DNA of 60,548 nucleotides from an uncultured Tropicimonas sp. (lineage in GTDB: Bacteria > Pseudomonadota > Alphaproteobacteria > Rhodobacterales > Rhodobacteraceae): contig CANLZY010000030.1 of NCBI GenBank assembly GCA_947495685.1, forward strand, positions 1 to 60,548. The letters are read 5' to 3'. Below the pieces are notes generated by a model. The model worked only from the letters and a program-made list of their open reading frames with translations. It did not search any database and was not told the DNA's origin. Every line of letters starts with the position of its first letter. Position 1 is the stretch's first letter. A program made the position numbers and the translations under genes. Below are positions 1-60,548 of the stretch, in pieces.

Positions 1-351
1 GAAACCATCGTCCCGATGGACCAACGACCAACCATGCACTAACTTTCAGATTGGACCACTCAAGTGGGGCCGCTCACTTAACACGCGGCGATCATCCAAC
101 CATGGTTTGCCATGGCTCTACGGTACGTATGGCAGAAGCCGTCCCATCTGATCTTCGATCAACCAGAACAACCTCAAGTCGATAAATGGGTCCATAGCCT
201 AGGAACAAACACACCGGACCTGCGACCCAACTCGGGCAAGGCCGGGACAGACAATAACCTTGCATTGTTGTTCCCGACCAAGTTTTTTTGTGACGCCATC
301 CACTTTGGGCTTGCGCCCCTTCGAGACGGAGCCTAGATAGGCGTCTCTTGG

Positions 352-428
<77 letters not shown>

Positions 429-981
429 AGAAATTTCCCTTGAAATCAAATAGATGCCGGCGGCGATCCGTTAGCGACGAAACCGCTCTGATTCGGGCGG
501 TGCTACATTGGTGCTACGTTTGGTGCCGTCCCTCGACGCAATCTCAGAGTTTGATATCTGGCAAGTTGAAATCCGGAGAAGCAGTCGCCGAATTTCTCAC
601 ACATTGGTGGATTCACTAGGCCGCCCAGCCAACCTTGGCTGGGAGCGGCATCAGAGACTTGAGGGGCCGAGAGCAGCCGTTCGCCACTGTCACCACGAAC
701 GACCGCAGTCCAGACACTTTCGACCTTCATGCAAGTGGCTCAAAGCGACGCAACCGGCCCAAACCTGCCATTCGTGCCAAACGCAGCGAATGGTGACTCA
801 GAGACCTTTGCGGACGGTCCTCATCGGCGTGGAACCCGCCGGGGGGGGGGCGATCACTCACATTGTTCGCGAGGGGCAGGTCAGCGCCGATAGGCTTCTG
901 AGCTGTTAGTTGCAAAAACCCAACTGCTGGCGCCTCGTTTTGGGTGCAGAATTTTTACTATCTTGCCGCCACCTAAGTGAT
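429..981. other. intergenic, no gene seen
   Basis: No open frame here has a ribosome-binding site or a recognisable product. A run of ten G lies at 841-850. A 7-bp perfect stem (CCATTCG 768-774 with CGAATGG 787-793) is present. The stretch presumably carries the promoter for the downstream reverse-transcriptase operon, but I see no clear -35/-10 pair. Confidence 0.6.
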
Positions 982-1103
982 GTGCTCGCTTCAAGTGCAT
1001 GTGCGAGAAGCACTAGCCAGCGGATAGCAGCTTTACCTTGCAGAATGTTGGGCGAACCGACATTCACCTTCGCAACGGTCCCTGACTACCGCTTTCCGCT
1101 GGC
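982..1103 (+). ncRNA. candidate structured RNA upstream of the reverse transcriptase
   Basis: Three stems are packed into 122 nt ending 19 nt before the reverse-transcriptase start. Stem 1 pairs GTGCTCGC (982-989) with GCGAGAAGCAC (1003-1013), with a two-base bulge. Stem 2 pairs 1016-1030 with 1089-1103 (GCCAGCGGA against TCCGCTGGC, continuing with mismatches). Nested inside it, stem 3 pairs GAATGTTGG (1043-1051) with CCGACATTC (1057-1065) around loop GCGAA, with one G.U pair. Several defence-associated reverse transcriptases and all retrons use a structured RNA encoded next to the enzyme. That this is such an RNA, rather than a leader or attenuator, is inference. Confidence 0.45.
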
Positions 1104-1122
1104 GAATTAAAGCGGGTGCAGG

Positions 1123-2634
1123 ATGGAAAAACTGATTGAGCGTGAGATTGTCGCTGAAGCAAGGAAGCGTCTAGCAAAGCACTCTCAGAACGCTTTCTAC
1201 ATCCACAGATACCGACAAATATACGTTAAGAGAACTGGGAAAAGAGCCAAGAAGCCAGATATTTCAACGCCAAAGTCTTGGGGTTTTGATAAGCATTTCG
1301 ACCCTCGATACTGCATAAATCACGCACGCTTTATAGCTCGTGGGGTGTGGAGGAGCCTCCAAAATGAAGAGTACAAGCCACGATCAGCGTTGCGTCATGA
1401 ATTTCCTAAAGCCGATGGCGGCACAAGAAACATTGATGCGTTTAGTATACCTGACGCAGTCGTTGCCTCAATCTTCATACGCAATCTGAGGCAACGCAAC
1501 GCAAAGATTTTTTCGGATAGCAGCTTTGCATACCAAAAAGGCAAGACGCCACTCGATGCTGTTCTCAGGGTTCGGTCTATCTTGGGTGTGGAGAAAATAT
1601 TTATCAGTCAGTATGACTTCAGTAAGTTCTTTGACAGCATACACCATCAGCACATTGAGACAATGTTGGAAAAGGGTGGCCCTTTTCTAACTACACGTAT
1701 GGAGCGGCAAATCATTCGATCCATATTGACGCACAATTACACCCTAAACGGAATAACTGAGACCCGCTCAAGAGGGACGCCGCAGGGGAACAGCATATCG
1801 CTCTTTGTCTCAAATATGGCGGCACATCCACTGGATATTGAGCTAAGCAAAATCAGTGGGTCCTTTGCTAGGTTTGCTGACGACAGTATTGTTGTGAACT
1901 TTAGTTACGAGGATGCTCTCAAATGCGCAGAAGCCTACAAGAATTTTTCTCAAAAAAGCGGCGTCGACATTAATGATAAGAAGTCTACTGGGATAAGGGT
2001 ATTATCCGAACATGACGCTGAAATGCGCCATATATCAAGCTTTACCTTTCTAAGCTATAAGTTCACACCAGACACCGTCTTTGTCAGCGACAAATCGATC
2101 AGGACCATCAAGGCCAGGTGTGCAAAGATAATATACATGAACCTCCTGTTGCATCCACGACGCGCAGGCAAGGTTTCCCCTAAAAGAGTTGGGCGAGGGT
2201 TCTACGATTGGGACCTTGTTACCTGCGTCAATGAGGTCAGGAAGTATATATATGGGAAGATGAGGCAGGACACTTTGGATCGGTATCTTGATGGCGACAT
2301 TGATCTGAAGAATATCCAAGGTGCCGTTTCGTATTTTAGCTTAGTAGAGGTAGGAGATCAATTTCGGGAACTAGATGGATGGCTGATTGATATCCTACGC
2401 CGTGCTTTAGCTGAGCGCGCCAAATTTATAAATTCAACGTCCTCGCGAGAGTCATACGCGGTGGCTTCGAAAGATCAGCTTATAGATGGTTCGTGGTACA
2501 AGAGAACCATTCCACCAATGGAGACGCGAGCGCCAAGCTTCTTCAGCGCATGGCGAGCAAGTCGAAAGAGTTTGGCGCGTCATGGCCTTGGCGGGGTGGA
2601 TGCGGTAGGAATGGGATATAGCTACGATGACTGA
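1123..2634 (+). CDS. defence-type (UG/Abi-like) reverse transcriptase
   Basis: A 503-aa RNA-directed DNA polymerase. Palm motifs are clear: YDFSKFFDSI at about 164-173 (first catalytic Asp), RGTPQGNSIS at about 217-226, and FARFADDSIVV at about 248-258, where FADD replaces the common YxDD. No group II intron maturase or HNH region follows. The roughly 200-residue C-terminal extension past the palm, and the partner gene, fit the UG/Abi defence reverse transcriptases rather than an intron or a short retron enzyme. The stop overlaps the start of the SLATT-like gene by 8 nt, so the two are probably translationally coupled. Base composition is more AT-rich than the rest of the island. A structured leader lies just upstream. 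Confidence 0.88.
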   Translation: MEKLIEREIVAEARKRLAKHSQNAFYIHRYRQIYVKRTGKRAKKPDISTPKSWGFDKHFDPRYCINHARFIARGVWRSLQNEEYKPRSALRHEFPKADGGTRNIDAFSIPDAVVASIFIRNLRQRNAKIFSDSSFAYQKGKTPLDAVLRVRSILGVEKIFISQYDFSKFFDSIHHQHIETMLEKGGPFLTTRMERQIIRSILTHNYTLNGITETRSRGTPQGNSISLFVSNMAAHPLDIELSKISGSFARFADDSIVVNFSYEDALKCAEAYKNFSQKSGVDINDKKSTGIRVLSEHDAEMRHISSFTFLSYKFTPDTVFVSDKSIRTIKARCAKIIYMNLLLHPRRAGKVSPKRVGRGFYDWDLVTCVNEVRKYIYGKMRQDTLDRYLDGDIDLKNIQGAVSYFSLVEVGDQFRELDGWLIDILRRALAERAKFINSTSSRESYAVASKDQLIDGSWYKRTIPPMETRAPSFFSAWRASRKSLARHGLGGVDAVGMGYSYDD

Positions 2635-3271
2635 AACTAACAATGAACGGAGCTACTACGAGCACTTAGTCGGCATAATGCTAACCACGCGGGGCGTGCG
2701 ATTTTCTGTTGCAGAAAGCGAACAAAGAAAAGAGAAGTTCAGCATTGGCGTAATTGCCATTCTGTCGATATATTTGGCGGGCTGGTCACTGGCTGCGATT
2801 CTCTTCCCGGATGCTCTAGCGGAACTACAATCCAGAGCTTTGTCCTTTGTCTCTGTTGTTGCTTCTGTATCCTTGCTGGTTATTTCTCTATTCGATTTCG
2901 CTGCCGGTAGATCCGTGTATGCTGAAAAAATGTTGCAGAATGCGTTTGTTATTACCGAAATTCTGCGCGAGGCTGAGAGGGAACTTACCAAAGAAGCTCC
3001 CGATTATGCTCGCCTTTCAATTCTTGCCTCAACCTATGAAGCGAAAGTTAGCGGCGTCGGTGTCAATCACACCAGTAAAGACTATAAACTTTGGAAAATG
3101 CAGCGCAGAAAACCCTCGAATAAGTGCGAGGCCTTTCATATCTGGGCGACATCAATGATATTGAACTGCCTAGCATTCACATCTGCAATGTTCTTCCAAA
3201 TCGCGCTGGTAGTACTGATCATCGCGTCAACATATGGCATACTCGCCGTCAATTCAGTCGGTAGCGGCTAA
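2627..3271 (+). CDS. SLATT-like membrane effector paired with the reverse transcriptase
   Basis: A 214-aa membrane protein starting 8 nt inside the reverse-transcriptase gene. Two close hydrophobic helices (about 38-60 and 70-92) are followed by a soluble helical stretch and one more long hydrophobic segment near the C-terminus (about 171-205). This layout, and its position, match the SLATT families, predicted membrane-perturbing effectors of which one (SLATT_5) is known beside reverse transcriptases. The likely role is the killing or growth-arrest arm of a phage-defence pair. The family call rests on topology and context. The 3' end runs 23 nt into the opposing exonuclease gene. Confidence 0.65.
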   Translation: MTETNNERSYYEHLVGIMLTTRGVRFSVAESEQRKEKFSIGVIAILSIYLAGWSLAAILFPDALAELQSRALSFVSVVASVSLLVISLFDFAAGRSVYAEKMLQNAFVITEILREAERELTKEAPDYARLSILASTYEAKVSGVGVNHTSKDYKLWKMQRRKPSNKCEAFHIWATSMILNCLAFTSAMFFQIALVVLIIASTYGILAVNSVGSG

Positions 3272-4139
3272 ATGCATCCTGTTCAATATATTCCAAGGAC
3301 GCCCCTTGCTTCTTCAAGCTGAGAATTTTCTCCTCTTCGGGCGTGAAATTGTTCGCCGAGATATTTTTTTGCCATTCTCCGCCTGCTCTATCTTCATGCC
3401 GCATCCAACGGTATCCAAGGTCTCTCATTTTTTGGCGCATATCGTAAGGGGTTCGGACCTTGAAGCGATAGCTAGGCTGTCGTGCACTTTCCATAAGCTC
3501 CGAGAAAAAAGATGATCCGTGAGGAGAGCGAGAATTTAGCAGTTCGTTCAAGGCTGCGCAGTCATCGAGAGCTCGATGACCCTCGAAAAAATAGCCGCTG
3601 TCCATTAATAGGTACTTTAACTTGGCGCTTTCAAATCCGTATTTCGACCACGGTATTTCGGTAAGAGAGCACGCCCATGGCTTTTCGGCAAACTCCGGCA
3701 GCAGTCGTTCGCATATCGGGCGATCAAATGCTGCATTGTGTGCGATTACAATGTTGGCGAGATCGAGGATGGCGAGAACCTTTTCTCTACATAGTTTCTT
3801 TCCCTCTACCATCTTGGGCGTAATGCCGGTCAGCTCCTGAACTATTCTTGGAATTTCTCTTGATGGTTCTCTCTGTTCATTTCCAAAATCTATAATTCTC
3901 CGAGACTCCGCATCTTGATATGCGATCAAAAGGAAACCTAGCTCAATGACCTCATCTTCTCGAAGGTCGAGGCCAGTTGTCTCTGTGTCAATGATCATTG
4001 CGTAGCGAAATTGACTAGCTTTTGAAATCTTTGCTTTCGCTGGCTTAGGGACTTTCCGCAGGACTCGGAAGTTGTTGCTTGCCTCCAACTTGGATACGCA
4101 AGCCTCAAGCTCGGTGTTTGTTGTTTTGCTATCGGGCAT
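3249..4139 (-). CDS. DEDDh 3'-5' exonuclease (DnaQ-like)
   Basis: A 296-aa protein with the DnaQ/RNase T exonuclease fold. The DEDDh residues are visible: IIDTETTGL at about 49-57 (Asp and Glu), NAAFD at about 135-139 (Asp) and GHRALDD at about 187-193 (His and Asp). About 100 residues follow the exonuclease domain, including an aromatic- and basic-rich segment I cannot assign. It is convergent with, and overlaps by 23 nt, the SLATT-like gene, so it is not in the same operon. It may be a separate defence or DNA-processing gene of the island. More AT-rich than the integrase operon. Confidence 0.82.
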   Translation of the reverse strand: MPDSKTTNTELEACVSKLEASNNFRVLRKVPKPAKAKISKASQFRYAMIIDTETTGLDLREDEVIELGFLLIAYQDAESRRIIDFGNEQREPSREIPRIVQELTGITPKMVEGKKLCREKVLAILDLANIVIAHNAAFDRPICERLLPEFAEKPWACSLTEIPWSKYGFESAKLKYLLMDSGYFFEGHRALDDCAALNELLNSRSPHGSSFFSELMESARQPSYRFKVRTPYDMRQKMRDLGYRWMRHEDRAGGEWQKNISANNFTPEEEKILSLKKQGASLEYIEQDAFSRYRLN

Positions 4140-4590
4140 GTCCAGCCTTGTCGTCGGTTCTCATGGAGGCACAAAGATCAACTTTTACTAGCAGAATACT
4201 GAGTTTTCCATCTGCTGCCAATCAGTTGAACGGTATGGTGATTATGGAGCTTCACTGCTTCTCACCGTCAGACTATGGCTTTGAAGCATAGGAATGAATA
4301 GCCCAAAAGCATCGACGCGCGCGCTCCTAGTTCCGCTTGCCTCGAGAGTATACAGGAGGTGCTCGGGGCTTGCTCTCTGCGCCTGGTAGGCGATCTGTTC
4401 GCCAGTGCAAACGACCGTTCACTGCGCATCGCGGTCATTCACCCGGTGTGCAGCGAAAGTCGGCTTTCCGCCCATCGGGTCGAGTGCCGCGCTTCGCACC
4501 GTGGTCGGCACGGGGCTCAATCCAGCCTTTCGTCGAGCGATGAACGAATGGCCGGTCTGGGCCGGAACTCACTCTAAGGTTGGCGGTTAC
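4140..4590. other. intergenic, no gene seen
   Basis: About 450 bases between the exonuclease start and the hairpin behind the primase operon. Open frames here are short and overlapping in several phases, with no ribosome-binding site and no recognisable product. Confidence 0.6.
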
Positions 4591-4668
4591 ATCGTCGGCA
4601 TCGTCAGTATCGTCAGTCGAAGACCTCTTCCGCCAAAGTGTCTGACGACACTGACGGTACTGACGATG
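4591..4668 (-). repeat. 9-bp iterons forming a long hairpin after the primase gene
   Basis: Three adjacent 9-mers (ATCGTCGGC, ATCGTCAGT, ATCGTCAGT) at 4591-4617 are mirrored by 4650-4668. The arms 4599-4617 and 4650-4668 pair over 19 bp with a single G.T wobble, leaving a 32-nt loop. The structure begins 2 bp beyond the primase stop codon, so it could end transcription. The iteron spacing next to a satellite-type primase also suggests a replication origin. I cannot decide between the two. Confidence 0.55.
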
Positions 4669-4670
4669 GA

Positions 4671-6695
4671 TCACGCATGTTTTATGCTTAGCACCCGTTG
4701 ACCGCTGGTGCCGATGCGCTCCTTGGTCAAGACGATCCCTTGCCGCCTCAGGATCGGTTGAACGCGCTTGAGTTCGCCAGACAGTTTGTTGGGCTGCCGG
4801 GGGAAGATCACGGCGTCATCCGTCAACTGCGGATAGCGGCACCGCAGAACCTTGATAAGCTCGGTTGCCGTGCCCTTCCACGGGCCGTGGTCAGCGAGCA
4901 GAGACAGGACCGCCTCGGCAACCGGGTTGCCTTCAATGGCCGCTGTGTCGATTGCCCGACGATTGGTCGCATAAGCGTCCGCGAAGGTGCCCTCGGGCCA
5001 CCCCAATGCAGGTTCGGCGGCAGTGACCCACCGGGCAAAGTCGGCCATGCGGGGGCGTTCTGTGAGCGTGACAGACGACACTCGGGCCAGCGCCGTGGAG
5101 ACAGCGTCCAGCAGGGCGGCAAGGATGTGCGGCGCGACCCGTTCGAAGTCCTTCCAGAACTCGCCCTCGAACTGGCGTTGGGTCTCGCCGATCACCGGCA
5201 ACGACACGATGATGGACCGGTCGGCCAGATCAGGACGGTTGGCAAGATCGGGAATTCCGTTCAACAGGCATGGTCGGGTGGCATTGAACAGAACTTCCTC
5301 AGAGTTGGTGTGCAGCTTGCGGGTGCCAAAGCCACCACCGGTGGCGATCCGACACAAGGCGTCGGCGATCACCGGCTTGATGTATGAGAGGTTGTCAAAG
5401 GCCAGAACGTGATTGTGCTGCGCGGCAATCACAAGGTCTTGTTCGCTCTGCGGCGCGCTGCGGGTCATTGGCTCTGCCGGATCAATCAAACTCCGCAGCG
5501 CCCGCGCCGTGGTGCTCTTGGCGCTCCCTTGTTCCCCCGTCAGGATCAGGATGGGATAAGGTCCCTTGGGCTGGAAACACCCCACCAGCCACCCCACCAG
5601 CATCCGGAAATCGGCGTCACTTGCGACGTTCAGAAACGGGCGCAATAGATTGATGCCGCCGGACCCACTGACAGGGGCGGGAAGTGACCGGAGGGAGCCG
5701 GATCGCTGGAAACGCGCCGAAGCGTGCCGGATCATCTTCCAACCGTCAGTGTCGATCTGCACTGAACTCCAATCCTCGTCTCCAAGATCCAGCAGGAGAC
5801 TTCCATCGACCGCCCCGATCCGGGTGAACACCGGGTGCTCCCTGCCATTGAAGAGTGCTTCGCCCGCAAGTGCCCTGCGTTGATCTTCCAAGGCCGATTG
5901 GTTCAGCGTCTTCCCTTCGGACTGATAGTGTTGAAATGCGAGGTAGTACCGGAAGTACGCTGAGTCCAACGCCCAATGTTCCCGATGGTTTTCGATGGAA
6001 AGGGTGGCAAAGGCGCTGTTTTCCGGGGTGTGCCAAAGCTCCATGCGGTCCTTAAGATGCCCGTGCGCCTCACTGCTTTCCGTTCCATTGTCGGGTTGGA
6101 CAAGGGCGCTCTGTACCAGACTTTCCACGGCATCCCGCGTCCAGCCTTCCGCCACTGCGTCCGCTGCATCCCAGCCCTTGGAAAGGGTGGGCATGTCGTG
6201 ACTTTCCCGGGCATTCCCAGACATTTCAGGGCATATCTTGGTAGAAAAGACCTGTGTATTGCCGAGGGACAACAGGGCAGCCTTAAGAGCATTCTTGTAC
6301 TTTTCTCCGGGTTCGTCATTGTCCGGCCAGATAACCACTGTGCGGTTCTTCAGGTCAGAAAGGTCCGCCTTTTTAACCCCATTGCATCCACCAAAAACCG
6401 TTGTTGCGACAAAGCCGAGGCCGATCAACGCATCGGCGCACTTTTCGCCCTCCACGACAATGACGAGTGTTTCGAGCGGTGCCGCTAGAATCTGATCCAG
6501 ATTGTAAAGTGGTCGCCGCTCCGGTGCCGTCCAGGCGTTTCGCGCCAAATCATAGGGGCGGTATGTCTTGCCACCCTTTGGATTATCATACCTGTTTGCC
6601 ACCAGAACCGGAGAACCAGTCCTGTCGCGGTAGACATAGCTCTGCGACGGGTCACCCAACTTGGGGTGGATTGGCGGGGTAAAATGCTTGGTCAT
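4671..6695 (-). CDS. satellite-type primase/helicase (TOPRIM plus P-loop ATPase)
   Basis: A 674-aa replication protein. A TOPRIM domain carries VVEGEKCADAL near residue 80 and WPDNDEPG near 123-130, the acidic residues that bind metal in DnaG-type primases. A P-loop (TGEQGSAKST) near 386-395 opens an ATPase region like those in helicases of phage satellites and P4-type islands. I chose the ATG at 6695 because it overlaps the upstream stop (ATGA) and the residues before it do not look coding. Role: autonomous or induced replication of the excised island, with the zinc-finger-like partner encoded just upstream. Confidence 0.8.
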   Translation of the reverse strand: MTKHFTPPIHPKLGDPSQSYVYRDRTGSPVLVANRYDNPKGGKTYRPYDLARNAWTAPERRPLYNLDQILAAPLETLVIVVEGEKCADALIGLGFVATTVFGGCNGVKKADLSDLKNRTVVIWPDNDEPGEKYKNALKAALLSLGNTQVFSTKICPEMSGNARESHDMPTLSKGWDAADAVAEGWTRDAVESLVQSALVQPDNGTESSEAHGHLKDRMELWHTPENSAFATLSIENHREHWALDSAYFRYYLAFQHYQSEGKTLNQSALEDQRRALAGEALFNGREHPVFTRIGAVDGSLLLDLGDEDWSSVQIDTDGWKMIRHASARFQRSGSLRSLPAPVSGSGGINLLRPFLNVASDADFRMLVGWLVGCFQPKGPYPILILTGEQGSAKSTTARALRSLIDPAEPMTRSAPQSEQDLVIAAQHNHVLAFDNLSYIKPVIADALCRIATGGGFGTRKLHTNSEEVLFNATRPCLLNGIPDLANRPDLADRSIIVSLPVIGETQRQFEGEFWKDFERVAPHILAALLDAVSTALARVSSVTLTERPRMADFARWVTAAEPALGWPEGTFADAYATNRRAIDTAAIEGNPVAEAVLSLLADHGPWKGTATELIKVLRCRYPQLTDDAVIFPRQPNKLSGELKRVQPILRRQGIVLTKERIGTSGQRVLSIKHA

Positions 6696-7003
6696 GCCAC
6701 CCCTCCCACGAGATCTGACAAGGCGCGCGCTGCGTCGCTCTGGGTCAGATCGTTCAGATAGGCGTAGAGGCTGATCGGATCGCCGCCGACATCGTTGCTG
6801 GCAAAATCTGCCCAACACCCGGTGTCCATGTTGATCGAGAAAGACCCGATATGCTGGTCATCGCGGGTCGGATTGAGAGCGCACCATTCCGCCCCCTGAC
6901 GATATCCGTTTGGCAACCAAGCAGGCACAAGACTTGTCAGCCGAGGGCGACACATCATGTTGATCGCCTCAAAGTCGATGGGCTTCCAGTTTTGCGCCCT
7001 CAT
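6692..7003 (-). CDS. primase-associated N-terminal-type protein
   Basis: A 103-aa protein overlapping the primase start by 4 nt and the HTH gene stop by 4 nt. Its core (PNGYRQGAEW, then a GSFSIN stretch, then WADFASNDVGGDPISL) resembles the N-terminal DNA-recognition region of TOPRIM primases, in which a small substrate-binding fold precedes the catalytic domain. The zinc-binding cysteines of DnaG are not evident. It is probably the split N-terminal part of the primase, acting with the 674-aa protein. The function is inferred from context and this resemblance. Confidence 0.65.
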   Translation of the reverse strand: MRAQNWKPIDFEAINMMCRPRLTSLVPAWLPNGYRQGAEWCALNPTRDDQHIGSFSINMDTGCWADFASNDVGGDPISLYAYLNDLTQSDAARALSDLVGGVA

Positions 7004-7200
7004 TGCACCGTCCTCTGCATCCGAGAGGCAATGAAGGCTTCAACATCCTGAAGGCGATAGCGTACCAGCCGTCCGGCTTTGATATAGGGCAGGTTGTAGC
7101 GTTTGGTGCAACGCCAGACGTTGAGGGTCTCGACAGAAACGCCGAGATAGTCCGCCACTTGGTCTGGCGTCAGTAGGTTGTTTTGAAACGGTGAAGTCAT
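7000..7200 (-). CDS. AlpA/excisionase-like helix-turn-helix protein
   Basis: A 66-aa winged-helix DNA-binding protein of the MerR/AlpA (HTH_17) type: LLTPDQVADYLGVSVETLNV followed by a YIKAGRLVRYRLQDVEAFI wing and helix. A Shine-Dalgarno sequence (GGAGA) precedes the ATG. First gene of the primase operon, 4-nt overlap with the next gene. Proteins of this type act as excisionases or activators of integrase genes in P4-like islands, which fits its place between the replication genes and the integrase. Confidence 0.85.
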   Translation of the reverse strand: MTSPFQNNLLTPDQVADYLGVSVETLNVWRCTKRYNLPYIKAGRLVRYRLQDVEAFIASRMQRTVQ

Positions 7201-7311
7201 CTTGGATCAATCTCCGGCTGAAGTGTGTTACAGCCGGAAACTGTCAGCAATCGACGATCTGTTCCATTTCATCTGGTCGTAGTCTCCACCCTCCAGATTA
7301 GGGGGTGGAAA

Positions 7312-8193
7312 CTACGACATCTCGTAGCGGACCTCGCGGACCTCGCGAACCTTTCTGGTGATGAGGCTGCGCGGGTACGTGGCGCCGATCTTTCTAAGGA
7401 ATAGTTCCGCCGCATCAACGGTGCGGGAAATGTTCTGCCGCGCGTCTTTCTCGTATCGACCTTCCGTGAACGGGACACTCGCGAAGGCGTGCCACATCTC
7501 TTCAAATTCCGAGACAAACACCACAAGAGCGGGATTGGGCGTAAGCGCATGGTCTCTGGTCAGCCGACGGTAGCGTTCCTCCGGGGCTTCCTCGATGTCT
7601 TTGGCTGCTATGCGCCGGACCCAGTAGGTATCGTTCTGTTGCCGCTGCGTTGCGAGGTCGCCCTGAAGTCTCAGCGCTTCCAGCGGTTTGGGCTTTTGGA
7701 TTTTTGCGCGCTCCAAGCCGACCTGTAAATCGAACAAAAGGTCGGCGACGCCCCCAAATGGTTCGAACTCCGACTCCCCCAACAGGTCCGAAAGAGTGGT
7801 GCCGTTGTGGTTGAATTGGACATTCTTGATTGCCGAAATCTCTGTGTGCAAACGCTTCCCAGCTTGCCCCTTGAACTGAAGTTCCGTGAGAGCCGCAGAC
7901 AGGGTTTGGGCCAAGGTCTGAACCTTGCTCAGCGCCTCGCTTTCATCCCCGATGCTCGTCCATCGCCGTTCGACCCTTTCAGCTTGCAGGAAGCCGGACA
8001 GAGCAGAAAAATGCGCCAGTTCAAGTGCACCCCTGTCGGTCGCACCGGGGTCGGCACCCATCAGGGCCAGCAACTCGCCAAAATACTCATCGTCAAACCC
8101 GAAGTCTTCGTAGTCTCTGCCTGACCTCCTTTTCAGGAACTCAACTTGGTGGAAGCCGAAGCTATTCTCTGCCGACTTTGTTGGTTCTGTCAT
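7312..8193 (-). CDS. hypothetical protein of the integrase operon
   Basis: A 293-aa soluble, acidic protein without signal peptide, membrane segment or catalytic motif that I recognise. A stretch around 75-130 looks helical and heptad-like. The C-terminus ends in repeated VREVRE-like units. Its start lies 32 nt inside the 3' end of the integrase gene, so the two are probably co-transcribed. Similar cargo proteins occur beside P4-type integrases. I cannot name a function. Confidence 0.6.
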   Translation of the reverse strand: MTEPTKSAENSFGFHQVEFLKRRSGRDYEDFGFDDEYFGELLALMGADPGATDRGALELAHFSALSGFLQAERVERRWTSIGDESEALSKVQTLAQTLSAALTELQFKGQAGKRLHTEISAIKNVQFNHNGTTLSDLLGESEFEPFGGVADLLFDLQVGLERAKIQKPKPLEALRLQGDLATQRQQNDTYWVRRIAAKDIEEAPEERYRRLTRDHALTPNPALVVFVSEFEEMWHAFASVPFTEGRYEKDARQNISRTVDAAELFLRKIGATYPRSLITRKVREVREVRYEMS

Positions 8194-9343
8194 TGTTCAT
8201 GTATCCAAACATTACATCCGTCGCCTTGTTTACGGATTCCCGCACCGGGTCCAGATTGAGTCTTGCGTAAATTGCGGTGGATTGCTGGGAGCGGTGCCCC
8301 AGTGACTTGCCGATGATGTAGCCATTGGCCCCGGTCGCGGCCTGATAGCTGCCAAGCGTGCGGCGCAGGTCGTGGATGCGCAGGTTTTCAATTCCGGCTT
8401 CCTTCAAGATGCGCGTCCACGCTTTCTTGGGATCGGCCAAGTGCCCGCTCGCCCCCGGACCCGAAAACACAAAGGGGCTGTCGCTCTGCCATTTGCGCGC
8501 GTTCAGGATTTCCATCGCTTGAAGTGGCAGATGGATCGACTGCGCGTCACCGTTCTTGGTTTCTTCAATCCGCCACGTGGCCGTCGTGACATTGATGTCC
8601 TTCCACCGCATCGCCAAGGTGTTTGATTTCCGCGCCCCGGTCAGCAGTGATATCATGATGAAGTCGCGCGCTGTCTCGTTCGGTTCATGGGCCAGTGCTT
8701 CGAAAAACCGGGGCAGTTCATCCGGCTGCAAGAACCGATCCCGGCTTTTCTCGCGAAACTTCTTCACACCGACCGCAGGGTTGGTGCCCTGCCAGCCCCA
8801 CTCAATGGCCTTGTTGAAAATCGAGCGGATGCGCTCCAGCAGGCGGTTGGCCTGATAGAGGCCGTTCTCCTTGCCGATCTTCGCGTGCAGCCGTTCGACT
8901 TCTGCCCGCTCAAAGGAGGAAATCTTGCGCTTGAACCAGCGCGACAGGAACTTGTTCACCTCGCGCTCGTCATAGGTCCATGAGCGCTTGTGAACCTTCG
9001 AGTATTTTTCAAGGTACTCCGCAAAGAGATCCCCGAATGTCATTTCGTCACGGATCGCCCGCCTGTCCTTCTGCGGGTTCGCACCGGTCGCGATATCGCC
9101 CTTGGCAGCGGTCGCCAGCTTGCGGCCATTCTCGACGCTGATATCCGGAAAGCGCCCTAACAGAAGTCGTTCGGGTTTCCCGTCGATCCGCTTGTAGAGG
9201 TAGAAGGTCTTCGTTCCAGCAGGCGTCACAGCCATCACCAGACCCTTCTCCCGCTCGTCGTAATAATAGTCCTTCTTGCCCTTCCCGGCAGGGGGAGCCT
9301 TCAACAGCGCCGCTTTGGTGAAGTTCAATCTATGGCTGGCCAA
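8162..9343 (-). CDS. tyrosine integrase (P4/DUF4102 type)
   Basis: A 393-aa tyrosine recombinase. The N-terminus (FTKAALLKAPPAGK, then Y-Y-D and a VTPAGTKTF stretch) is the arm-binding DUF4102 domain. The catalytic residues are visible: Arg in LLTGARKSN (about 238), His-x-x-Arg in IHDLRRTLG (about 324-327), His in LGHRS (about 350) and Tyr in TAIYARL (about 359). I chose the TTG at 9343 because GGAGAG lies 4 nt upstream and the product then begins as this family usually does. The frame stays open to 9403. The gene lies next to the right-hand tRNA repeat and should catalyse integration at tRNA-fMet. Confidence 0.92.
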   Translation of the reverse strand: MASHRLNFTKAALLKAPPAGKGKKDYYYDEREKGLVMAVTPAGTKTFYLYKRIDGKPERLLLGRFPDISVENGRKLATAAKGDIATGANPQKDRRAIRDEMTFGDLFAEYLEKYSKVHKRSWTYDEREVNKFLSRWFKRKISSFERAEVERLHAKIGKENGLYQANRLLERIRSIFNKAIEWGWQGTNPAVGVKKFREKSRDRFLQPDELPRFFEALAHEPNETARDFIMISLLTGARKSNTLAMRWKDINVTTATWRIEETKNGDAQSIHLPLQAMEILNARKWQSDSPFVFSGPGASGHLADPKKAWTRILKEAGIENLRIHDLRRTLGSYQAATGANGYIIGKSLGHRSQQSTAIYARLNLDPVRESVNKATDVMFGYMNNDRTNKVGRE

Positions 9344-9499
9344 GATGCTCTCCAATCGATCTGGTGCTACGCTGGTGCTACACCTGAGAGCAATTTTGGG
9401 CAATGCCGGGACCCGTAGAGAAGGCGGTTTATGAGCACAACTATATGATAGTTATAGGTAAATAAACCGACATCAATTCTGGTCAATGTGCAGCCCGTG

Positions 9500-9547
9500 A
9501 GGCTCATAACCTGAAGGTCGTAGGTTCAAATCCTACCCCCGCAACCA
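9500..9547 (+). repeat. attR of island 1 and left end of element 2 (48-bp tRNA repeat)
   Basis: An exact copy of 381-428, preceded by CAGCCCGTG, itself reminiscent of the D-arm region but not a working tRNA. It closes the first island and at the same time encodes the last 13 codons and stop of the serine recombinase on the minus strand. The site is thus shared by two elements carrying different recombinase families. Confidence 0.92.
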
Positions 9548-11222
9548 ACTTTAGCGAACGCTCGTTGATCTCGAAGCCCGGCCCAAGGTCGGGCTTCGAG
9601 CGTTTCAGCATCTCGACAAGATCTCCTTCGACATAGAGCTCATGAAGCGCGCGTTCTTCGTCCCAGCGTACCAGTACACGGTCGATCAGGCGATGAAGCT
9701 CGTCGCCAGCAGCGCCTGCAACGCTTTCTTCGGAGAGTGTCTTGGTCAGGTTGCGAACATACTGCCGATATCTCTCCGGCAAGTCCGAAGGAAGCTCAAT
9801 GGGCGCCGGAACGAGATTCTCTCTTTCCCCGCGCAGTTTCCTGAGTTCTTCATCCGTCTTGTTCAGAGCTTCGATCACCGCAGGCGAAAACTGCCCGTTT
9901 GCGACGGCGTCGAGGAACCCAGTATGACGCTTTTCCAACTCCCGTATCTTCTTGTCGTGGACCAGTAGGGCGTCTTTCGCGCCAGCTTGTTCATCACGAA
10001 GCTTCTTGTTCACCTGTTCTGCGAAGTGTTCGTAGGCCCCGTCCTGCATCAGGCCATGCTCCAGGCAGCCGAGGATAGCGTTACCTGCAGCTGTTTCCAG
10101 TACGCCCGGCATTCCCTCACAGACGGAACGTCCCTTCTCCTTGGCGTTTGCGCAATAGTAGCGGCGCCGCTCGCCTTTGCCGGCCACTGTTAAGTTGCCG
10201 CCACACCGGTGGCAGGTGAGGAGTCCTGACAGCAGGTATTTCCTTCGCCGGACCGCCTGAGAGGCCGATGCTCCACGCGTATCACCCTTTGTTGGCGTGA
10301 TCCCCCCTCGCTTTGCCGAAAGGTCGTCCTGGCGTGTCTTCACGGCCTTCCAGAGTTCGTCGTCGATGATCCGCAAATGTGGCACCTCTTCGTTGAGCCA
10401 ATCGTCCTCAGGCACTGGTCGCGCTACACGTTTTCGCGTGATCGGATGCCTTACGTAGGTCTGCCGATTCCAGACACGACGCCCTATGTAGAGTTCGTTG
10501 TTCAGGATACCGGTTCCGCGCTTGCGGTTGCCATTTATTGTGTTCTGCTTCCAGTGTCCGCTACCTTCGCCGCGTCCTCGTGGAGAGGGAATCCCCGCCT
10601 GATTGAGAGCACCGGCGATCTGAATCGGCGACTTGCCTTCCGCGAACTCGCGGAAGATCCTCTTCACAATCAGCGCCTCCTCGGCAGCGATTTCAAGATC
10701 ACTTCCGTCCGGTTTGCCATTGGCTTTGAAGAGTGGCTTCGGACGGTATCCGTAGGCCCGACCACCGGCACTCTTGCCGTCTTTGACCTTGCCGATGAGA
10801 CCGCGCCGCGTTCTCTGGCTTATAGCTTGTAAGAACTGGCTGCCTTGGATACCTGCGAACCCGACCTTTAAGAGGTCCATTTCTCCTTCGGCAAGCATAT
10901 GTAAGGTTACTCCGGCATACTCCGCGCGCTTGTAGATCTGTGCGCCGTCTTCCGGGTCCCGAGTCAGACGATCCATCGTCTCGGCAACAACGACGTCAAA
11001 GGCGCTTCGATCAATATCCGCCAGAAGGGCCTGGTAGCCCTCGCGGAATGGAGACGCGCTTGTCAGTTGCTCGTCGTGATATTCCTTCACGACGACCCAG
11101 TTTTTCTTCGCCACGAAGTCGCGGCAAAAGGACAGTTGATCTCGGATCGATAGCGGGCTTTGCATGTCGGTTGAGTAGCGTGCATAGAGTGCCACGCGCT
11201 TCGGCGGTTCAATCTCGATCAT
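9504..11222 (-). CDS. large serine recombinase (integrase)
   Basis: A 572-aa large serine integrase. The resolvase domain opens with RVALYARYSTDMQ, where Ser17 is the expected nucleophile, and continues with ETMDRLTRD. A recombinase domain follows (about 180-300), then a zinc ribbon (CHRCGG near 350 with later cysteines) and a heptad-rich coiled-coil stretch. The last residues, GVGFEPTTFRL, are encoded by the antisense of the tRNA-fMet repeat, and the stop codon lies within that repeat. Element attachment at this tRNA therefore completes the gene. It most likely integrates the metal-resistance element to its right. Confidence 0.93.
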   Translation of the reverse strand: MIEIEPPKRVALYARYSTDMQSPLSIRDQLSFCRDFVAKKNWVVVKEYHDEQLTSASPFREGYQALLADIDRSAFDVVVAETMDRLTRDPEDGAQIYKRAEYAGVTLHMLAEGEMDLLKVGFAGIQGSQFLQAISQRTRRGLIGKVKDGKSAGGRAYGYRPKPLFKANGKPDGSDLEIAAEEALIVKRIFREFAEGKSPIQIAGALNQAGIPSPRGRGEGSGHWKQNTINGNRKRGTGILNNELYIGRRVWNRQTYVRHPITRKRVARPVPEDDWLNEEVPHLRIIDDELWKAVKTRQDDLSAKRGGITPTKGDTRGASASQAVRRRKYLLSGLLTCHRCGGNLTVAGKGERRRYYCANAKEKGRSVCEGMPGVLETAAGNAILGCLEHGLMQDGAYEHFAEQVNKKLRDEQAGAKDALLVHDKKIRELEKRHTGFLDAVANGQFSPAVIEALNKTDEELRKLRGERENLVPAPIELPSDLPERYRQYVRNLTKTLSEESVAGAAGDELHRLIDRVLVRWDEERALHELYVEGDLVEMLKRSKPDLGPGFEINERSLKLVAGVGFEPTTFRL

Positions 11223-11282
11223 TTGGGGTCTCTGGAGTTCTGGAGGTTCTCTGGGTTGGTGTCGCCGATGCCCTGACGAAGT

Positions 11283-11576
11283 TCAAAAGCGGCTCGAATC
11301 TGCCGGGCCGACCGCAGACAAACACTGCTTGGCAGCGAAAACCGTTCGCAACGGAAAATCGTCGACAAGTTTAATCACTGCAGGTTTAGGGCTGCGTTGG
11401 CCCTGGAGCCGCTTAAGGATCGGTTCACCAATGACAGCAAAACCAAGTGCATTGGACGATCTTCGTGCATATCGTTCAATCACTCCGTCGGGCGCTGCCT
11501 GTTTCGCCTCCCGCTCTTGCGCGAGCTTCCGGACCGCGGCTTCGGCGAGTAGGTCGATCAGTCGTTGAAGGGGCAT
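11283..11576 (-). CDS. small hypothetical protein
   Basis: A 97-aa basic protein beginning MPLQRLIDLLAEAAVRKLAQ. I chose the ATG at 11576 because AGGAAAG lies a proper distance upstream. The frame is open to 11606. No motif is recognised beyond a helical N-terminus. It lies directly upstream of the serine recombinase in the same direction, and may be a small accessory or regulatory gene of the element. Confidence 0.55.
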   Translation of the reverse strand: MPLQRLIDLLAEAAVRKLAQEREAKQAAPDGVIERYARRSSNALGFAVIGEPILKRLQGQRSPKPAVIKLVDDFPLRTVFAAKQCLSAVGPADSSRF

Positions 11577-11650
11577 GGTTCTTTCCTTTGCTGTTGGGAC
11601 ACTCAAGAAACCAACAAGCCGGAAACAGACTGTTCCCTTAGGTGAGAGAC

Positions 11651-11683
11651 CGAAAACGCCCGCAGACTAAAACCTGCGGGCGT
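11651..11683 (-). terminator. rho-independent terminator of the copper operon
   Basis: A perfect 10-bp stem (ACGCCCGCAG 11656-11665 with CTGCGGGCGT 11674-11683), 8-nt loop, followed on the minus strand by TTTT. It sits about 165 nt beyond the cusF stop and fits the end of the leftward metal-resistance transcript. Confidence 0.8.
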
Positions 11684-11846
11684 CATTCGGTGTTGCAGCA
11701 TCAATGCCTCTCGGTGCCGCGCTGCGGAAACCTACAAGGAGGGCGGAATGCAGACTCTCGCTGCGCTTCTTACGCAGGTCCGCTCGACCGGGTCCCGGAA
11801 ATCTCGCGGCGGCTTATGCAAGCACATCGGCCGCCGCGTCGTTTCA

Positions 11847-12188
11847 TCAGTTCGGCATGATCGCTCCGATGGCGTACATGCCGTCATCTCCCTTGATCAG
11901 CATCAGCATGACCTCGTCGCCGGGTGAGGCCTCGCCCATCATTTCGGCGCCCTCCAGAAGCGGCAGGTCCATCGTCATCGCCGGCCATCCGATCTCGGGG
12001 ATCGGGCCATGGCTGACATTTGCCTTGCCGTCTCCGATTTCGTTGATGGTGGCCGCGGCATGAACCGAACCCTCCATCTGCTGGTCGGTTATCGGCATGT
12101 TGGCGTGGTCCATTCCGTGCGACGCTTGTGCGAGCGCGGCGCCGGCCGAGAGGGCGAGGATGGTCAGGGTTTGAACAAGGGTCTTCAT
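11847..12188 (-). CDS. cusF: CusF-like periplasmic copper-binding protein
   Basis: A 113-aa secreted protein with a clear signal peptide (MKTLVQTLTILALSAGAALA). The mature part is one CusF domain: INEIGDGKANVSHGPIPEIG followed by WPAMTMDL. The His, Trp and two Met of that block are the Cu(I)/Ag(I) ligands known from E. coli CusF. It should hand copper in the periplasm to the CusBA pump encoded just upstream in the same direction (26 nt after cusA). A Met/His-rich N-terminal stretch may add binding capacity. Confidence 0.93.
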   Translation of the reverse strand: MKTLVQTLTILALSAGAALAQASHGMDHANMPITDQQMEGSVHAAATINEIGDGKANVSHGPIPEIGWPAMTMDLPLLEGAEMMGEASPGDEVMLMLIKGDDGMYAIGAIMPN

Positions 12189-12214
12189 GAGCGTCCTTTC
12201 AGGTTTATGGATGG

Positions 12215-15200
12215 TTACTCGGCCGGGACAGGCGCCAGGCCGGAGGGGTGGATCGGAGTGGAAGAGGCGATCTCCCGATTGACGCGAGGAAGCGCGAGCT
12301 GTTTCCAGATCACGAAGATCGCGGGGATGACGAAAAGCGTCAGGATCGTCGCCGTGACCATGCCGCCGATCATGGGAGCAGCGATCCGCTGCATGATCTC
12401 GGACCCGGTGCCGGTGCCGTACATGATCGGAATCAGCGCCGCGAATATCGTCGCAACCGTCATCACTTTCGGGCGCACGCGCAGCACGGCACCTTCGAAA
12501 ACGGCTTCCTCGATATCGTTCCTGTCGAGCCTGCGCCCTTCACCCTGCGCAAGCTTGCGCCTCTTTTCCCATGAGAGATTCAGGTAGAGCAGCATCACGA
12601 TGGCTGTCTCGACCGCGACTCCCGCCAGTGCGATGAAGCCGACCAGAACCGCCACAGAGGTATCGAAGCCGAGATACCACAGGAACCAGACGCCTCCCGA
12701 CAGCGCAACCGGTAGTGCTGCGAGGATGATCCCCACCTCGATCACGCGGTTGAAGGCCATGAACAGCATCAGCGTGATGATGAGCAGGGTCGCCGGGGCG
12801 ACGATGGCGAGACGCTCCTGCATCCGCTCGATATACTCGTACTGGCCGGACCAGCTTAGTGCATACCCAGGCGGCAAGGTGACCTGCTCGGCAACTCGTG
12901 CCCGTGCTTCGGCGACGTAGCTGCCGAGGTCTCGCCCGGCGATGTCGATGAAGACGAACCCGGTCCGCCGCGCGTTCTCGGAGCGGATCATGCCCGGGCC
13001 GTCAACGATGTGGATCTCTGCCAGAGCGGCGAGCGGGACATGGGCGCCCGATGGTGTGACCACAGGCAGCGTTTCCAGCCGCTCCGGGCTGTCGCGCCAG
13101 GATTGCGGATAGCGCAGGTTGATCGGGAACCGTTCGAGCCCCTCGACGGATTCCGAGACCTGCATGCCGCCGATAGCGGTCTGCACGACGTTCTGCACGT
13201 CCTGCACGCTCATCATGTAGCGGGCCGCGGCCGCACGGTTGACGTCGATCTCGATGAATCGCCCCCCGACAGGCCGCTCGGCATAGGCAGAGGTGGTTCC
13301 GTCGATCCCGCGCACGGCATCCTCGACGGCAATACCGATCCGTTCGATCTGCGTCAGGTCCGTCCCCGTGATCTTGACGCCAACCGGCGTCTTGATGCCG
13401 GTCGCCAGCATGTCGATCCGGTTCTTGATAGGCTGGATCCAGACATTGGTCACGCCAGGCACCTGAACGACCCGGTCCAGCTCGGCACGAATCCCTTCCA
13501 TCGTCATGCCGGGGCGCCATTCACTTTCCGGCTTCAGCTGGATCGTCGTCTCGATCATCGTCAGCGGCGCGGGATCCGTGGCGGTATCGGCCCGGCCAAG
13601 TTTGCCATGCACGGTCTCGACCTCGGGGACGGTGGCAATCAGGCGGTCGGTCTGCTGGAGCACTTCGCGCGCCTTGCCGATCGAGACACCGGGATAGAGC
13701 GACGGCATGTAGAGGAAGTCGCCCTCGTTCAGTTCGGGCATGAACTCCGAGCCAAGGCGTTGGAGCGGGTACCACATCGAGGCGACCACGGCGGCCGCGA
13801 GCACGGTCGTCGCCCAGGGCCAGGCGATGGCCGCGTCGAGAAACGGGCGGTAGGCGAACACGACAGCGCGGTTCAGCGGGTTCTTGCGTTCGGGAATTAT
13901 CCGCCCGCGCACAAAATAGCCCATCAGCACCGGCACGAGCGTGATCGACAGGATCGCCGCGGCCGCCATCGCGTAGGTCTTGGTATAGGCGAGTGGCTGA
14001 AACAGGCGGCCTTCCTGGTTCTCCAGGACAAAGACCGGGAGGAAGCTGACGGTGATGATCGCCAGCGAATAGAAAAGCGCCGGTCCGACCTCGGAGGCGC
14101 ATTCCTGCACGATCCGCCAACGGTTTTCGGCAGTCAGCCTCTCCTTTTCGAGTCTTCGGTGCATTGCCTCGATCATGACGATCGAGGCATCGACCATCGC
14201 GCCGATCGCGATGGCGATGCCGCCCAGCGACATGATGTTGGCATTCACCCCTTGCGCCTTCATCAGGATGAACGCCGCGAAGATCCCGAGCGGAAGCGAC
14301 AGCAGGATCACCAGCGAAGAGCGCAGGTGCAGCAGGAACGCCGCACAGACGAGCACGACGACGATGAACTCCTCCGTCAGCTTCTTCTGCAGGTTCTCGA
14401 TGGCGCGCTCGATGACGCCGGAGCGATCATAGGTCGTGACGAGTTCGACGCCCTCGGGCAGGTTTGGGCGCAGTTCCTCGATGCGCGCCTCCACCGCCTT
14501 GATCGTGGCGAGCGCATTGCCGCCCCAGCGAAGGATGACAACGCCGCCAACGGCATCCCCCTCGCCGTCGAGTTCGCCGACGCCGCGGCGCATCTCGGGT
14601 CCGAGCCGGATATCGGCCACGTCCCCCAGGGTGAGCGCCGCGCCGCGCTCGTTGACCATCAGGGGAGCGCTGGCGAGATCGGCCAGCTCGTCGATATAGC
14701 CCGACGACCGCACCATGAACTCGGCCTCGCCCATCTCGATCACGCTGCCGCCGGTCTCCCGGTTGGCCGACCGAATGGCGTTTGCGAGCTGATCGAGCGT
14801 GATGTCGTAGGCGCGCAGCTTGTTGGGATCGACGACCACCTGGTATTGTTTGACCATGCCGCCGATCGTGGCGACCTCCGACACGCCTTCGACAGCCTGC
14901 AGCTCGTATTTCAGGAACCAGTCCTGCAATGTCCGAAGCTGTGCGAGGTCGTGCGTCCCGGTCCGGTCGATCAGCGCGTATTGGTAGATCCAGCCAACGC
15001 CGGTCGCGTCCGGCCCGAGTTGCGGCGAGACCCCCTCAGGCAGGCTGCCGGTGATCTGGCCGAGATATTCCAGAACGCGGGATCGCGCCCAGTAGAGGTC
15101 CGTTCCATCTTCGAACACGACGTAGACAAAGCTGTCGCCAAAGAACGAGAAGCCGCGCACGTCCTTCGCGCCCGGCACCGAGAGCATCGCGGTGGCGAGC

Positions 15201-15403
15201 GGATAGGTGATCTGGTTCTCGACGACCTGCGGCGCCTGTCCGGCATAGGGCGTGCGGACGATGACCTGGACGTCCGAAAGGTCGGGGATCGCGTCGACCG
15301 GTGTCTCCCGGATTGCCCATATCCCGGCGGCGGCCATCATGAATGCCAGCGCAACGATGACGAACCGGTTTGCGATCGACGCGCGGATGATTGCAGCGAT
15401 CAT
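12215..15403 (-). CDS. cusA: CusA-family heavy-metal RND efflux pump
   Basis: A 1062-aa inner-membrane proton-driven transporter of the HME-RND class. The N-terminus has a first membrane helix and then DAIPDLSDVQVIVRTPY, a hallmark of the CusA/CzcA family. The usual twelve hydrophobic segments in two halves are visible. Length is normal for the family. Its ATG overlaps the cusB stop (ATGA), so the two are translationally coupled. With CusB, CusF and an outer-membrane channel not in this window it would export Cu(I)/Ag(I). The monovalent-metal call rests on the linked CusF. Confidence 0.95.
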   Translation of the reverse strand: MIAAIIRASIANRFVIVALAFMMAAAGIWAIRETPVDAIPDLSDVQVIVRTPYAGQAPQVVENQITYPLATAMLSVPGAKDVRGFSFFGDSFVYVVFEDGTDLYWARSRVLEYLGQITGSLPEGVSPQLGPDATGVGWIYQYALIDRTGTHDLAQLRTLQDWFLKYELQAVEGVSEVATIGGMVKQYQVVVDPNKLRAYDITLDQLANAIRSANRETGGSVIEMGEAEFMVRSSGYIDELADLASAPLMVNERGAALTLGDVADIRLGPEMRRGVGELDGEGDAVGGVVILRWGGNALATIKAVEARIEELRPNLPEGVELVTTYDRSGVIERAIENLQKKLTEEFIVVVLVCAAFLLHLRSSLVILLSLPLGIFAAFILMKAQGVNANIMSLGGIAIAIGAMVDASIVMIEAMHRRLEKERLTAENRWRIVQECASEVGPALFYSLAIITVSFLPVFVLENQEGRLFQPLAYTKTYAMAAAAILSITLVPVLMGYFVRGRIIPERKNPLNRAVVFAYRPFLDAAIAWPWATTVLAAAVVASMWYPLQRLGSEFMPELNEGDFLYMPSLYPGVSIGKAREVLQQTDRLIATVPEVETVHGKLGRADTATDPAPLTMIETTIQLKPESEWRPGMTMEGIRAELDRVVQVPGVTNVWIQPIKNRIDMLATGIKTPVGVKITGTDLTQIERIGIAVEDAVRGIDGTTSAYAERPVGGRFIEIDVNRAAAARYMMSVQDVQNVVQTAIGGMQVSESVEGLERFPINLRYPQSWRDSPERLETLPVVTPSGAHVPLAALAEIHIVDGPGMIRSENARRTGFVFIDIAGRDLGSYVAEARARVAEQVTLPPGYALSWSGQYEYIERMQERLAIVAPATLLIITLMLFMAFNRVIEVGIILAALPVALSGGVWFLWYLGFDTSVAVLVGFIALAGVAVETAIVMLLYLNLSWEKRRKLAQGEGRRLDRNDIEEAVFEGAVLRVRPKVMTVATIFAALIPIMYGTGTGSEIMQRIAAPMIGGMVTATILTLFVIPAIFVIWKQLALPRVNREIASSTPIHPSGLAPVPAE

Positions 15404-17589
15404 TGCGTCAGGCTTTCCAGGGCAGCGACGCCGACAAGCGTCATGGAGAAATCGGGGTTGCGATCGAGCAGGAGCGTCAACTCCGCGCCAACAGGCAGAT
15501 CGGCCGGATCGACGCGATCGGCGATGGCGAAATCCATCGTCATGCCGGGCATGCCGATCTCGGTCATGGGGCCGTGGGTGACGTTCGCTGTCCGCGCGTC
15601 CGGGTCGACCGAGTTGATCAGCCCCGACACTTCCATGGGAGGCATGAGGGGCGCGGCTTCAGCCAGCACCATCGTCATGCCGTCCGGCCGGGCGAAGGTG
15701 AGCGTCATCTCGTTGCCGGTGACCAGCTTGGCAGGGTCGAGCGCCGGATCGATGGCAAAGTCCATGGTCATGCCGGGCATTCCGATTTCCTTCATCGGCC
15801 CATGTGTGACCGTGGCCATGCGGGCAGCGCTGTCGACAGACATGATAGTGCCGGCGACGACGATGGGCGGTGCTTCCTCGGGTTGAGCGGGTTCGGTGGA
15901 CGCGGGCGCCGCATCGCCGATTGCGCGGACAGCGATGACCGAGAACATTCCGGCCTCATCCTTCGCCAGGTCGAACGCGATGGGTGCCTCGACCGGAACC
16001 GTGGCCGGATCCAGACCGGATACGGACAGGTCCATCTGCATTGCCGGCCAGCCGAGCTCCGGTATCGGATCGTGTTTGAGCGTCAGTTTGCCGTCCGGCG
16101 TGACCGCCAGTGCCATGCCGGTCCCGGTGGCCGCGACTCCATTGTCGGGCGCGAGTTCCAGCAGCCCAAGACGTCCGTCCGCGCCGCGCGCAGCCGTGAA
16201 TGCAACCTTCTCGCCCTCTTCAAGCCGGTCGAGCGGCACGTCTGCACGCACCGGGAACCGGGAGGTTGTGGCGGGCCAGCCGAGGCTCTCCAGCGCGTCG
16301 TGGCTGACAGTTGCCAGGCGGTTTTTCCGATCAAGCGCGACCAGTGTTCCGGTGCCACGCGCCGGGTCTTGATCGGTCGGCGCCATCCGCATGAAACCGG
16401 CATTCAGGGCGCTCTCGCTGTCGATGAGGAACTGCGCCGACGCGACAACCTCCTCGCCCGGGGTCAACCCCTGCAGGATCTCGGTGCGTCCACCCTCGCC
16501 GAAACTGTCGCGCAGCCCGGTTGTGACGAGGCGCGGGCGAAAGGTGCCCTTGCCTGTCTTCAGGATCACGCGTTCGGCTGCGCCAGTGCGGATGACGGCC
16601 TCGGAGGGGACGGTGAGAACCTGATGGCTGGTTTCCGGCACGAGGCTCACACTTCCAAACATGCCCGGGCGCAGCAGGTCTTCGGCGTTGTCGAAGCTCA
16701 GGCGTACGGGCAAGGTGCGGGTGCGCGGGTCGAGCTCCGGATAGACGTAGTCGATCTCGCCCTCGAAGCTGCGGCCCGGAAGATGCTCGAACCGGGCCAC
16801 GGCGCGCATATCGTTGGAAAGGCGGGCGATGTCACGCTCGAACACATCCACGATCAGCCAGACGCTGCTCAAGTCGGCTACGGAGAAAGCACGGGTTCCC
16901 GGCTGAAGGAACATGCCGTCCGCCGCCTCGAGCGAGATCACGACACCGTCCTGTGGCGCCTCGATCTCGATATTACGTGCCAGCTCCCGGCTCTGCTCGA
17001 TCACAGCCATCTGGCGGGGCGACATCCCGTGGCTCAGCAGCTTGTTGCGCGCGGAATCGAGGATGCGGGGGTCGCGGTCATCGAGCGCCCGGACCAGGTC
17101 TCCTGTTGCGGCCGCCACCAACGGCGAAAACAGGTCAAACAATACCTGGCCCTTTTCGATCCGGTCTCCTACGGCACGGACTTCAAGGCGTTCGATCCAG
17201 CCTTCCACGCGCGTATGGACATGGCTCGTGCGGTGCTCGTCATAGCCGACGAAGCCCACGGTCTCGATGCGCTGTGCGACATCGGTCACCTGCGCCAGCG
17301 CGGTTCGCACACCGATGGCATTGATCTCGGCCGCGCTCAGCATGACCTCCCCGGGGTCGCCCGAGGGTTCCTGCCCGGCATAAACCGGGATCAGGTCCAT
17401 TCCCATCGGGGACTTGCCCGGCTCGTCGCGCCGGAAATTCGCATCCATCGGCGCGACCCAGTAGAGTATTTCCGGCCCGTCGGAGCCATTTGTGGCCACG
17501 GGATTGAGGTAGAGCCGCTCGAGATAGATTCCACCGGCCATGCCCCCGGCGAGGGCAAGAATACTCAGCGCCGCATAACGTCCGCGCAT
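15400..17589 (-). CDS. cusB: CusB-family adaptor with four C-terminal CusF-like domains
   Basis: A 729-aa periplasmic membrane-fusion protein, far longer than E. coli CusB (about 400 aa). Signal anchor at 6-25. A heavy-metal-binding-like stretch (YWVAPMDANF to KSPMGMDLIPVY, about 43-70, lacking the usual Cys). HlyD-type hairpin and barrel regions occupy about 80-400. From about 410 four CusF-like units follow. Units 2 to 4 keep the His-Pro-x-x-E-[IL]-G-x-P-x-M-x-M-D core. Unit 1 (about 425-450) has lost the Met ligands. The adaptor should carry its own copper-loading domains. It is coupled to cusA by ATGA. Confidence 0.93.
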   Translation of the reverse strand: MRGRYAALSILALAGGMAGGIYLERLYLNPVATNGSDGPEILYWVAPMDANFRRDEPGKSPMGMDLIPVYAGQEPSGDPGEVMLSAAEINAIGVRTALAQVTDVAQRIETVGFVGYDEHRTSHVHTRVEGWIERLEVRAVGDRIEKGQVLFDLFSPLVAAATGDLVRALDDRDPRILDSARNKLLSHGMSPRQMAVIEQSRELARNIEIEAPQDGVVISLEAADGMFLQPGTRAFSVADLSSVWLIVDVFERDIARLSNDMRAVARFEHLPGRSFEGEIDYVYPELDPRTRTLPVRLSFDNAEDLLRPGMFGSVSLVPETSHQVLTVPSEAVIRTGAAERVILKTGKGTFRPRLVTTGLRDSFGEGGRTEILQGLTPGEEVVASAQFLIDSESALNAGFMRMAPTDQDPARGTGTLVALDRKNRLATVSHDALESLGWPATTSRFPVRADVPLDRLEEGEKVAFTAARGADGRLGLLELAPDNGVAATGTGMALAVTPDGKLTLKHDPIPELGWPAMQMDLSVSGLDPATVPVEAPIAFDLAKDEAGMFSVIAVRAIGDAAPASTEPAQPEEAPPIVVAGTIMSVDSAARMATVTHGPMKEIGMPGMTMDFAIDPALDPAKLVTGNEMTLTFARPDGMTMVLAEAAPLMPPMEVSGLINSVDPDARTANVTHGPMTEIGMPGMTMDFAIADRVDPADLPVGAELTLLLDRNPDFSMTLVGVAALESLTQ

Positions 17590-17678
17590 AACGACCTCCA
17601 GACGGCCGATCCCTGTTCGATCGGCCCAAAGACAACAATTTGGCCACGAACCCTGTGTTCAGGGTCGCAGCTGCGATG

Positions 17679-18071
17679 TCAGAGGGACCGGGGAGGGCGT
17701 TCTGGCAGAGAGGCTGCCTGCAGCTTTACGGAACTTGTCGCCACCGGGCGCAGGCTGGCGCTGCGTGCGACGGAATTGGGTGCCAAAAGATACGCCGGTT
17801 GCAGCTCCGCAGGGCAACATCCCGCGAAATGGCAGGCTGATTCTTGCACCCTGTCCGAAGGGCAGTGCTCGGAGGCGGCACGCGTTTCCGCCGCATGATG
17901 CGCCGTGTGCCCGGTGTGGGTTTCTGCCGGTGCTGCCGATTGCTGCGTGACCGCGCTGGCCGCGTGAGCGGTGTGCTGCGCTCCGCCGAAGACAAAGGAC
18001 AGGCTCCCGATCACCAGCGTCAAGCAGGTGATCAGGGTAATGATGCGCCTTGTGGCGGTCTGGAGTGCCAT
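17679..18071 (-). CDS. secreted His/Cys-containing small protein of the copper block
   Basis: A 130-aa protein. I start it at the ATG at 18071 because a good signal peptide follows (RRIITLITCLTLVIGSLSF). The mature part has HTGHTAHH and a CPSD...CHFAGCC cluster, suitable for metal binding. It resembles the small unnamed exported proteins that often sit in copper-resistance operons. It lies 89 nt upstream of cusB in the same direction. No enzymatic motif. The function is inferred from context. Confidence 0.6.
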   Translation of the reverse strand: MALQTATRRIITLITCLTLVIGSLSFVFGGAQHTAHAASAVTQQSAAPAETHTGHTAHHAAETRAASEHCPSDRVQESACHFAGCCPAELQPAYLLAPNSVARSASLRPVATSSVKLQAASLPERPPRSL

Positions 18072-18261
18072 CTTTGTCACGGGACGCGTGTATATCGGGC
18101 AGGCTGATTGGACAACAAACATTCTCGCGATCAGCGCGTGGAAAAGGCGTTTGCCAGAAGGTTGGGTAGCGCCCGGAAAGGCAGGCCGGGTTCGGCACAA
18201 GGCAGGCGAATGGGCCGTCCCGGTTGGGTATCCGCGGGCCGGTTTCGGCCCGCGGTCGGTG

Positions 18262-19149
18262 TCAATCGGAATCAAGCACATAGGTTGCCATCGCGGTCAG
18301 GTCCGCGTCGCTCAGAAAGGCTGTTCCTCCCTGAACCACTTCGCCCATGCTGCCGCCGAACGAGTCTCCGTCCGGCATCAGGCCCGTACGGAGCGCGAAG
18401 GCAAGGTTTTCAACCGTCCAGTTTCTGGCGCGGAGATCGGCCGGTCGGAGGGAGGGCGCGGTGTCTCCCCCGGGGAGATCCTCGTTGCCGGAGAAGGCCG
18501 CGTCTCTCGAACGTGCGCCCGCAAGGTTTCGGGGCGTATGACAGGCCCCGCAATGCGATGCGCCCCGCACCAGTTCGCGTCCCCGATTCCAGGCGGTGCT
18601 CCTGCCATCGACGGGATCCGTTTCCGGACGGGTCAGGAACATGGCCCGCCAGAGCTTGAGGGTCCATCTCTGGTTGACCGGAAATGGTGCCTCATGCTTT
18701 GGACTGGGCTCTGGCACCGCCGGAACGGTCTGAAACGCGGCCCACAGATCGACGATCTCCTGATCGGAGAAATTCGCGTAGAACGGGTAGGGGAAGGTCG
18801 GGAAGTATGGCTCGCCTTTTGGCGAAATTCCCTGCCGCACCGCCTTTGCGAACTCTTCGGCTGTCCAGTCGCCAATGCCGAGATCGGGGTCTGTGGTCAG
18901 GTTGGGTGGATAGAAGGCGCCGAACGGCGTCTTCAGCGGAGCCCCTCCCGCCAGTGGCGCGGCGCCACTCGAGACGTCGGTATGGCAGGCGATACAACCG
19001 CCGGCCCGTGCGAGATAAGCGCCGCGGTTCACGTCTCCGGTCAATTCGATCGGGGCGGGGGGCGTTCCGACCGGCCAGAACACCAGGCCGAGCACAATTG
19101 CCCCGCCTGCCATCGCGAGGATTGCCGCGCTGCGCAGCAGAGCCAACAT
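18262..19149 (-). CDS. di-heme cytochrome c
   Basis: A 295-aa protein with an N-terminal membrane anchor or signal (about 5-25) and two CxxCH heme sites, CIACH near 50 and CGACH near 200. This is the arrangement of two-domain cytochrome c subunits that feed or take electrons from periplasmic dehydrogenases. The ATG at 19149 has GGAGAAG upstream and follows the previous stop by 1 nt, so it is co-translated with the cytochrome c'-like gene. Partner dehydrogenase not obvious; the neighbouring BNR-repeat and DUF411 proteins are candidates only by position. Confidence 0.88.
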   Translation of the reverse strand: MLALLRSAAILAMAGGAIVLGLVFWPVGTPPAPIELTGDVNRGAYLARAGGCIACHTDVSSGAAPLAGGAPLKTPFGAFYPPNLTTDPDLGIGDWTAEEFAKAVRQGISPKGEPYFPTFPYPFYANFSDQEIVDLWAAFQTVPAVPEPSPKHEAPFPVNQRWTLKLWRAMFLTRPETDPVDGRSTAWNRGRELVRGASHCGACHTPRNLAGARSRDAAFSGNEDLPGGDTAPSLRPADLRARNWTVENLAFALRTGLMPDGDSFGGSMGEVVQGGTAFLSDADLTAMATYVLDSD

Positions 19150-19150
19150 G

Positions 19151-19714
19151 TCACTTCTCCTCGGCGCGGAACCTTGTGTGGCAGGCCGTGCAAGCCTGGC
19201 TGACCATGGCAAAGGCCATGCCGGCAGGCATCTGGCCGATATGTTCGGCACTCATCATCGGCGCACCACCGCCCATCATGCCCTGTCCACCCATCATTCC
19301 CTGGCCGCCCATCATGCCGCCTTGCGCCGGCATGCCGCCGACACCGTTTTCCGCGGCGCGTTCCAGGCCCTCGGCAAAGATCTCAAGCTGTTGCGCAAGC
19401 CCGGTGAAGGTCTCCCAGTCCTGCCAGATCTCGGGTCTGGCCTCCGAGGGGGCACCACCGGTCCCTTCTGGGAATTTGGATGTCATGGCCTCGCCGGCAT
19501 GGGCGACGATCGTTGCCGCGCCAGAACGCACGGCATCCGGATCATAGGGCGCGGTGCCCTGCATCATCGGCGCAAGCGCTTTCACGACCTCTGCGATGGC
19601 GGACATCCCCTCCATGCGTTCCTTGACAATGCCCGTCGCCCCGCCGTGGGCAAAGGCCGCTGCCGCGATGAGAGTGATGCCGGTTGCAGCGCTCAGATTT
19701 CGTTTCAGTTTCAT
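19151..19714 (-). CDS. cytochrome c'/c556-like protein with Met-Gly insert
   Basis: A 187-aa secreted protein (signal about 1-22). Four-helix cytochrome c' features: KERMEGM near the mature N-terminus (Met as possible axial ligand) and CTACH near the C-terminus. Between helices 3 and 4 (about 128-155) lies a low-complexity insert built of GGMMGGQGMMGGQGMMGG-type units, rich in methionine, which I infer may bind Cu(I). I chose the ATG at 19714, preceded by AGGACA. It lies directly upstream of the di-heme cytochrome. Confidence 0.85.
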   Translation of the reverse strand: MKLKRNLSAATGITLIAAAAFAHGGATGIVKERMEGMSAIAEVVKALAPMMQGTAPYDPDAVRSGAATIVAHAGEAMTSKFPEGTGGAPSEARPEIWQDWETFTGLAQQLEIFAEGLERAAENGVGGMPAQGGMMGGQGMMGGQGMMGGGAPMMSAEHIGQMPAGMAFAMVSQACTACHTRFRAEEK

Positions 19715-19756
19715 AGGTCTTGTCCTGTGTTGTCCTGTCGTCAAATCGATCTCGGG

Positions 19757-20116
19757 TCAGGACATGACGCGCGGTGGTGGTGGATCAAAGCCGTGCTCGA
19801 TGCCTGGCTCGATTTGCCCGCGTGGCAGGAACTCTTGCCCGTCGAGGTCGGCAGGCGGAAACGGCATCCCGTGGATTTCGACGATGGCCTGGAAATGGCA
19901 GTCGAACCCAATATGACAGGTTGCAGTGACGTCGCCCTCGGTCGTGTTCGAATGGTGATGGTCTGCGCCTTGCGGCTCTTCGAATGGCGCCGCAACATGG
20001 TGATCGTCAGCTTGAGAGAGGGCTGGCAGCAACGCTTGTGGCGCGATCAGGACGCAAACGAGCACCAGCATCAGAGCGCGGTACCAGATGGTTGTGCTCC
20101 AGTCGCGACCAATCAT
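19757..20116 (-). CDS. exported His-rich hypothetical protein
   Basis: A 119-aa protein with an N-terminal hydrophobic helix (about 13-33), then His-rich patches (ADDHH, ADHHHS) and a pair of Cys in TCHIGFDCHF. I start it at the ATG at 20116, which has GGAGAA upstream. The composition suggests a periplasmic metal-binding protein, like the other small members of this block. No named family recognised. Confidence 0.6.
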   Translation of the reverse strand: MIGRDWSTTIWYRALMLVLVCVLIAPQALLPALSQADDHHVAAPFEEPQGADHHHSNTTEGDVTATCHIGFDCHFQAIVEIHGMPFPPADLDGQEFLPRGQIEPGIEHGFDPPPPRVMS

Positions 20117-20280
20117 CGGATTCCGTTCTCCCGCAGCCATCCCGTATTTGCCGTCCCTCCAGTGCTGGAAGGTCAACAGCGAATTCGCGACGAGAGGGCA
20201 AGTTCGATATCGACCTGCGTTCCGGTGGAGCAAGGAAACGGAATCGACAGCCATGCCGGGGAGTTGGGCGACCGGGCGCG

Positions 20281-20787
20281 TCATTGCCCGGACGCTCCTG
20301 TGTCCATGCCGGGCAGTCCTGCCTGGAAGATGCGTTTCGCCTCGGGCCAGTTCGCCTTGACGAAGGACAGGATGGCGATGATCTCGGCATCTCCGAGAAT
20401 GTCCTCGAAGGCCGGCATGTCGCTCTCGTAACCGGGCACCACCGCCTCGATCCCCGATTTCGTCATCGCGAAGAGATGCGCGTCGGAATGGGTGAAGGAG
20501 TGGCCGGAGCCGTCCTGCGGCGGTGCCGGCATGCGCCCGGTGTCGAGGCGCCTGCGCCAGTCCGGCTGGCCCTCCCGGTTCTCGCCATGACAGGCGGCAC
20601 AATGCTCTGCATAGAGCACTTCGCCGGTAGCAATCGTCTCGGCACTGGAAGGAGCGCCGAGAAAGGTCACCTCCACCGGGCTGCCGGTGGCAGCACCCGA
20701 GGCGCTTGTTGCGGCCAGGGCGGCGGCGGCCAGCAGACCCGCCGCCCTCCGCCCTTCTGACCCTTTCGCGGGATGGCCTTCACTCAT
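20281..20787 (-). CDS. mono-heme cytochrome c
   Basis: A 168-aa exported c-type cytochrome. Signal peptide about 10-33, heme site CAACH near residue 66, a distal Met in the DMPAF region as probable sixth ligand. Start overlaps the DUF411 stop by 8 nt, so the two are coupled. This is the first of three cytochromes in the transcript, consistent with periplasmic electron transfer linked to copper handling. Confidence 0.88.
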   Translation of the reverse strand: MSEGHPAKGSEGRRAAGLLAAAALAATSASGAATGSPVEVTFLGAPSSAETIATGEVLYAEHCAACHGENREGQPDWRRRLDTGRMPAPPQDGSGHSFTHSDAHLFAMTKSGIEAVVPGYESDMPAFEDILGDAEIIAILSFVKANWPEAKRIFQAGLPGMDTGASGQ

Positions 20788-21199
20788 TCGAGTAGACCTC
20801 TATCCCCCTCGGCCCGTAGGAATAGACCTTGAGTGTCCCGTATTTCTCACGCGCCATTCCGGGAGAATTCTGCGGCATGCCGGGCAGGATCAGCCCGGTG
20901 ATCGCCGGCCGCTCCGTCAGCAACCGTGCGATGACTTCCTCGGGCACATGGCCGTGAACCTCGTAGCCGCCGATCTCTGAATGGTGGCAGGACAGCCCCT
21001 GCTCGGGAACGCCAGCCGCCATCGCCCGCCGAGCGACATTGGTGTCGTCGACAATCTCCACGTCGTAGCCACGGTCTTCCATGTATTCCGCCCAGAGACT
21101 GCAGCAGCCACAGCTCGGGTCGCGATAGACGGTGACGGGATCGGCGGCAAGGGCGGGCGTTGCGATCAGGGCAAGGATTGCAAGGGTGCTTTTTTTCAT
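20780..21199 (-). CDS. DUF411 periplasmic metal-binding protein
   Basis: A 139-aa protein with signal peptide MKKSTLAILALIATPALAAD, then VTVYRDPSCGCCSLWAEYM. The C-G-C-C motif and the later GLSCHH are hallmarks of the DUF411 family, small metal-binding proteins common in copper-resistance loci. The ATG begins right after the upstream BNR gene (12-nt gap). Confidence 0.92.
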   Translation of the reverse strand: MKKSTLAILALIATPALAADPVTVYRDPSCGCCSLWAEYMEDRGYDVEIVDDTNVARRAMAAGVPEQGLSCHHSEIGGYEVHGHVPEEVIARLLTERPAITGLILPGMPQNSPGMAREKYGTLKVYSYGPRGIEVYSNE

Positions 21200-21211
21200 C
21201 GGATTTTTCCT

Positions 21212-22138
21212 TCAGAGGATCGTGGAGGTCGCCCAGGACAGGCCGGCGTCTCGGCTGTGCCAAAGCCCCTCGGGGCTGGCCGCGATCAGGGTGTCGGGGT
21301 TGGTCGGGTCGCTGGCAAGGGTGGTGGCAACGAGCGAATTTGCCTTGCCCCAGATCAGGCCGGCATCGGCGCTGGCCCAGATACCAGAAGGTAGGGCGGC
21401 CCAGAGACGGTTCGGCGCCGCGGGCGACGATATGAGGGCCCGAACGGGCTCGCCGGACGGAAGCGGGACCGTATCGGGCGCTGTGGCGCCCTCGACCAGG
21501 GCGTCCAGCGCGTGTTCAGGCTGCACGTCCTGCCATCGGCAGAAACAGTCGGGGACGCGTTGCAGCCCGCCCGTCGAACCGCCATAGAGCCATATGCCGC
21601 CCATCCCGCTGGCCAGGTCGACCGAAGCCAGGCTGAGCACGTCTCGCTCTTCTCCGGCGATGAAGGGGCGGTCCATCACGAAGTCCCAGCTTTCGCCGGC
21701 ATCCTCGCTGCGCCAGAGACCGTCACCGGGGATGGCGGCGTAGAGCGTGTCCGGCAGCCGTGCGGCGGTGGCAAGTGCCCCGATCTCGGCAGCGGGCAGC
21801 CCCCGTCCGGCTGGGACAAGGCGCTTGCCCTCGTTGTGCGAAACCGCCACGCCGCCGTCTTCGAGTGCGACGATCAGGCGGTTCGGCCGCTCGGGATGCG
21901 TCGCGAGTGCCACCAGTTTGCGGTCCGGTCGGGCGCCCTGGCGCCAGCTGACCCCGCCGTCCTCGCTGGTCAGAAAGGCATCGCCAATGGCGACTGCGCC
22001 GCTGCCCGTGAACGCGACTGCGCGAGCCCCGGCCGGCGTCGCTGCCCCCAATGCCGGCGTCGTTCCCAGGATTGAGGCTCCCATGACACCCCCCATGAAG
22101 GCGCGCCTGTCGAGCCGAAGTTCTTTGAAATCTGTCAT
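21212..22138 (-). CDS. Tat-exported BNR-repeat beta-propeller protein
   Basis: A 308-aa protein starting at the ATG at 22138. It has a twin-arginine-like signal (RLDRRAFMGG followed by a hydrophobic stretch). The mature part contains repeated S-x-D-x-G-x-[ST]-W motifs (SEDGGVSW, SEDAGESW, SADAGLIW, SRDAGLSW), the Asp-box/BNR signature of sialidase-type or Ycf48-type beta-propellers. No sialidase active site is seen, so it is more likely a structural or assembly factor. Similar proteins occur next to DUF411 and cytochrome genes in metal-resistance clusters. Confidence 0.8.
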   Translation of the reverse strand: MTDFKELRLDRRAFMGGVMGASILGTTPALGAATPAGARAVAFTGSGAVAIGDAFLTSEDGGVSWRQGARPDRKLVALATHPERPNRLIVALEDGGVAVSHNEGKRLVPAGRGLPAAEIGALATAARLPDTLYAAIPGDGLWRSEDAGESWDFVMDRPFIAGEERDVLSLASVDLASGMGGIWLYGGSTGGLQRVPDCFCRWQDVQPEHALDALVEGATAPDTVPLPSGEPVRALISSPAAPNRLWAALPSGIWASADAGLIWGKANSLVATTLASDPTNPDTLIAASPEGLWHSRDAGLSWATSTIL

Positions 22139-22226
22139 TTTCCGTTGTCCATGAATGGGGATGACGAGACGTCGGTGCAGATGCGCAATCGATCTCGTCA
22201 CATGCGCCGGGGTCCGGCGCGGCGGT

Positions 22227-22568
22227 TCACATCAAGGAACGGGTTCGCGGTGGCGTCTGCGCCGGCGGTTCTGCCCGGTTGCGATACGCTGCGTCGGTAT
22301 ACCCAAAGGCGTCGGCGTTGCCGGTCACGGGGTCTGCCCATTCGACGGGCAGTGCTGCCAACTGAGCCGCGAAACAGAGCCCGCCGCACTCGGACGAACC
22401 GTCCGGACGGTGCTCATCGCAGTCGGCACAGTCGAGGGCACCCATCTGTGCGTGCGTCACCTCGGGCATGTCCATTGGCATCGTTCCACCGGCCGCGCCC
22501 TGAACCACCGCGCCCAGGATGAACGCGACAAACATGCAGGCAGAGAGGAATCTGACCATCAGTGACAT
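22227..22568 (-). CDS. small exported Met/Cys-rich protein
   Basis: A 113-aa protein taken from the ATG at 22568. An N-terminal signal (about 5-25) is followed by TMPMDMPEVTHAQMG and CADCDEH, then C-G-G-L-C. The Met and Cys groups and the exported topology resemble DUF2946-type proteins found in copper operons. First gene of the leftward metal block, so its promoter should lie in the 460 bp upstream. The frame is open further upstream but those residues look non-coding. Confidence 0.58.
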   Translation of the reverse strand: MSLMVRFLSACMFVAFILGAVVQGAAGGTMPMDMPEVTHAQMGALDCADCDEHRPDGSSECGGLCFAAQLAALPVEWADPVTGNADAFGYTDAAYRNRAEPPAQTPPRTRSLM

Positions 22569-23031
22569 CGGCCCAAATATGCCTGCAAGACGGAACGATG
22601 TCGACGGAGCGATCGTCGCAAGGGACGACATGCGATCCGCAAGGTTGCTCGGCCAAGGAGTAGACCTCCCGATCCTCGCGGGTTCGTATGGCATGGCCTC
22701 TGGAATCTGCCTGAAACGGCAAGGCTGATCAACGTATCGCTGCGGCAAGACCGGTATTTCTGCATATGAGGCGTGGGCGGCATTCTGAAAACGACCCTCG
22801 ATCGCAACGAGCGTTGAGCAGACATTGGCAGGAGCGCTCCGAATGGCAGCTCCGGGCCGAAAGCGACGGCGTTGGGTTTGAACGCCGCGTCCTACGCACT
22901 GCGGCGCAGAGATCGACATGGAGGGCGGGAAGCAGAAATTCGCTGCATTTGTAGCTGATGGCTGCTTTCGTGAGTTGCGCCCCATATGGGCGGTTACAGT
23001 GTTCCGCGAGAACGACGAACTACCGGTCAGG
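22569..23031. other. intergenic region ahead of the copper block
   Basis: About 460 bases between the start of the leftward copper block and the stop of the AceE-like gene. It must hold the block's promoter if the genes form one transcript. I looked for a CueR-type operator (spaced ACCTT...AAGGT arms) and did not find a convincing one. No gene seen. Confidence 0.55.
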
Positions 23032-25401
23032 TTACCCTCTGACCGCCCTTCCGGCTGTCAGTCCGTTTACCTTCCTGACAATCGCTTCGGCGTCGAACCC
23101 GTAATGCCGGTAGAGATCGCCAATCGTACCAGTCTGGCCGAAATGCTCGACGCCCAATGGGATGGTCTTGTGCCCCATGACAGACCCCAACCAGGACAGC
23201 GTTGCGGGGTGGCCGTCTAACAGGGTGATCAGCCTCGTATGCGCGGGAAGCTGCCCCAGCAATGCCTCGATATGAGATTGCGCGGCCTCGTTGCCGCGCG
23301 AACGTGCCCGTTGCGCCGCGGTCCAACCGGCATTCAACCGGTCGGCCGACGTCACGGCCAGAACGCCGATGTCGCGACGCGCTTCGCCGATCATACCTGC
23401 CGCCTTAATGGCTTCGGGGCCGACCGCGCCCTGGTAGGCGATGACCACCTCGCAGTTCGGGCCGGGCTTGCGCAACCAGTATGCCCCGTCGACGGCCCCT
23501 TGCCGGAAGCCATCGTCGACCCGCTTGCCGGGCTGCTCGATCGGGTTTGTGGTCAGGCGGAGGTAGACAGAGCCGCCGGTTTCATCCCGCAACCAGGTGC
23601 GCTCGTCGGGACTGCCTTCGCCATCGCGCTGGAGATACTCGAAGGCCCATTCCATGATTACCGCCAGCTCGTCTGCGAAGGCCGGCTCAAATGCGGCCAG
23701 CCCGTCCTGGCTCATGCCGATCAATGGCGTGCCGACGGACTGGTGCGCGCCGCCTTCCGGCGCCAGGGTTATGCCGGACGGCGTGCCAACCAGGATGAAA
23801 CGGGCATCCTGGTAGCACGCGTAGTTCAGCGCATCGAGCCCGCGTGCGACGAACGGATCATAGACCGTGCCAATCGGGATCAACCGCTTGCCGAAGAGCG
23901 AATGCGACAGCCCCGCCGCCCCGAGCAGCAACATCAGGTTCATCTCGGCGATGCCAAGCTCGATATGCTGGCCCTCCGGCGAAAACTCCCATTTCGCCGT
24001 GGACGGGATGCGGTGTTCGATGAAGGCATCCGCCTGTTCGGACTTGGCGAAGAGCTTTCGCCTGTTGACCCAGGGGCCGAGGTTCGTGGTGCCCGTCACA
24101 TCGGGCGACGTGGTCACGATCCGTTCGGCAAGCCGGCTGTCCCCCTTGGACAGATCGTCGAGGATCTTCCCGAACGCCATTTGCGTGGATATCTCGCGCG
24201 ACATGTCGATCTCGATGCCAGGAACCGCGATCTTGTCGTCGTGGTAGCGACGCCGCCCCTTGGCGAAAAAGGGAACATCGGCCAGGAACGCTTTCAAGGC
24301 TACCGGATCTTGAATGCCTGCAAATGGCTCCCATTCGTCCCCGAAGGCGATGCCCATATGCTGTTGCCATTCGGCAAACTGGCTCTTGTTCATCAGGCCG
24401 CCGTGGTTGTCCTTGTGCCCGGCAATCGGCGTGCCCCAGCCCTTGATGGTATAGGCGAGAAAGCAGGTGGGGCGGTCATGGTCGATGGCGGCGAAGGCGT
24501 CGGCCATTGTCTCCACGCAATTGCCGCCGAGGTTCTCCATCAACGCGGCCAGTTCGTCGTCACTGCGTCGCTCGATCAGGGTCGTGACAGCCCCCTGGTC
24601 GCCAAGGTCATCCATCAGGCGCTGCCGCCAGACGGTGCCGCCCATGTAGGTCAATGCCGAGTAGTCCTGGTTGGGGCAGGAATCGATCCATGCTCGCAGG
24701 ATCTCGCCACCCGGTTCCTTGAAAGCCGCCCGCTGCAGGACGCCGTGTTTCACCCGGACAACGTCCCAGCCGAAGGCGTCGAAAATCTTCTCGATCCGTT
24801 CGAACAGGCCCTCGCGCACGATTCCGTCCAGTGACTGGCGGTTGTAGTCGATGATCCACCAGGTGTTCCGCAGGTCGTTCTTCCATCCTTCCTGCAAGGC
24901 TTCGTAAACGTTGCCCTCATCCAGTTCCGCGTCACCGACCAGCGCAACCATGCGCCCCTGCGGCGCCTCCGCCCCCCAACTCTTGGCCTTGATGTAGTCC
25001 TGAACGATGGAGGCAAAGGAGGTGATCGCGACACCCAGCCCGACGGAGCCGGTGGAGAAATCCACGTCGTCAACGTCCTTGGTCCGGCTGGGATAGGATT
25101 GCACGCCCCCGAAGCCACGGAAGTTCTCCATGTTCTCCCGGGATTGGTTGCCCATCAGGTATTGTATGGCGTGGAACACGGGCGAGGCATGCGGTTTGAC
25201 GGCGACGCGATCCTCCGGTTTCAGCTCGGAGAAATACAGCGCCGTCATGATCGACACCATCGAGGCGGAAGACGCCTGATGACCACCGATCTTGATCCCA
25301 TCCACCTTCGGGCGGACGTGATTTGCATGGTGGATCATCCAATGTGACAGCCACAAGAGCCGTTTCTCCACGACCCTGAGATACTCCGTATGCGTCGCCA
25401 T
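23032..25401 (-). CDS. AceE-like homodimeric 2-oxoacid dehydrogenase E1 (transketolase fold)
   Basis: A 789-aa thiamine diphosphate enzyme of the homodimeric pyruvate dehydrogenase E1 family. The cofactor motif is GDAELDEGN (about 156-164) with Asn in DYNRQSLDG (about 187). The central transketolase domain (EFSPEGQHIELGIAEMNL, about 480-500) and the C-terminal domain follow. It is about 100 residues shorter than E. coli AceE. No E2 or E3 gene lies nearby, so it may work with chromosomal partners or on another 2-oxoacid, as MdeB-type homologues do. A strong Shine-Dalgarno (GGGGAGG) precedes the ATG. Confidence 0.85.
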   Translation of the reverse strand: MATHTEYLRVVEKRLLWLSHWMIHHANHVRPKVDGIKIGGHQASSASMVSIMTALYFSELKPEDRVAVKPHASPVFHAIQYLMGNQSRENMENFRGFGGVQSYPSRTKDVDDVDFSTGSVGLGVAITSFASIVQDYIKAKSWGAEAPQGRMVALVGDAELDEGNVYEALQEGWKNDLRNTWWIIDYNRQSLDGIVREGLFERIEKIFDAFGWDVVRVKHGVLQRAAFKEPGGEILRAWIDSCPNQDYSALTYMGGTVWRQRLMDDLGDQGAVTTLIERRSDDELAALMENLGGNCVETMADAFAAIDHDRPTCFLAYTIKGWGTPIAGHKDNHGGLMNKSQFAEWQQHMGIAFGDEWEPFAGIQDPVALKAFLADVPFFAKGRRRYHDDKIAVPGIEIDMSREISTQMAFGKILDDLSKGDSRLAERIVTTSPDVTGTTNLGPWVNRRKLFAKSEQADAFIEHRIPSTAKWEFSPEGQHIELGIAEMNLMLLLGAAGLSHSLFGKRLIPIGTVYDPFVARGLDALNYACYQDARFILVGTPSGITLAPEGGAHQSVGTPLIGMSQDGLAAFEPAFADELAVIMEWAFEYLQRDGEGSPDERTWLRDETGGSVYLRLTTNPIEQPGKRVDDGFRQGAVDGAYWLRKPGPNCEVVIAYQGAVGPEAIKAAGMIGEARRDIGVLAVTSADRLNAGWTAAQRARSRGNEAAQSHIEALLGQLPAHTRLITLLDGHPATLSWLGSVMGHKTIPLGVEHFGQTGTIGDLYRHYGFDAEAIVRKVNGLTAGRAVRG

Positions 25402-25440
25402 GCCCGTCCTCCCCGATGGTTTTGTCGCATTTTCTGATCC

Positions 25441-25487
25441 GGCAGCACCGGTTGAACGCCCTTCGGTTGGGCGTACCTGTGGCTGCC
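25441..25487 (-). other. hairpin between the oxidoreductase and AceE-like genes
   Basis: Nested arms GGCAGC (25441-25446) with GCTGCC (25482-25487) and ACGCCC (25456-25461) with GGGCGT (25469-25474). It lies downstream of the oxidoreductase stop and upstream of the AceE-like start on the minus strand. It has no U-run, so an attenuator or mRNA-processing element is as likely as a terminator. Confidence 0.4.
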
Positions 25488-25494
25488 TCCCGGC

Positions 25495-26511
25495 TCAGAA
25501 ACCTTCCAGAGTGATCTTGCCCTTGGCCTTGCCCGTCTCCAGCAAGCCATGCGCGCGGATCAGGTTCTCTGCGTTGATGGTCCCGAAGACGTCCGTCGCC
25601 GTCGACCTGACCTTGCCGGCATCGATAAGCTCGGCGACCTCGTTAAGAATGTCCCTCTGTCGCGCAATGTCCTGAGTGCCGAACAGCGACCGTGTGTACA
25701 TGAACTCCCAGTGCACAGAGACCGATTTCTGCTTGAATGGCATGATGTTGAAGTCTTCCGGGTCGTCGATCAGGCCGAAACGTCCCTGTGGCGCGATGAA
25801 CTCCGCGGCCTGCGACACGTATCCATCCGAATAATTGGTGGAGAACACGAATCCGGGTGCGCCAATCCCAATTGCCGCAATCTGCTCGGCCAGCGGCTTG
25901 GAGTGATCCACGACATGGTGCGCGCCCAGTTCTTTGACCCATTCGCGGGTCTCGGGGCGCGACGCCGTGGCGATAATGACCAAATCCGTCAGGGCACGCA
26001 GAAGTTGGATGGCAATGGAGCCAACGCCACCGGCACCGCCGATGATCACCACGGCATTCGCCGCGCCCGGAACCGGCCGCGTCACGTCAAGACGATCAAA
26101 GAGCATCTCGTAAGCGGTCAGGGTGGTCAGCGGCATCGCTGCTGCTGCGGCCGTGTCGATGGTGCGCGGCGCATGCCCGACGATCCGTTCATCGACCAGA
26201 TGATATTCGGCGTTCGTGCCGGGACGGTCGATTGCACCGGCATACCAGACCGTATCGCCAGGCTTGAATTGCGAGGACCCAGCGGGAACCTCGACAATCT
26301 CGCCAACCGCATCCCATCCGAGAATGGCCGGCGCCTCGCCCTCCGGGGATCGGCGCTGTCGGATCTTGGTATCGACCGGGTTCACCGACACCGCCTGAAC
26401 CTTGACCAGCAGATCATGCCCGGTGGCCTTTGGGATCTGGGTCTCGAAATCGATCAGAGCATCGGCGCGATCAATCGAACCGGTGCTCGTGTAACCAACA
26501 GCTTTCATCAT
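25495..26511 (-). CDS. zinc-type alcohol dehydrogenase-like / quinone oxidoreductase (MDR family)
   Basis: A 338-aa medium-chain dehydrogenase/reductase. N-terminal GroES-like domain (VNPVDTKIRQRR, then GWDAVGEI), then the nucleotide-binding Rossmann motif VVIIGGAGGVGSIAIQLL near 155-172. Zinc-ligand cysteines of true alcohol dehydrogenases are absent, so it belongs to the quinone-reductase-like branch and probably uses NADPH. It is divergent from the LysR gene, with the monooxygenase gene between them, and is probably under that regulator's control. Confidence 0.88.
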   Translation of the reverse strand: MMKAVGYTSTGSIDRADALIDFETQIPKATGHDLLVKVQAVSVNPVDTKIRQRRSPEGEAPAILGWDAVGEIVEVPAGSSQFKPGDTVWYAGAIDRPGTNAEYHLVDERIVGHAPRTIDTAAAAAMPLTTLTAYEMLFDRLDVTRPVPGAANAVVIIGGAGGVGSIAIQLLRALTDLVIIATASRPETREWVKELGAHHVVDHSKPLAEQIAAIGIGAPGFVFSTNYSDGYVSQAAEFIAPQGRFGLIDDPEDFNIMPFKQKSVSVHWEFMYTRSLFGTQDIARQRDILNEVAELIDAGKVRSTATDVFGTINAENLIRAHGLLETGKAKGKITLEGF

Positions 26512-26678
26512 CCTGTCCTCTTCTCATTGATAGAAGTAATCTTGGCTCCGCGCCGATTTCGCGCCCTCCGGAACGCGCGGACGGTGAGACGGCCGCGCTG
26601 TTCAACTGCCTGCAGGGCAGGGTCCGCAAATCGGCGCGAGTGAGGCTGGCCGGGGCGCGCCCGGCCATGCGATGGGTC

Positions 26679-26969
26679 TCACCCGATGATGGTCATCTCA
26701 TTGAGCGTGAACTCGTCCACGGCGCCATCGGTGGCGGCCATGTAGTCGGCAAGGTGCTGGTTGTTCATATGGACCTGCCACAGCTCGCGGCTTTCCCAGT
26801 TCTCGTAGAACAGGAAGTGCGCCGGGTTCTCGTTGTCCTGATGCAGGTCGTAATTGATGCAACCTTTCTCGGCGCGCGTGACGTCGATCAGTTTCAGAAG
26901 CTCGGCTTTCACCAGGTCGATCTTGTCGGGGTTTGCCTTGATATTGGCAACGATGGTCAGCTTGGACAT
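26679..26969 (-). CDS. ABM-domain antibiotic-biosynthesis-type monooxygenase
   Basis: A 96-aa protein with the small ferredoxin-like ABM fold: LTIVANIKANPDKIDLVKAE at the start, GCINYDLHQDNENP, and FLFYENWESRELWQVHMNN. This matches YgiN-type quinol monooxygenases, cofactor-free dimers. It starts 104 nt from the divergent LysR gene, and with the MDR oxidoreductase forms a probable quinone-detoxification unit. Confidence 0.88.
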   Translation of the reverse strand: MSKLTIVANIKANPDKIDLVKAELLKLIDVTRAEKGCINYDLHQDNENPAHFLFYENWESRELWQVHMNNQHLADYMAATDGAVDEFTLNEMTIIG

Positions 26970-27073
26970 TCGATGGTTCCATTCCGTTGGTGTTTCGTTG
27001 AATGGAATTTACGGGGCCGAAGGTTCCGGATAAACAAGCAACCATCAAAATGATAATCCGGAACACTCGAATA

Positions 27074-27994
27074 ATGTTGATCGACAGCATCCGCCTCTTC
27101 CTCAGGATTGCCGAGAAAGGCAGCATGGTGGCCGCCGGGCGCGAAGTTGGCCTGTCCGCGTCCACGGTGTCCGAAAGGCTGGCCTTCCTTGAAGCCCATT
27201 ACGGGGTCGTCCTGTTCAACCGGACCACCCGCTCCCTGAGCCTGACCGACGAGGGGCGAACGCTACTGGAAGGCGCAAGGGCGGTCTTGAGTGAGATCGA
27301 CGATCTGGATGCGCGCATCCGGCATGGGGCCGAGACTCTTTCAGGACCGATCCGGGTCAGTGCCCCGGTTGATCTCGGGAGAACGGTCGTCACACAAGCC
27401 GTAACAGCCTTCACCGAAGCGCATCCGTCCATCTCGATCGAGCTGGCGCTCTCAGATGGCTACGTGGACCTCGTCGGCCAGGGGTTTGATATCGCGCTCC
27501 GGTTTGGCACCGTGGCTGACAGCACCCTGCGGGCCCGCACTCTCGGGGCGTACCGGCGGATCGTCTGCGCCGCCCCCTCCTACCTTGCAGAGCATGGAAC
27601 CCCAAACACGCCGGCCGAGTTGATCAATCACAACTGCCTTGTCATGCGCTTTGGCTTGACCCTGGACAATATCTGGCGATTTGGAGAGGGCAAGGAAGCC
27701 CAAGTTGTCACCGTTCGAGGCGACAAGGTTGTCAACGACGGCTGGCTGATACGCCAGTGGGCACTTGAGGGCCGCGGCATCATTCTGAAATCGGAACTTG
27801 ATGTCGCGGATGATCTGTCGTCCGGACGGCTTGTCGCTCTCCTTGAAGACGAAGCCCCACCGCCCAATCCTCTGCAAATGGTGTTTCCTCCTGGGCGTGC
27901 GCAGCCACGGCGGGTCAGGGCGCTGGCCGAAAACATTTCGGCAATCATGAAGGCGCGAGGGCAAACCAACGGCGAAACGACTCGCCAAAGCTGA
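27074..27994 (+). CDS. LysR-family transcriptional regulator
   Basis: A 306-aa regulator. The N-terminal winged helix reads MLIDSIRLFLRIAEKGSMVA then GREVGLSASTVSERLAFLE, the standard LysR HTH, followed by an effector-binding domain with VSAPVDLGRTVV. I start it at the ATG at 27074 because family members begin at this point; the frame is open to 27002. Divergent from the ABM monooxygenase gene, with the expected arrangement for control of both promoters in the space between. Confidence 0.92.
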   Translation: MLIDSIRLFLRIAEKGSMVAAGREVGLSASTVSERLAFLEAHYGVVLFNRTTRSLSLTDEGRTLLEGARAVLSEIDDLDARIRHGAETLSGPIRVSAPVDLGRTVVTQAVTAFTEAHPSISIELALSDGYVDLVGQGFDIALRFGTVADSTLRARTLGAYRRIVCAAPSYLAEHGTPNTPAELINHNCLVMRFGLTLDNIWRFGEGKEAQVVTVRGDKVVNDGWLIRQWALEGRGIILKSELDVADDLSSGRLVALLEDEAPPPNPLQMVFPPGRAQPRRVRALAENISAIMKARGQTNGETTRQS

Positions 27995-28372
27995 CTTGGA
28001 CTGCGAGTGCCAGGAATGTCGGCTGTGGGCCGGTCGCGATTGCAAAGACCGAGCGGCTCAAAGTTCGTTCTTTCCACGAGCACTACTTGCCGCAAACCTC
28101 AGTGAACGCCAGCTATACGTCTTTGATGTCGAATCCCTGACCACGCCAAGCGCATGCTTCATACGCCTGCAGCGAATGCCAGTACCTCGAAGATGTCTCA
28201 GCGGGATCGGCTGCTTGACGCCGGCGGAATGTCATGTTGGCGCGCCGGCATCTGAGCAGCAGAAGCGGAGATTTGGTCGCCGGCGCGCCTGTCGTCGGGT
28301 GATCCAGTCCCGACGCGAGGGGCGTTCTGCCCCGTCAAGGCAGCGGCGCCCGGAGGCGCCGCCGTGGTGCTG
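27995..28372. other. intergenic with a GC hairpin
   Basis: About 380 bases between the LysR gene and the stop of the leftward small gene. I see no gene. A perfect 8-bp stem, GCGGCGCC (28343-28350) with GGCGCCGC (28355-28362), lies 11 nt beyond the small gene's stop and may end that transcript, though it lacks a U-run. Confidence 0.55.
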
Positions 28373-28795
28373 CTACGCGTCTTCGAGTACGTTCATAGTG
28401 ACATGCACAGCTTCGACGGAATCGAGCACCAACGCGATCGCATCATGCAACCGCCGCAGCAGGCCTGCGCTCTGCAGCAGCTCCCTCGCGCGATCATCAT
28501 GGCTGACGGTCTCGTAGCCGCCGTTGTTGTCGCACTCGTCGTGTTGCCAGCCGCGCTCGGTGCCTTTCTCGGCCTCGCGCTCCAGGTTGGCGATTAGCGT
28601 GTCGAGTTCCTGAACCATTTCCTCGTCGAAAATCTGGCCGAAGCCGAGGCGCGTGGAGATGTGCACCACCATCCCCCGGCGCGAGGGCTGGAGATGCAGC
28701 AGGGTCGAACCCGACAGCATGGCCCGGGCTGTGCGGCGGAGGGTGAGCGCGTGCTCGACCCGTTCGACGAGTGTCGTGTTTTCCAGGTCATTCAT
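28373..28795 (-). CDS. small hypothetical protein coupled to the PemK-like gene
   Basis: A 140-aa soluble protein with no named motif. A C-terminal helical stretch (HDDRARELLQSAGLLRRLHD) is the clearest element. Its ATG overlaps the upstream stop by 4 nt (ATGA), so it is made with the PemK-like protein. As the second gene of a pair it could be a partner or antitoxin-like protein, but it has no DNA-binding motif I can see. Confidence 0.6.
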   Translation of the reverse strand: MNDLENTTLVERVEHALTLRRTARAMLSGSTLLHLQPSRRGMVVHISTRLGFGQIFDEEMVQELDTLIANLEREAEKGTERGWQHDECDNNGGYETVSHDDRARELLQSAGLLRRLHDAIALVLDSVEAVHVTMNVLEDA

Positions 28796-29346
28796 TGCGA
28801 GGCCTCCTGAATCCGGGTGATGCGGCGGGGGTGACGGTGTTCCACCACGAATGGGCGTGGTGCTCGGGATCGATTCCGACGTCTCCGAGAGGCACGCCGG
28901 TCGGCGGCGATGTCGGCTTCGGCGTGGATGCGAGCACGGATCTCGTTCATCCGTTTGCAGGCATTCTCATCGAGCCTTCCGAGCACCGGCGTTCCGGCTG
29001 GACCGCCGGCAACGAAGCCGGGGGCGTCCAGCGGTACGAGCAGCCGGCGGGCACCGACGAACCGGGTCCGTTGGTGAAGCCCCGCTGTTTTAAGAGCTTT
29101 CTGGGATTGAACCGGGATCTCGTAGCCGCAATTTGCGGTGGTGGACGATGTCGTGCCGTAGGCAAGCTGCGCGAACGACGAACCTGCTACGGAAACGAGG
29201 TCCAGCACCAGGCAAGGCCTAATCTTGGGCGTCGCCGTGCCGTCCTCTTCGGCCACGGGGAACCGATAGGAGACGACATCGCCGATGCCGAGCGCCTCCT
29301 GCCAGTTCGGGGTTTCGGTGTCATGGGCAAGGGTAGTTTCGAGCAT
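28792..29346 (-). CDS. PemK/MazF-like SH3-fold protein
   Basis: A 184-aa protein starting at the ATG at 29346 with AGGAGC upstream. Residues about 20-110 resemble the PemK/MazF core: GDVVSYRFP, KIRPCLVLDLV, then QLAYGTTS and a VPLD strand. In true MazF toxins the motif after the R-P dipeptide and a C-terminal Thr/Ser are catalytic. Here the order is kept but the C-terminal third is a long basic tail. Toxin activity is a guess from the fold. It is co-expressed with the 140-aa gene. Confidence 0.45.
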   Translation of the reverse strand: MLETTLAHDTETPNWQEALGIGDVVSYRFPVAEEDGTATPKIRPCLVLDLVSVAGSSFAQLAYGTTSSTTANCGYEIPVQSQKALKTAGLHQRTRFVGARRLLVPLDAPGFVAGGPAGTPVLGRLDENACKRMNEIRARIHAEADIAADRRASRRRRNRSRAPRPFVVEHRHPRRITRIQEASQ

Positions 29347-29415
29347 GATGTGCTCCTGTTGAGAAACTCGCCGCGCCTCCCGATCTCGCCCCCTGTCTTT
29401 CTTGGCGGGGACCGC

Positions 29416-29451
29416 ATCCTCGTGCGCGACACCTGGCGCGTGCACGAGGAT
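29416..29451 (-). other. strong hairpin downstream of the IS200-type transposase
   Basis: A perfect 10-bp stem ATCCTCGTGC (29416-29425) with GCACGAGGAT (29442-29451) around a 16-nt loop, 33 nt beyond the tnpA stop. Subterminal hairpins recognised by TnpA are a hallmark of IS200/IS605 ends, so this may be the right-end hairpin. It could also be a terminator. Confidence 0.45.
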
Positions 29452-29483
29452 GTCGGCGTCCCGCCCGACCACATTCGGTCTCT

Positions 29484-29918
29484 CTATTGCTGTTTCACCA
29501 GAAGGGCCGAGCTGCTTGGGTCGCGCTCGACATGGTGCTCGAGGTAGCGTTCAACGACGGCCTCGGTCACATAGCCGGAGGACGCGGAGTAGAAGCCTCT
29601 GGACCAGAATCCCGGGAACCGATCCCGTTGCGCAAGTTCGGGAAAATCCCGGCGCGCCTCCCGGGACGCTCTACCTTTCAGCCGTTGGACGACCTCTGAA
29701 ATCGCCAAGCGAGGCGGGATGTCGAGATAGAGATGGGCATGATCGGTGGACAGAACGGAGCGGATGATTCTTACCCCGAGCTCATCGCAGGTCTGGACGA
29801 TGCTCTCGCCAACGCGGTCCCGGACCCGACCAGTCAGGATCGGGGAGCGATATTTGGTTGAGAACACAATGTGGTAGCGATGATGATGGCGCGCGTGGCT
29901 TGAACTTGCAGGGCACAT
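29484..29918 (-). CDS. tnpA: IS200/IS605-family TnpA transposase (Y1, HUH)
   Basis: A 144-aa Y1 transposase. The metal-binding HUH motif is TDHAHLYLDI near 64-73 and the catalytic Tyr is in SSGYVTEAVVERYLEHH near 113-130. I start it at the ATG at 29918, with GAGGAG upstream. No tnpB lies next to it, so it is IS200-like, single-gene. A hairpin (GATTTCA 29941-29947 with TGAAATC 29954-29960) lies just upstream and another just downstream, as expected for element ends. Transposes by single-strand peel-and-paste. Confidence 0.9.
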   Translation of the reverse strand: MCPASSSHARHHHRYHIVFSTKYRSPILTGRVRDRVGESIVQTCDELGVRIIRSVLSTDHAHLYLDIPPRLAISEVVQRLKGRASREARRDFPELAQRDRFPGFWSRGFYSASSGYVTEAVVERYLEHHVERDPSSSALLVKQQ

Positions 29919-30474
29919 GACAACTCCTCTGGGTTTGCTGGATTTCACCGCATTGAAATCCGGCGAACGCAGAAGGGCGCAGGCGATGGCGGGGGGTTGG
30001 GGAGAGGAGAGCGCAATCTCCTCCCTCAGGAGCCTGGGGGTGTCGGGGGGCGTGCGGAACGCTCCCCGACCCGTCGGAGACGCCCTGTTCGGGTGTCGAG
30101 AGGGGGCAAACGCGGCGAGCAAGTGCCCCATTCGCCCCGCTGGAGGCGGCCGGAAAGTGTGCAGAGAGAGGCGGCGAGCGGTCTCTGCCCGGGGTGTCCA
30201 GAGGGGTGGCACGTCCTATGGTCCGGCTGAAGGCCCCTGGCGGGTGTGGGAGGGCGGCGCACCTCCCGCGCGGCGCGTCAGCGGCGCTCGGGGTCCAGGG
30301 GTGTCCCCTGGCGAACGACAGCCTGTGCACAAAGGCGCGAAGCGCCGACTGCGCAGGCTGTTTAGTGAGTAGAGACCACCGCGCACCCCATCATACCGGC
30401 CCTTCGAACAACGCGATTTCCGGATCCCGATTGTCAGCAACATCTCCTGCGCTCCGCCGCTCCAGGAGATGCAC
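29919..30474. other. intergenic, upstream of the relaxase
   Basis: About 550 very G-rich bases between the transposase and relaxase genes. I see no gene. It holds the IS200 left-end hairpin (29941-29960) and the inverted repeats described as an oriT candidate at 30295-30358. Confidence 0.6.
30295..30358 (+). other. candidate oriT: clustered inverted repeats
   Basis: Two adjacent structures lie about 110 nt upstream of the relaxase start. One is CCAGGGG (30295-30301) with CCCCTGG (30305-30311). The other is an outer stem GCCTGTGCA (30321-30329) with TGCGCAGGC (30350-30358), one wobble, enclosing GGCGC (30334-30338) with GCGCC (30342-30346). MOBV-type nick regions are inverted repeats upstream of the relaxase gene. 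No conserved nick sequence was identified. Confidence 0.45.
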
Positions 30475-31821
30475 ATGCCCGCCGAACCATCCACCGATTT
30501 CCCCGTTGTCCTCCGCTTCGAGGGCATGTTCCCCGCCGATCTCGGTGGTTTCGAGAAACACCGCACCCGCAAGGGCGGCGACCTCGGACATGTCGACAAG
30601 TCGAAGAGCGATTTGAACCGTCGGCTTCACGGGAAAGAGGACTGGGCGGAACGCACGCTTGCGGAGATCGAAGAGATGAAGGCGGAGAACTTCACCGACG
30701 AGATCGAGACGCTGACCCGGCGGCGGCGCAAGTCGGAGCTGCAAAAGCGCATCGTCGAAGGTCCGCGCGATCCCTGGCGGGCAACCCGGCACGGGCCGAT
30801 GCGCGAGGTGATCCTGACCGCCAACCGGAAATGGTTCGACGAGATCGAGGACCTGGGCGATTGCATGGTGTTCGACAAGCGCGAGCGCGATTTCGAGACG
30901 CTCGCCCTTGCCTGGCTGAAGTTGAACTTCGGCGACGACATGGTTCATGCTCGGGCGGATCTCGACGAGACCGCCTATCACATCCACGCCGTCATCGTGC
31001 CGAAGGTCCAGGTGAACCTGAATGGCACCAAGCGGTGGATGCTCCAGCCCTCGAAACACATGGCGGTAAAGAAGTACGAGGCGGCGCAGGACAGCGTCGG
31101 TGTGTGGTTCTCCACGCTCGGCCTCTGTCGTGGCGAACGCCGCGCCGCGGCCATCCGGGAGGCGCGCCTGGCGGGGGAAATACCGGATCAGAAGCTCTAT
31201 CGCCACCATGTCCGCACGGTCGATTGGCGCAAGGCGGAGGACACGCGGCTTGTCGAGAAAGGTCAGGATCTGGACAAGCGCGAAGAGGATCTGGCGGCCT
31301 CGAAGAAGTTGCAGTCGTCTCGGCAAGAGGTCATCGAAGCCCGCGAGGCCGCCGTTGAGGTTCGCGAGACCGCCGTGGATGCGCGCGAGGACGATGCCGA
31401 CGCGATCCTGGCGGTGGGCGAGGCGATTTCCAGCGGGCAGTTCACGATCGAGACTGACACGGACGACCCTGACACGCCGCGCCTTCGAAACGCACCCGAT
31501 GCCAGGCCCGGCATCCTGGCGAGCCTCAGGGCACGCATGGACAAGGCTCCCGGCGCCGTGACACGGGCGCTTCGGGTCTTCTCCGGCGCGTTCTCCAGGC
31601 TACGGGAGGATGCGAAGACGGAAGCACGTGCCGAACTTGAGCGCGACATCGACGAGATCCGCCGCGCCGATGACAGCATCGTGGAGATCGCGTCTCATCT
31701 CCCCGAACCCGAGCGTCGAGGCCTCGCGCAGATCCGCAAGTCGCTCACCGCGCGCATCCTGTCCCTGACCGGCGGGACGAGCGGACCCCGGGCCCGGGGC
31801 GATGGTTCGAAGAAGCGATGA
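30475..31821 (+). CDS. MOBV/Pre-like relaxase
   Basis: A 448-aa mobilisation protein. Mob_Pre features: the N-terminal HRTRKGGDLGHVDKSKSDLN block (about 29-48) and LDETAYHIHAVIVP with the HxH metal site (about 169-171). A long Glu/Arg-rich coiled-coil stretch (about 265-330) follows. I start at the second ATG (30475), since AGGAG ends directly before the first, leaving it no spacing, and is 6 nt from the second. It would nick oriT so that the element can be mobilised by a helper conjugation system. No type IV secretion genes are in the window. Confidence 0.8.
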   Translation: MPAEPSTDFPVVLRFEGMFPADLGGFEKHRTRKGGDLGHVDKSKSDLNRRLHGKEDWAERTLAEIEEMKAENFTDEIETLTRRRRKSELQKRIVEGPRDPWRATRHGPMREVILTANRKWFDEIEDLGDCMVFDKRERDFETLALAWLKLNFGDDMVHARADLDETAYHIHAVIVPKVQVNLNGTKRWMLQPSKHMAVKKYEAAQDSVGVWFSTLGLCRGERRAAAIREARLAGEIPDQKLYRHHVRTVDWRKAEDTRLVEKGQDLDKREEDLAASKKLQSSRQEVIEAREAAVEVRETAVDAREDDADAILAVGEAISSGQFTIETDTDDPDTPRLRNAPDARPGILASLRARMDKAPGAVTRALRVFSGAFSRLREDAKTEARAELERDIDEIRRADDSIVEIASHLPEPERRGLAQIRKSLTARILSLTGGTSGPRARGDGSKKR

Positions 31822-31993
31822 TGGGATCGGAAACGAAAAATGATTCACGCATTTTCAGCTGGTTGCGACCTGCGGGCGAACTATTTTTCGGAGATCATGG
31901 AGTCGCTCCCGACAGACGACCACACTATTCAATCGTCCCGAGCGGAATGACCCGCGACGGACGAAACGCAACCCGCTCACAGGAGCCTCTTTA

Positions 31994-32407
31994 ATGTCTT
32001 ATCGTCCCCTCACCCTTGTCGGTCATCCCCCCATCGTCTTCGCGCCCGCCGACGGACGCGGCAGCGGCGACGGCCCCGGCAAACGCACCGCCACGGAGCG
32101 CGCCTTCCAGTCACTCGAACGCGCCATCGATACTGACTCCAAGCGCCGACAGCGCCTCGAATCCGAGCGCCGCAAGGCCGTCGGCGCGACCTTCGCTGAC
32201 TGGATTGAAAACGTAGACCATGATCTGCGCGTCGAGATCTTCGCCGGACTCGAAGTTTCCGCCACCAAGGCTAATCGCAATCGCATCGCCTCGTACGAGG
32301 ATCGCCCCGACGAGGTCGACGACATCGTCGAACAGCGCCTCGCCGAGATCGAAGCGGCGAAGCTGGAAGCCAAGCGGAAGCCGGACGGTTCAACGTCGAA
32401 CGCTTGA
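31994..32407 (+). CDS. small hypothetical protein downstream of the relaxase
   Basis: A 137-aa charged protein with an AGGAG Shine-Dalgarno 7 nt before the ATG. The middle and end are helical and rich in Arg/Glu (KRRQRLESERRKAVG; VEQRLAEIEAAKLEAKRK). It may be an accessory mobilisation or DNA-binding protein by position. No family recognised. It is the last gene before the att-like sequence. Confidence 0.6.
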   Translation: MSYRPLTLVGHPPIVFAPADGRGSGDGPGKRTATERAFQSLERAIDTDSKRRQRLESERRKAVGATFADWIENVDHDLRVEIFAGLEVSATKANRNRIASYEDRPDEVDDIVEQRLAEIEAAKLEAKRKPDGSTSNA

Positions 32408-33283
32408 TGCCAGCGGCGCTCGTAGTCGGATCGAGTCCAATCTACACTTGACGCATGGGCTCCACTCCCAGCGTTGCCGTTCGCCAAAGACCAAATCCCA
32501 CCCCCGCAACCGGATTTTCAAGTAAAGACAGACACTTACGGACGCGCCCGCAACGGCGCTCGTAAGCTGTTTTCTCTTGCTCACCACTTGCTCACCAAAA
32601 AGCCCGTTCTCCAGACGCAGTGTCGACATCCGCGCCAAGCGCACCGTATCACAGGCGAATCGGTCGTGTGGGGAAGCGTGCTAGATGTGGCGGAACTCGA
32701 CGGTTTGAGAGCGGCTCGGTCCTGCTGTTCCCCAGTTGAAAGCGTGAGAACGGAGATCGTTGCAAGCTCAGCCTGCTATTCCCGCCACTCGCGCGGAGAG
32801 GTGTGGAAATGCACGCGCAGCAAGGGGGATGGGGCGGGCATGTTTCATACCGGACGTTGAAGGAAGGCGCGGCGAACATCCATGAAGAGCCGATTGTGTA
32901 GAACAACTCGGGTTCTCGGCTATTTTGGAACATTTTTGAGCGTACAATCCCGGTAGGAGTTTTCGGCTAAGGGGGGCGACTAAATCTGCCCACGAACGCA
33001 ACGAGAGAGCCGAAAGGTTCGCGCTATGTTCACCCACTGAGCTCACCGATCTCCAAACGCGGTAGCCCGGGGGCAAACAGGAGGCCAAGCATCATGAGAC
33101 AGTTCTGAAAAAGTCGAAAGCCATTTCCTTCGGCGGCCTGCGCATTCCGACTTACATGTCAGAAACGAGAGAGACAGGCCTCCTAAGTAAGTACTTGGCT
33201 CGAATGACCGATGATCCAACTGTGCTGGGGGCAAAGTGCCACACTGAACCCAAGTGCCACGTTGAAGCCTAGACCTCCAATGG
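32408..33283. other. intergenic, possible element boundary
   Basis: Nearly 900 bases without a convincing gene, between the mobilisation genes and the AT-rich operon. It contains the att-like sequence at 32492-32511. Composition shifts from GC-rich to AT-rich within this stretch. The promoter of the operon must lie in its right half; I see no clear boxes. Confidence 0.6.
32492..32511 (+). repeat. candidate att remnant (near copy of tRNA-fMet 3' end)
   Basis: CAAATCC, C, ACCCCCGCAACC: 19 of 20 bases match the T-arm and acceptor end of the tRNA repeats at 381-428 and 9500-9547 (C instead of T at 32499). The rest of the tRNA is absent, so it is not a tRNA gene. If it is the far attachment site of the serine-recombinase element, that element spans about 9.5-32.5 kb. 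Confidence 0.55.
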
Positions 33284-34015
33284 GTGAACAACTACCGTCT
33301 ATTTATGGTGTTAAAGTGCTCACACACGTCCATCCTGTCTCAGGATAGCAGGGAGAAACTGCACTACGAGAGTGTGTGGTCCGCCCCTTCCGCCGGGTCG
33401 AACATTGGCAATCAGCAGCCGCAGTACCTTTCTAAAGTCGGGCGCTCCTCTCTAAAGCCCATTTTGGAGCGAATTCATCGGAACAATAGGGGTCAAGGTA
33501 AAGGCACGACGGGCCTTCTGGACGTCGGCTGCGGAAATGGTAGAAACTCATTTCTCGCAGCATCGATAGGTTTCAGCGTTGATGCGCTTGACATTTCCAG
33601 TTCAGCAATCGAGCTGGCGAAAAATTCCAGACCTGACGCTGACATCCGGTTCTTAAACACATCATTTTTTGAATTCGCGGCGCCAGATGAAGGCTATGCA
33701 GCCATACTTGATGACGGTTTTTTTCACCACCTCCGGCCGGCCTGCCATGAGTACTATGTTGAAAAAATTCGTCAATTACTTCGGCCAGATACTGGCAGAT
33801 TCATTCTTGTGCACCTTGTCGACACAGAGTCAAATAGAGCACAGAGGCATTACATTGACGATCCCAACGCTATACACTTCACTAGACTATACAAGCCAGA
33901 AAACATCAACGAGATTTTCTCGACACAGGGTTTCACAACACTGAAGGTGGAGCCTGATGCCGACGCCTCCGGAAGAGAGTTTTCTATACACTTATTAAGT
34001 GCTGTTCATGACTAA
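33284..34015 (+). CDS. class I SAM-dependent methyltransferase (inositol operon, gene 1)
   Basis: A 243-aa methyltransferase. The SAM motif I is LLDVGCGNGRNSFLAASIGF (about 78-97), followed by DALDISSSAIELAKN with the Asp that binds the ribose. Motif-post regions (DDGFFHHLRP, LLRPDTGRFILVHL) are normal for small-molecule methyltransferases of the UbiE/TehB type. The frame opens with GTG at 33284; an ATG at 33305 is the other possible start, neither with a strong ribosome-binding site. The stop overlaps the glycosyltransferase ATG by 8 nt. Substrate unknown; perhaps the product of the downstream enzymes. Confidence 0.88.
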   Translation: MNNYRLFMVLKCSHTSILSQDSREKLHYESVWSAPSAGSNIGNQQPQYLSKVGRSSLKPILERIHRNNRGQGKGTTGLLDVGCGNGRNSFLAASIGFSVDALDISSSAIELAKNSRPDADIRFLNTSFFEFAAPDEGYAAILDDGFFHHLRPACHEYYVEKIRQLLRPDTGRFILVHLVDTESNRAQRHYIDDPNAIHFTRLYKPENINEIFSTQGFTTLKVEPDADASGREFSIHLLSAVHD

Positions 34016-36347
34016 TATTTGTTTCATATGTAGTTCTTGGTCTTCAGGAAATGGAGGCATAGAAACAGTGAACCGGGAGCTAAGTGAAGGTCTGGCACGC
34101 GCTAGGCCTGAATGGAATATTTTTTGTTTCGTTGAGCGCGCAACGGTCGAAGAGATATCGGCGGCCAATGAGAAAAGCGTTAAACTTATCCCGACTGATG
34201 ACAATCACTTGGGCGCATTCGTAAAGGTGAAATCAATTAGACCTGACGCAATAATTGGCCACTCCCACATATCCGGCGGCGCGGCAAATTATCTTGCAGC
34301 AGCTAGTGAAACTCGATGGGTGCAATTCGTGCATCACGATCCGGAAGACACCGAAACCTTCAAGGAGTATCGAGTTCAAAGAGTTTTGGAGCGGGAGAAT
34401 CGATCAAAAAGAGAAGTTCAATTTGCAATCGATGCGGACGCCGTTGTTTGCATTGGCCCTCGACTGTTTCGTGAGTTTGACCACAAGATATCTGCTAGTA
34501 CTGGATCTCGCACATCACAAATGCTACAGATCGATTGTGGCTTTCGACAAAGACCGCGTGGCTATATCCCAAACTCACTGGAAATCCTTTCTTTGGGAAG
34601 GTCTGACAGCCTCAGAGTGAAAGGGCTCGATGTAGTTGCGATGGCCGCAGGGCTACTGAATGGCAAGATCGCCGATGCAGACCGGACCGTAAGATTCAGA
34701 ATTCGGGGCGCCAAAGGAGATGCGGATGCTCTCGAAGCGGAGCTGGTTGCGAAAGCCAACGAGGCGTATCCAAGCAGTAAAGTCAAACTGAACGTCCTTC
34801 CATACAGTACGGACGCGGGTACGCTCCGAACTGACCTAAATCGTTCCCAACTTTTCCTAATGCCATCGAGAGCGGAGGGATTCGGTTTGGTTGCTATGGA
34901 AGCGCTATCTGGAGGTACTCCTGTCTTTGTCTCCAGGGAATCTGGAGTAGGTGAGCTAATCGAAGCTGCTTGCACTGACATCGGCATTCCTTCGGATCGA
35001 TTCGTCGTTCCAATGGATTCCAATGATAGGGAGTGCGCTGAGACATGGGCTGAAAAGATCGCAGAGTTCTGGAGAAACAAGGAGCAATTTCATCGAGAAA
35101 CGGGTCTTCTTCAGGATTGGCTTGCTGAGCATTCTAGCTGGAAGACCGCTTCAGAAAGTCTCGCCGAGTTCTTGCAATCTAAGGTCATTGAAACCCCGGC
35201 GATTGACGCCACCGTCCCCACGATTCCGCACGATCCAAAATCGGGCGCTCTCATCGATATACCTTTCGATTATATTGTAGAACGGAAACCCGAAGATGTA
35301 TCGGGATTCCTTTTGCGAACCATCGCATTCGAGAACTACTCGGAAGGAAGGAAGAATGCGGATAGGGGGGACTGGCAAAAATCATACTACTATCATCTCA
35401 GGGCCTTTGGAGTTTGGCAGGCATTAGAAGAAAAAGACCAGTGCGCCAGATCGCTTGGGCGGTTAGGTTGGGTACATCTGGCCCTTGGCAACAGCGGCAA
35501 GGCGCTTGAATTTCTCAATCGTTCAGTTGAAATTGACGCACTGCAAGGAGCAGGCAACCTGTTCTGGGCAGCGCAGTATGCCTTCCGAACAAGCGATGAG
35601 GAACTTGCCGAGACCGCGTTGGAGCGCTTTGTCCAAGTATGTCTCGAGAACGATATCGTGAGACCTACGCCTGAAGACCTTTCATCGCCGGAATCCGCCC
35701 AGCATTTCATTGAACGGTTTTATCGTGAACTCATCGAACGACAGAGGACACGGCAGCCTTCCGCAACGCCATGGTCAGACATCGGCAGACATGAACTGAT
35801 ACGAGCCAACATCGAAAGAGATCCGTCGCAGTCAAGGGAAGCACTGATCAGCGCAATCGAAGCCTTCGACGTTTGCGGCCTGGCTTCATACAGCTCATTT
35901 TGCCGTAGCAAGATCTCTATGTTGGATGCTTATCAGTGTGCATCTGATCCAAAAAGGGCGCTAGAAAAACTTGGGGAAGCCAGATTGCATCTTCAATCGG
36001 TTACACAGAAGTTTGGCCAACAAACGGAAGTCTTGCTGTGCTACGAGTACTCAATGGACATCATTGAGTCTTGGTTTCAAACAAAAGTAGATCCAGCAGC
36101 GAGCAGGAAGCCGTTGGAGGTCGTCAAACGGAAAGAACAAGTCAAACTTCTTGAACGCCCAGAGTATCAACAAGCTCTGCGCGGCATCGTCGAGGCTTTA
36201 GGACCCGACGGGGCAGCCAAGAGTTCTGTTCCGGTCGCTGAAGCGATCATGCAATTTCAAAGATTGCTACCAGATCTGGAAGGCTTTTACTGGCCAGTGT
36301 TGGGCGGCCTTCTCCTTAAAGAACTAACCCTCAGGAGGAAACAGTGA
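34008..36347 (+). CDS. GT4 glycosyltransferase with TPR-like C-terminal half (inositol operon, gene 2)
   Basis: A 779-aa protein. Residues about 1-390 form a GT-B glycosyltransferase of family 4: SSGNGGIETVNRELSEGLA near 15-35 (acceptor loop), and the donor site RAEGFGLVAMEALSGGTPV with the E-x7-E pair at about 290 and 298. The remaining half is helical. About 440-600 carries TPR-like repeats (KSYYYHLRAFGVWQ, AFRTSDEELAETALERF), fitting a protein-binding scaffold. I start at the ATG at 34008 because it overlaps the methyltransferase stop. GT4 includes MshA, which glycosylates inositol phosphate, so an inositol acceptor is possible here. Confidence 0.85.
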   Translation: MTNICFICSSWSSGNGGIETVNRELSEGLARARPEWNIFCFVERATVEEISAANEKSVKLIPTDDNHLGAFVKVKSIRPDAIIGHSHISGGAANYLAAASETRWVQFVHHDPEDTETFKEYRVQRVLERENRSKREVQFAIDADAVVCIGPRLFREFDHKISASTGSRTSQMLQIDCGFRQRPRGYIPNSLEILSLGRSDSLRVKGLDVVAMAAGLLNGKIADADRTVRFRIRGAKGDADALEAELVAKANEAYPSSKVKLNVLPYSTDAGTLRTDLNRSQLFLMPSRAEGFGLVAMEALSGGTPVFVSRESGVGELIEAACTDIGIPSDRFVVPMDSNDRECAETWAEKIAEFWRNKEQFHRETGLLQDWLAEHSSWKTASESLAEFLQSKVIETPAIDATVPTIPHDPKSGALIDIPFDYIVERKPEDVSGFLLRTIAFENYSEGRKNADRGDWQKSYYYHLRAFGVWQALEEKDQCARSLGRLGWVHLALGNSGKALEFLNRSVEIDALQGAGNLFWAAQYAFRTSDEELAETALERFVQVCLENDIVRPTPEDLSSPESAQHFIERFYRELIERQRTRQPSATPWSDIGRHELIRANIERDPSQSREALISAIEAFDVCGLASYSSFCRSKISMLDAYQCASDPKRALEKLGEARLHLQSVTQKFGQQTEVLLCYEYSMDIIESWFQTKVDPAASRKPLEVVKRKEQVKLLERPEYQQALRGIVEALGPDGAAKSSVPVAEAIMQFQRLLPDLEGFYWPVLGGLLLKELTLRRKQ

Positions 36348-36772
36348 TTCAAGACTGCATTCTGTGCAATCCCGCCCCCGAGAACCTGATCTACCGTGAC
36401 GATAAAGTCGTGGTTTCGCATTTTCCGTCGGCTGTTAAGGCTGGCCATGTGATTGTGGGGATAGCCTCCCATATTCGCTTGTTAGAGGATGCTCCGATGG
36501 AAGAGTTTTTGGCGGCGGGCCGTGCACTGAAAACGATTTGCGAAACGATGAAAGGCATATTGGGTTGTGAAAGATTCTATATCTTGTCAGTTGGAGACCG
36601 AGACCATCACTTTCATTTTCACGTGATTCCAAAGTACGAAAGTGATCCGGTGTTTGGGCCACACGCATTTTCGCCCGCCGGCTGGGCTGGATCACTAAAC
36701 ACCGATCCGCCCGTACCGGCAGATCCAAATCTCAACCAAAAGCTCCACGATTTTCTGTCGAGCACTGACTAA
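36344..36772 (+). CDS. HIT-family nucleotide hydrolase/transferase (inositol operon, gene 3)
   Basis: A 142-aa HIT protein. It opens with a C-x-x-C (DCILCNP) often seen in HIT proteins and has the catalytic triad DHHFHFHVIPKY (H-x-H-x-H) near 85-95. The start is GTG, overlapping the glycosyltransferase stop by 4 nt, with a perfect AGGAGG 5 nt upstream. HIT enzymes cleave or transfer nucleotidyl groups such as AMP from dinucleotides. Next to a nucleotidyltransferase it may work on a nucleotide-activated intermediate. Substrate not predictable from sequence. Confidence 0.9.
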   Translation: MIQDCILCNPAPENLIYRDDKVVVSHFPSAVKAGHVIVGIASHIRLLEDAPMEEFLAAGRALKTICETMKGILGCERFYILSVGDRDHHFHFHVIPKYESDPVFGPHAFSPAGWAGSLNTDPPVPADPNLNQKLHDFLSSTD

Positions 36773-36792
36773 GTGAGGACTGAGAATAGAAA

Positions 36793-37350
36793 ATGAAGAC
36801 TTTACTGGTTTGCGGGAGATTCCAGCCGTTCCATAATGGACATCTCGCGTTCGTTTCGAAGGCCTCAAAAATGCACGGAGGCCCCATCATAATCGGTATA
36901 ATAATTAATTCGCTTCACGCAGCCTCCGGGAAGGTCCAAAACCCGCTGGGCGACGCAGGTGACGAAGCTCAAACGCCAAAGAAAAATCCATTCTCGATAT
37001 ATGAACGTCTTGCGTGTATTCGCGAAATTGTCGCTGGTACTGATTTTGCTGATAGATGTGAAGTTACAGCTTTCCCTCGGCCGGAACTCTATTGGGAGCT
37101 GGTCAGTGGGATTTGCAGTAGTGAACGCGTGTGGGCACTGCCAGGTATTCTTGATAGCTTTGATCAGAAAAAGTTTGACTTCTACCGGAGTCATGGCGAC
37201 GAAATTCTTTCTATCTCGGATGAACGATTCACCTCAGGTACGGAAATCCGTAGACTGGTTAGATCAGATCCGGAGAAACTCAAGAAACTTCTTCCAAGGC
37301 CCTCCTACAAACTGGCAATGAAGCACTTTAGCAATGTGGAATTAGGCTAA
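36793..37350 (+). CDS. NadM/NMNAT-like nucleotidyltransferase (inositol operon, gene 4)
   Basis: A 185-aa protein of the HIGH nucleotidyltransferase superfamily. GRFQPFHNGHL (about 8-18) holds the H-x-G-H nucleotide-binding motif. NPFSIYER (about 68-75) and SGTEIRRLV (about 149-157) match archaeal-type NMN adenylyltransferase (NadM). It should join a nucleotide monophosphate to a phosphorylated substrate, releasing pyrophosphate. NMN is the family's usual substrate, but an operon devoted to inositol makes a sugar or inositol phosphate possible too. Start 20 nt after the HIT stop, with no intergenic space before the next gene. Confidence 0.85.
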   Translation: MKTLLVCGRFQPFHNGHLAFVSKASKMHGGPIIIGIIINSLHAASGKVQNPLGDAGDEAQTPKKNPFSIYERLACIREIVAGTDFADRCEVTAFPRPELYWELVSGICSSERVWALPGILDSFDQKKFDFYRSHGDEILSISDERFTSGTEIRRLVRSDPEKLKKLLPRPSYKLAMKHFSNVELG

Positions 37351-38514
37351 ATGCGCGCTGGAATCTTGATAGTTGGCCTCTCGGGAGCAACAGCCAACAC
37401 GTTTGCTACTTCGCTCGCCCTCGCCGGCGATCCGACCCATCGTGTTTTCGGCGCGCTTTCGGAGAACGAAGAGTTTTCACATCTTGGACTAGCACGCTGT
37501 GACGATGTCGTCGTATCTGGATGGGACTTTTCTTCACTGTCCGTTTTTGAGAGTGCTACACAGTTTGGAATTATCCCTCATAGTCTCATCGAGAATGCTC
37601 AGAACCGGCTTGGGGTTAGGCCAAAGCCAGCCGTTGCTTCGAGGCAAGACCCGGAATTACTGACAGAGAAAACTCAGGTACGAGAATGCTCAAATTATGT
37701 TGAGGCGGTTGAGGAAATTCAGAATGACATTGAAGAATTCAAAAGCCTAAACCAGCTCGATTTCTGCTTAGTTCTGAATCTCATTTCTCCGCAAAAAGAG
37801 TTTCCAAGAGCCATTTTGAGCGCTTCCGGGCGGGCAGATTTCGAAAATGGTATAAATCAGCAAGGCAAAGGCAACTTCCCGGCCTCACTTGTTTACGCAC
37901 ATGCTGCGATACGTACGGGCTGCGGGTTCATAGACTTTACAACTGCACAGTCTCTGGAAGTTCCCTTCATTCAACGGCTCAGCGAGGAACGCACTGTGCC
38001 CATTGCCGGTAGAGACGGAAGCACGGGACAAACATACCTGAAACTTGGATTGGCAACACTGCTTCGTTTGAGAGGTCTTAGGATTGAAGGTTGGTACAGT
38101 GCAAATATTCTCGGAAATCAAGACGGTTTCGTTTTGACGCAGAACGAGTTTGATCAAGTGAAGAAGAAAGACAAAACCGAGAGCCTTAACGAGTTCGCGG
38201 ACCTCTCGGATGAAAACCATGTTGTCGATATTTCGTACTACCGACCTAGAGGCGATAACAAGGAGGCATGGGACTCGGTAGACATTTCAGGATGGTTTGG
38301 TCTCGGAATGCAGATGAAGATCAACTGGATTGGGAGAGATTCCATACTGGCTGGGCCTTTGCTGCTAGACCTGTGCAGGTTTTCGTTGCACTCGCTAGCT
38401 ACTGGAGCATATGGGGTCCAGAACCAGCTAAACTTCTATTTCAAGAGTCCGCTTGAGCGCCGCGTTTTTTCTCCTTTTGAGGAGTATCGAGCCCTCGTTT
38501 CTTACTACTCTTAA
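37351..38514 (+). CDS. myo-inositol-1-phosphate synthase (inositol operon, gene 5)
   Basis: A 387-aa NAD-dependent inositol-3-phosphate synthase. Family blocks are all there: a nucleotide loop GLSGATANTF near 9-18, VVSGWDFSSL near 53-63, RTGCGFIDFT near 189-198, the active-site block AGRDGSTGQTYLK near 218-230, YSANILGNQDG near 248-258, and a C-terminal GPLLLDLCRFSL. It turns glucose-6-phosphate into inositol phosphate. Such enzymes are uncommon in proteobacteria. The ATG directly follows the upstream stop. The length is that of prokaryotic members. This gives the operon its likely starting metabolite. Confidence 0.93.
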   Translation: MRAGILIVGLSGATANTFATSLALAGDPTHRVFGALSENEEFSHLGLARCDDVVVSGWDFSSLSVFESATQFGIIPHSLIENAQNRLGVRPKPAVASRQDPELLTEKTQVRECSNYVEAVEEIQNDIEEFKSLNQLDFCLVLNLISPQKEFPRAILSASGRADFENGINQQGKGNFPASLVYAHAAIRTGCGFIDFTTAQSLEVPFIQRLSEERTVPIAGRDGSTGQTYLKLGLATLLRLRGLRIEGWYSANILGNQDGFVLTQNEFDQVKKKDKTESLNEFADLSDENHVVDISYYRPRGDNKEAWDSVDISGWFGLGMQMKINWIGRDSILAGPLLLDLCRFSLHSLATGAYGVQNQLNFYFKSPLERRVFSPFEEYRALVSYYS

Positions 38515-38538
38515 GCTGTTTTGCGATGACTTCTTGGC

Positions 38539-38793
38539 TCAAGCGATCTGTCTACATGTTGGACTGAATTGAAACGCCAACCGCACAGCGAACATTTGCC
38601 CAAGGTCGGTAGTTTCCGCATCTCGTTCATTGGTCCAATGTCCGGCGAAGGTCCGGAGTCGGCCCCTGCGATCACGCAGGGGCGTGTAGAAGGCGATCCA
38701 GCGAGGGAGACCGGTGACCGGAAAACGACCCTGCCAGTTCTCGCTCTCATGGATCACGGTCGAACCGTCTGCCGACAGGCGCGCGAAGGTCAT
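38539..38793 (-). CDS. small protein coupled to the DNA methyltransferase
   Basis: An 84-aa protein whose ATG overlaps the methyltransferase stop by 4 nt (ATGA), which is why I accept it. Residues such as SENWQGRFPVTGLPRWIAFY do not match a family I know. It is the leftmost gene of the leftward prophage transcript and stops 24 nt from the opposing inositol-phosphate synthase gene. Perhaps a regulator or specificity partner of the methyltransferase. Confidence 0.6.
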   Translation of the reverse strand: MTFARLSADGSTVIHESENWQGRFPVTGLPRWIAFYTPLRDRRGRLRTFAGHWTNERDAETTDLGQMFAVRLAFQFSPTCRQIA

Positions 38794-39869
38794 GCCCCCA
38801 GCTCCGACAGTTCCCGCCGCACATGGTCGATCCGGGCGCCGATCCACTCCATCGCGTTCACGGCAATGGAATTGCCCAGCGCCCTGTAGCGCGGCCCATT
38901 GGGCGTCGTGTCGCGGCCCCGGTAGGGCACGTCCGTCCAGCCATCGGGAAAGCCTTGCAGGCGTTCGCATTCGAGCGGCGTGAGGCGACGGACCGCCCAG
39001 CGCGTCCCGCCACCGGCGTGGTGCGACTGCGCCAGCGCGATCATGTTGTAGCACTCGTCGCCGGCCGGCCCGCCCGAGCCCTTTGCCCATTTGCTGCTTA
39101 CGGTTCCGGAGATGCGACCGCTGTCAGGGCCTCCGCCCACAAGACCGGCAATTTCCTTCCCCGCTTTGCGGCGCGGCGGAGGATCCCAGCGCAGGCTCGC
39201 GCCGTCAAAAAGTACCGCGCCAGCAGGTCGCCAGTCTCCAGAATATCCGACAACGAACAGACGACGGCGTCGCTGCGGGACAGCGAAGGGGAGGCCGCAT
39301 GTTCGCACGTACTGAGCGTCCAGCACTCGCCAGGCGAACCCATACCCGAGTTTCGCCAGCGCCCCGAGGAAGGCACCAAAGTCCCGTCCGCGTCCGCTTG
39401 ACAGGATTCCGGGCACGTTTTCCCAGACCAGCCACTCGGGCCGATAGCGTGCAGCAATGGCAAGATAGACAAGGGCCAGGTTGCCGCGCGGATCGTCCAG
39501 GCCCTTGCGGAGTCCGGCGACGCTGAAGCTCTGGCAGGGGGTTCCTCCGACCAGAAGGTCAATTGCTGCATCCGGCCACTCCCTGAACGCCGTCATGTCC
39601 CCGAAATTCGGAATGCGGCCTGTCTCGGGAACGGTGGACATGGCCCTGATGGCGTTCGCGCGGGCGCGGCTTTCCTTCTGCGACAGGCCCGCGGCCTCCG
39701 GGAAAGGCATGTGGAGCGGCCGTCCCGCGCCCAGCCGGTGGGAGAGAACGTGGCAGGGAAACGGGTCGATCTCCGACACCGCGATCGCGCGCCACCCGAA
39801 CGGCTCCCAGGCGACCGACGCCGCCTCGATACCGCTGCACACGGAAAGGAATCTGACTGGCTCGAACAT
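38790..39869 (-). CDS. phage C5-cytosine DNA methyltransferase
   Basis: A 359-aa DNA (cytosine-5) methyltransferase with the motifs in order: SVCSGIEAASVAWEPFGW (I, SAM binding) near 9-26, GGTPCQSFSVAG (IV, catalytic Cys) near 107-118, ENVPG (VI), QRRRRLFVVG (VIII), ECERLQGFP (IX) and RALGNSIAV (X). No partner endonuclease lies nearby, so it is a solitary phage enzyme that probably protects phage DNA from host restriction. A stretch between motifs I and IV (LSQKESRARANAIRAM) is typical of phage members. Confidence 0.93.
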   Translation of the reverse strand: MFEPVRFLSVCSGIEAASVAWEPFGWRAIAVSEIDPFPCHVLSHRLGAGRPLHMPFPEAAGLSQKESRARANAIRAMSTVPETGRIPNFGDMTAFREWPDAAIDLLVGGTPCQSFSVAGLRKGLDDPRGNLALVYLAIAARYRPEWLVWENVPGILSSGRGRDFGAFLGALAKLGYGFAWRVLDAQYVRTCGLPFAVPQRRRRLFVVGYSGDWRPAGAVLFDGASLRWDPPPRRKAGKEIAGLVGGGPDSGRISGTVSSKWAKGSGGPAGDECYNMIALAQSHHAGGGTRWAVRRLTPLECERLQGFPDGWTDVPYRGRDTTPNGPRYRALGNSIAVNAMEWIGARIDHVRRELSELGA

Positions 39870-40025
39870 GCCAGCAGGCTGCAGATCCGGATGGGGTGGC
39901 GCATGGCAACGCCCTCGAAAATCTGTGCCACCCGTGGAAAATCAAAGGGTTGGCATATTCGCGGCAGAGTGAATCCAGAGAAACCGGCAGCCGCAGAAAT
40001 GCCTGCCCGACGCTGGTCGTGGTTG

Positions 40026-41102
40026 TCAGCCCACTTTCGCGCCCCAGAACGATGTGTGGTCCGCCGCGAAATACCCGTCCGCCGCCCGGAAATACCCCTG
40101 CAACTCGACGGTATCGCCCGCGCTGAGCGCCACCATGGTCTGCAGCCAGAGCGCGGTGGCCTCGGAGACATGCGCGCCGGAGTTTTCGCCGAAGGAGCCC
40201 TTGATCTCGGTCGAGCCGTTCAGCACCAGTCGCCCGCGCATCCGGGAGGACGTGCTGGCATTCGTCTTGAACAAGAGCGTCGCCCCAAAGAGGTAGGTGC
40301 CGTCGACGGGAGCGACGAAATAGTTGTTCCCGGCATCGAAGGCGCTCTGGTCGTTGTAATCGGTGTTGTTGATCGCAATCTTCGTCCAGGAATCGACGCC
40401 GACATAGTTGTCGTAGTTCGTATAGCCCTTGAAGCGGGGAAGGCGCGGCTGCTCGATGACGCCGGTCAGGCGGTCCACGCTGAAGGCATCGAGGAAGGTA
40501 CTGCCGTCGTCGGAGACCGCGAGCCGGAAATCATCCGAGCCAAAGAGGCCCAGAAGGGCCTTCGTCACGTAGCCGGTCTGAAGCGTGAGACCGAGATCGT
40601 CACCCGCCGCCTCCTTGTTCATGGTGTAGTAGAGATCGCCGGTTCCGCCTTCGGAGGCGCCCAGCGCCGTCCAGAGCGCAGCGTTCAGTTTGGCCGAGAA
40701 GGGATTGGACGCATCCGCCACGGTGCCGATGCCGAGCAGCCCCATGTTCTGCAGTACGGTGGGCAGGATGCTCACCCAGGCCGCGCCATCCCAGACCAAG
40801 AGCACGCCCTCGTCCTCGATCCATACCCGCCAGCCTGGTCGCGGCGCGAGCCGGGTCCAGACACCATCGACAAAAAGCACTACGCTCAGATCCCAGCCCG
40901 CCCAGTCATCCGTTGCGCCGGCACCGACGATGTATCGGTCGCCGTCCGTGGGCGAGACCGGTGGTGCGGCCAGATCCCGGTCGATCACCGCCATCTGCAC
41001 CAGCCCGTCCAGCAGCCGGAGGGACTCATTCAGGGTGACATGCTTCTGCGCCTGGCTCGCCAGCAGATAGGGCAAAAGGAGGTTGGTGGTGGCGTCGGAC
41101 AT
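40026..41102 (-). CDS. DUF2793 tail fibre with C1q-like C-terminal domain
   Basis: A 358-aa protein. Residues about 1-130 match the DUF2793 family found at the end of GTA-type tail modules (LLLPYLLASQAQKHVTLNES; GDRYIVGAGATDDWAGWD). From about 235 the sequence changes to a C1q/TNF-like jelly roll (NYFVAPVDGTYLFGATLLF; SAGDTVELQGYFRA), a fold used in trimeric receptor-binding tips. Likely role: tail fibre contacting the host surface, with the head domain giving specificity. Lies 12 nt from the GTA-TIM gene. Confidence 0.85.
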   Translation of the reverse strand: MSDATTNLLLPYLLASQAQKHVTLNESLRLLDGLVQMAVIDRDLAAPPVSPTDGDRYIVGAGATDDWAGWDLSVVLFVDGVWTRLAPRPGWRVWIEDEGVLLVWDGAAWVSILPTVLQNMGLLGIGTVADASNPFSAKLNAALWTALGASEGGTGDLYYTMNKEAAGDDLGLTLQTGYVTKALLGLFGSDDFRLAVSDDGSTFLDAFSVDRLTGVIEQPRLPRFKGYTNYDNYVGVDSWTKIAINNTDYNDQSAFDAGNNYFVAPVDGTYLFGATLLFKTNASTSSRMRGRLVLNGSTEIKGSFGENSGAHVSEATALWLQTMVALSAGDTVELQGYFRAADGYFAADHTSFWGAKVG

Positions 41103-41114
41103 GGGCGGAGCCTT

Positions 41115-44100
41115 CTAGAAGTAGATGGTGACAGTTTTTGGCGCCCCGCGCCCGACGAGGGCGGAGAGCAGGTATATGCGAATGGTGAGGCTGTCGCCGG
41201 GACCGAGCTGTTCGCCCCAGTCGGCGGTCTGCTGGGCGGAGGTGTAGACGACGCTGGTGGTGGTGGCCGAAAGGGTTCGCTTGACGACCGAGCCGTCGAG
41301 GATCTCCAAGTCGTAGGCCTCCATCTGCTCGGACATCGGCACCTCAAGCGCAGCCCAGCTGTCGGCCGAAAGCGCCCGTGATCGCCGAACCCAGCGGATC
41401 GTCAGATCACCGAGGCTCCTCGGCGTCCGCCAGGGCTGCTCGACATGCGCGACAGAGAACGGCCGCAACCCAGCGCCAGAGGGCGTGAATGTCTCTGCCA
41501 CATAGGTGTCACCGGAAACGGGATGGCTTGCCGGGCCGATGCGCCAGTTCCAGGCGATGCCCAGCTCCGCCTCCGAGACCGGCAGGGAGGCGAGGCTCGC
41601 ATCCAGCACCACCACCCGCGCCCCGGCCGGCGCCGGATTTCCGATGGCATGCTCGGTGCCGCGCTGGCCGCGCAAAAGCCGCGTGAGCCGATAGCGCCCC
41701 TCCGCCAGAAGCTCGGCCGTGCCCGCCTGGACGATTTCCCAGGCGCCGGCTGAGGACTCTACGGCAAACGCATTCGCCCCGGCAAAGAGGTCGAGATCGG
41801 TGACCGAGCCGAGCGTGCCAGAAGCCAGATCGACGATCAGCTCATTGCCATGATCGAAGCGCGAGACCGGTCCAGACCAGAGATCGGACACGAGGACCCC
41901 TATCTGCGCGGGAAGCGTGATGCCGGTCAGCCAACCGAATCCATCGTCGGACGCGGAACGCCAGACGGCGATCTCTCCGGGCCATGGGGCAGAATAGGCG
42001 GCGACCAGCGGACGATGTGGGGCCACATCCTCGGAGATCTGCGGAAGATCGAGCAGGGCCACCACCGGCTCCCCGAACACCACCGGCACTTCCGGTGTCG
42101 ATCTCCGCGGCGTGCCCGGCGCCAGTGTCCCGGTCGTGCGATCCTGCCGGATCACCTCGACATTCCGCGCCTCTCCATCAGCGACCGAGGTCAGGCGGTA
42201 TTCGGTGAAACGCCCGTCATGATCGAGCCCGATCACATCTGTCGGATCCAGCGCGAGCCGCGAAGGCGGGAGCCGGAAACTCGCCGTCTCGCGTCCGACC
42301 CATGCCTCCATCAGCGCGCGGCGACAGCGCCGCTCAGCCTCTTCGGCCGGCACCGCCATGGGAAAGGACTCGCTGCTGATCCGCGAAGACTCGACCGTGA
42401 TGCGTCGGGCTTCGACCACCACCGCATCGTAATCCTCATCGGCCCGTGTGACGCTCCACTTCAGAGCCTGCGGCAGTTCCGTCTCCTGAGCGCGGGTCAG
42501 CTCGATCGGCTCGCCGGTATCCGCGGCAACCAGATCGTCGAGGGAGAGCGTCGCCACAGCAGCGCGGCCCCGCATGAAGAACCGGATGACACCCTCGCTC
42601 TCGACCGCATCGAAACCGAAATGCCGCCCCAGCGTGGTCAGCGCATTGCGCGGTGCCTCGAGCGAGGTGATGGCAAAACCCTCGATCGCGCCCCAGAGGC
42701 CGGAGACATCGATCTGATCCTCCGCCAGTCCGGCCCGGAGGCAGAGATCCCGCACCAGCGCGGCAAGCGAGGCGGAACCGAGGCGGCCGGTGAGCCAATG
42801 GCCCAGCCGCCAGTTCTCGCCATCGCTCCAGACATCGGTCAGTTCGGGGAAGAAGGGATAGGGTCGCGCATCCCAGGTCCAGGCTGCGCAGTCCGCCACC
42901 TCGACCATCCGGCTTCCGTAGACCGAAGAGACCGGGTTGTTCGCCGCCTCACCCCAATACAGGAGGGTTGCTTCCAGATACGCCCGCTGGATGGCATCGT
43001 CGCGCCATCCTTGAGAGAAATACGGCAGCTCGCTCTCCGAGGATTTCGGATCGTAGAAAACGTTCGGCTGGTTGGTGCCCCGATCGATCGCCGGGCATCC
43101 GATCTCCGTGAACCGGATAGGCTTGGAATCTGGCACCCACGCCGTCGCCGTCACGGACTCGGCACCACCCGGCCGATTGTGATGCCGGTTCGACCACCAA
43201 CTCCAAAGATCCTTGTAGCGGAAGACCCAGGGTTTGCCGGCAGCGCCATCGGTGATCGGCGTCCGCACCTGCGTAGAGCGATCAGCGTCGGTGGCATAGA
43301 ACCAGTCGTAGCCTTCGCCGCCGGCGATGTTGGAGCGCAGGTAGTCGCGATCGTAGATGGCCGGCCAACCCGCCACGGCATCAGTGTGCTCGAACCCGTC
43401 GCGCCAGTCGGAGAGCGGCATGTAATTGTCGATGCCGATGAAGTCGATCTCCGGGTCGGCCCAGAGCGGATCGAGGTGGAAGAACACGTCCCCCGTGCCG
43501 TCGTCCGGATGATGCCCGAAATACTCCGACCAGTCGGCCGCGTAGCTGATCGCCGTGGTCGGTCCGAGGATGGCACGCACATCGGCAGCCAGCGCCCGCA
43601 GCGCCTCCACGGCCGGGTAGCTGGCGGCGCCATCGCGGATGGTGGTCAGGCCGCGCATTTCCGAGCCGATGATGAAGGCATCGACCCCGCCCGCCGATGC
43701 GCAGAGACTGGCATAGTGCAGGACCATCCTCCGGAAGCCCCAGATGCCGTCGAAGAACGCGGCGACCTGATCCGCGGCCTCGGCGGTCTTGTCGACCGAC
43801 CCCGCGGCACCCGCCGCCGGAGAACAGGTGATCCGGCCGCGCCAGGGGAAGGCCGGCTGGCCCGTTCCGGCGGCATTGTCGGAATACGGATCCGGCAGGG
43901 TGTTGTCCGCCGGCACGTCCATCATCAGGAAGGGATAGAAGGTCACCCGCTTGCCGCGCGCCTTCAGCTCCTGGATCGCCTGCACCACCGAGAAATCCGC
44001 CGGCGTGCCGCCATAGACCGGGCGGCCTTCATCATCGCGGGAAACCAGATGCGCCGCGTCGCGGGTGACACCATTGACCTCCCATGTCTTCGGCTTCGTC

Positions 44101-45020
44101 GATTTCGAGCGGAGCTCGACACCCGGCCGGATCCGGCATTCCCCGCATCGCAGATCATCCCCGAACCACGAGACGACCAGGCTCACGCTTTCGACATTCG
44201 GCGCCGAGGCCTCCAGCCTATCGAGCGCCTCCACCATGTCGGGCGTTCCCGAAGAGGCGTTGAGGTTCTCCGCACCATTGCTCTTGCGGATCGCCTCGCT
44301 TGCGTAGACGAACTCGCCCGAGGCCGGGATCAGCGTGATCGCCCGTACCAGCCCCTCGGCGGTGTCGGCCTCGGCCAGCGGTCGAAACACCTCGACATTG
44401 ATCTGCGGAATGCGGTTGCCGAACCCCGTCAGTTCCAGATCCTCGAACACCAGATAGGCGGTGCCGCGATAGGCCGGTGTATTGGCCGCACCAGACTTCG
44501 CCGCCATGAAGGGATCAGGTTGCTGGCTTTCACTGCCGGGATACCAGCGCCAGGTCACGCCGGAGAGATCCATCAGCGCCCCGTCCGCCCAGATGCGCCC
44601 CACACCGGTGATCGGCCCCTCGCAGATCGCCAGCGCGAAGGAGGCAAAGTAGAAGTATTCGGTGGTCTTCACGGTATTCCCGCCGCCGCCACCCTTGCCG
44701 CCACCGCCCTGGGTGGTGGTTTCCTTCTTCTCCCGGAAATCCGTGGCCCAGATGATATTGGCGCCCATCCGCAACCGACCCCAGACGCGCGGCAGGACCG
44801 TGCCCTCGGTGGCGGAGGTGACATGCAGCGTATCGAGGCGCTGCCCCTCGAAGCTCGAACTGGAGCCCGGCGTGAGCGCGGAAATGATCCAGCTGTCGAC
44901 ATAGGAGCCGATGGTGGAGCCGATGAAACCGCCGATCGTAGCGGCGCTGACACCGAGGATTGCGCCGCCGATGGAACCGCCGATGGCGGCGCCGGCCGCA
45001 CCAAGCACGAGGGTGGCCAT
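41115..45020 (-). CDS. GTA-type TIM-barrel baseplate/host-specificity protein (gp15-like)
   Basis: A 1301-aa giant tail protein. A glycine-zipper membrane-like N-terminus (about 1-45) is followed by a polar loop region. A glycoside-hydrolase-like TIM barrel occupies about 400-750 (VDAFIIGSEMRGL and similar strands), and the C-terminal third is a tail hub and receptor-binding region. This order is that of Rhodobacter GTA gp15, whose barrel sits at the tail tip. Start near the NlpC gene stop (3-nt gap). Length is in the family's range. Confidence 0.93.
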   Translation of the reverse strand: MATLVLGAAGAAIGGSIGGAILGVSAATIGGFIGSTIGSYVDSWIISALTPGSSSSFEGQRLDTLHVTSATEGTVLPRVWGRLRMGANIIWATDFREKKETTTQGGGGKGGGGGNTVKTTEYFYFASFALAICEGPITGVGRIWADGALMDLSGVTWRWYPGSESQQPDPFMAAKSGAANTPAYRGTAYLVFEDLELTGFGNRIPQINVEVFRPLAEADTAEGLVRAITLIPASGEFVYASEAIRKSNGAENLNASSGTPDMVEALDRLEASAPNVESVSLVVSWFGDDLRCGECRIRPGVELRSKSTKPKTWEVNGVTRDAAHLVSRDDEGRPVYGGTPADFSVVQAIQELKARGKRVTFYPFLMMDVPADNTLPDPYSDNAAGTGQPAFPWRGRITCSPAAGAAGSVDKTAEAADQVAAFFDGIWGFRRMVLHYASLCASAGGVDAFIIGSEMRGLTTIRDGAASYPAVEALRALAADVRAILGPTTAISYAADWSEYFGHHPDDGTGDVFFHLDPLWADPEIDFIGIDNYMPLSDWRDGFEHTDAVAGWPAIYDRDYLRSNIAGGEGYDWFYATDADRSTQVRTPITDGAAGKPWVFRYKDLWSWWSNRHHNRPGGAESVTATAWVPDSKPIRFTEIGCPAIDRGTNQPNVFYDPKSSESELPYFSQGWRDDAIQRAYLEATLLYWGEAANNPVSSVYGSRMVEVADCAAWTWDARPYPFFPELTDVWSDGENWRLGHWLTGRLGSASLAALVRDLCLRAGLAEDQIDVSGLWGAIEGFAITSLEAPRNALTTLGRHFGFDAVESEGVIRFFMRGRAAVATLSLDDLVAADTGEPIELTRAQETELPQALKWSVTRADEDYDAVVVEARRITVESSRISSESFPMAVPAEEAERRCRRALMEAWVGRETASFRLPPSRLALDPTDVIGLDHDGRFTEYRLTSVADGEARNVEVIRQDRTTGTLAPGTPRRSTPEVPVVFGEPVVALLDLPQISEDVAPHRPLVAAYSAPWPGEIAVWRSASDDGFGWLTGITLPAQIGVLVSDLWSGPVSRFDHGNELIVDLASGTLGSVTDLDLFAGANAFAVESSAGAWEIVQAGTAELLAEGRYRLTRLLRGQRGTEHAIGNPAPAGARVVVLDASLASLPVSEAELGIAWNWRIGPASHPVSGDTYVAETFTPSGAGLRPFSVAHVEQPWRTPRSLGDLTIRWVRRSRALSADSWAALEVPMSEQMEAYDLEILDGSVVKRTLSATTTSVVYTSAQQTADWGEQLGPGDSLTIRIYLLSALVGRGAPKTVTIYF

Positions 45021-45023
45021 GGA

Positions 45024-45461
45024 TCAGCTCCGATCCGGAAACAGAAAGGCGAAGGCGATGCGCCGCCGCCAGGAGGGCGAGAGCGGCTGCTCGATCACGC
45101 CCAGCCGCTCGTAGGAATGGATGAAGCGATCGGGCCCGGACAGAACGCCGACATGCTTCGCGATCGCCTGCGGACGCATGCGAAACAGCACCAGCGCGCC
45201 GGGACCGGCCTCGGCTGGCGCGATCTCTGGCATCATGGTCCGCGCCCCTTCGGCCAACACCTCCCGTGTCCCGGTCTCGCCCCAGTCGCGGGAATAGGGC
45301 GGCATCGGGAAAGGCTCGGGCCCCACCACCTCGCGCCAGACGCCGCGCGCCAGCCCGAGGCAGTCGCAGCCCGCCCCCTTCACGCTCGCCTGATCGTGGT
45401 AGGGCGTGCCGAGCCAGGAGCGCGCCGCCGCGACAACCACCGCAGAGGTCGCGGACGTCAT
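45024..45461 (-). CDS. NlpC/P60 tail peptidase (GTA gp14-like)
   Basis: A 145-aa cysteine peptidase of the NlpC/P60 fold: catalytic Cys in GAGCDCLGLARGVW near 32, His in KHVGVLSGPDRFIHSY near 107. I start it at the ATG at 45461, which overlaps the DUF2163 stop by 4 nt; the frame continues upstream in shadow. In GTA and related phages it sits at the tail tip and opens peptidoglycan during DNA entry. Confidence 0.93.
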   Translation of the reverse strand: MTSATSAVVVAAARSWLGTPYHDQASVKGAGCDCLGLARGVWREVVGPEPFPMPPYSRDWGETGTREVLAEGARTMMPEIAPAEAGPGALVLFRMRPQAIAKHVGVLSGPDRFIHSYERLGVIEQPLSPSWRRRIAFAFLFPDRS

Positions 45462-46342
45462 AGGACCGACCCCGAGTTGTCGCCGCTCCGCCGCGCGTAG
45501 CGCAGCACGGTGTCCTGCCCCGGAATGTCCGGAAATCCGCGGAAATTGGCGATGTTGCCGAACTTCGTCGAACAGGTCTCCGCGCATTTGTCGCAGCCCG
45601 CCCGGATGGTGAAGGCGTCGCCCGCCGCCACAGGCAGAATCGGCGCCTCGAGCAGCGTCACGGTGGAGACTCCGCCGTCCTTGCCATGGCTGGAGATTTC
45701 CGCCTGCCGCCCGGCATTCGCACCGGAGGACCACGCGATCGTTCCAAACGTGAACCAGCCCGAAGCGAAGCCATCGAGGCCGGAGACAGTGAAGGACCGA
45801 TCGCCCGACAGCCCGGTCACCACGCCGGTGCCCCGGAGGGCAGCGGTTTCGAGATCGACGCCGCAGCGGGCATCGCCGACGACGGCGTCGCAGGTCGCCT
45901 GAAAGCTCCGCCCGTCATTCTGCCCGAGCAGATGCGCGAGCGAGCGCATCTCGGCCACGAAAGCGAGCCGGCCGCGGCGGATCTGGCCGATCGCACCGCG
46001 CCGCATCAGCGCCCGCTGCGAGGGATCAGCCCAGTTCACCCGCCACAACTCGACCTGAGCATTGTCCCAGCGCCCGTCACGGATATCCGTTTCAGAGATC
46101 CGGTCCGAAGTGAGCACGCCCTCGGCATCCTGCGCATCGACCGACAGGTCCGATCCCGAGCGAACCTCGGAGGCCGTGAACCCGCTCTCCGGCTCGAAGT
46201 CGGTGCCCGCGAAGGCAAGCACCCGGTCATGGTCGGTGAAGCCGAGAACCACGCCATCGGCCCGCGTGATGCGCCAGCACCACGCGAGCGTCGTCGTGCC
46301 CTCGTCGAGATGGGCCTGAAGCGCAGGGACGAGCGCCTTCAT
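45458..46342 (-). CDS. DUF2163 tail hub protein (GTA gp13-like)
   Basis: A 294-aa protein of the DUF2163 family: LVPALQAHLDEGTTTLAWCW, GFTDHDRVLAF, then LGQNDGRSFQATCDAVVGD. Four cysteines (one in CDAVVGDARC, and CDKCAETC near the end) match the iron-sulfur ligand set known in the Rhodobacter GTA hub. Start 4 nt from the holin-like stop. It joins the tube to the baseplate megatron. Confidence 0.93.
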   Translation of the reverse strand: MKALVPALQAHLDEGTTTLAWCWRITRADGVVLGFTDHDRVLAFAGTDFEPESGFTASEVRSGSDLSVDAQDAEGVLTSDRISETDIRDGRWDNAQVELWRVNWADPSQRALMRRGAIGQIRRGRLAFVAEMRSLAHLLGQNDGRSFQATCDAVVGDARCGVDLETAALRGTGVVTGLSGDRSFTVSGLDGFASGWFTFGTIAWSSGANAGRQAEISSHGKDGGVSTVTLLEAPILPVAAGDAFTIRAGCDKCAETCSTKFGNIANFRGFPDIPGQDTVLRYARRSGDNSGSVL

Positions 46343-46346
46343 CGGA

Positions 46347-46571
46347 TCAACCGCCTAGCCCGCGCTCGAACTTGTCGCGAAGGCCGATGAGACCCATCCC
46401 GACGAAGATCAGCGTGGCCGGAGAGGTATCGCCCGCACCGGCCAGCCGCGCGACGAGAACCGCCAGTTCGGACATGGCCTCACCCTCGGGTAGCACGCCC
46501 GCCGCGATGCCGGTCAGCACCGCGAGAATGCCGCTCCACCAGGTGAGGGATTTGGGGAGGAAGTATCGCAT
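46347..46571 (-). CDS. small membrane protein of the lysis cassette
   Basis: A 74-aa protein starting at the ATG at 46571 with AAGGAG upstream. One clear helix (TWWSGILAVLTGIAAGVL) and a second weaker one near the C-terminus (SPATLIFVGMGLIGL). Size, topology and position beside the lysozyme suggest a holin or a pinholin-type partner. Not assignable to a named family. Confidence 0.6.
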   Translation of the reverse strand: MRYFLPKSLTWWSGILAVLTGIAAGVLPEGEAMSELAVLVARLAGAGDTSPATLIFVGMGLIGLRDKFERGLGG

Positions 46572-46573
46572 GG

Positions 46574-47197
46574 TCAGCTCCTTTTGATCAGCGATGAAAG
46601 AAAGATGAAGAGCCGGGCGAGCCACCCGGCCGGTTCAGGTACGGGCTGCAGGAGCGCGAGCGCCTCATCCTCGGAGAGAAGGCGTGCGGCTCGGGCGAAG
46701 CTGACGCGGCCCGACGCATCGACAGGCCACACCGGAATGGTGCCATCCGGATAGCGGCCCTGCCGGAAGAGATCCCGCTCCGCTTCGCGACGCGGCCGGA
46801 TCGCGCCCGGCTTCAGCCATCCCATAAAGGCTTCTGCCGCGGCCTCGCGCAGCCCGGAGTTCAGCAGCCGGGTCAGGCGCGCGGAATGGATCGCGCCTGT
46901 GTTGTAATGAAACGAGACGAGCGCATCGAATTCGTGGGGCTCGACCGGCACCGCGATGGCATTGCAGACGTCCCGCTCGTAGCGGGCGATATCGGCCCGG
47001 AAGACGCGGAAGGCTTCGCGGATACCCTGATCCAGATCCGCTGGCATTCCGCGCTTCATGTCGGACGGGTTCGGGTCACCCGCCGCGCCGGTATGGCCGA
47101 TGCCGAAAGTCCAGATGTCGCGGACATCAAGATAGGGAGCCGGCACGATACCCTCGTGCCGGATGAGGGCGATGAGCCCCCGGTCCGTCATATGCAT
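46574..47197 (-). CDS. GH24 phage lysozyme (endolysin)
   Basis: A 207-aa muramidase. The catalytic Glu-8/Asp/Thr triad of T4-type lysozymes is seen as IRHEG near 12-16, YLDVRDIWTFGIGHTG near 22-37. A further block AVPVEPHEFDALVSFHYNTGA is family typical. A hydrophobic C-terminal stretch (WLARLFIFLSSLI) is unusual and could anchor it. The start is ATG at 47197, with another ATG six bases on. It cuts peptidoglycan at lysis. Confidence 0.92.
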   Translation of the reverse strand: MHMTDRGLIALIRHEGIVPAPYLDVRDIWTFGIGHTGAAGDPNPSDMKRGMPADLDQGIREAFRVFRADIARYERDVCNAIAVPVEPHEFDALVSFHYNTGAIHSARLTRLLNSGLREAAAEAFMGWLKPGAIRPRREAERDLFRQGRYPDGTIPVWPVDASGRVSFARAARLLSEDEALALLQPVPEPAGWLARLFIFLSSLIKRS

Positions 47198-47202
47198 GGT
47201 GA

Positions 47203-47334
47203 TTATCCCAGCTGCGTGAAGATGAGGATGAGAACGGCGACGGTCGCGCCGATGCGGATACGATGAAGGAACAGAACAACCGGATCGCTGGATGCGCGGC
47301 GCAGGCGCCGGACCGAAGCCATGGGATCACGCAT
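47203..47334 (-). CDS. 43-aa membrane protein of the lysis cassette
   Basis: A short frame: MRDPMASVRRLRRASSDP and then a hydrophobic segment (ATVAVLILIFTQLG). GGAGG lies about 11 nt upstream and the start overlaps the preceding gene by 8 nt. Its place between the holin-like and lysozyme genes fits a tiny holin regulator. Short, so less certain. Confidence 0.55.
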   Translation of the reverse strand: MRDPMASVRRLRRASSDPVVLFLHRIRIGATVAVLILIFTQLG

Positions 47335-47686
47335 CGCCGGATCCGCCTCCCGAGCGCTTCTGCGTCCGGATCCGTCCCAGCATCATCTCGATGAATGCAG
47401 GACCGAAGACCCCAACGAGATAGGCGGCTGATCCTGCGGCCCCGCCGGAAGGGATCGCCGCCGGCGGCAGTCCCATCCAGCTGGTGATGACGGCCATGGA
47501 GAGGCTACCCATGCCGGCCGCGATGATCCCTCCGAGCAGGATGTGGCGCACCGCATCCCGCAGATGCATCTTCGTCGTCAGCGCATTGGTCGCGCCGCCC
47601 AGCGCGCCCCAGGCAGCGAGAATGACCGCGGTCGAGGTGGCAAGATCGCGAAGGACGGTTGCAATGAATCCGGGTTCCTCGTTCAT
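47327..47686 (-). CDS. holin-like membrane protein
   Basis: A 119-aa protein with three hydrophobic stretches (about 12-32, 48-70 and 84-102) and a short basic C-terminus (RIRTQKRSGGG). Holin topology, with start 4 nt inside the DUF2460 stop (ATGA). With the two smaller membrane proteins and the GH24 lysozyme it forms the lysis cassette set in the middle of the tail genes. Confidence 0.72.
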   Translation of the reverse strand: MNEEPGFIATVLRDLATSTAVILAAWGALGGATNALTTKMHLRDAVRHILLGGIIAAGMGSLSMAVITSWMGLPPAAIPSGGAAGSAAYLVGVFGPAFIEMMLGRIRTQKRSGGGSGDA

Positions 47687-48309
47687 CGCCGGATCTCCAC
47701 AAGTGGAATGGAGGTGATCGAGCCGAGCCGCTCGATATCGAGAGAGACATCGAGCGTGTCGCTGTCGAAGCGCACCGGCACGTCGAAGGTGAACCCGGCG
47801 GTGACAAGCACGCCCGTGCCGGGCGCGGCATCGAAACTGACCAGGCCGGTGGTGGTGTCGATCGACCAGCCCGTGGCCTGCTCCGCGCCATCGAGCGCCA
47901 CCTGAACCGAACCTGCGACGGGTTTCGTGACCGGCCGCGTCCAGGCCTGCGATCCGGAAATGTAGGTCTTCGCGAGCTGGAACGTGACCGCCGTCCCGTC
48001 GCCAGTCCCCAGCCCCTGATCGGTGGCGCTCGGGCTCTGTGATGGCAGGCAGGACTTGTAATCCGCCCAGTCCTTGTAGCGGAAGCCGTAGAGCCTGCCG
48101 TTCCGCGCTTCGAAGAAAGCCACGACCGTCGCCAGATCGTCAGCCCGCCGAACCCCGTAGGCGACATCGTAGCGCCTCCGGGAATTTGCCCAGGAGGCGT
48201 TGCGCTCCTCGTCGCCGGATGTCAGTTCCACGATCTGCGTCCGTCGCTCCGGACCGCCACGGGCTCCCCGGCTGATATTGTCGGGGAAGCGCACCTCGTG
48301 AAAACCCAT
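47683..48309 (-). CDS. DUF2460 tail protein (GTA gp12-like)
   Basis: A 208-aa protein with the DUF2460 start GFHEVRFPDNISRGARGGPE and the later RNGRLYGFRYKDWADYKS. This is the distal tail protein of GTA-like siphophages. The tape-measure stop and this ATG share one base (TGATG), indicating tight coupling. Confidence 0.95.
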   Translation of the reverse strand: MGFHEVRFPDNISRGARGGPERRTQIVELTSGDEERNASWANSRRRYDVAYGVRRADDLATVVAFFEARNGRLYGFRYKDWADYKSCLPSQSPSATDQGLGTGDGTAVTFQLAKTYISGSQAWTRPVTKPVAGSVQVALDGAEQATGWSIDTTTGLVSFDAAPGTGVLVTAGFTFDVPVRFDSDTLDVSLDIERLGSITSIPLVEIRR

Positions 48310-50327
48310 CAGAGAACCCTCCTGCCCATGGAGACGGCGCGCTGGATATCCGCCGCGACCTGTGTCCGCGATTGCCGGAAGGAGGGCGCGTCGCGCGTGG
48401 CGATATTGACGGTGACCGGCGCCATCGCCGCCTGCCGCCCGCCGCCGCTCCGGTATTCATCCGTCACCCGTTCCTGCGGATGGAGCATGGCGAGGAAACC
48501 GCCGCGGCCATCAAGACCGCCCGATCGGGCCCCGAAACCGGTATGGCCGCCGCCCGCGAAACTGGTGGGACGCGCCTGCGGCCGGATGCTGGTGGTGACC
48601 GCGCTGCCGAAGGCGTTGCCGAGAATGCCGGAGATCCCGCTCGCCAGTGGCCCGAGGATGTATTGCCGCGCGGCCAGTTTCGCGAGATCGGCGATCATGG
48701 ACGTCACCAGCTCCGAGAAATTGACCTTCCCGGTCTTCACGAACTGACCGACTGCCTCCTCGGCCGACGCAAAGGCGCCGACCAGCCGATCGGCGATGGC
48801 ATCACCGGTATTCCGCGCCTCCTTTGCGTATTCAGCCAGCTTGTCGCGCAACGACTCCCATACCGAAATCCCGATATTACCGGTCGATACCATCTGCTCG
48901 GCCGCCGCGCGGCCCGCGCCGCCGGTCTTCTCCGCTTCTTCCGCCGTGCGCTTCAGCGCGTTCTGGACCGCCCGCTGTCTTACTGCGTCGAAGAAATCTC
49001 CAAGCGGATTGCTGGCATCGATCTCTTCCGCCTGGCCGCGGGCATCCTCCCATCTCCCGCTCAGGCGATCGCGCGCCGCCGCGGCAGCGCGGGCATAGCT
49101 GCCGCTTGCCTCGCTCAGCATGTCGATCGTTCCTGAGAGCGTGCCGGTCGAGAGATCGGTCCCGAAAGTCTCGTTGAGCTTCTCGGCGATCCCGTCGATC
49201 GCGTTGCCCACATACCAGACCATGTCGTGCAACTTGGTCAGCACATGCGAGACCGCCCCATTGAAGGCCGCACGGAAGAGATCGGGGATCGACGCGACCG
49301 AGGTGCGGATCCCGAGCACCGAAAGCCGGATACCCTTGATGATCGAGTTTCCCGCATCGACCGTGCTGGTCACCACCAGTTCCCAGGCCGAGGCAAACCA
49401 GGGCGCGATGGCATCGATGACCGGCTTCAGGAGGCTCTTCAGCCCATCCGCCGCAACCTGCCAGACCGCCAGCGCGGTATCCCCGAAACTCACCGTCACA
49501 TCAGAGACCTGGTTGATTTCGTGGCTCATCCCGGCGATGGCGGCAGATGCCACACCGATGACAGCGAGCAGCGGCCAGAAACGGGTGACGACACCGCCAA
49601 TCAGCTTGCCGAGATCGCGGAAGATGGCGGAAACCCCGCCATTGCCGAAGCCGTAGATCTGCGCGATCTGCGTGCCCTGCTGCGCCATGACCACGAAGTG
49701 GTTCATGCCGCCGGCCAGTGAGACGCCGATATCGTTGACCTGGTAGAACATCTGCTGGGTTCGGAAGGCGGCATTGCGAGAAGCACCCGCCAGCCGGGTG
49801 ATCGCAGTGGTCCGTCCCTTGAGCGCGACGATGCTGTCGAGCGAAGCGCGGCGTTCGCGCGCGATGGCGGCGCTCATCTCGTCGGCAGAGATCGCCCCCT
49901 GCAGATGCGCGGCCTTCAGTTCGGAGACCGCGCTGCGGTAGCGGCGGATCTCGCCATAGACCGGATTGTACTTCGCGCGGAGATCATCGAGCGCCTGACC
50001 CTGGCGGAGGAACTCGGCGGTGGTCTGCCCGATAGCAGGCGTGACGCCGGTCACGCGGTTGATCTGCGCCACCATGGGCGTGGCGGCAGCAACGGTGGTG
50101 TTCAAGGAACGCGCCGCCTCTGCCGAGCGCGCCGCCAGTTGTTCCAGTTCCAGCCGCGCCCGCGCCGTGGCATTGCCGACCGTATCGAGACCAACCTCAG
50201 CCGGAGCGGCTCCCGTCTTGATGCCTTCGAGCGCAGCGCGGCCCTCGGCACCGAGCGAACGCAGCTCCGCCTTGACTTGTTGACCGCCGACCGCCGCGAG
50301 ACGGACGGATACCCGTTTTTCAGCCAT
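48309..50327 (-). CDS. tail tape-measure protein (GTA gp11-like)
   Basis: A 672-aa protein starting at the ATG at 50327. Long helical N-terminal region, hydrophobic segments in the middle (about 205-245) and a C-terminal Gly-rich tail (FAGGGHTGFGARSGGLDGRG) ahead of AMAPVTVNIATRDAPSF, typical of tape-measure proteins. Sets tail length and passes DNA through the tube. Start overlaps the end of the frameshifted chaperone by 8 nt. Confidence 0.92.
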   Translation of the reverse strand: MAEKRVSVRLAAVGGQQVKAELRSLGAEGRAALEGIKTGAAPAEVGLDTVGNATARARLELEQLAARSAEAARSLNTTVAAATPMVAQINRVTGVTPAIGQTTAEFLRQGQALDDLRAKYNPVYGEIRRYRSAVSELKAAHLQGAISADEMSAAIARERRASLDSIVALKGRTTAITRLAGASRNAAFRTQQMFYQVNDIGVSLAGGMNHFVVMAQQGTQIAQIYGFGNGGVSAIFRDLGKLIGGVVTRFWPLLAVIGVASAAIAGMSHEINQVSDVTVSFGDTALAVWQVAADGLKSLLKPVIDAIAPWFASAWELVVTSTVDAGNSIIKGIRLSVLGIRTSVASIPDLFRAAFNGAVSHVLTKLHDMVWYVGNAIDGIAEKLNETFGTDLSTGTLSGTIDMLSEASGSYARAAAAARDRLSGRWEDARGQAEEIDASNPLGDFFDAVRQRAVQNALKRTAEEAEKTGGAGRAAAEQMVSTGNIGISVWESLRDKLAEYAKEARNTGDAIADRLVGAFASAEEAVGQFVKTGKVNFSELVTSMIADLAKLAARQYILGPLASGISGILGNAFGSAVTTSIRPQARPTSFAGGGHTGFGARSGGLDGRGGFLAMLHPQERVTDEYRSGGGRQAAMAPVTVNIATRDAPSFRQSRTQVAADIQRAVSMGRRVL

Positions 50328-50655
50328 TCTCCCGCATCCTCTCATTCGCCTTCAGGCAGGCGATGGCCTCGATTTCCGGCAGCAGCTCGGCCGCGGCGAG
50401 CAGATCGCAGCCCAGCGCCTCAGCCATTCGCAGCCCGGCGCCAAGATCCCAGCCGAGCACCGCGTATCCGTTCATCCCCGACACCGCGCGGACCTGACCG
50501 CCCATGCGGAGCGCGAGATCCCACACCTGCGCACCCTCTAGGCTTTCCGGCTGGTGCTGCGTTTGCGGGCAGGCTTCGCAGCGTGTGGGGCAGGCTCCGC
50601 AATATTCGGCGCCCCCGCCGAAATGCCATTCGGCAAGGGCGCGGAGGCGTTTTTT
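50320..50655 (-). CDS. -1 frame extension of the tail assembly chaperone (GT-type)
   Basis: The -1 frame relative to the chaperone gene is open from the slippery site to 50320. It encodes RLRALAEWHF, a Cys-rich stretch (YCGACPTRCEACP) and a helical C-terminus ending ANERMRENG. No good start codon or ribosome-binding site lies at its head, so I read it as the GT half of a G/GT pair made by frameshifting at 50649-50655. The two proteins together chaperone the tape measure in lambda-like tails. Confidence 0.7.
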   Translation of the reverse strand, partial: KKRLRALAEWHFGGGAEYCGACPTRCEACPQTQHQPESLEGAQVWDLALRMGGQVRAVSGMNGYAVLGWDLGAGLRMAEALGCDLLAAAELLPEIEAIACLKANERMRENG

Positions 50656-50993
50656 TCCTGCTCCAGCCCAAGCCAGCGCGCCATGTATTCGAGCTGCCAG
50701 CCCTCGAAGATCCGGTAATTGTCCAGAAGCGCGTCGATGTTCTCGCGGCTGACCGCGGCCGGCGCGCCATCCTCGCCCTCGATGCCCTCCCAGTCCGAGA
50801 TCACCTGAAAGGCGACGGCCTTGGCGAAACGCAGTGCCGCCTCGTCCTGATCGGTGGTCTCGTCCACCCCCTCGAGGATGGGATCGCGGCGCGCGGCCCC
50901 CATGATGGCGGTGGTGGCCGGTGCGGCGAGGACCCGCACGCCGGGCAGGAGCGCGACCCATTGCGGCTCCCGGTTGAGATTGAGACGGATCAT
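50538..50993 (-). CDS. tail assembly chaperone (G-type)
   Basis: A 151-aa protein. I start at the ATG at 50993, which has GTGAGG upstream; the frame begins at a GTG 12 nt earlier. RLNLNREPQWVALLPGVRV and the later LEYMARWLGLEQE are like gpG-type or GTA gp10 tail chaperones. In-frame it continues 37 codons beyond the slippery site. Sits between the tail tube and tape-measure genes, the usual place. Confidence 0.8.
   Translation of the reverse strand: MIRLNLNREPQWVALLPGVRVLAAPATTAIMGAARRDPILEGVDETTDQDEAALRFAKAVAFQVISDWEGIEGEDGAPAAVSRENIDALLDNYRIFEGWQLEYMARWLGLEQEKNASAPLPNGISAGAPNIAEPAPHAAKPARKRSTSRKA
50649..50655 (-). other. slippery heptamer A AAA AAC (programmed -1 frameshift)
   Basis: On the minus strand the zero frame reads GAA AAA AAC, giving the classical X XXY YYZ heptamer A AAA AAC. 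Slipping by -1 leads straight into the open frame ending at 50320. Seven A then C in a gene otherwise rich in GC is striking. The location fits the conserved frameshift between tail chaperone genes of siphophages. Confidence 0.75.
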
Positions 50994-51001
50994 GGATGAC
51001 C

Positions 51002-51955
51002 TCACGGATTGTCGTAGGTTTCCTGATCATTGATCAGGGTTGCGGTGGCCATGCGGCCGGTGACGGTATCGAGCGCGGCCTGCCATTCGAATGTGGCCTG
51101 CACACCGCCGGGCCCCTCGAGCGGCAGGCGGGCCTTTGGCAGGTAGACGGCATGGGCCTTGAGCTCGAAGCGGCGATCGGTGTCGATCTCGTAGGCGAAA
51201 CTCAGCTCGCAGGGATCGCCGGCGATGGCCTGATCGAGCAGCACCGTGTCCGCGAAGCGCACATTGATGGATCCGGTGAGGGCGGCCACGGAGGGATCGG
51301 CCCCGTCGATCATGCCATCTGAGCGGATGGTCTCGATCCGGTCGAGATTGTTCGAATAGGTGATCTCGCCGGAGACGATGCTGCCGAGCTGCGAGCCGTC
51401 GCGGGACACCGAGCCGTTGAAGGCGCCGAAGCGCTGCAGCTCGAGCCCGGTCAGCGTGCCGGCGGAGGATGCCGCGCCGGTGGTTTCTCCTTGCGCGATC
51501 ACATTGACCGTCGCGGTCACGAGCCCCGAGCGCTGCATGGTCCAGCTGATCGAATTGGCAACGCAGCCCGCGTTCATCGCATAGTGGGGCACATCCGGCA
51601 TGCCGACCTCGATCGACATCGAGGGCAGCGTCCAGCCCCCCGAAGCGAACTCATGGGTATAGGGCGCGACCGCGCCTGTGGTGGTGGGCGCCCCGAACAA
51701 CGCCTTCAGCCAGATGCCGAGGAAGCGCAGATCGATCGGCACCGAGACATCGCCATCTGCGGTGATCGCATCGCGAACTGGTGGCAGTGGATCGCGGCCA
51801 TAGCCGAGAAGCTCGGAACTGAGCAGCGGCTGCTCGCTTCCCAGGCTGGAACTGGCGAAGGGCATCCGCCAGTAGCTGTCCGCGGCCGGCGGCGTGCCGT
51901 AGACGGATTCGAAGGCGAGCGCCATCTGCGCCCGCGCACCCTGTGCGCGTGCCAT
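51002..51955 (-). CDS. major tail tube protein
   Basis: A 317-aa protein with AAAGGA upstream. Beta-rich sequence with ALAFESVYGTPPAADSYWRM at the front, like the tail tube proteins of TP901-1/GTA gp9 type. A repeat-like second half (SGEITYSNNLDRIETIRSDGM) suggests an added Ig- or tube-domain. Position between completion and chaperone genes agrees. Confidence 0.88.
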   Translation of the reverse strand: MARAQGARAQMALAFESVYGTPPAADSYWRMPFASSSLGSEQPLLSSELLGYGRDPLPPVRDAITADGDVSVPIDLRFLGIWLKALFGAPTTTGAVAPYTHEFASGGWTLPSMSIEVGMPDVPHYAMNAGCVANSISWTMQRSGLVTATVNVIAQGETTGAASSAGTLTGLELQRFGAFNGSVSRDGSQLGSIVSGEITYSNNLDRIETIRSDGMIDGADPSVAALTGSINVRFADTVLLDQAIAGDPCELSFAYEIDTDRRFELKAHAVYLPKARLPLEGPGGVQATFEWQAALDTVTGRMATATLINDQETYDNP

Positions 51956-51977
51956 GTATCAAAGTCCTTTCGGTTTG

Positions 51978-52415
51978 TCAGTTCAGCGGATCGTCGGATC
52001 CGTAGGAGAGACGGATGCCGACCGTCGACGCCTTGAGGCCCTCGGCCCCCTCGACGGGCAGATCGAGCGGCGCGGGCGCCTCGCCCAGCACATAGTCGCA
52101 GAGACCGCCCAGGGTGCGATCGGCGGCGATGGCGGCGCCCAGCGCCAGCTTCAGCGCATCGAAGGCGGCGTCCCGTTCGGCATCGGCGCCGGCCTCGACA
52201 ATCAGATCCACCTCGGCCCGGTGCTCGAACACATAGAGCGGTGGGGAGAACAGGAACTCGGGCTCGCCGGGATCGCCATCGCGAAGGATCATCATGCCGA
52301 CCGCCGGCACCCGCGCCGGAAGCCCGGCATTGCGCGCCAGCGTAACGCCCGCGGGAAGGGAGGCCGCGAGCGCCGCATGCAGCGCCTGAAGAACAGTCTC
52401 GGACGTGCTCGCCAT
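51978..52415 (-). CDS. tail completion/terminator-like protein
   Basis: A 145-aa protein starting at the ATG at 52415, overlapping the previous stop. SETVLQALHAALAASLPAGV and PPLYVFEHRAEVDLIVE, then a C-terminal VGIRLSYGSDDPLN: the pattern of small tail-terminator proteins found just before the tube gene. The family call is by position and general pattern. Confidence 0.7.
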   Translation of the reverse strand: MASTSETVLQALHAALAASLPAGVTLARNAGLPARVPAVGMMILRDGDPGEPEFLFSPPLYVFEHRAEVDLIVEAGADAERDAAFDALKLALGAAIAADRTLGGLCDYVLGEAPAPLDLPVEGAEGLKASTVGIRLSYGSDDPLN

Positions 52416-53074
52416 CAGGTGCGATCCTTCCAGCGATCGACGATCATGCCTGCGAGCCGGTTGCCCCATTTCTCCGCATCGCGGCCAAGATCGGTGCGCT
52501 TTGGCAGCTTCACCTGCGGCACCAGCAGAAAGGCAATGACCGTCTGCTCGCCCGTCAGAATTCCGTCCATGCGCCGCCTGCCGCCCTTCTTCGCCACGCG
52601 GCCCTTCCGGTTGATCCGCGCCTGATCCACCACCAGCAGGCTCGGCTTGCCCCGCCGATAGACGAAGCGCAGCGGCAGGCCGGTCTTGCGCTCGAAACCG
52701 AGCGGCGTGATCCGCTTGTTTCCAGGGCCCCGCAGCTTCGCGGTGGCGGCAGTCGGTATGGCCAGCCAGAAACCGTCGCGGGAGCGGATGAGCGCGCCCC
52801 GGTCATGGGCATCGATCACCTCGGGCGTGTGCCGGCCCTTCACATGGACGAGCGAGGCCGCGCTGATGCTTTCTCCCCTCGCGGGATAGGTGTTCGCGCG
52901 GATGGCGCGCGGGAGCCGATCGCCGAGACCGCCGCCGCGAAGCTGTGCCCGCCAGTCCATCTTCAGCCCGGATCCTGCGGCGCGGATGCCGCCGGTGACA
53001 GCTCGTTCGGCTGCGAGGATTTCCCGCTCCATGCGCTCGCGAAGATCGCCCTCGATGCGGATGTCGAACCTCAT
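52415..53074 (-). CDS. DUF6441-like head-tail connector protein
   Basis: A 219-aa basic protein. IRIEGDLRERMEREILAAER, RAVTGGIRAAGSGLKMDWR and a later FRFVYRRGKPSLLVV-like block resemble the DUF6441 family of phage neck proteins. Coupled to its neighbours by ATGA overlaps on both sides. Probably a head-tail completion protein. Confidence 0.7.
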   Translation of the reverse strand: MRFDIRIEGDLRERMEREILAAERAVTGGIRAAGSGLKMDWRAQLRGGGLGDRLPRAIRANTYPARGESISAASLVHVKGRHTPEVIDAHDRGALIRSRDGFWLAIPTAATAKLRGPGNKRITPLGFERKTGLPLRFVYRRGKPSLLVVDQARINRKGRVAKKGGRRRMDGILTGEQTVIAFLLVPQVKLPKRTDLGRDAEKWGNRLAGMIVDRWKDRT

Positions 53075-53385
53075 GCCGCCCGCGCCTCCGCTTGCCAGAT
53101 GAGCCGCTCACGATCCCGCACCGGCTCGCCCGCGATCTCGAAGACCTCGCCTGCGATCTCAAGCGTGTCGCCCGGCGCCAGCTCCGGCGCCTCCGAGACC
53201 CGGAGATCGAAGAGGACCGTATCGACTACGAACCGCCCGCCATTGAAGGAGGCGGTGTCGTCGGCCGCACGGCGCATGACCCGGATGGCGACGCCGCCGC
53301 CCGCGCCCCCCGAACACCAGAGCGCATCCTGCGCCATGTGCGGATCGGCAAAGAGCGCATCGATGGCAGCGGCGAAGATGCTCAT
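53071..53385 (-). CDS. head-tail joining/neck protein
   Basis: A 104-aa protein starting at the ATG at 53385. AAIDALFADPHMAQDALWC, then APGDTLEIAGEVFEIAG, the profile of small stopper/neck proteins in this place. ATGA overlaps upstream and downstream. Family by context. Confidence 0.7.
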   Translation of the reverse strand: MSIFAAAIDALFADPHMAQDALWCSGGAGGGVAIRVMRRAADDTASFNGGRFVVDTVLFDLRVSEAPELAPGDTLEIAGEVFEIAGEPVRDRERLIWQAEARAA

Positions 53386-53723
53386 CAGGCAGCAGTGCCA
53401 TTGAGGCGCACGGCCCCGAAGATCTCGGTCGCGCCGGATCCCACCGCCGCCGCGGCAACGCCGATCAGGGTATTGTCGGTGTCGACCGTGGTCGCCTCCG
53501 AACCGTCCCAGTAGACCTTCGCGCCGACCGCCCAGGCCTGGGATGCCGCTTTCGGCAGCTCGTAGGTGCCGGTGAGGTTCAGGGTGCCCTCGGCGCCATT
53601 CGTGACCGCATCGGCGCAGACGCCGAAGATGGCGCCCTGCAGATAGCCCGCGCCAGAGGCAAGATCGGAGCCCGAGCCGTTGGTGAAAGTCAGTGTGTGA
53701 CCATGGGAGAGGAAGTTCTTCAT
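53385..53723 (-). CDS. DUF2190-like capsid decoration protein
   Basis: A 112-aa protein with AAAGGACA upstream. HGHTLTFTNGSGSDLASGAG, then VGAKVYWDGSEATTVD and IGVAAAAVGSG match DUF2190-type head decoration or cement proteins. Located right after the capsid gene. Confidence 0.85.
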   Translation of the reverse strand: MKNFLSHGHTLTFTNGSGSDLASGAGYLQGAIFGVCADAVTNGAEGTLNLTGTYELPKAASQAWAVGAKVYWDGSEATTVDTDNTLIGVAAAAVGSGATEIFGAVRLNGTAA

Positions 53724-53809
53724 GGATTTGTCCTTTCAGGGAAAAAAGAACCGGCGCCCGCGCCCAGGGAGGACAGCGCGGGCGCCGGCCGATCACGACC
53801 GAAGCCGGA

Positions 53810-55858
53810 TCATTCCGGTGCGGCGCCGGCGTTCTTGTAGAGGCCGCGCCAGTCGATCGCCTTGGCCGCGAAATCGTGCCGCGCCTTGATCTCGATGCCG
53901 TCGACCTCAAAGCCCATGCGGGTTTCAGTGAAGACACCCTCCTGACCGTCGAGATAGGCATATTCGACCGTGTCGATCCGCGACGGATCGGCTGCAAGGA
54001 ACCACGGATCCTCGCCTGCATCGGGGATGAGACGCGCCTCCTCGATGACCTGAAGCCGTCCGGCGAAGGTGTTGACGTCCGAAGTGCTGACCGGGGTGGT
54101 GGCCGTGATCTGCTTGCGCGCCTCGAGCGACCGCCGTCCCGGCGGCACGATGATCTGCGAGGGCAGGATGGAGATCTTGCGCCCCTCGATGCCGGTCTGC
54201 TCGGCAAAGGCGCGCCAGGCCGCCGAGAGCGCCGCCTCGTCGATGACCGAGGCGGTGCCGAGATTGCCGTGATCGGCGTGGAACAACGCCTTGCCATCGC
54301 CCATCGCCGGGTTCTGCATCAGGATCGCGTAGACGATATCCGACTCCAGATCCGCGGCCGACGCGCCGAAGGCGGCAGGAATACGGGTGAAGGCGTCGAG
54401 ATCGTCATTGATCAGCGTCTGGCGCGTGATGCCGATGATCCGGCCATAGGTCGCCAGCGCATAGACCTCTTTCGCCTCGCCCATGGTCCCGTACTGGAAC
54501 TCGCCCGATTCCAGCACCTTCTCCAGATCAGGCGCGCCGCCGAGCTGGGTGCGCTGGACCGGCTTGAAATCGGTGATGGTCGCACGCCGCGCCCAGGAGC
54601 CAAAGGTGCGCGGGGTGGAGGAATAGGCGCCGCGAAGGGTCTTGTTCGCCACATTGGCGAGGATCGCGGTGAAGTCGCCGGTGGCGTGAAGCCCGGCCGC
54701 GCGCTGCTGGAACACCGCCCCGGCAAGCTCCATCCGCGACATGCCACGCGTGGAGATGCCCGAGCGTTCGAGCGCGTGGCGCGACATCTCCAGCAGGGTC
54801 ATGCCCCGGAACTCGCGCGCCGAGGCGGTCAGCTCGTTCCGGCCCGGATCGTGACGATGCAGCAGCGCCTCCGAGACCGCATCGCGATAGGCGGCATCCC
54901 GTCCGCCATCGCCGCGCGGCTGCGCGGGTGCCGGCTCGTGCACGCGACCCTCGAGCGGATCGGCCTCGGCAATGGCGTCGAGAATGGCGGTGCGCGCCTC
55001 ATCGAGCGAGACACCGCGCGAAATCAGCCCGTCGGCGACAGCGTCCTCAAGGCCATGCCGCCGGCAGAGCGCGCTGATGGTGGCAACGCGGGTGCGCTCC
55101 TCGGCGCGGATCGCGTCCGCATCGATGACCAAATCCTGCGTTTGCCCACGCGTTTCCTCGGCGGTGGCCGCCGGGGCGGTACCGGTGGCCTGGGTCTGTT
55201 CCCCGGTTTGCGCGGCGCGGGTTTCATCACCGGCCGCCGCCTGGGTTCGTTCACTCATGCTCTGTCCTTTCCGATGTTCCTGCGTCTGAGCCAGCACGCA
55301 GGGTGTGAGAGATCCCGCGGGCGCCTCGGCGGCGCGGGTCTGTGCTCCATGGTCCGCGGGGATCGCCACGGCCGAGACCTCGAAGGGTTCCCAGTCGACC
55401 GCGCGCCAGTGCTCGCGCTCGCCGTCGCGTTTGGTGATCTCGTAGCGATGGACCCGGTAGCCCACGGAGACGTTGCGAACGGTCCGCTCGAGGATGCGCT
55501 GCACGATCCCGGCCGCATCCGGCGCATCCGTCAGCTGGATGGTGGCATAGCCATGCCCGCCCTCGATCCGCACCGAGCCCGGCACCACCGAGCCCAGCAC
55601 ATTTTCCAGCCGCCAGGCATTGTGGCTGTTGAGGAAGGGTGCGCCCGCGTTCATCCGCTCCAGCCGCACCGCCTCCGGGGAGACGAGCAGTTCCTCGTCG
55701 AACTCGATGCGATCGTCCCAGCCTTCCCAGCGGATGCGCTGCACCGTCGCCCCGGTGGTCCAGACGATCTCGACGGTGCGCGCCTCCCGGTCGATCGAGT
55801 CCGGGCGCAGCTCCGCCGCCCGCCCGATGATGGGCAGGTCACATGTTTGCCGTTCCAT
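53810..55858 (-). CDS. prohead protease-major capsid fusion protein
   Basis: A 682-aa fusion taken from the ATG at 55858. Residues about 20-200 are a prohead-type serine protease: a catalytic His in LNSHNAWRLENVLGS and Ser in TVRNVSVGYRVHRYEI. A Gln/Glu/Ala-rich linker (about 200-270) follows. The C-terminal half is a Mu gpT-type major capsid protein: GAYSSTPRTFGSWARRATI, GITRQTLINDDLDAF, MGDGKALFHADHGN. Such fusions self-process to release the capsid protein. Confidence 0.92.
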   Translation of the reverse strand: MERQTCDLPIIGRAAELRPDSIDREARTVEIVWTTGATVQRIRWEGWDDRIEFDEELLVSPEAVRLERMNAGAPFLNSHNAWRLENVLGSVVPGSVRIEGGHGYATIQLTDAPDAAGIVQRILERTVRNVSVGYRVHRYEITKRDGEREHWRAVDWEPFEVSAVAIPADHGAQTRAAEAPAGSLTPCVLAQTQEHRKGQSMSERTQAAAGDETRAAQTGEQTQATGTAPAATAEETRGQTQDLVIDADAIRAEERTRVATISALCRRHGLEDAVADGLISRGVSLDEARTAILDAIAEADPLEGRVHEPAPAQPRGDGGRDAAYRDAVSEALLHRHDPGRNELTASAREFRGMTLLEMSRHALERSGISTRGMSRMELAGAVFQQRAAGLHATGDFTAILANVANKTLRGAYSSTPRTFGSWARRATITDFKPVQRTQLGGAPDLEKVLESGEFQYGTMGEAKEVYALATYGRIIGITRQTLINDDLDAFTRIPAAFGASAADLESDIVYAILMQNPAMGDGKALFHADHGNLGTASVIDEAALSAAWRAFAEQTGIEGRKISILPSQIIVPPGRRSLEARKQITATTPVSTSDVNTFAGRLQVIEEARLIPDAGEDPWFLAADPSRIDTVEYAYLDGQEGVFTETRMGFEVDGIEIKARHDFAAKAIDWRGLYKNAGAAPE

Positions 55859-55862
55859 GCTG

Positions 55863-57410
55863 TCAGTCCTTCTGATTGCCGCCGGTGGGCGGGTCCGGCT
55901 CCTCGTCGCCCGGCGCATTGGCCTGCGCGAGACCGGCCCGCGTCACCCGGCGCGGGTCGCTGTCGAGCACCAGGTCCAGCTCATCGGCCAGCGCCAGAAC
56001 GTTCGCCTGTTCCTGCAGGATCGACCGCGGATCGTAGCCGCGCTTCGCGATCTGCTGCGACAGCGAGGTGAAGCCCGCGCGGGTTTCCAGCAGGTCGGTC
56101 TGCGCATCCTGCCAGGGGTTCACGCTCTCGAAGCGCGGCGGCGCCCATTCGACCGGGATATCCGGGGAGGCAATGAGGCCCGCCGACCAGGCAGCCTCGC
56201 AGAACCATTCCCAGACCCGCTCGCAGAACATCGGAATGACCGTGTGCCATTGCTGCTGTTCGATCATCCGCCGGAACTCGTTGATGCCGACCCTGCTGCT
56301 CGAGAAATTGGTCTGGCTCAGATCACCGGTCATCAGCGCGTAAGGCACCCGGAAGCCCGCCGCGATGACGTGCATCTGCACCATGTTCCACTCGCGGATG
56401 CCGGCGCTGGAACCGGGCTGGTTGAACTTGATGTCCTTGCCGCCCCGCGCATAGGCGATGAGGCCCGGCTCGAACTGCTCGATGCGATTGCCGTCCGAAT
56501 CCTCGACACTCGGCGCGATGCTCTGCTGCCCTTCGTCCTCCGCCCCGAAGACGATGCCGACCATGCAGGCCTCGGTCTTCTTTCGGACCAGCTCCGCATT
56601 CTGCCAGTCGCCCAGATCGCGCAGGCTCAGCATGGCCGGCGCGCCCCAGGGAACCCCGCGCGACTGCACCCGTTGCCGCTCGAAGAGATGCGCGATCATG
56701 GACGCCGGCACGCGCACCGACTCGAGGTTGCGCTGAAAGACCGGCGATCGGTTGCCCGGATGGTCGGGGAACATCCAGAACGCCGATCTCCGTCCGTTCC
56801 GGTCATATTCGATCCCCTGGGAGATCCGTCCGCCGCCCGGCCGGTCTTCGAACCGCGCCGCATCGAGATGATCGGCCTCGCGCAGCTCGATCTCGAGCGG
56901 CACCTCACCGCCGCGCCGTCGCCGGGCCCGTTTCACCGCGAAGACCTCGCCGCCCTCGATCATCTCGCGCACCGCGAGCCCCAGAACCCCCTGAAAATCC
57001 GTGTGCCCATGCGCATCGCAGCGTTTCGCCCATCCGGCCCAGAGGGCATCGACCCGCCTGTCGGTCTCCTCGTCGCCGGTCATGGCGCGCGGCTGAATGC
57101 CGGGCCCCACGATATTGTTGACCAGAACCTGCACCGCCTGCGCCGCGAGCGGATTGTTCCGAACCAGCTCCCGCATCCGGTCCCGCAGCACCGGCCCGGC
57201 CGTGGCGATCTCCGCATCCGCCGCCATGCTGGAGGCCCGCCAGCCATCGGTGCCGCGCCCGCGCGCCGCCGCTTCGTAACCGCGCCGCAGATTGGTGATG
57301 GCCACCCGCGCCGCATAGCGCCGCGCCGCGATCCTGGGCGCCACCGAGGCCAGCCCGGCATCGAGCCAGCCCCAGCGCACCTCCGGCGCAGATCCCGTCA
57401 GGCGTTTCAT
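55863..57410 (-). CDS. phage portal protein (lambda family)
   Basis: A 515-aa portal of the lambda gpB family: RGYEAAARGRGTDGWR, GIQPRAMTGDEETDRRVDAL, then FSSSRVGINEFRRMIEQQQW. It forms the dodecameric DNA gate. The ATG overlaps the gpW stop by 4 nt and the stop is 4 nt from the capsid fusion start. Confidence 0.95.
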   Translation of the reverse strand: MKRLTGSAPEVRWGWLDAGLASVAPRIAARRYAARVAITNLRRGYEAAARGRGTDGWRASSMAADAEIATAGPVLRDRMRELVRNNPLAAQAVQVLVNNIVGPGIQPRAMTGDEETDRRVDALWAGWAKRCDAHGHTDFQGVLGLAVREMIEGGEVFAVKRARRRRGGEVPLEIELREADHLDAARFEDRPGGGRISQGIEYDRNGRRSAFWMFPDHPGNRSPVFQRNLESVRVPASMIAHLFERQRVQSRGVPWGAPAMLSLRDLGDWQNAELVRKKTEACMVGIVFGAEDEGQQSIAPSVEDSDGNRIEQFEPGLIAYARGGKDIKFNQPGSSAGIREWNMVQMHVIAAGFRVPYALMTGDLSQTNFSSSRVGINEFRRMIEQQQWHTVIPMFCERVWEWFCEAAWSAGLIASPDIPVEWAPPRFESVNPWQDAQTDLLETRAGFTSLSQQIAKRGYDPRSILQEQANVLALADELDLVLDSDPRRVTRAGLAQANAPGDEEPDPPTGGNQKD

Positions 57411-57616
57411 CGGGCACCCCGCCGGAAGGAGGCGAAGCCCGCAACCGGCGGCGCCTTGCCTGAGGCAGCCCGCACCTCCGCCTCGATGGTGCGGATCCGC
57501 GCCAGCAACCCGGCCTGGCTGTCATACTCGACGGTCTTGCCATCATAGCTGACCCGCGTGGTGCCCGACGCGTAGGCCTTTTTCAGAGCGTCGAGCTCAG
57601 CTTCTGTCCATGCCAT
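57407..57616 (-). CDS. gpW-like head-tail joining protein
   Basis: A 69-aa protein: TEAELDALKKAYASGTTRVS and the DGKTVEYDSQAGLLARI stretch match lambda gpW, which plugs the portal. Coupled to the portal gene by a 4-nt overlap and 1 nt from the large terminase stop. Confidence 0.93.
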   Translation of the reverse strand: MAWTEAELDALKKAYASGTTRVSYDGKTVEYDSQAGLLARIRTIEAEVRAASGKAPPVAGFASFRRGAR

Positions 57617-57617
57617 G

Positions 57618-59603
57618 TCAGAACCAATTTCCCCTCTGGCGCGGCCCCATCCAGTCGGATGGCCGCTTCCTCGTCTGTTGCCTCAGTCTGTTCGGGCGCC
57701 CCGCGGGCGGAGCCTCGTCGAGCCCGGTATTCAGCTGCGCCTCCATGTCCTGCCAGCGCGCCTCGTCCCATCGGTCCACGCCCATGAGCCAGGCCGCCGC
57801 GCGGGCATAGACCCGGCAGTCGAGCGCCTCGTTGCGCTCCCGCATCTGCTGCCATTCGAGCTTCTGCCCGCCCGTGCGGGTCTTCAGCGTCATCAGCTGC
57901 TCGGCGGTCAGCTGCTTGTGCCATTCCGCCGTTGTGCCCAAGGGCAAATGGACGAAGCCCGCCGGCCAGTCCGCGCCCTCCGCGATCTCCTCGTCGGTGA
58001 GCGCATTGAGCCGAAGCCAGCGATAGGTCTCCGACTTGAAGACCGCGCCCGCCACCTTCCAGAGCTGCACCCCGCGCCGGATCTTGCGTCCGGCTTCCGT
58101 GGTCTCGACATAGGTCGGACCGTCGACCGGCATCGACCGGTCAAAACCGCCGACACCCTTGATCGCGATCACCTGACCTCGCCCCATGGCCCGGCACCAG
58201 GCATAGACCGCATCGGTGGTCTGGCCGTCGCCAGTGTCGATCGCGAGCCGCGCCAGCGCCATGCGCTCGCCCGAGGCCAGCGGCCAGGTCTCCGACAGGA
58301 GCCCCGTCAGATCGTCCCACAGCTCCTGCCGGGCGGGATCGCCATCGAGCACGATGTGATCCACAAGCCAGGACTGCATCCCGCGGCCCCAGCCCCAGAT
58401 ATCGACCTCGATCCGGTCCCGCTGCACATCCGCGCCCGCCGTCAGGACCAGCGCCCCCTCCGGCACTGAACCGAGACGCCAGCCCTCCCGGCGTTCATAG
58501 AGGCGCTGCCAGTCGGGCGCCTCGCCGCGTTCCTGCCAGGTCTCGCCCAGAATGGTGTTCCGGACCGTCTTCAGCGCCGCGTCGTTTCCCTGTGCCTCCT
58601 CCCAGGACCGGGCGATATCCTCCCAGGAGAGCCAGCCGAGCGGCGAATAGAGCCCCGAGATATGGAAGCCCACGACCCGCGCCTCGCGCGCGCGCTCGAT
58701 CTGCTCGCGCTCGGCCGTGGGACGCCACTCGGCGCCATTCTCCTCGTCCATCATCCAGGTCTTGTGCCGCTCCTGGATCGACCGGTCGCAATGCTCGCAG
58801 ACATAGACCGCCGTTCCCGGCCGGCCCGCCTCCCAGCGGAGCCGCTCGAACTGCAGCCATTGCAGCTCGAGGCAATGCGGGCACGGCACGAAATACCGCC
58901 GCCGGTCGCTCGCCTCGTATTCCCGCTCGATGCGGGACATTCCCGCGATGGTGGGCGTCGACGCCATGAATACCTTGCTCCGATGCCCGAAGGAGTTGGT
59001 CCGGGCCTCCGCCAGCGCCACCGGATCACCCTCGCCATCGAGATCGCCCGGATAGGCATCGACCTCGTCGAGAAACACCCAGCGCGCCGGCATCGAGCGC
59101 AGACCGACCGCACTGTTCGCCCCGGCCAGAATGAGCTGCCCGCCGGGAAAGCGCTTCGCCAGTACCGTGTTGCCCGAGTCCCGCGCGCGGTTCGGCGACA
59201 CCAGCTCTCGCAGCGTGGGCGAGTCCTCGATCAGCGGATCGATCCGCTGCTGCGAGAGCCGCTTTGCCAGATCCACGGTGGGCTGCACCGCGAGGAAGGG
59301 ACCGGGCGCTGCATGCATGCAGAACCCGATCCAGTTGTTGCCCGCCTCGGTCGCGCCGACCTGGGCCGACTTGGCGAAGATCACCTTCTGCGCCGGATCG
59401 CGCGGCGAGAGTGCATCCATGATGGCGCGCATGAAGGGCGTGCGCGCCGTCCGGTAGCGACCCGCTTCCGAGGCCGCGCGCGACGAGAGAATCCGGTGCC
59501 GGTCGGCCCATTGGGAGACCGTGAGCGGCGGATCTGGTGCGAGACCTCCCAGCCAGGCACGGCGGATATCCTCGGCACCCTCGAATGCCTCAACGGAGCT
59601 CAA
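57618..59603 (-). CDS. large terminase subunit (GpA family)
   Basis: A packaging ATPase-nuclease of the lambda gpA family, 661 aa from the TTG at 59603, chosen because CGGAGA lies 5-6 nt upstream. The frame begins at TTG 59618. ATPase: AKSAQVGATEAGNNW (Walker A) near 75-90, VFLDEVDAYPGDLDG (Walker B) near 165-180. A zinc-ribbon-like CPHCLELQ...CEHCD follows near 240-275. Nuclease residues lie in the C-terminal half (TAGADVQRDRIEVDIWGW). Confidence 0.95.
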   Translation of the reverse strand: MSSVEAFEGAEDIRRAWLGGLAPDPPLTVSQWADRHRILSSRAASEAGRYRTARTPFMRAIMDALSPRDPAQKVIFAKSAQVGATEAGNNWIGFCMHAAPGPFLAVQPTVDLAKRLSQQRIDPLIEDSPTLRELVSPNRARDSGNTVLAKRFPGGQLILAGANSAVGLRSMPARWVFLDEVDAYPGDLDGEGDPVALAEARTNSFGHRSKVFMASTPTIAGMSRIEREYEASDRRRYFVPCPHCLELQWLQFERLRWEAGRPGTAVYVCEHCDRSIQERHKTWMMDEENGAEWRPTAEREQIERAREARVVGFHISGLYSPLGWLSWEDIARSWEEAQGNDAALKTVRNTILGETWQERGEAPDWQRLYERREGWRLGSVPEGALVLTAGADVQRDRIEVDIWGWGRGMQSWLVDHIVLDGDPARQELWDDLTGLLSETWPLASGERMALARLAIDTGDGQTTDAVYAWCRAMGRGQVIAIKGVGGFDRSMPVDGPTYVETTEAGRKIRRGVQLWKVAGAVFKSETYRWLRLNALTDEEIAEGADWPAGFVHLPLGTTAEWHKQLTAEQLMTLKTRTGGQKLEWQQMRERNEALDCRVYARAAAWLMGVDRWDEARWQDMEAQLNTGLDEAPPAGRPNRLRQQTRKRPSDWMGPRQRGNWF

Positions 59604-60189
59604 TCCGTATCTCCGCAAGCTCGGCCAGATGCTCGCGAATATGACGATCCAGCACCTGCTCCATCAGATGCGCCTCAACATCCAGCTCCGCCGCCATGTT
59701 GGCGGAGACACGCGGCGGCCAGTTGATCCAGGCATCCCGCTCACGCCGCGCCAGATCGAAGACCATGGTCGTGGCACGCGTCCGATCGACAAGCTCGCCT
59801 TTCATCTTCTGCAGCCGGACCTTTGCTGTCTGCGCCTTCAGAACCTCGTTCGCCATCCGTGCCCGGATGTAGGAGACCTGACCGCCGTCGCCATCCGGCG
59901 CGGCTTCGCCCGCATCCCGCAGCGTGTCCTGCACCGCGTCGATCGCCGCCTGCGGCACGGGTTTATTCGCGGCAGGCTCTGGCTCTCCAGCCGGAGCGAC
60001 CTCGGCGTGCTGCTTTGCCGGGTCCGTCTGCATGGCCCATTGCGCATCCGCGCGATCGGGATCGATGGTGCCATCCGGTCCCACCTCAATCCGGCCCGAG
60101 GCGATGGCATTGCGCACCGCCTTCTCCGAACCGCCCGGAAGCCCGCGCTCCTTGCGATGCGCGGCATATGCGCGGCGCGACAGTCCCAC
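59590..60189 (-). CDS. small terminase subunit (Nu1-like)
   Basis: A 199-aa protein. N-terminal HTH (LSRRAYAAHRKERGLPGGSE, then VRNAIASGRI) like the Nu1 DNA-binding domain that finds the cos site, followed by a helical oligomerisation part ending LDRHIREHLAELAEIRIELR. Overlaps the large terminase start. First clearly intact gene of the packaging operon. Confidence 0.88.
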   Translation of the reverse strand: MGLSRRAYAAHRKERGLPGGSEKAVRNAIASGRIEVGPDGTIDPDRADAQWAMQTDPAKQHAEVAPAGEPEPAANKPVPQAAIDAVQDTLRDAGEAAPDGDGGQVSYIRARMANEVLKAQTAKVRLQKMKGELVDRTRATTMVFDLARRERDAWINWPPRVSANMAAELDVEAHLMEQVLDRHIREHLAELAEIRIELR

Positions 60190-60190
60190 C

Positions 60191-60487
60191 TCAGTCCCCG
60201 ATGAAGCGCATCAGTTCGTCCACCAAGAAGGAGGCGTCCTCGATGCGCGGCGCCTGCGCGTCCTTCCCGCCAGTCGCGGGTTTCCTGCGCCGCGGCCTCG
60301 CGTTTTCCTCGGCCGGGTTCTCGAGATAGCGGTTATAGACCGCCCTGATGATCGCCCGGTTGTCCTGGCTGCGCCCGGATTCGTCCCAGAGCGCGTCGAA
60401 CCAGCCGGAATAGAGGCCCACCACCTCGCCATCCGGCGCCTCGCAATCGATATCGAACTGCTCTGTCCGCAGGTGAGCCTCCCCCAA
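60191..60487 (-). pseudogene. phage gene truncated by an insertion sequence (partial)
   Basis: A 98-aa open frame ending FLVDELMRFIGD, with VGLYSGWFDALWDESGRSQDN in the middle. It has no ATG and its head meets the IS3-like end at 60488, so its true beginning is probably lost or beyond the element. It lies 1 nt from the small terminase. Family unknown. Confidence 0.55.
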
Positions 60488-60548
60488 TGAAGTGGTCCGC
60501 CCCTATGATTAGGAAGCGGAGGACCATAGATGACGATCAAGAGACCCA
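60488..60548 (+). mobile_element. left end of an IS3-like insertion sequence (cut by the window)
   Basis: TGAAGTGGTCCGCCCC at 60488 looks like an IS terminal repeat. GCGGAGGACC then precedes an ATG at 60530 (ATGACGATCAAGAGACCC, product MTIKRP), which is how the orfA proteins of a Rhodobacterales IS3-type group begin. Only six codons are visible, so the family is tentative. It sits against the truncated gene on the other strand. Confidence 0.55.

Follow-up and report, generated by a model that had tools for sequence, protein, structure and literature searches.

A GT4-conflict glycosyltransferase beside an inositol-phosphate synthase in a rare five-gene block of a putative Tropicimonas prophage

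Glycosyltransferases of PF20706, the "Family 4 Glycosyltransferase in conflict systems", were put forward by Kaur et al. 2021 (PMC8195603) as predicted counter-invader effectors, the effector role being itself a prediction. In the sections of that paper drawn on here, GT4-conflict domains are often fused to STAND NTPases and the enzymes are reported from bacterial and invertebrate immune-type proteins, no tested substrate being named; in its main text the word inositol occurs 0 times. Here we describe an enzyme of this family that is encoded within a block of five genes in an uncultured Tropicimonas sp. (contig CANLZY010000030.1). The window, by which we mean the whole stretch of DNA analysed, is 60,548 nt long and holds these genes in the following order:

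33284..34015, + strand: class I SAM-dependent methyltransferase of 243 aa, with a GTG start and an LDVGCGNG motif (Pfam Methyltransf_25)
33999..36347 (or from the ATG at 34008), + strand: GT4-conflict glycosyltransferase-TPR protein of 782 aa (Pfam PF20706 and TPR_12)
36344..36772, + strand: HIT-family protein of 142 aa, with an HFHFH triad (Pfam HIT)
36793..37350, + strand: HIGH-type nucleotidyltransferase of 185 aa, with GRFQPFHNGHL and TSGTEIR motifs and an adenylyltransferase-like fold (Pfam CTP_transf_like)
37351..38514, + strand: myo-inositol-phosphate synthase (MIPS) of 387 aa (Pfam NAD_binding_5 and Inos-1-P_synth)

This block is real, rare and unusual. The initial annotation had reported five tightly packed rightward genes, and their coordinates, overlaps and gaps were reproduced, with all 5/5 assignments upheld above the curated Pfam cut-offs: the methyltransferase and glycosyltransferase genes share 8 nt if the latter starts at ATG 34008, the glycosyltransferase and HIT genes share 4 nt, and gaps of 20 nt and 0 nt separate the HIT from the nucleotidyltransferase gene and the latter from the MIPS gene. 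The block had also been called AT-richer than both neighbours, and so it is, with a GC content of 0.49–0.51 per kb (33 to 38 kb) against 0.60–0.67 in the 1-kb bins at 28–33 and 39–45 kb. In 5/5 frames the first codon position is highest in GC and the second lowest, and the catalytic motifs examined are intact. A single transcript is favoured because of the 4-nt overlap between the glycosyltransferase and HIT genes, the common strand and the low GC of 5/5 genes; a promoter scan upstream of the operon found 3 candidates against 4.6 expected, which is no excess. None of the five genes encodes a transporter.

EX7E is the catalytic motif of GT4 enzymes, and in the product of the second gene it is present as E293 and E301, both of which are kept in a Rhizobium relative. 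The same protein matches PF20706 at 293.3 bits (cut-off 26) over profile positions 2–385 of 385 (aa 9–388), and a TPR_12 match (36.8 bits) lies at 455–513 in its C-terminal region. It thus shares with GT4-conflict systems the family itself, far above the cut-off, the EX7E motif and a mobile context. It differs from those systems, as far as the cited sections of PMC8195603 describe them, in that a TPR region follows the GT4 domain, with no fusion to a STAND NTPase or AP-GTPase, and its companions here are MIPS, a HIGH-type nucleotidyltransferase, a HIT protein and a methyltransferase. No sensor module of the known systems (STAND NTPase, AP-GTPase, MoxR-vWA or caspase) was found among the five genes, Pfam giving nothing but TPR matches outside the GT4 domain. 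A single-sequence structure model of the protein (pLDDT 40.5) was discarded.

In the plasmid collection eight records matched this glycosyltransferase, the best being H41 and four equal-scoring records, all Rhizobium proteins. Neighbourhoods were opened for 2/8. The opened Rhizobium relative, 1637 aa long, carries its GT4-conflict domain (378 bits) at the C-terminus and gives NACHT/NPHP3 matches at the N-terminus that are weak and below cut-off; its layout resembles the STAND-GT4 layout in the cited sections of Kaur et al. 2021 (PMC8195603). The phage collection, searched with the glycosyltransferase, MIPS and nucleotidyltransferase, gave two matches (H59 and H60), and no record in it matched the glycosyltransferase; a viral scan gave no confirmed relative of the latter. 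Among 289 genomes of the class, the window's own included, the best match outside the window reached 32 bits, and among 398 genomes of the phylum (again with the window's own, and overlapping the class sample) there was none outside the window at E 1e-10.

The presence of MIPS together with a GT4 glycosyltransferase recalls the first steps of mycothiol synthesis (MIPS/Ino1 and MshA), and the glycosyltransferase had been compared with MshA. That comparison was not borne out, because the enzyme belongs to the GT4-conflict family: it scores 29 bits against the MshA model TIGR03449 (cut-off 462.5) and 293 bits against PF20706 instead. The mycothiol reading was therefore rejected on curated cut-offs (29 of 462.5 bits for MshA and 15.3 of 638 bits for mycothiol-INO1), and none of the models listed as matching the five genes is MshB, MshC or MshD. 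As for described defence families, the methyltransferase (48.3 bits to Methyltransf_25, cut-off 27) matches in PADLOC a part of Mad2 (E 7e-16; 104/492 profile positions) and, weakly, MTase_II, a likeness to the MADS defence system. Genes 2–5 (glycosyltransferase, HIT, nucleotidyltransferase and MIPS) match no PADLOC family, and membership of MADS was rejected, the likeness being confined to the Mad2-like methyltransferase stretch and the multi-gene Mad set being absent.

In the product of the fifth gene both MIPS Pfam domains lie above cut-off (PF07994, 112 bits; PF01658, 92 bits), and K271, K275, K304 and K365 align with K274, K278, K306 and K367 of the Archaeoglobus chain 1u1i, which we take to be the catalytic residues of archaeal MIPS. 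A literature search for a paper stating the 1u1i catalytic lysines found none; the four lysines are invariant in nine aligned sequences. In place of the usual GKDxKTGQT the window's protein has AGRDGSTGQT, and the RDG[SN]TGQT form recurs, among the scanned loci, on the Arthrobacter plasmid pZXY24 (L030), in two planctomycetes (L050 and L051) and in a deltaproteobacterial MAG (L065). In a MIPS tree, from which a motif filter excluded 5/80 loci (L052, L053, L055, L114 and L125), these four and the window's protein are split from 85 others with support 100/96; common ancestry of the five is not claimed, since three sit on very long branches. The window's genome yielded no second MIPS, and 3/288 other alphaproteobacterial genomes sampled gave a strong match. 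A first MIPS-only search of genome contigs and the viral scan with MIPS each gave no confirmed relative; a second search of genome contigs found at least 472 relatives, of which the best 80 were kept.

Nucleotide activation of inositol is known from the CTP:inositol-1-phosphate cytidylyltransferase pathway, which leads to di-inositol phosphate and inositol lipids and whose enzymes belong with the MobA-like sugar nucleotidyltransferases. The operon would resemble that pathway in that the MIPS product would become nucleotide-activated inositol; the enzymes differ, those of the pathway being MobA-like whereas that of the window is HIGH-type with a PPAT/NMNAT fold. Its CTP_transf_like match reaches 31 bits, above the cut-off, and a two-row AlphaFold model (pLDDT 76) has as its fold matches PPAT (pantetheine-phosphate) and NMN adenylyltransferases. 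The best sequence match in the PDB is MJ0541 (1f9a, labelled hypothetical protein), presumably an NMN adenylyltransferase, and the best by profile is the NMN adenylyltransferase 1ej2; the alignment to solved NMNATs lies mainly at both ends of the protein, in the HxGH and SGTE(V/I)R stretches. The earlier label "NadM-like" is thus apt for the fold and the HxGH motif; it goes too far as regards the family, since the cut-offs of the archaeal-type NMN-adenylyltransferase models NF002243 and TIGR01527 are missed by a factor of at least four (31.1 of 127 and 28.7 of 181.2 bits). What the enzyme shares with NadM is the HxGH and SGTEIR motifs and the fold; in failing the family cut-offs and in adjoining MIPS it differs. 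Two further CTP_transf_like proteins are encoded in the window's genome; to judge by their sequences they would be CoaD and NadD, and the cargo enzyme is therefore taken not to be the housekeeping one. Ordinary NAD salvage was rejected, the NadM-type cut-offs being missed and the genome having its own apparent NadD and CoaD.

Searched against 40 relatives, the nucleotidyltransferase protein gave a match in the window's own genome only. Its two-row profile, run on 248 family genomes (E 0.001) and 289 of the class (E 1e-5; a sample that overlaps the former), matched nothing beyond the window. Neighbourhoods were opened for 4/8 plasmid nucleotidyltransferase records and for 1/5 records found with the L065 nucleotidyltransferase. 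The relatives in Halobaculum and Rhodococcus, which sit in metabolic-looking operons, score 70 and 55 bits to the NMN-adenylyltransferase models, higher than the window's protein and still below cut-off. Among 40 viral loci holding homologues, 39 had a match, and none of these loci matched the other four operon proteins (E 0.01). A viral motif-pattern match, L137, was rejected: it falls in an 807-aa frame that looks like a tail tape-measure protein, with no match to any of the five proteins.

One locus outside the window bears directly on the last two genes. In the deltaproteobacterial MAG locus L065 a nucleotidyltransferase gene (61 bits, E 5e-17) lies directly upstream of a MIPS gene with a 4-nt overlap, in the same order as in the window, and this was the only locus below E 0.01 for the nucleotidyltransferase among the best 80 of at least 472 MIPS loci, the next being L074 (E 0.078). 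Between the two nucleotidyltransferases the alignment spans 160 aa at 31% (73.6 bits); it takes in PRPEL and a large part of the 40 residues after it, a stretch only patchily conserved in archaeal, rhodococcal and viral relatives; the two MIPS proteins share 38% (223 bits), with AGRDGSTGQT in both. In a nucleotidyltransferase tree L065 is nearest to the window by path, in a grouping that the tree does not settle (64/76, long branches). No HIT or GT4 match lies within the 17 kb of the locus. By eye, the neighbours of the pair are a peptidase-like frame and a repeat-rich, secreted-looking frame, suggesting no larger operon. This one instance speaks for the two genes forming a unit, with the MIPS product as putative substrate of the nucleotidyltransferase, and the reading of the two as one pathway comes mainly from it; the product of such a pathway is probably nucleotide-activated inositol. 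The pairing thus fits the nucleotide-activated intermediate suggested in the initial annotation.

The HIT protein (31.1 bits to Pfam HIT, cut-off 21.5) has its HxHxH triad as HFHFH. On pZXY24 a HIT gene lies two genes upstream of MIPS, a protein of unknown kind being encoded between them, and a MobA-like nucleotidyltransferase gene adjoins MIPS on the opposite strand; no GT4 match was found there within 17 kb. The HIT proteins of the window and pZXY24 share 21% over 48 aa, and the pZXY24 protein (15.0 bits) is outscored by two others, at 38.5 and 34.4 bits, whose loci lack the rest of the operon genes. Because the similarity is weak and such HIT proteins score higher, we treat this link as a lead only. 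Both plasmid HIT records (2/2) were opened.

Conserved co-occurrence of all five genes was not found in the limited collections searched. The five proteins were compared at E 0.001 with 207 fetched loci besides the operon itself, many of which have flanks of only about 1.5 kb; at least three of the genes occurred together in 0/207, and the maximum of two was reached in three (L065, L073 and L133). In L073 a GT4 match of 17 bits lies about 6 kb from MIPS. In the Halorussus plasmid locus L133 the nucleotidyltransferase is about 4 kb from an opposite-strand methyltransferase match of 31 bits, which adjoins a glycosyltransferase without a match to that of the window. Outside support therefore extends to a two-gene core and not to one five-gene system, and it is the operon structure alone that links MIPS and the nucleotidyltransferase to the glycosyltransferase, HIT protein and methyltransferase. 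The initial annotation knew of no described system with this set, and a literature search, with most subscription journals outside its scope, found no such gene set, no defence system with nucleotide-activated inositol and no paper with the words GT4-conflict or ADP-inositol.

The surroundings of the operon are defined by three features:

32492..32617, + strand: attachment-type boundary, 20 nt resembling a tRNA-Met 3' end (95%) and about 106 nt conserved in relatives
38790..39869, − strand: C5-cytosine DNA methylase where the late genes of a prophage end, the right flank of the cargo slot (Pfam)
40026..45020, − strand: prophage tail genes, with DUF2793 and a GTA_TIM/Rcc01698-type tail protein (Pfam)

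A same-genus genome, G295, matches the window at the prophage end (38662–42269, 88% across 3.6 kb) and at the 126-bp boundary (32492–32617, 86.5%), and between these flanks it has about 5.8 kb without a blastn match to the window, encoding an SASA esterase and GTP cyclohydrolase II-like, P-loop kinase-like and dCTP deaminase-like proteins. The earlier suggestion that the operon is mobile cargo is thus strengthened, G295 carrying both flanks with different genes between them. Five flank regions were fetched, and both sides of the slot were visible in that of G295 alone (L168), where 5.5–9.5 kb is AT-richer (50–57% GC) and the esterase end is not. The G295 boundary begins inside a complete tRNA-Met, and that of the window keeps about 20 nt of the tRNA-Met end (32492–32511), the window's intact tRNA-Met lying at 352–428 and a 57-nt copy at 9492–9548. 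Some 29 kb left of the operon, the intact tRNA-Met is the site of an island that carries a DRT9-type reverse transcriptase and an RT-associated SLATT gene. From one comparison genome, and with the far end of the prophage lying beyond the contig, we infer that elements are stacked at tRNA-Met and that the operon occupies a prophage cargo slot. The placement "between two mobile elements" was roughly right, the right-hand one being the prophage late-gene end and the left-hand one a tRNA-Met-type boundary remnant.

The reading we favour, with a probability of about 0.35, is of a conflict operon carried by a prophage, in which nucleotide-activated inositol phosphate would feed the GT4 effector or be acted on by it. 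The conflict-type label comes from the GT4-conflict gene and the location, and the inositol-nucleotide label from the nucleotidyltransferase, MIPS and the single outside pair. From genes, motifs, location and that pair we infer substrates, an order of steps and a defence activity as follows. MIPS, to judge by its conserved catalytic residues, would convert glucose 6-phosphate with NAD+ into inositol 1-phosphate, which the HIGH-type nucleotidyltransferase, as the L065 pairing suggests, would join to AMP or CMP to give nucleotide-activated inositol; AMP is more likely than CMP because adenylyltransferases are the closest matches in both fold and sequence. As effector, the GT4-conflict enzyme might use the activated inositol, or glycosylate inositol phosphate or an invader target, with its TPR tail as a putative sensor or scaffold. 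The HIT protein may hydrolyse the nucleotidyl compound and so keep the system off or reset it, and the methyltransferase could tailor or cap the product. A fully specified version, in which NDP-inositol from MIPS and the nucleotidyltransferase is donor or signal for the glycosyltransferase-TPR effector and the HIT protein is the off-switch, is speculative and on balance improbable.

Alternatively, one could envision a lysogenic-conversion or specialised-metabolite cassette that makes a glycosylated, methylated inositol compound, on the surface or as a small metabolite, with no sensing or killing. This is tentative yet a possibility of some weight, as 5/5 genes encode plausible biosynthetic enzymes by Pfam, the nucleotidyltransferase relatives of Halobaculum and Rhodococcus sit in metabolic-looking operons, and some plasmid MIPS loci (neighbourhoods were opened for 6/44 records) are biosynthesis-like, with YcaO, Gfo/Idh/MocA and PIG-L in Hymenobacter and Roseomonas and with a sulfotransferase and DegT in Arthrobacter; however, a GT4-conflict domain with a TPR tail is not what one would expect of it, all NCBIfam surface-glycan and MshA models lie far below cut-off, and the five genes lack a transporter. 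We regard as rather doubtful, though not far-fetched, a pair of unrelated adjoining cargo units, in which a GT4-conflict-TPR protein with its methyltransferase would abut an independent metabolic module of HIT protein, nucleotidyltransferase and MIPS. The only adjacent co-occurrence outside the window, the nucleotidyltransferase with MIPS, does lack the glycosyltransferase, as does pZXY24 with its HIT and MIPS genes, but the glycosyltransferase and HIT genes overlap by 4 nt, and strand and low GC are common to 5/5 genes.

The remaining two explanations are far less probable. An NAD-centred system, in which an NMN adenylyltransferase would refill NAD+ and the NAD-dependent MIPS would be merely a companion, could account for the GRFQPFHxGH motif, the PDB matches to MJ0541 (1f9a) and 1ej2 and the PPAT/NMNAT fold; it is made highly unlikely by scores of 31 and 28.7 bits where the NMN-adenylyltransferase models have cut-offs of 127 and 181, by alignments to solved NMNATs confined mainly to the HxGH and SGTE(V/I)R ends, by the genome's own apparent NadD and by the lack of a nicotinamide-salvage partner among the five genes. 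The least probable of all is a chance gathering of passenger genes with no joint function: it would agree with the absence of the set from the other fetched loci (0/207), but sits poorly with the overlaps and tight packing, uniform composition, intact motifs and the L065 nucleotidyltransferase-MIPS pair.

If the conflict-operon reading is right, a GT4-conflict enzyme would here stand beside its own source of inositol phosphate and a nucleotidyltransferase, which would name a concrete donor or acceptor for such an enzyme, and a prophage would have recruited inositol chemistry, of which the sampled alphaproteobacteria offer few instances.

The prophage slot that holds the five-gene operon carries a different cargo in a same-genus genome (G295) that has both slot flanks, and a weak match to Mad8 was found for the P-loop kinase-like protein encoded there:

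L168 (the G295 slot region) 3720-8930: SASA esterase, GTP cyclohydrolase II-like, P-loop kinase-like and dCTP deaminase-like genes

To the left of the operon in the window lies a MobV-like relaxase gene (30469-31821), which scored 52.8 bits, under the NCBIfam cut-off of 100 bits.

An Arthrobacter plasmid (L030, 5792-9819) has HIT, an RDGSTGQT-type inositol-phosphate synthase, a MobA-like nucleotidyltransferase and unknown proteins in one cluster, and Halobaculum and Rhodococcus plasmids carry operons that resemble one another:

L130 3957-8600, L131 3952-8528 and L217 4666-8862: acyl-CoA dehydrogenase-like protein, SelD/AIRS-like or unknown protein, HIGH nucleotidyltransferase, metallophosphatase-like protein

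On Rhodococcus opacus pKNR (L132, 829-5737), a nucleotidyltransferase of the same family precedes genes for a PEP/pyruvate-binding protein and a radical SAM protein. A Halorussus plasmid (L133, 2239-8537) brings glycosyltransferase, methyltransferase, NMP kinase and HIGH nucleotidyltransferase genes together within 6.3 kb, its methyltransferase matching that of the window at 31 bits. In a Rhizobium plasmid (L032, 4284-9197), a 1637-aa protein has a GT4-conflict domain in its C-terminal part, with an integrase two genes away; four further Rhizobium plasmid records scored equally.

Near the window start, the 3' part of tRNA-Met is duplicated as a 57-nt direct repeat (373-429 and 9492-9548; 96%), enclosing an island with its own integrase:

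8165-9403: integrase of the tRNA-Met-repeat island

Within 1123-4139, a DRT9-type reverse transcriptase (523 bits) overlaps an RT-associated SLATT gene, and beside this pair a DEDDh/RNase_T exonuclease gene lies on the opposite strand. Together, these genes likely constitute a known anti-phage system.
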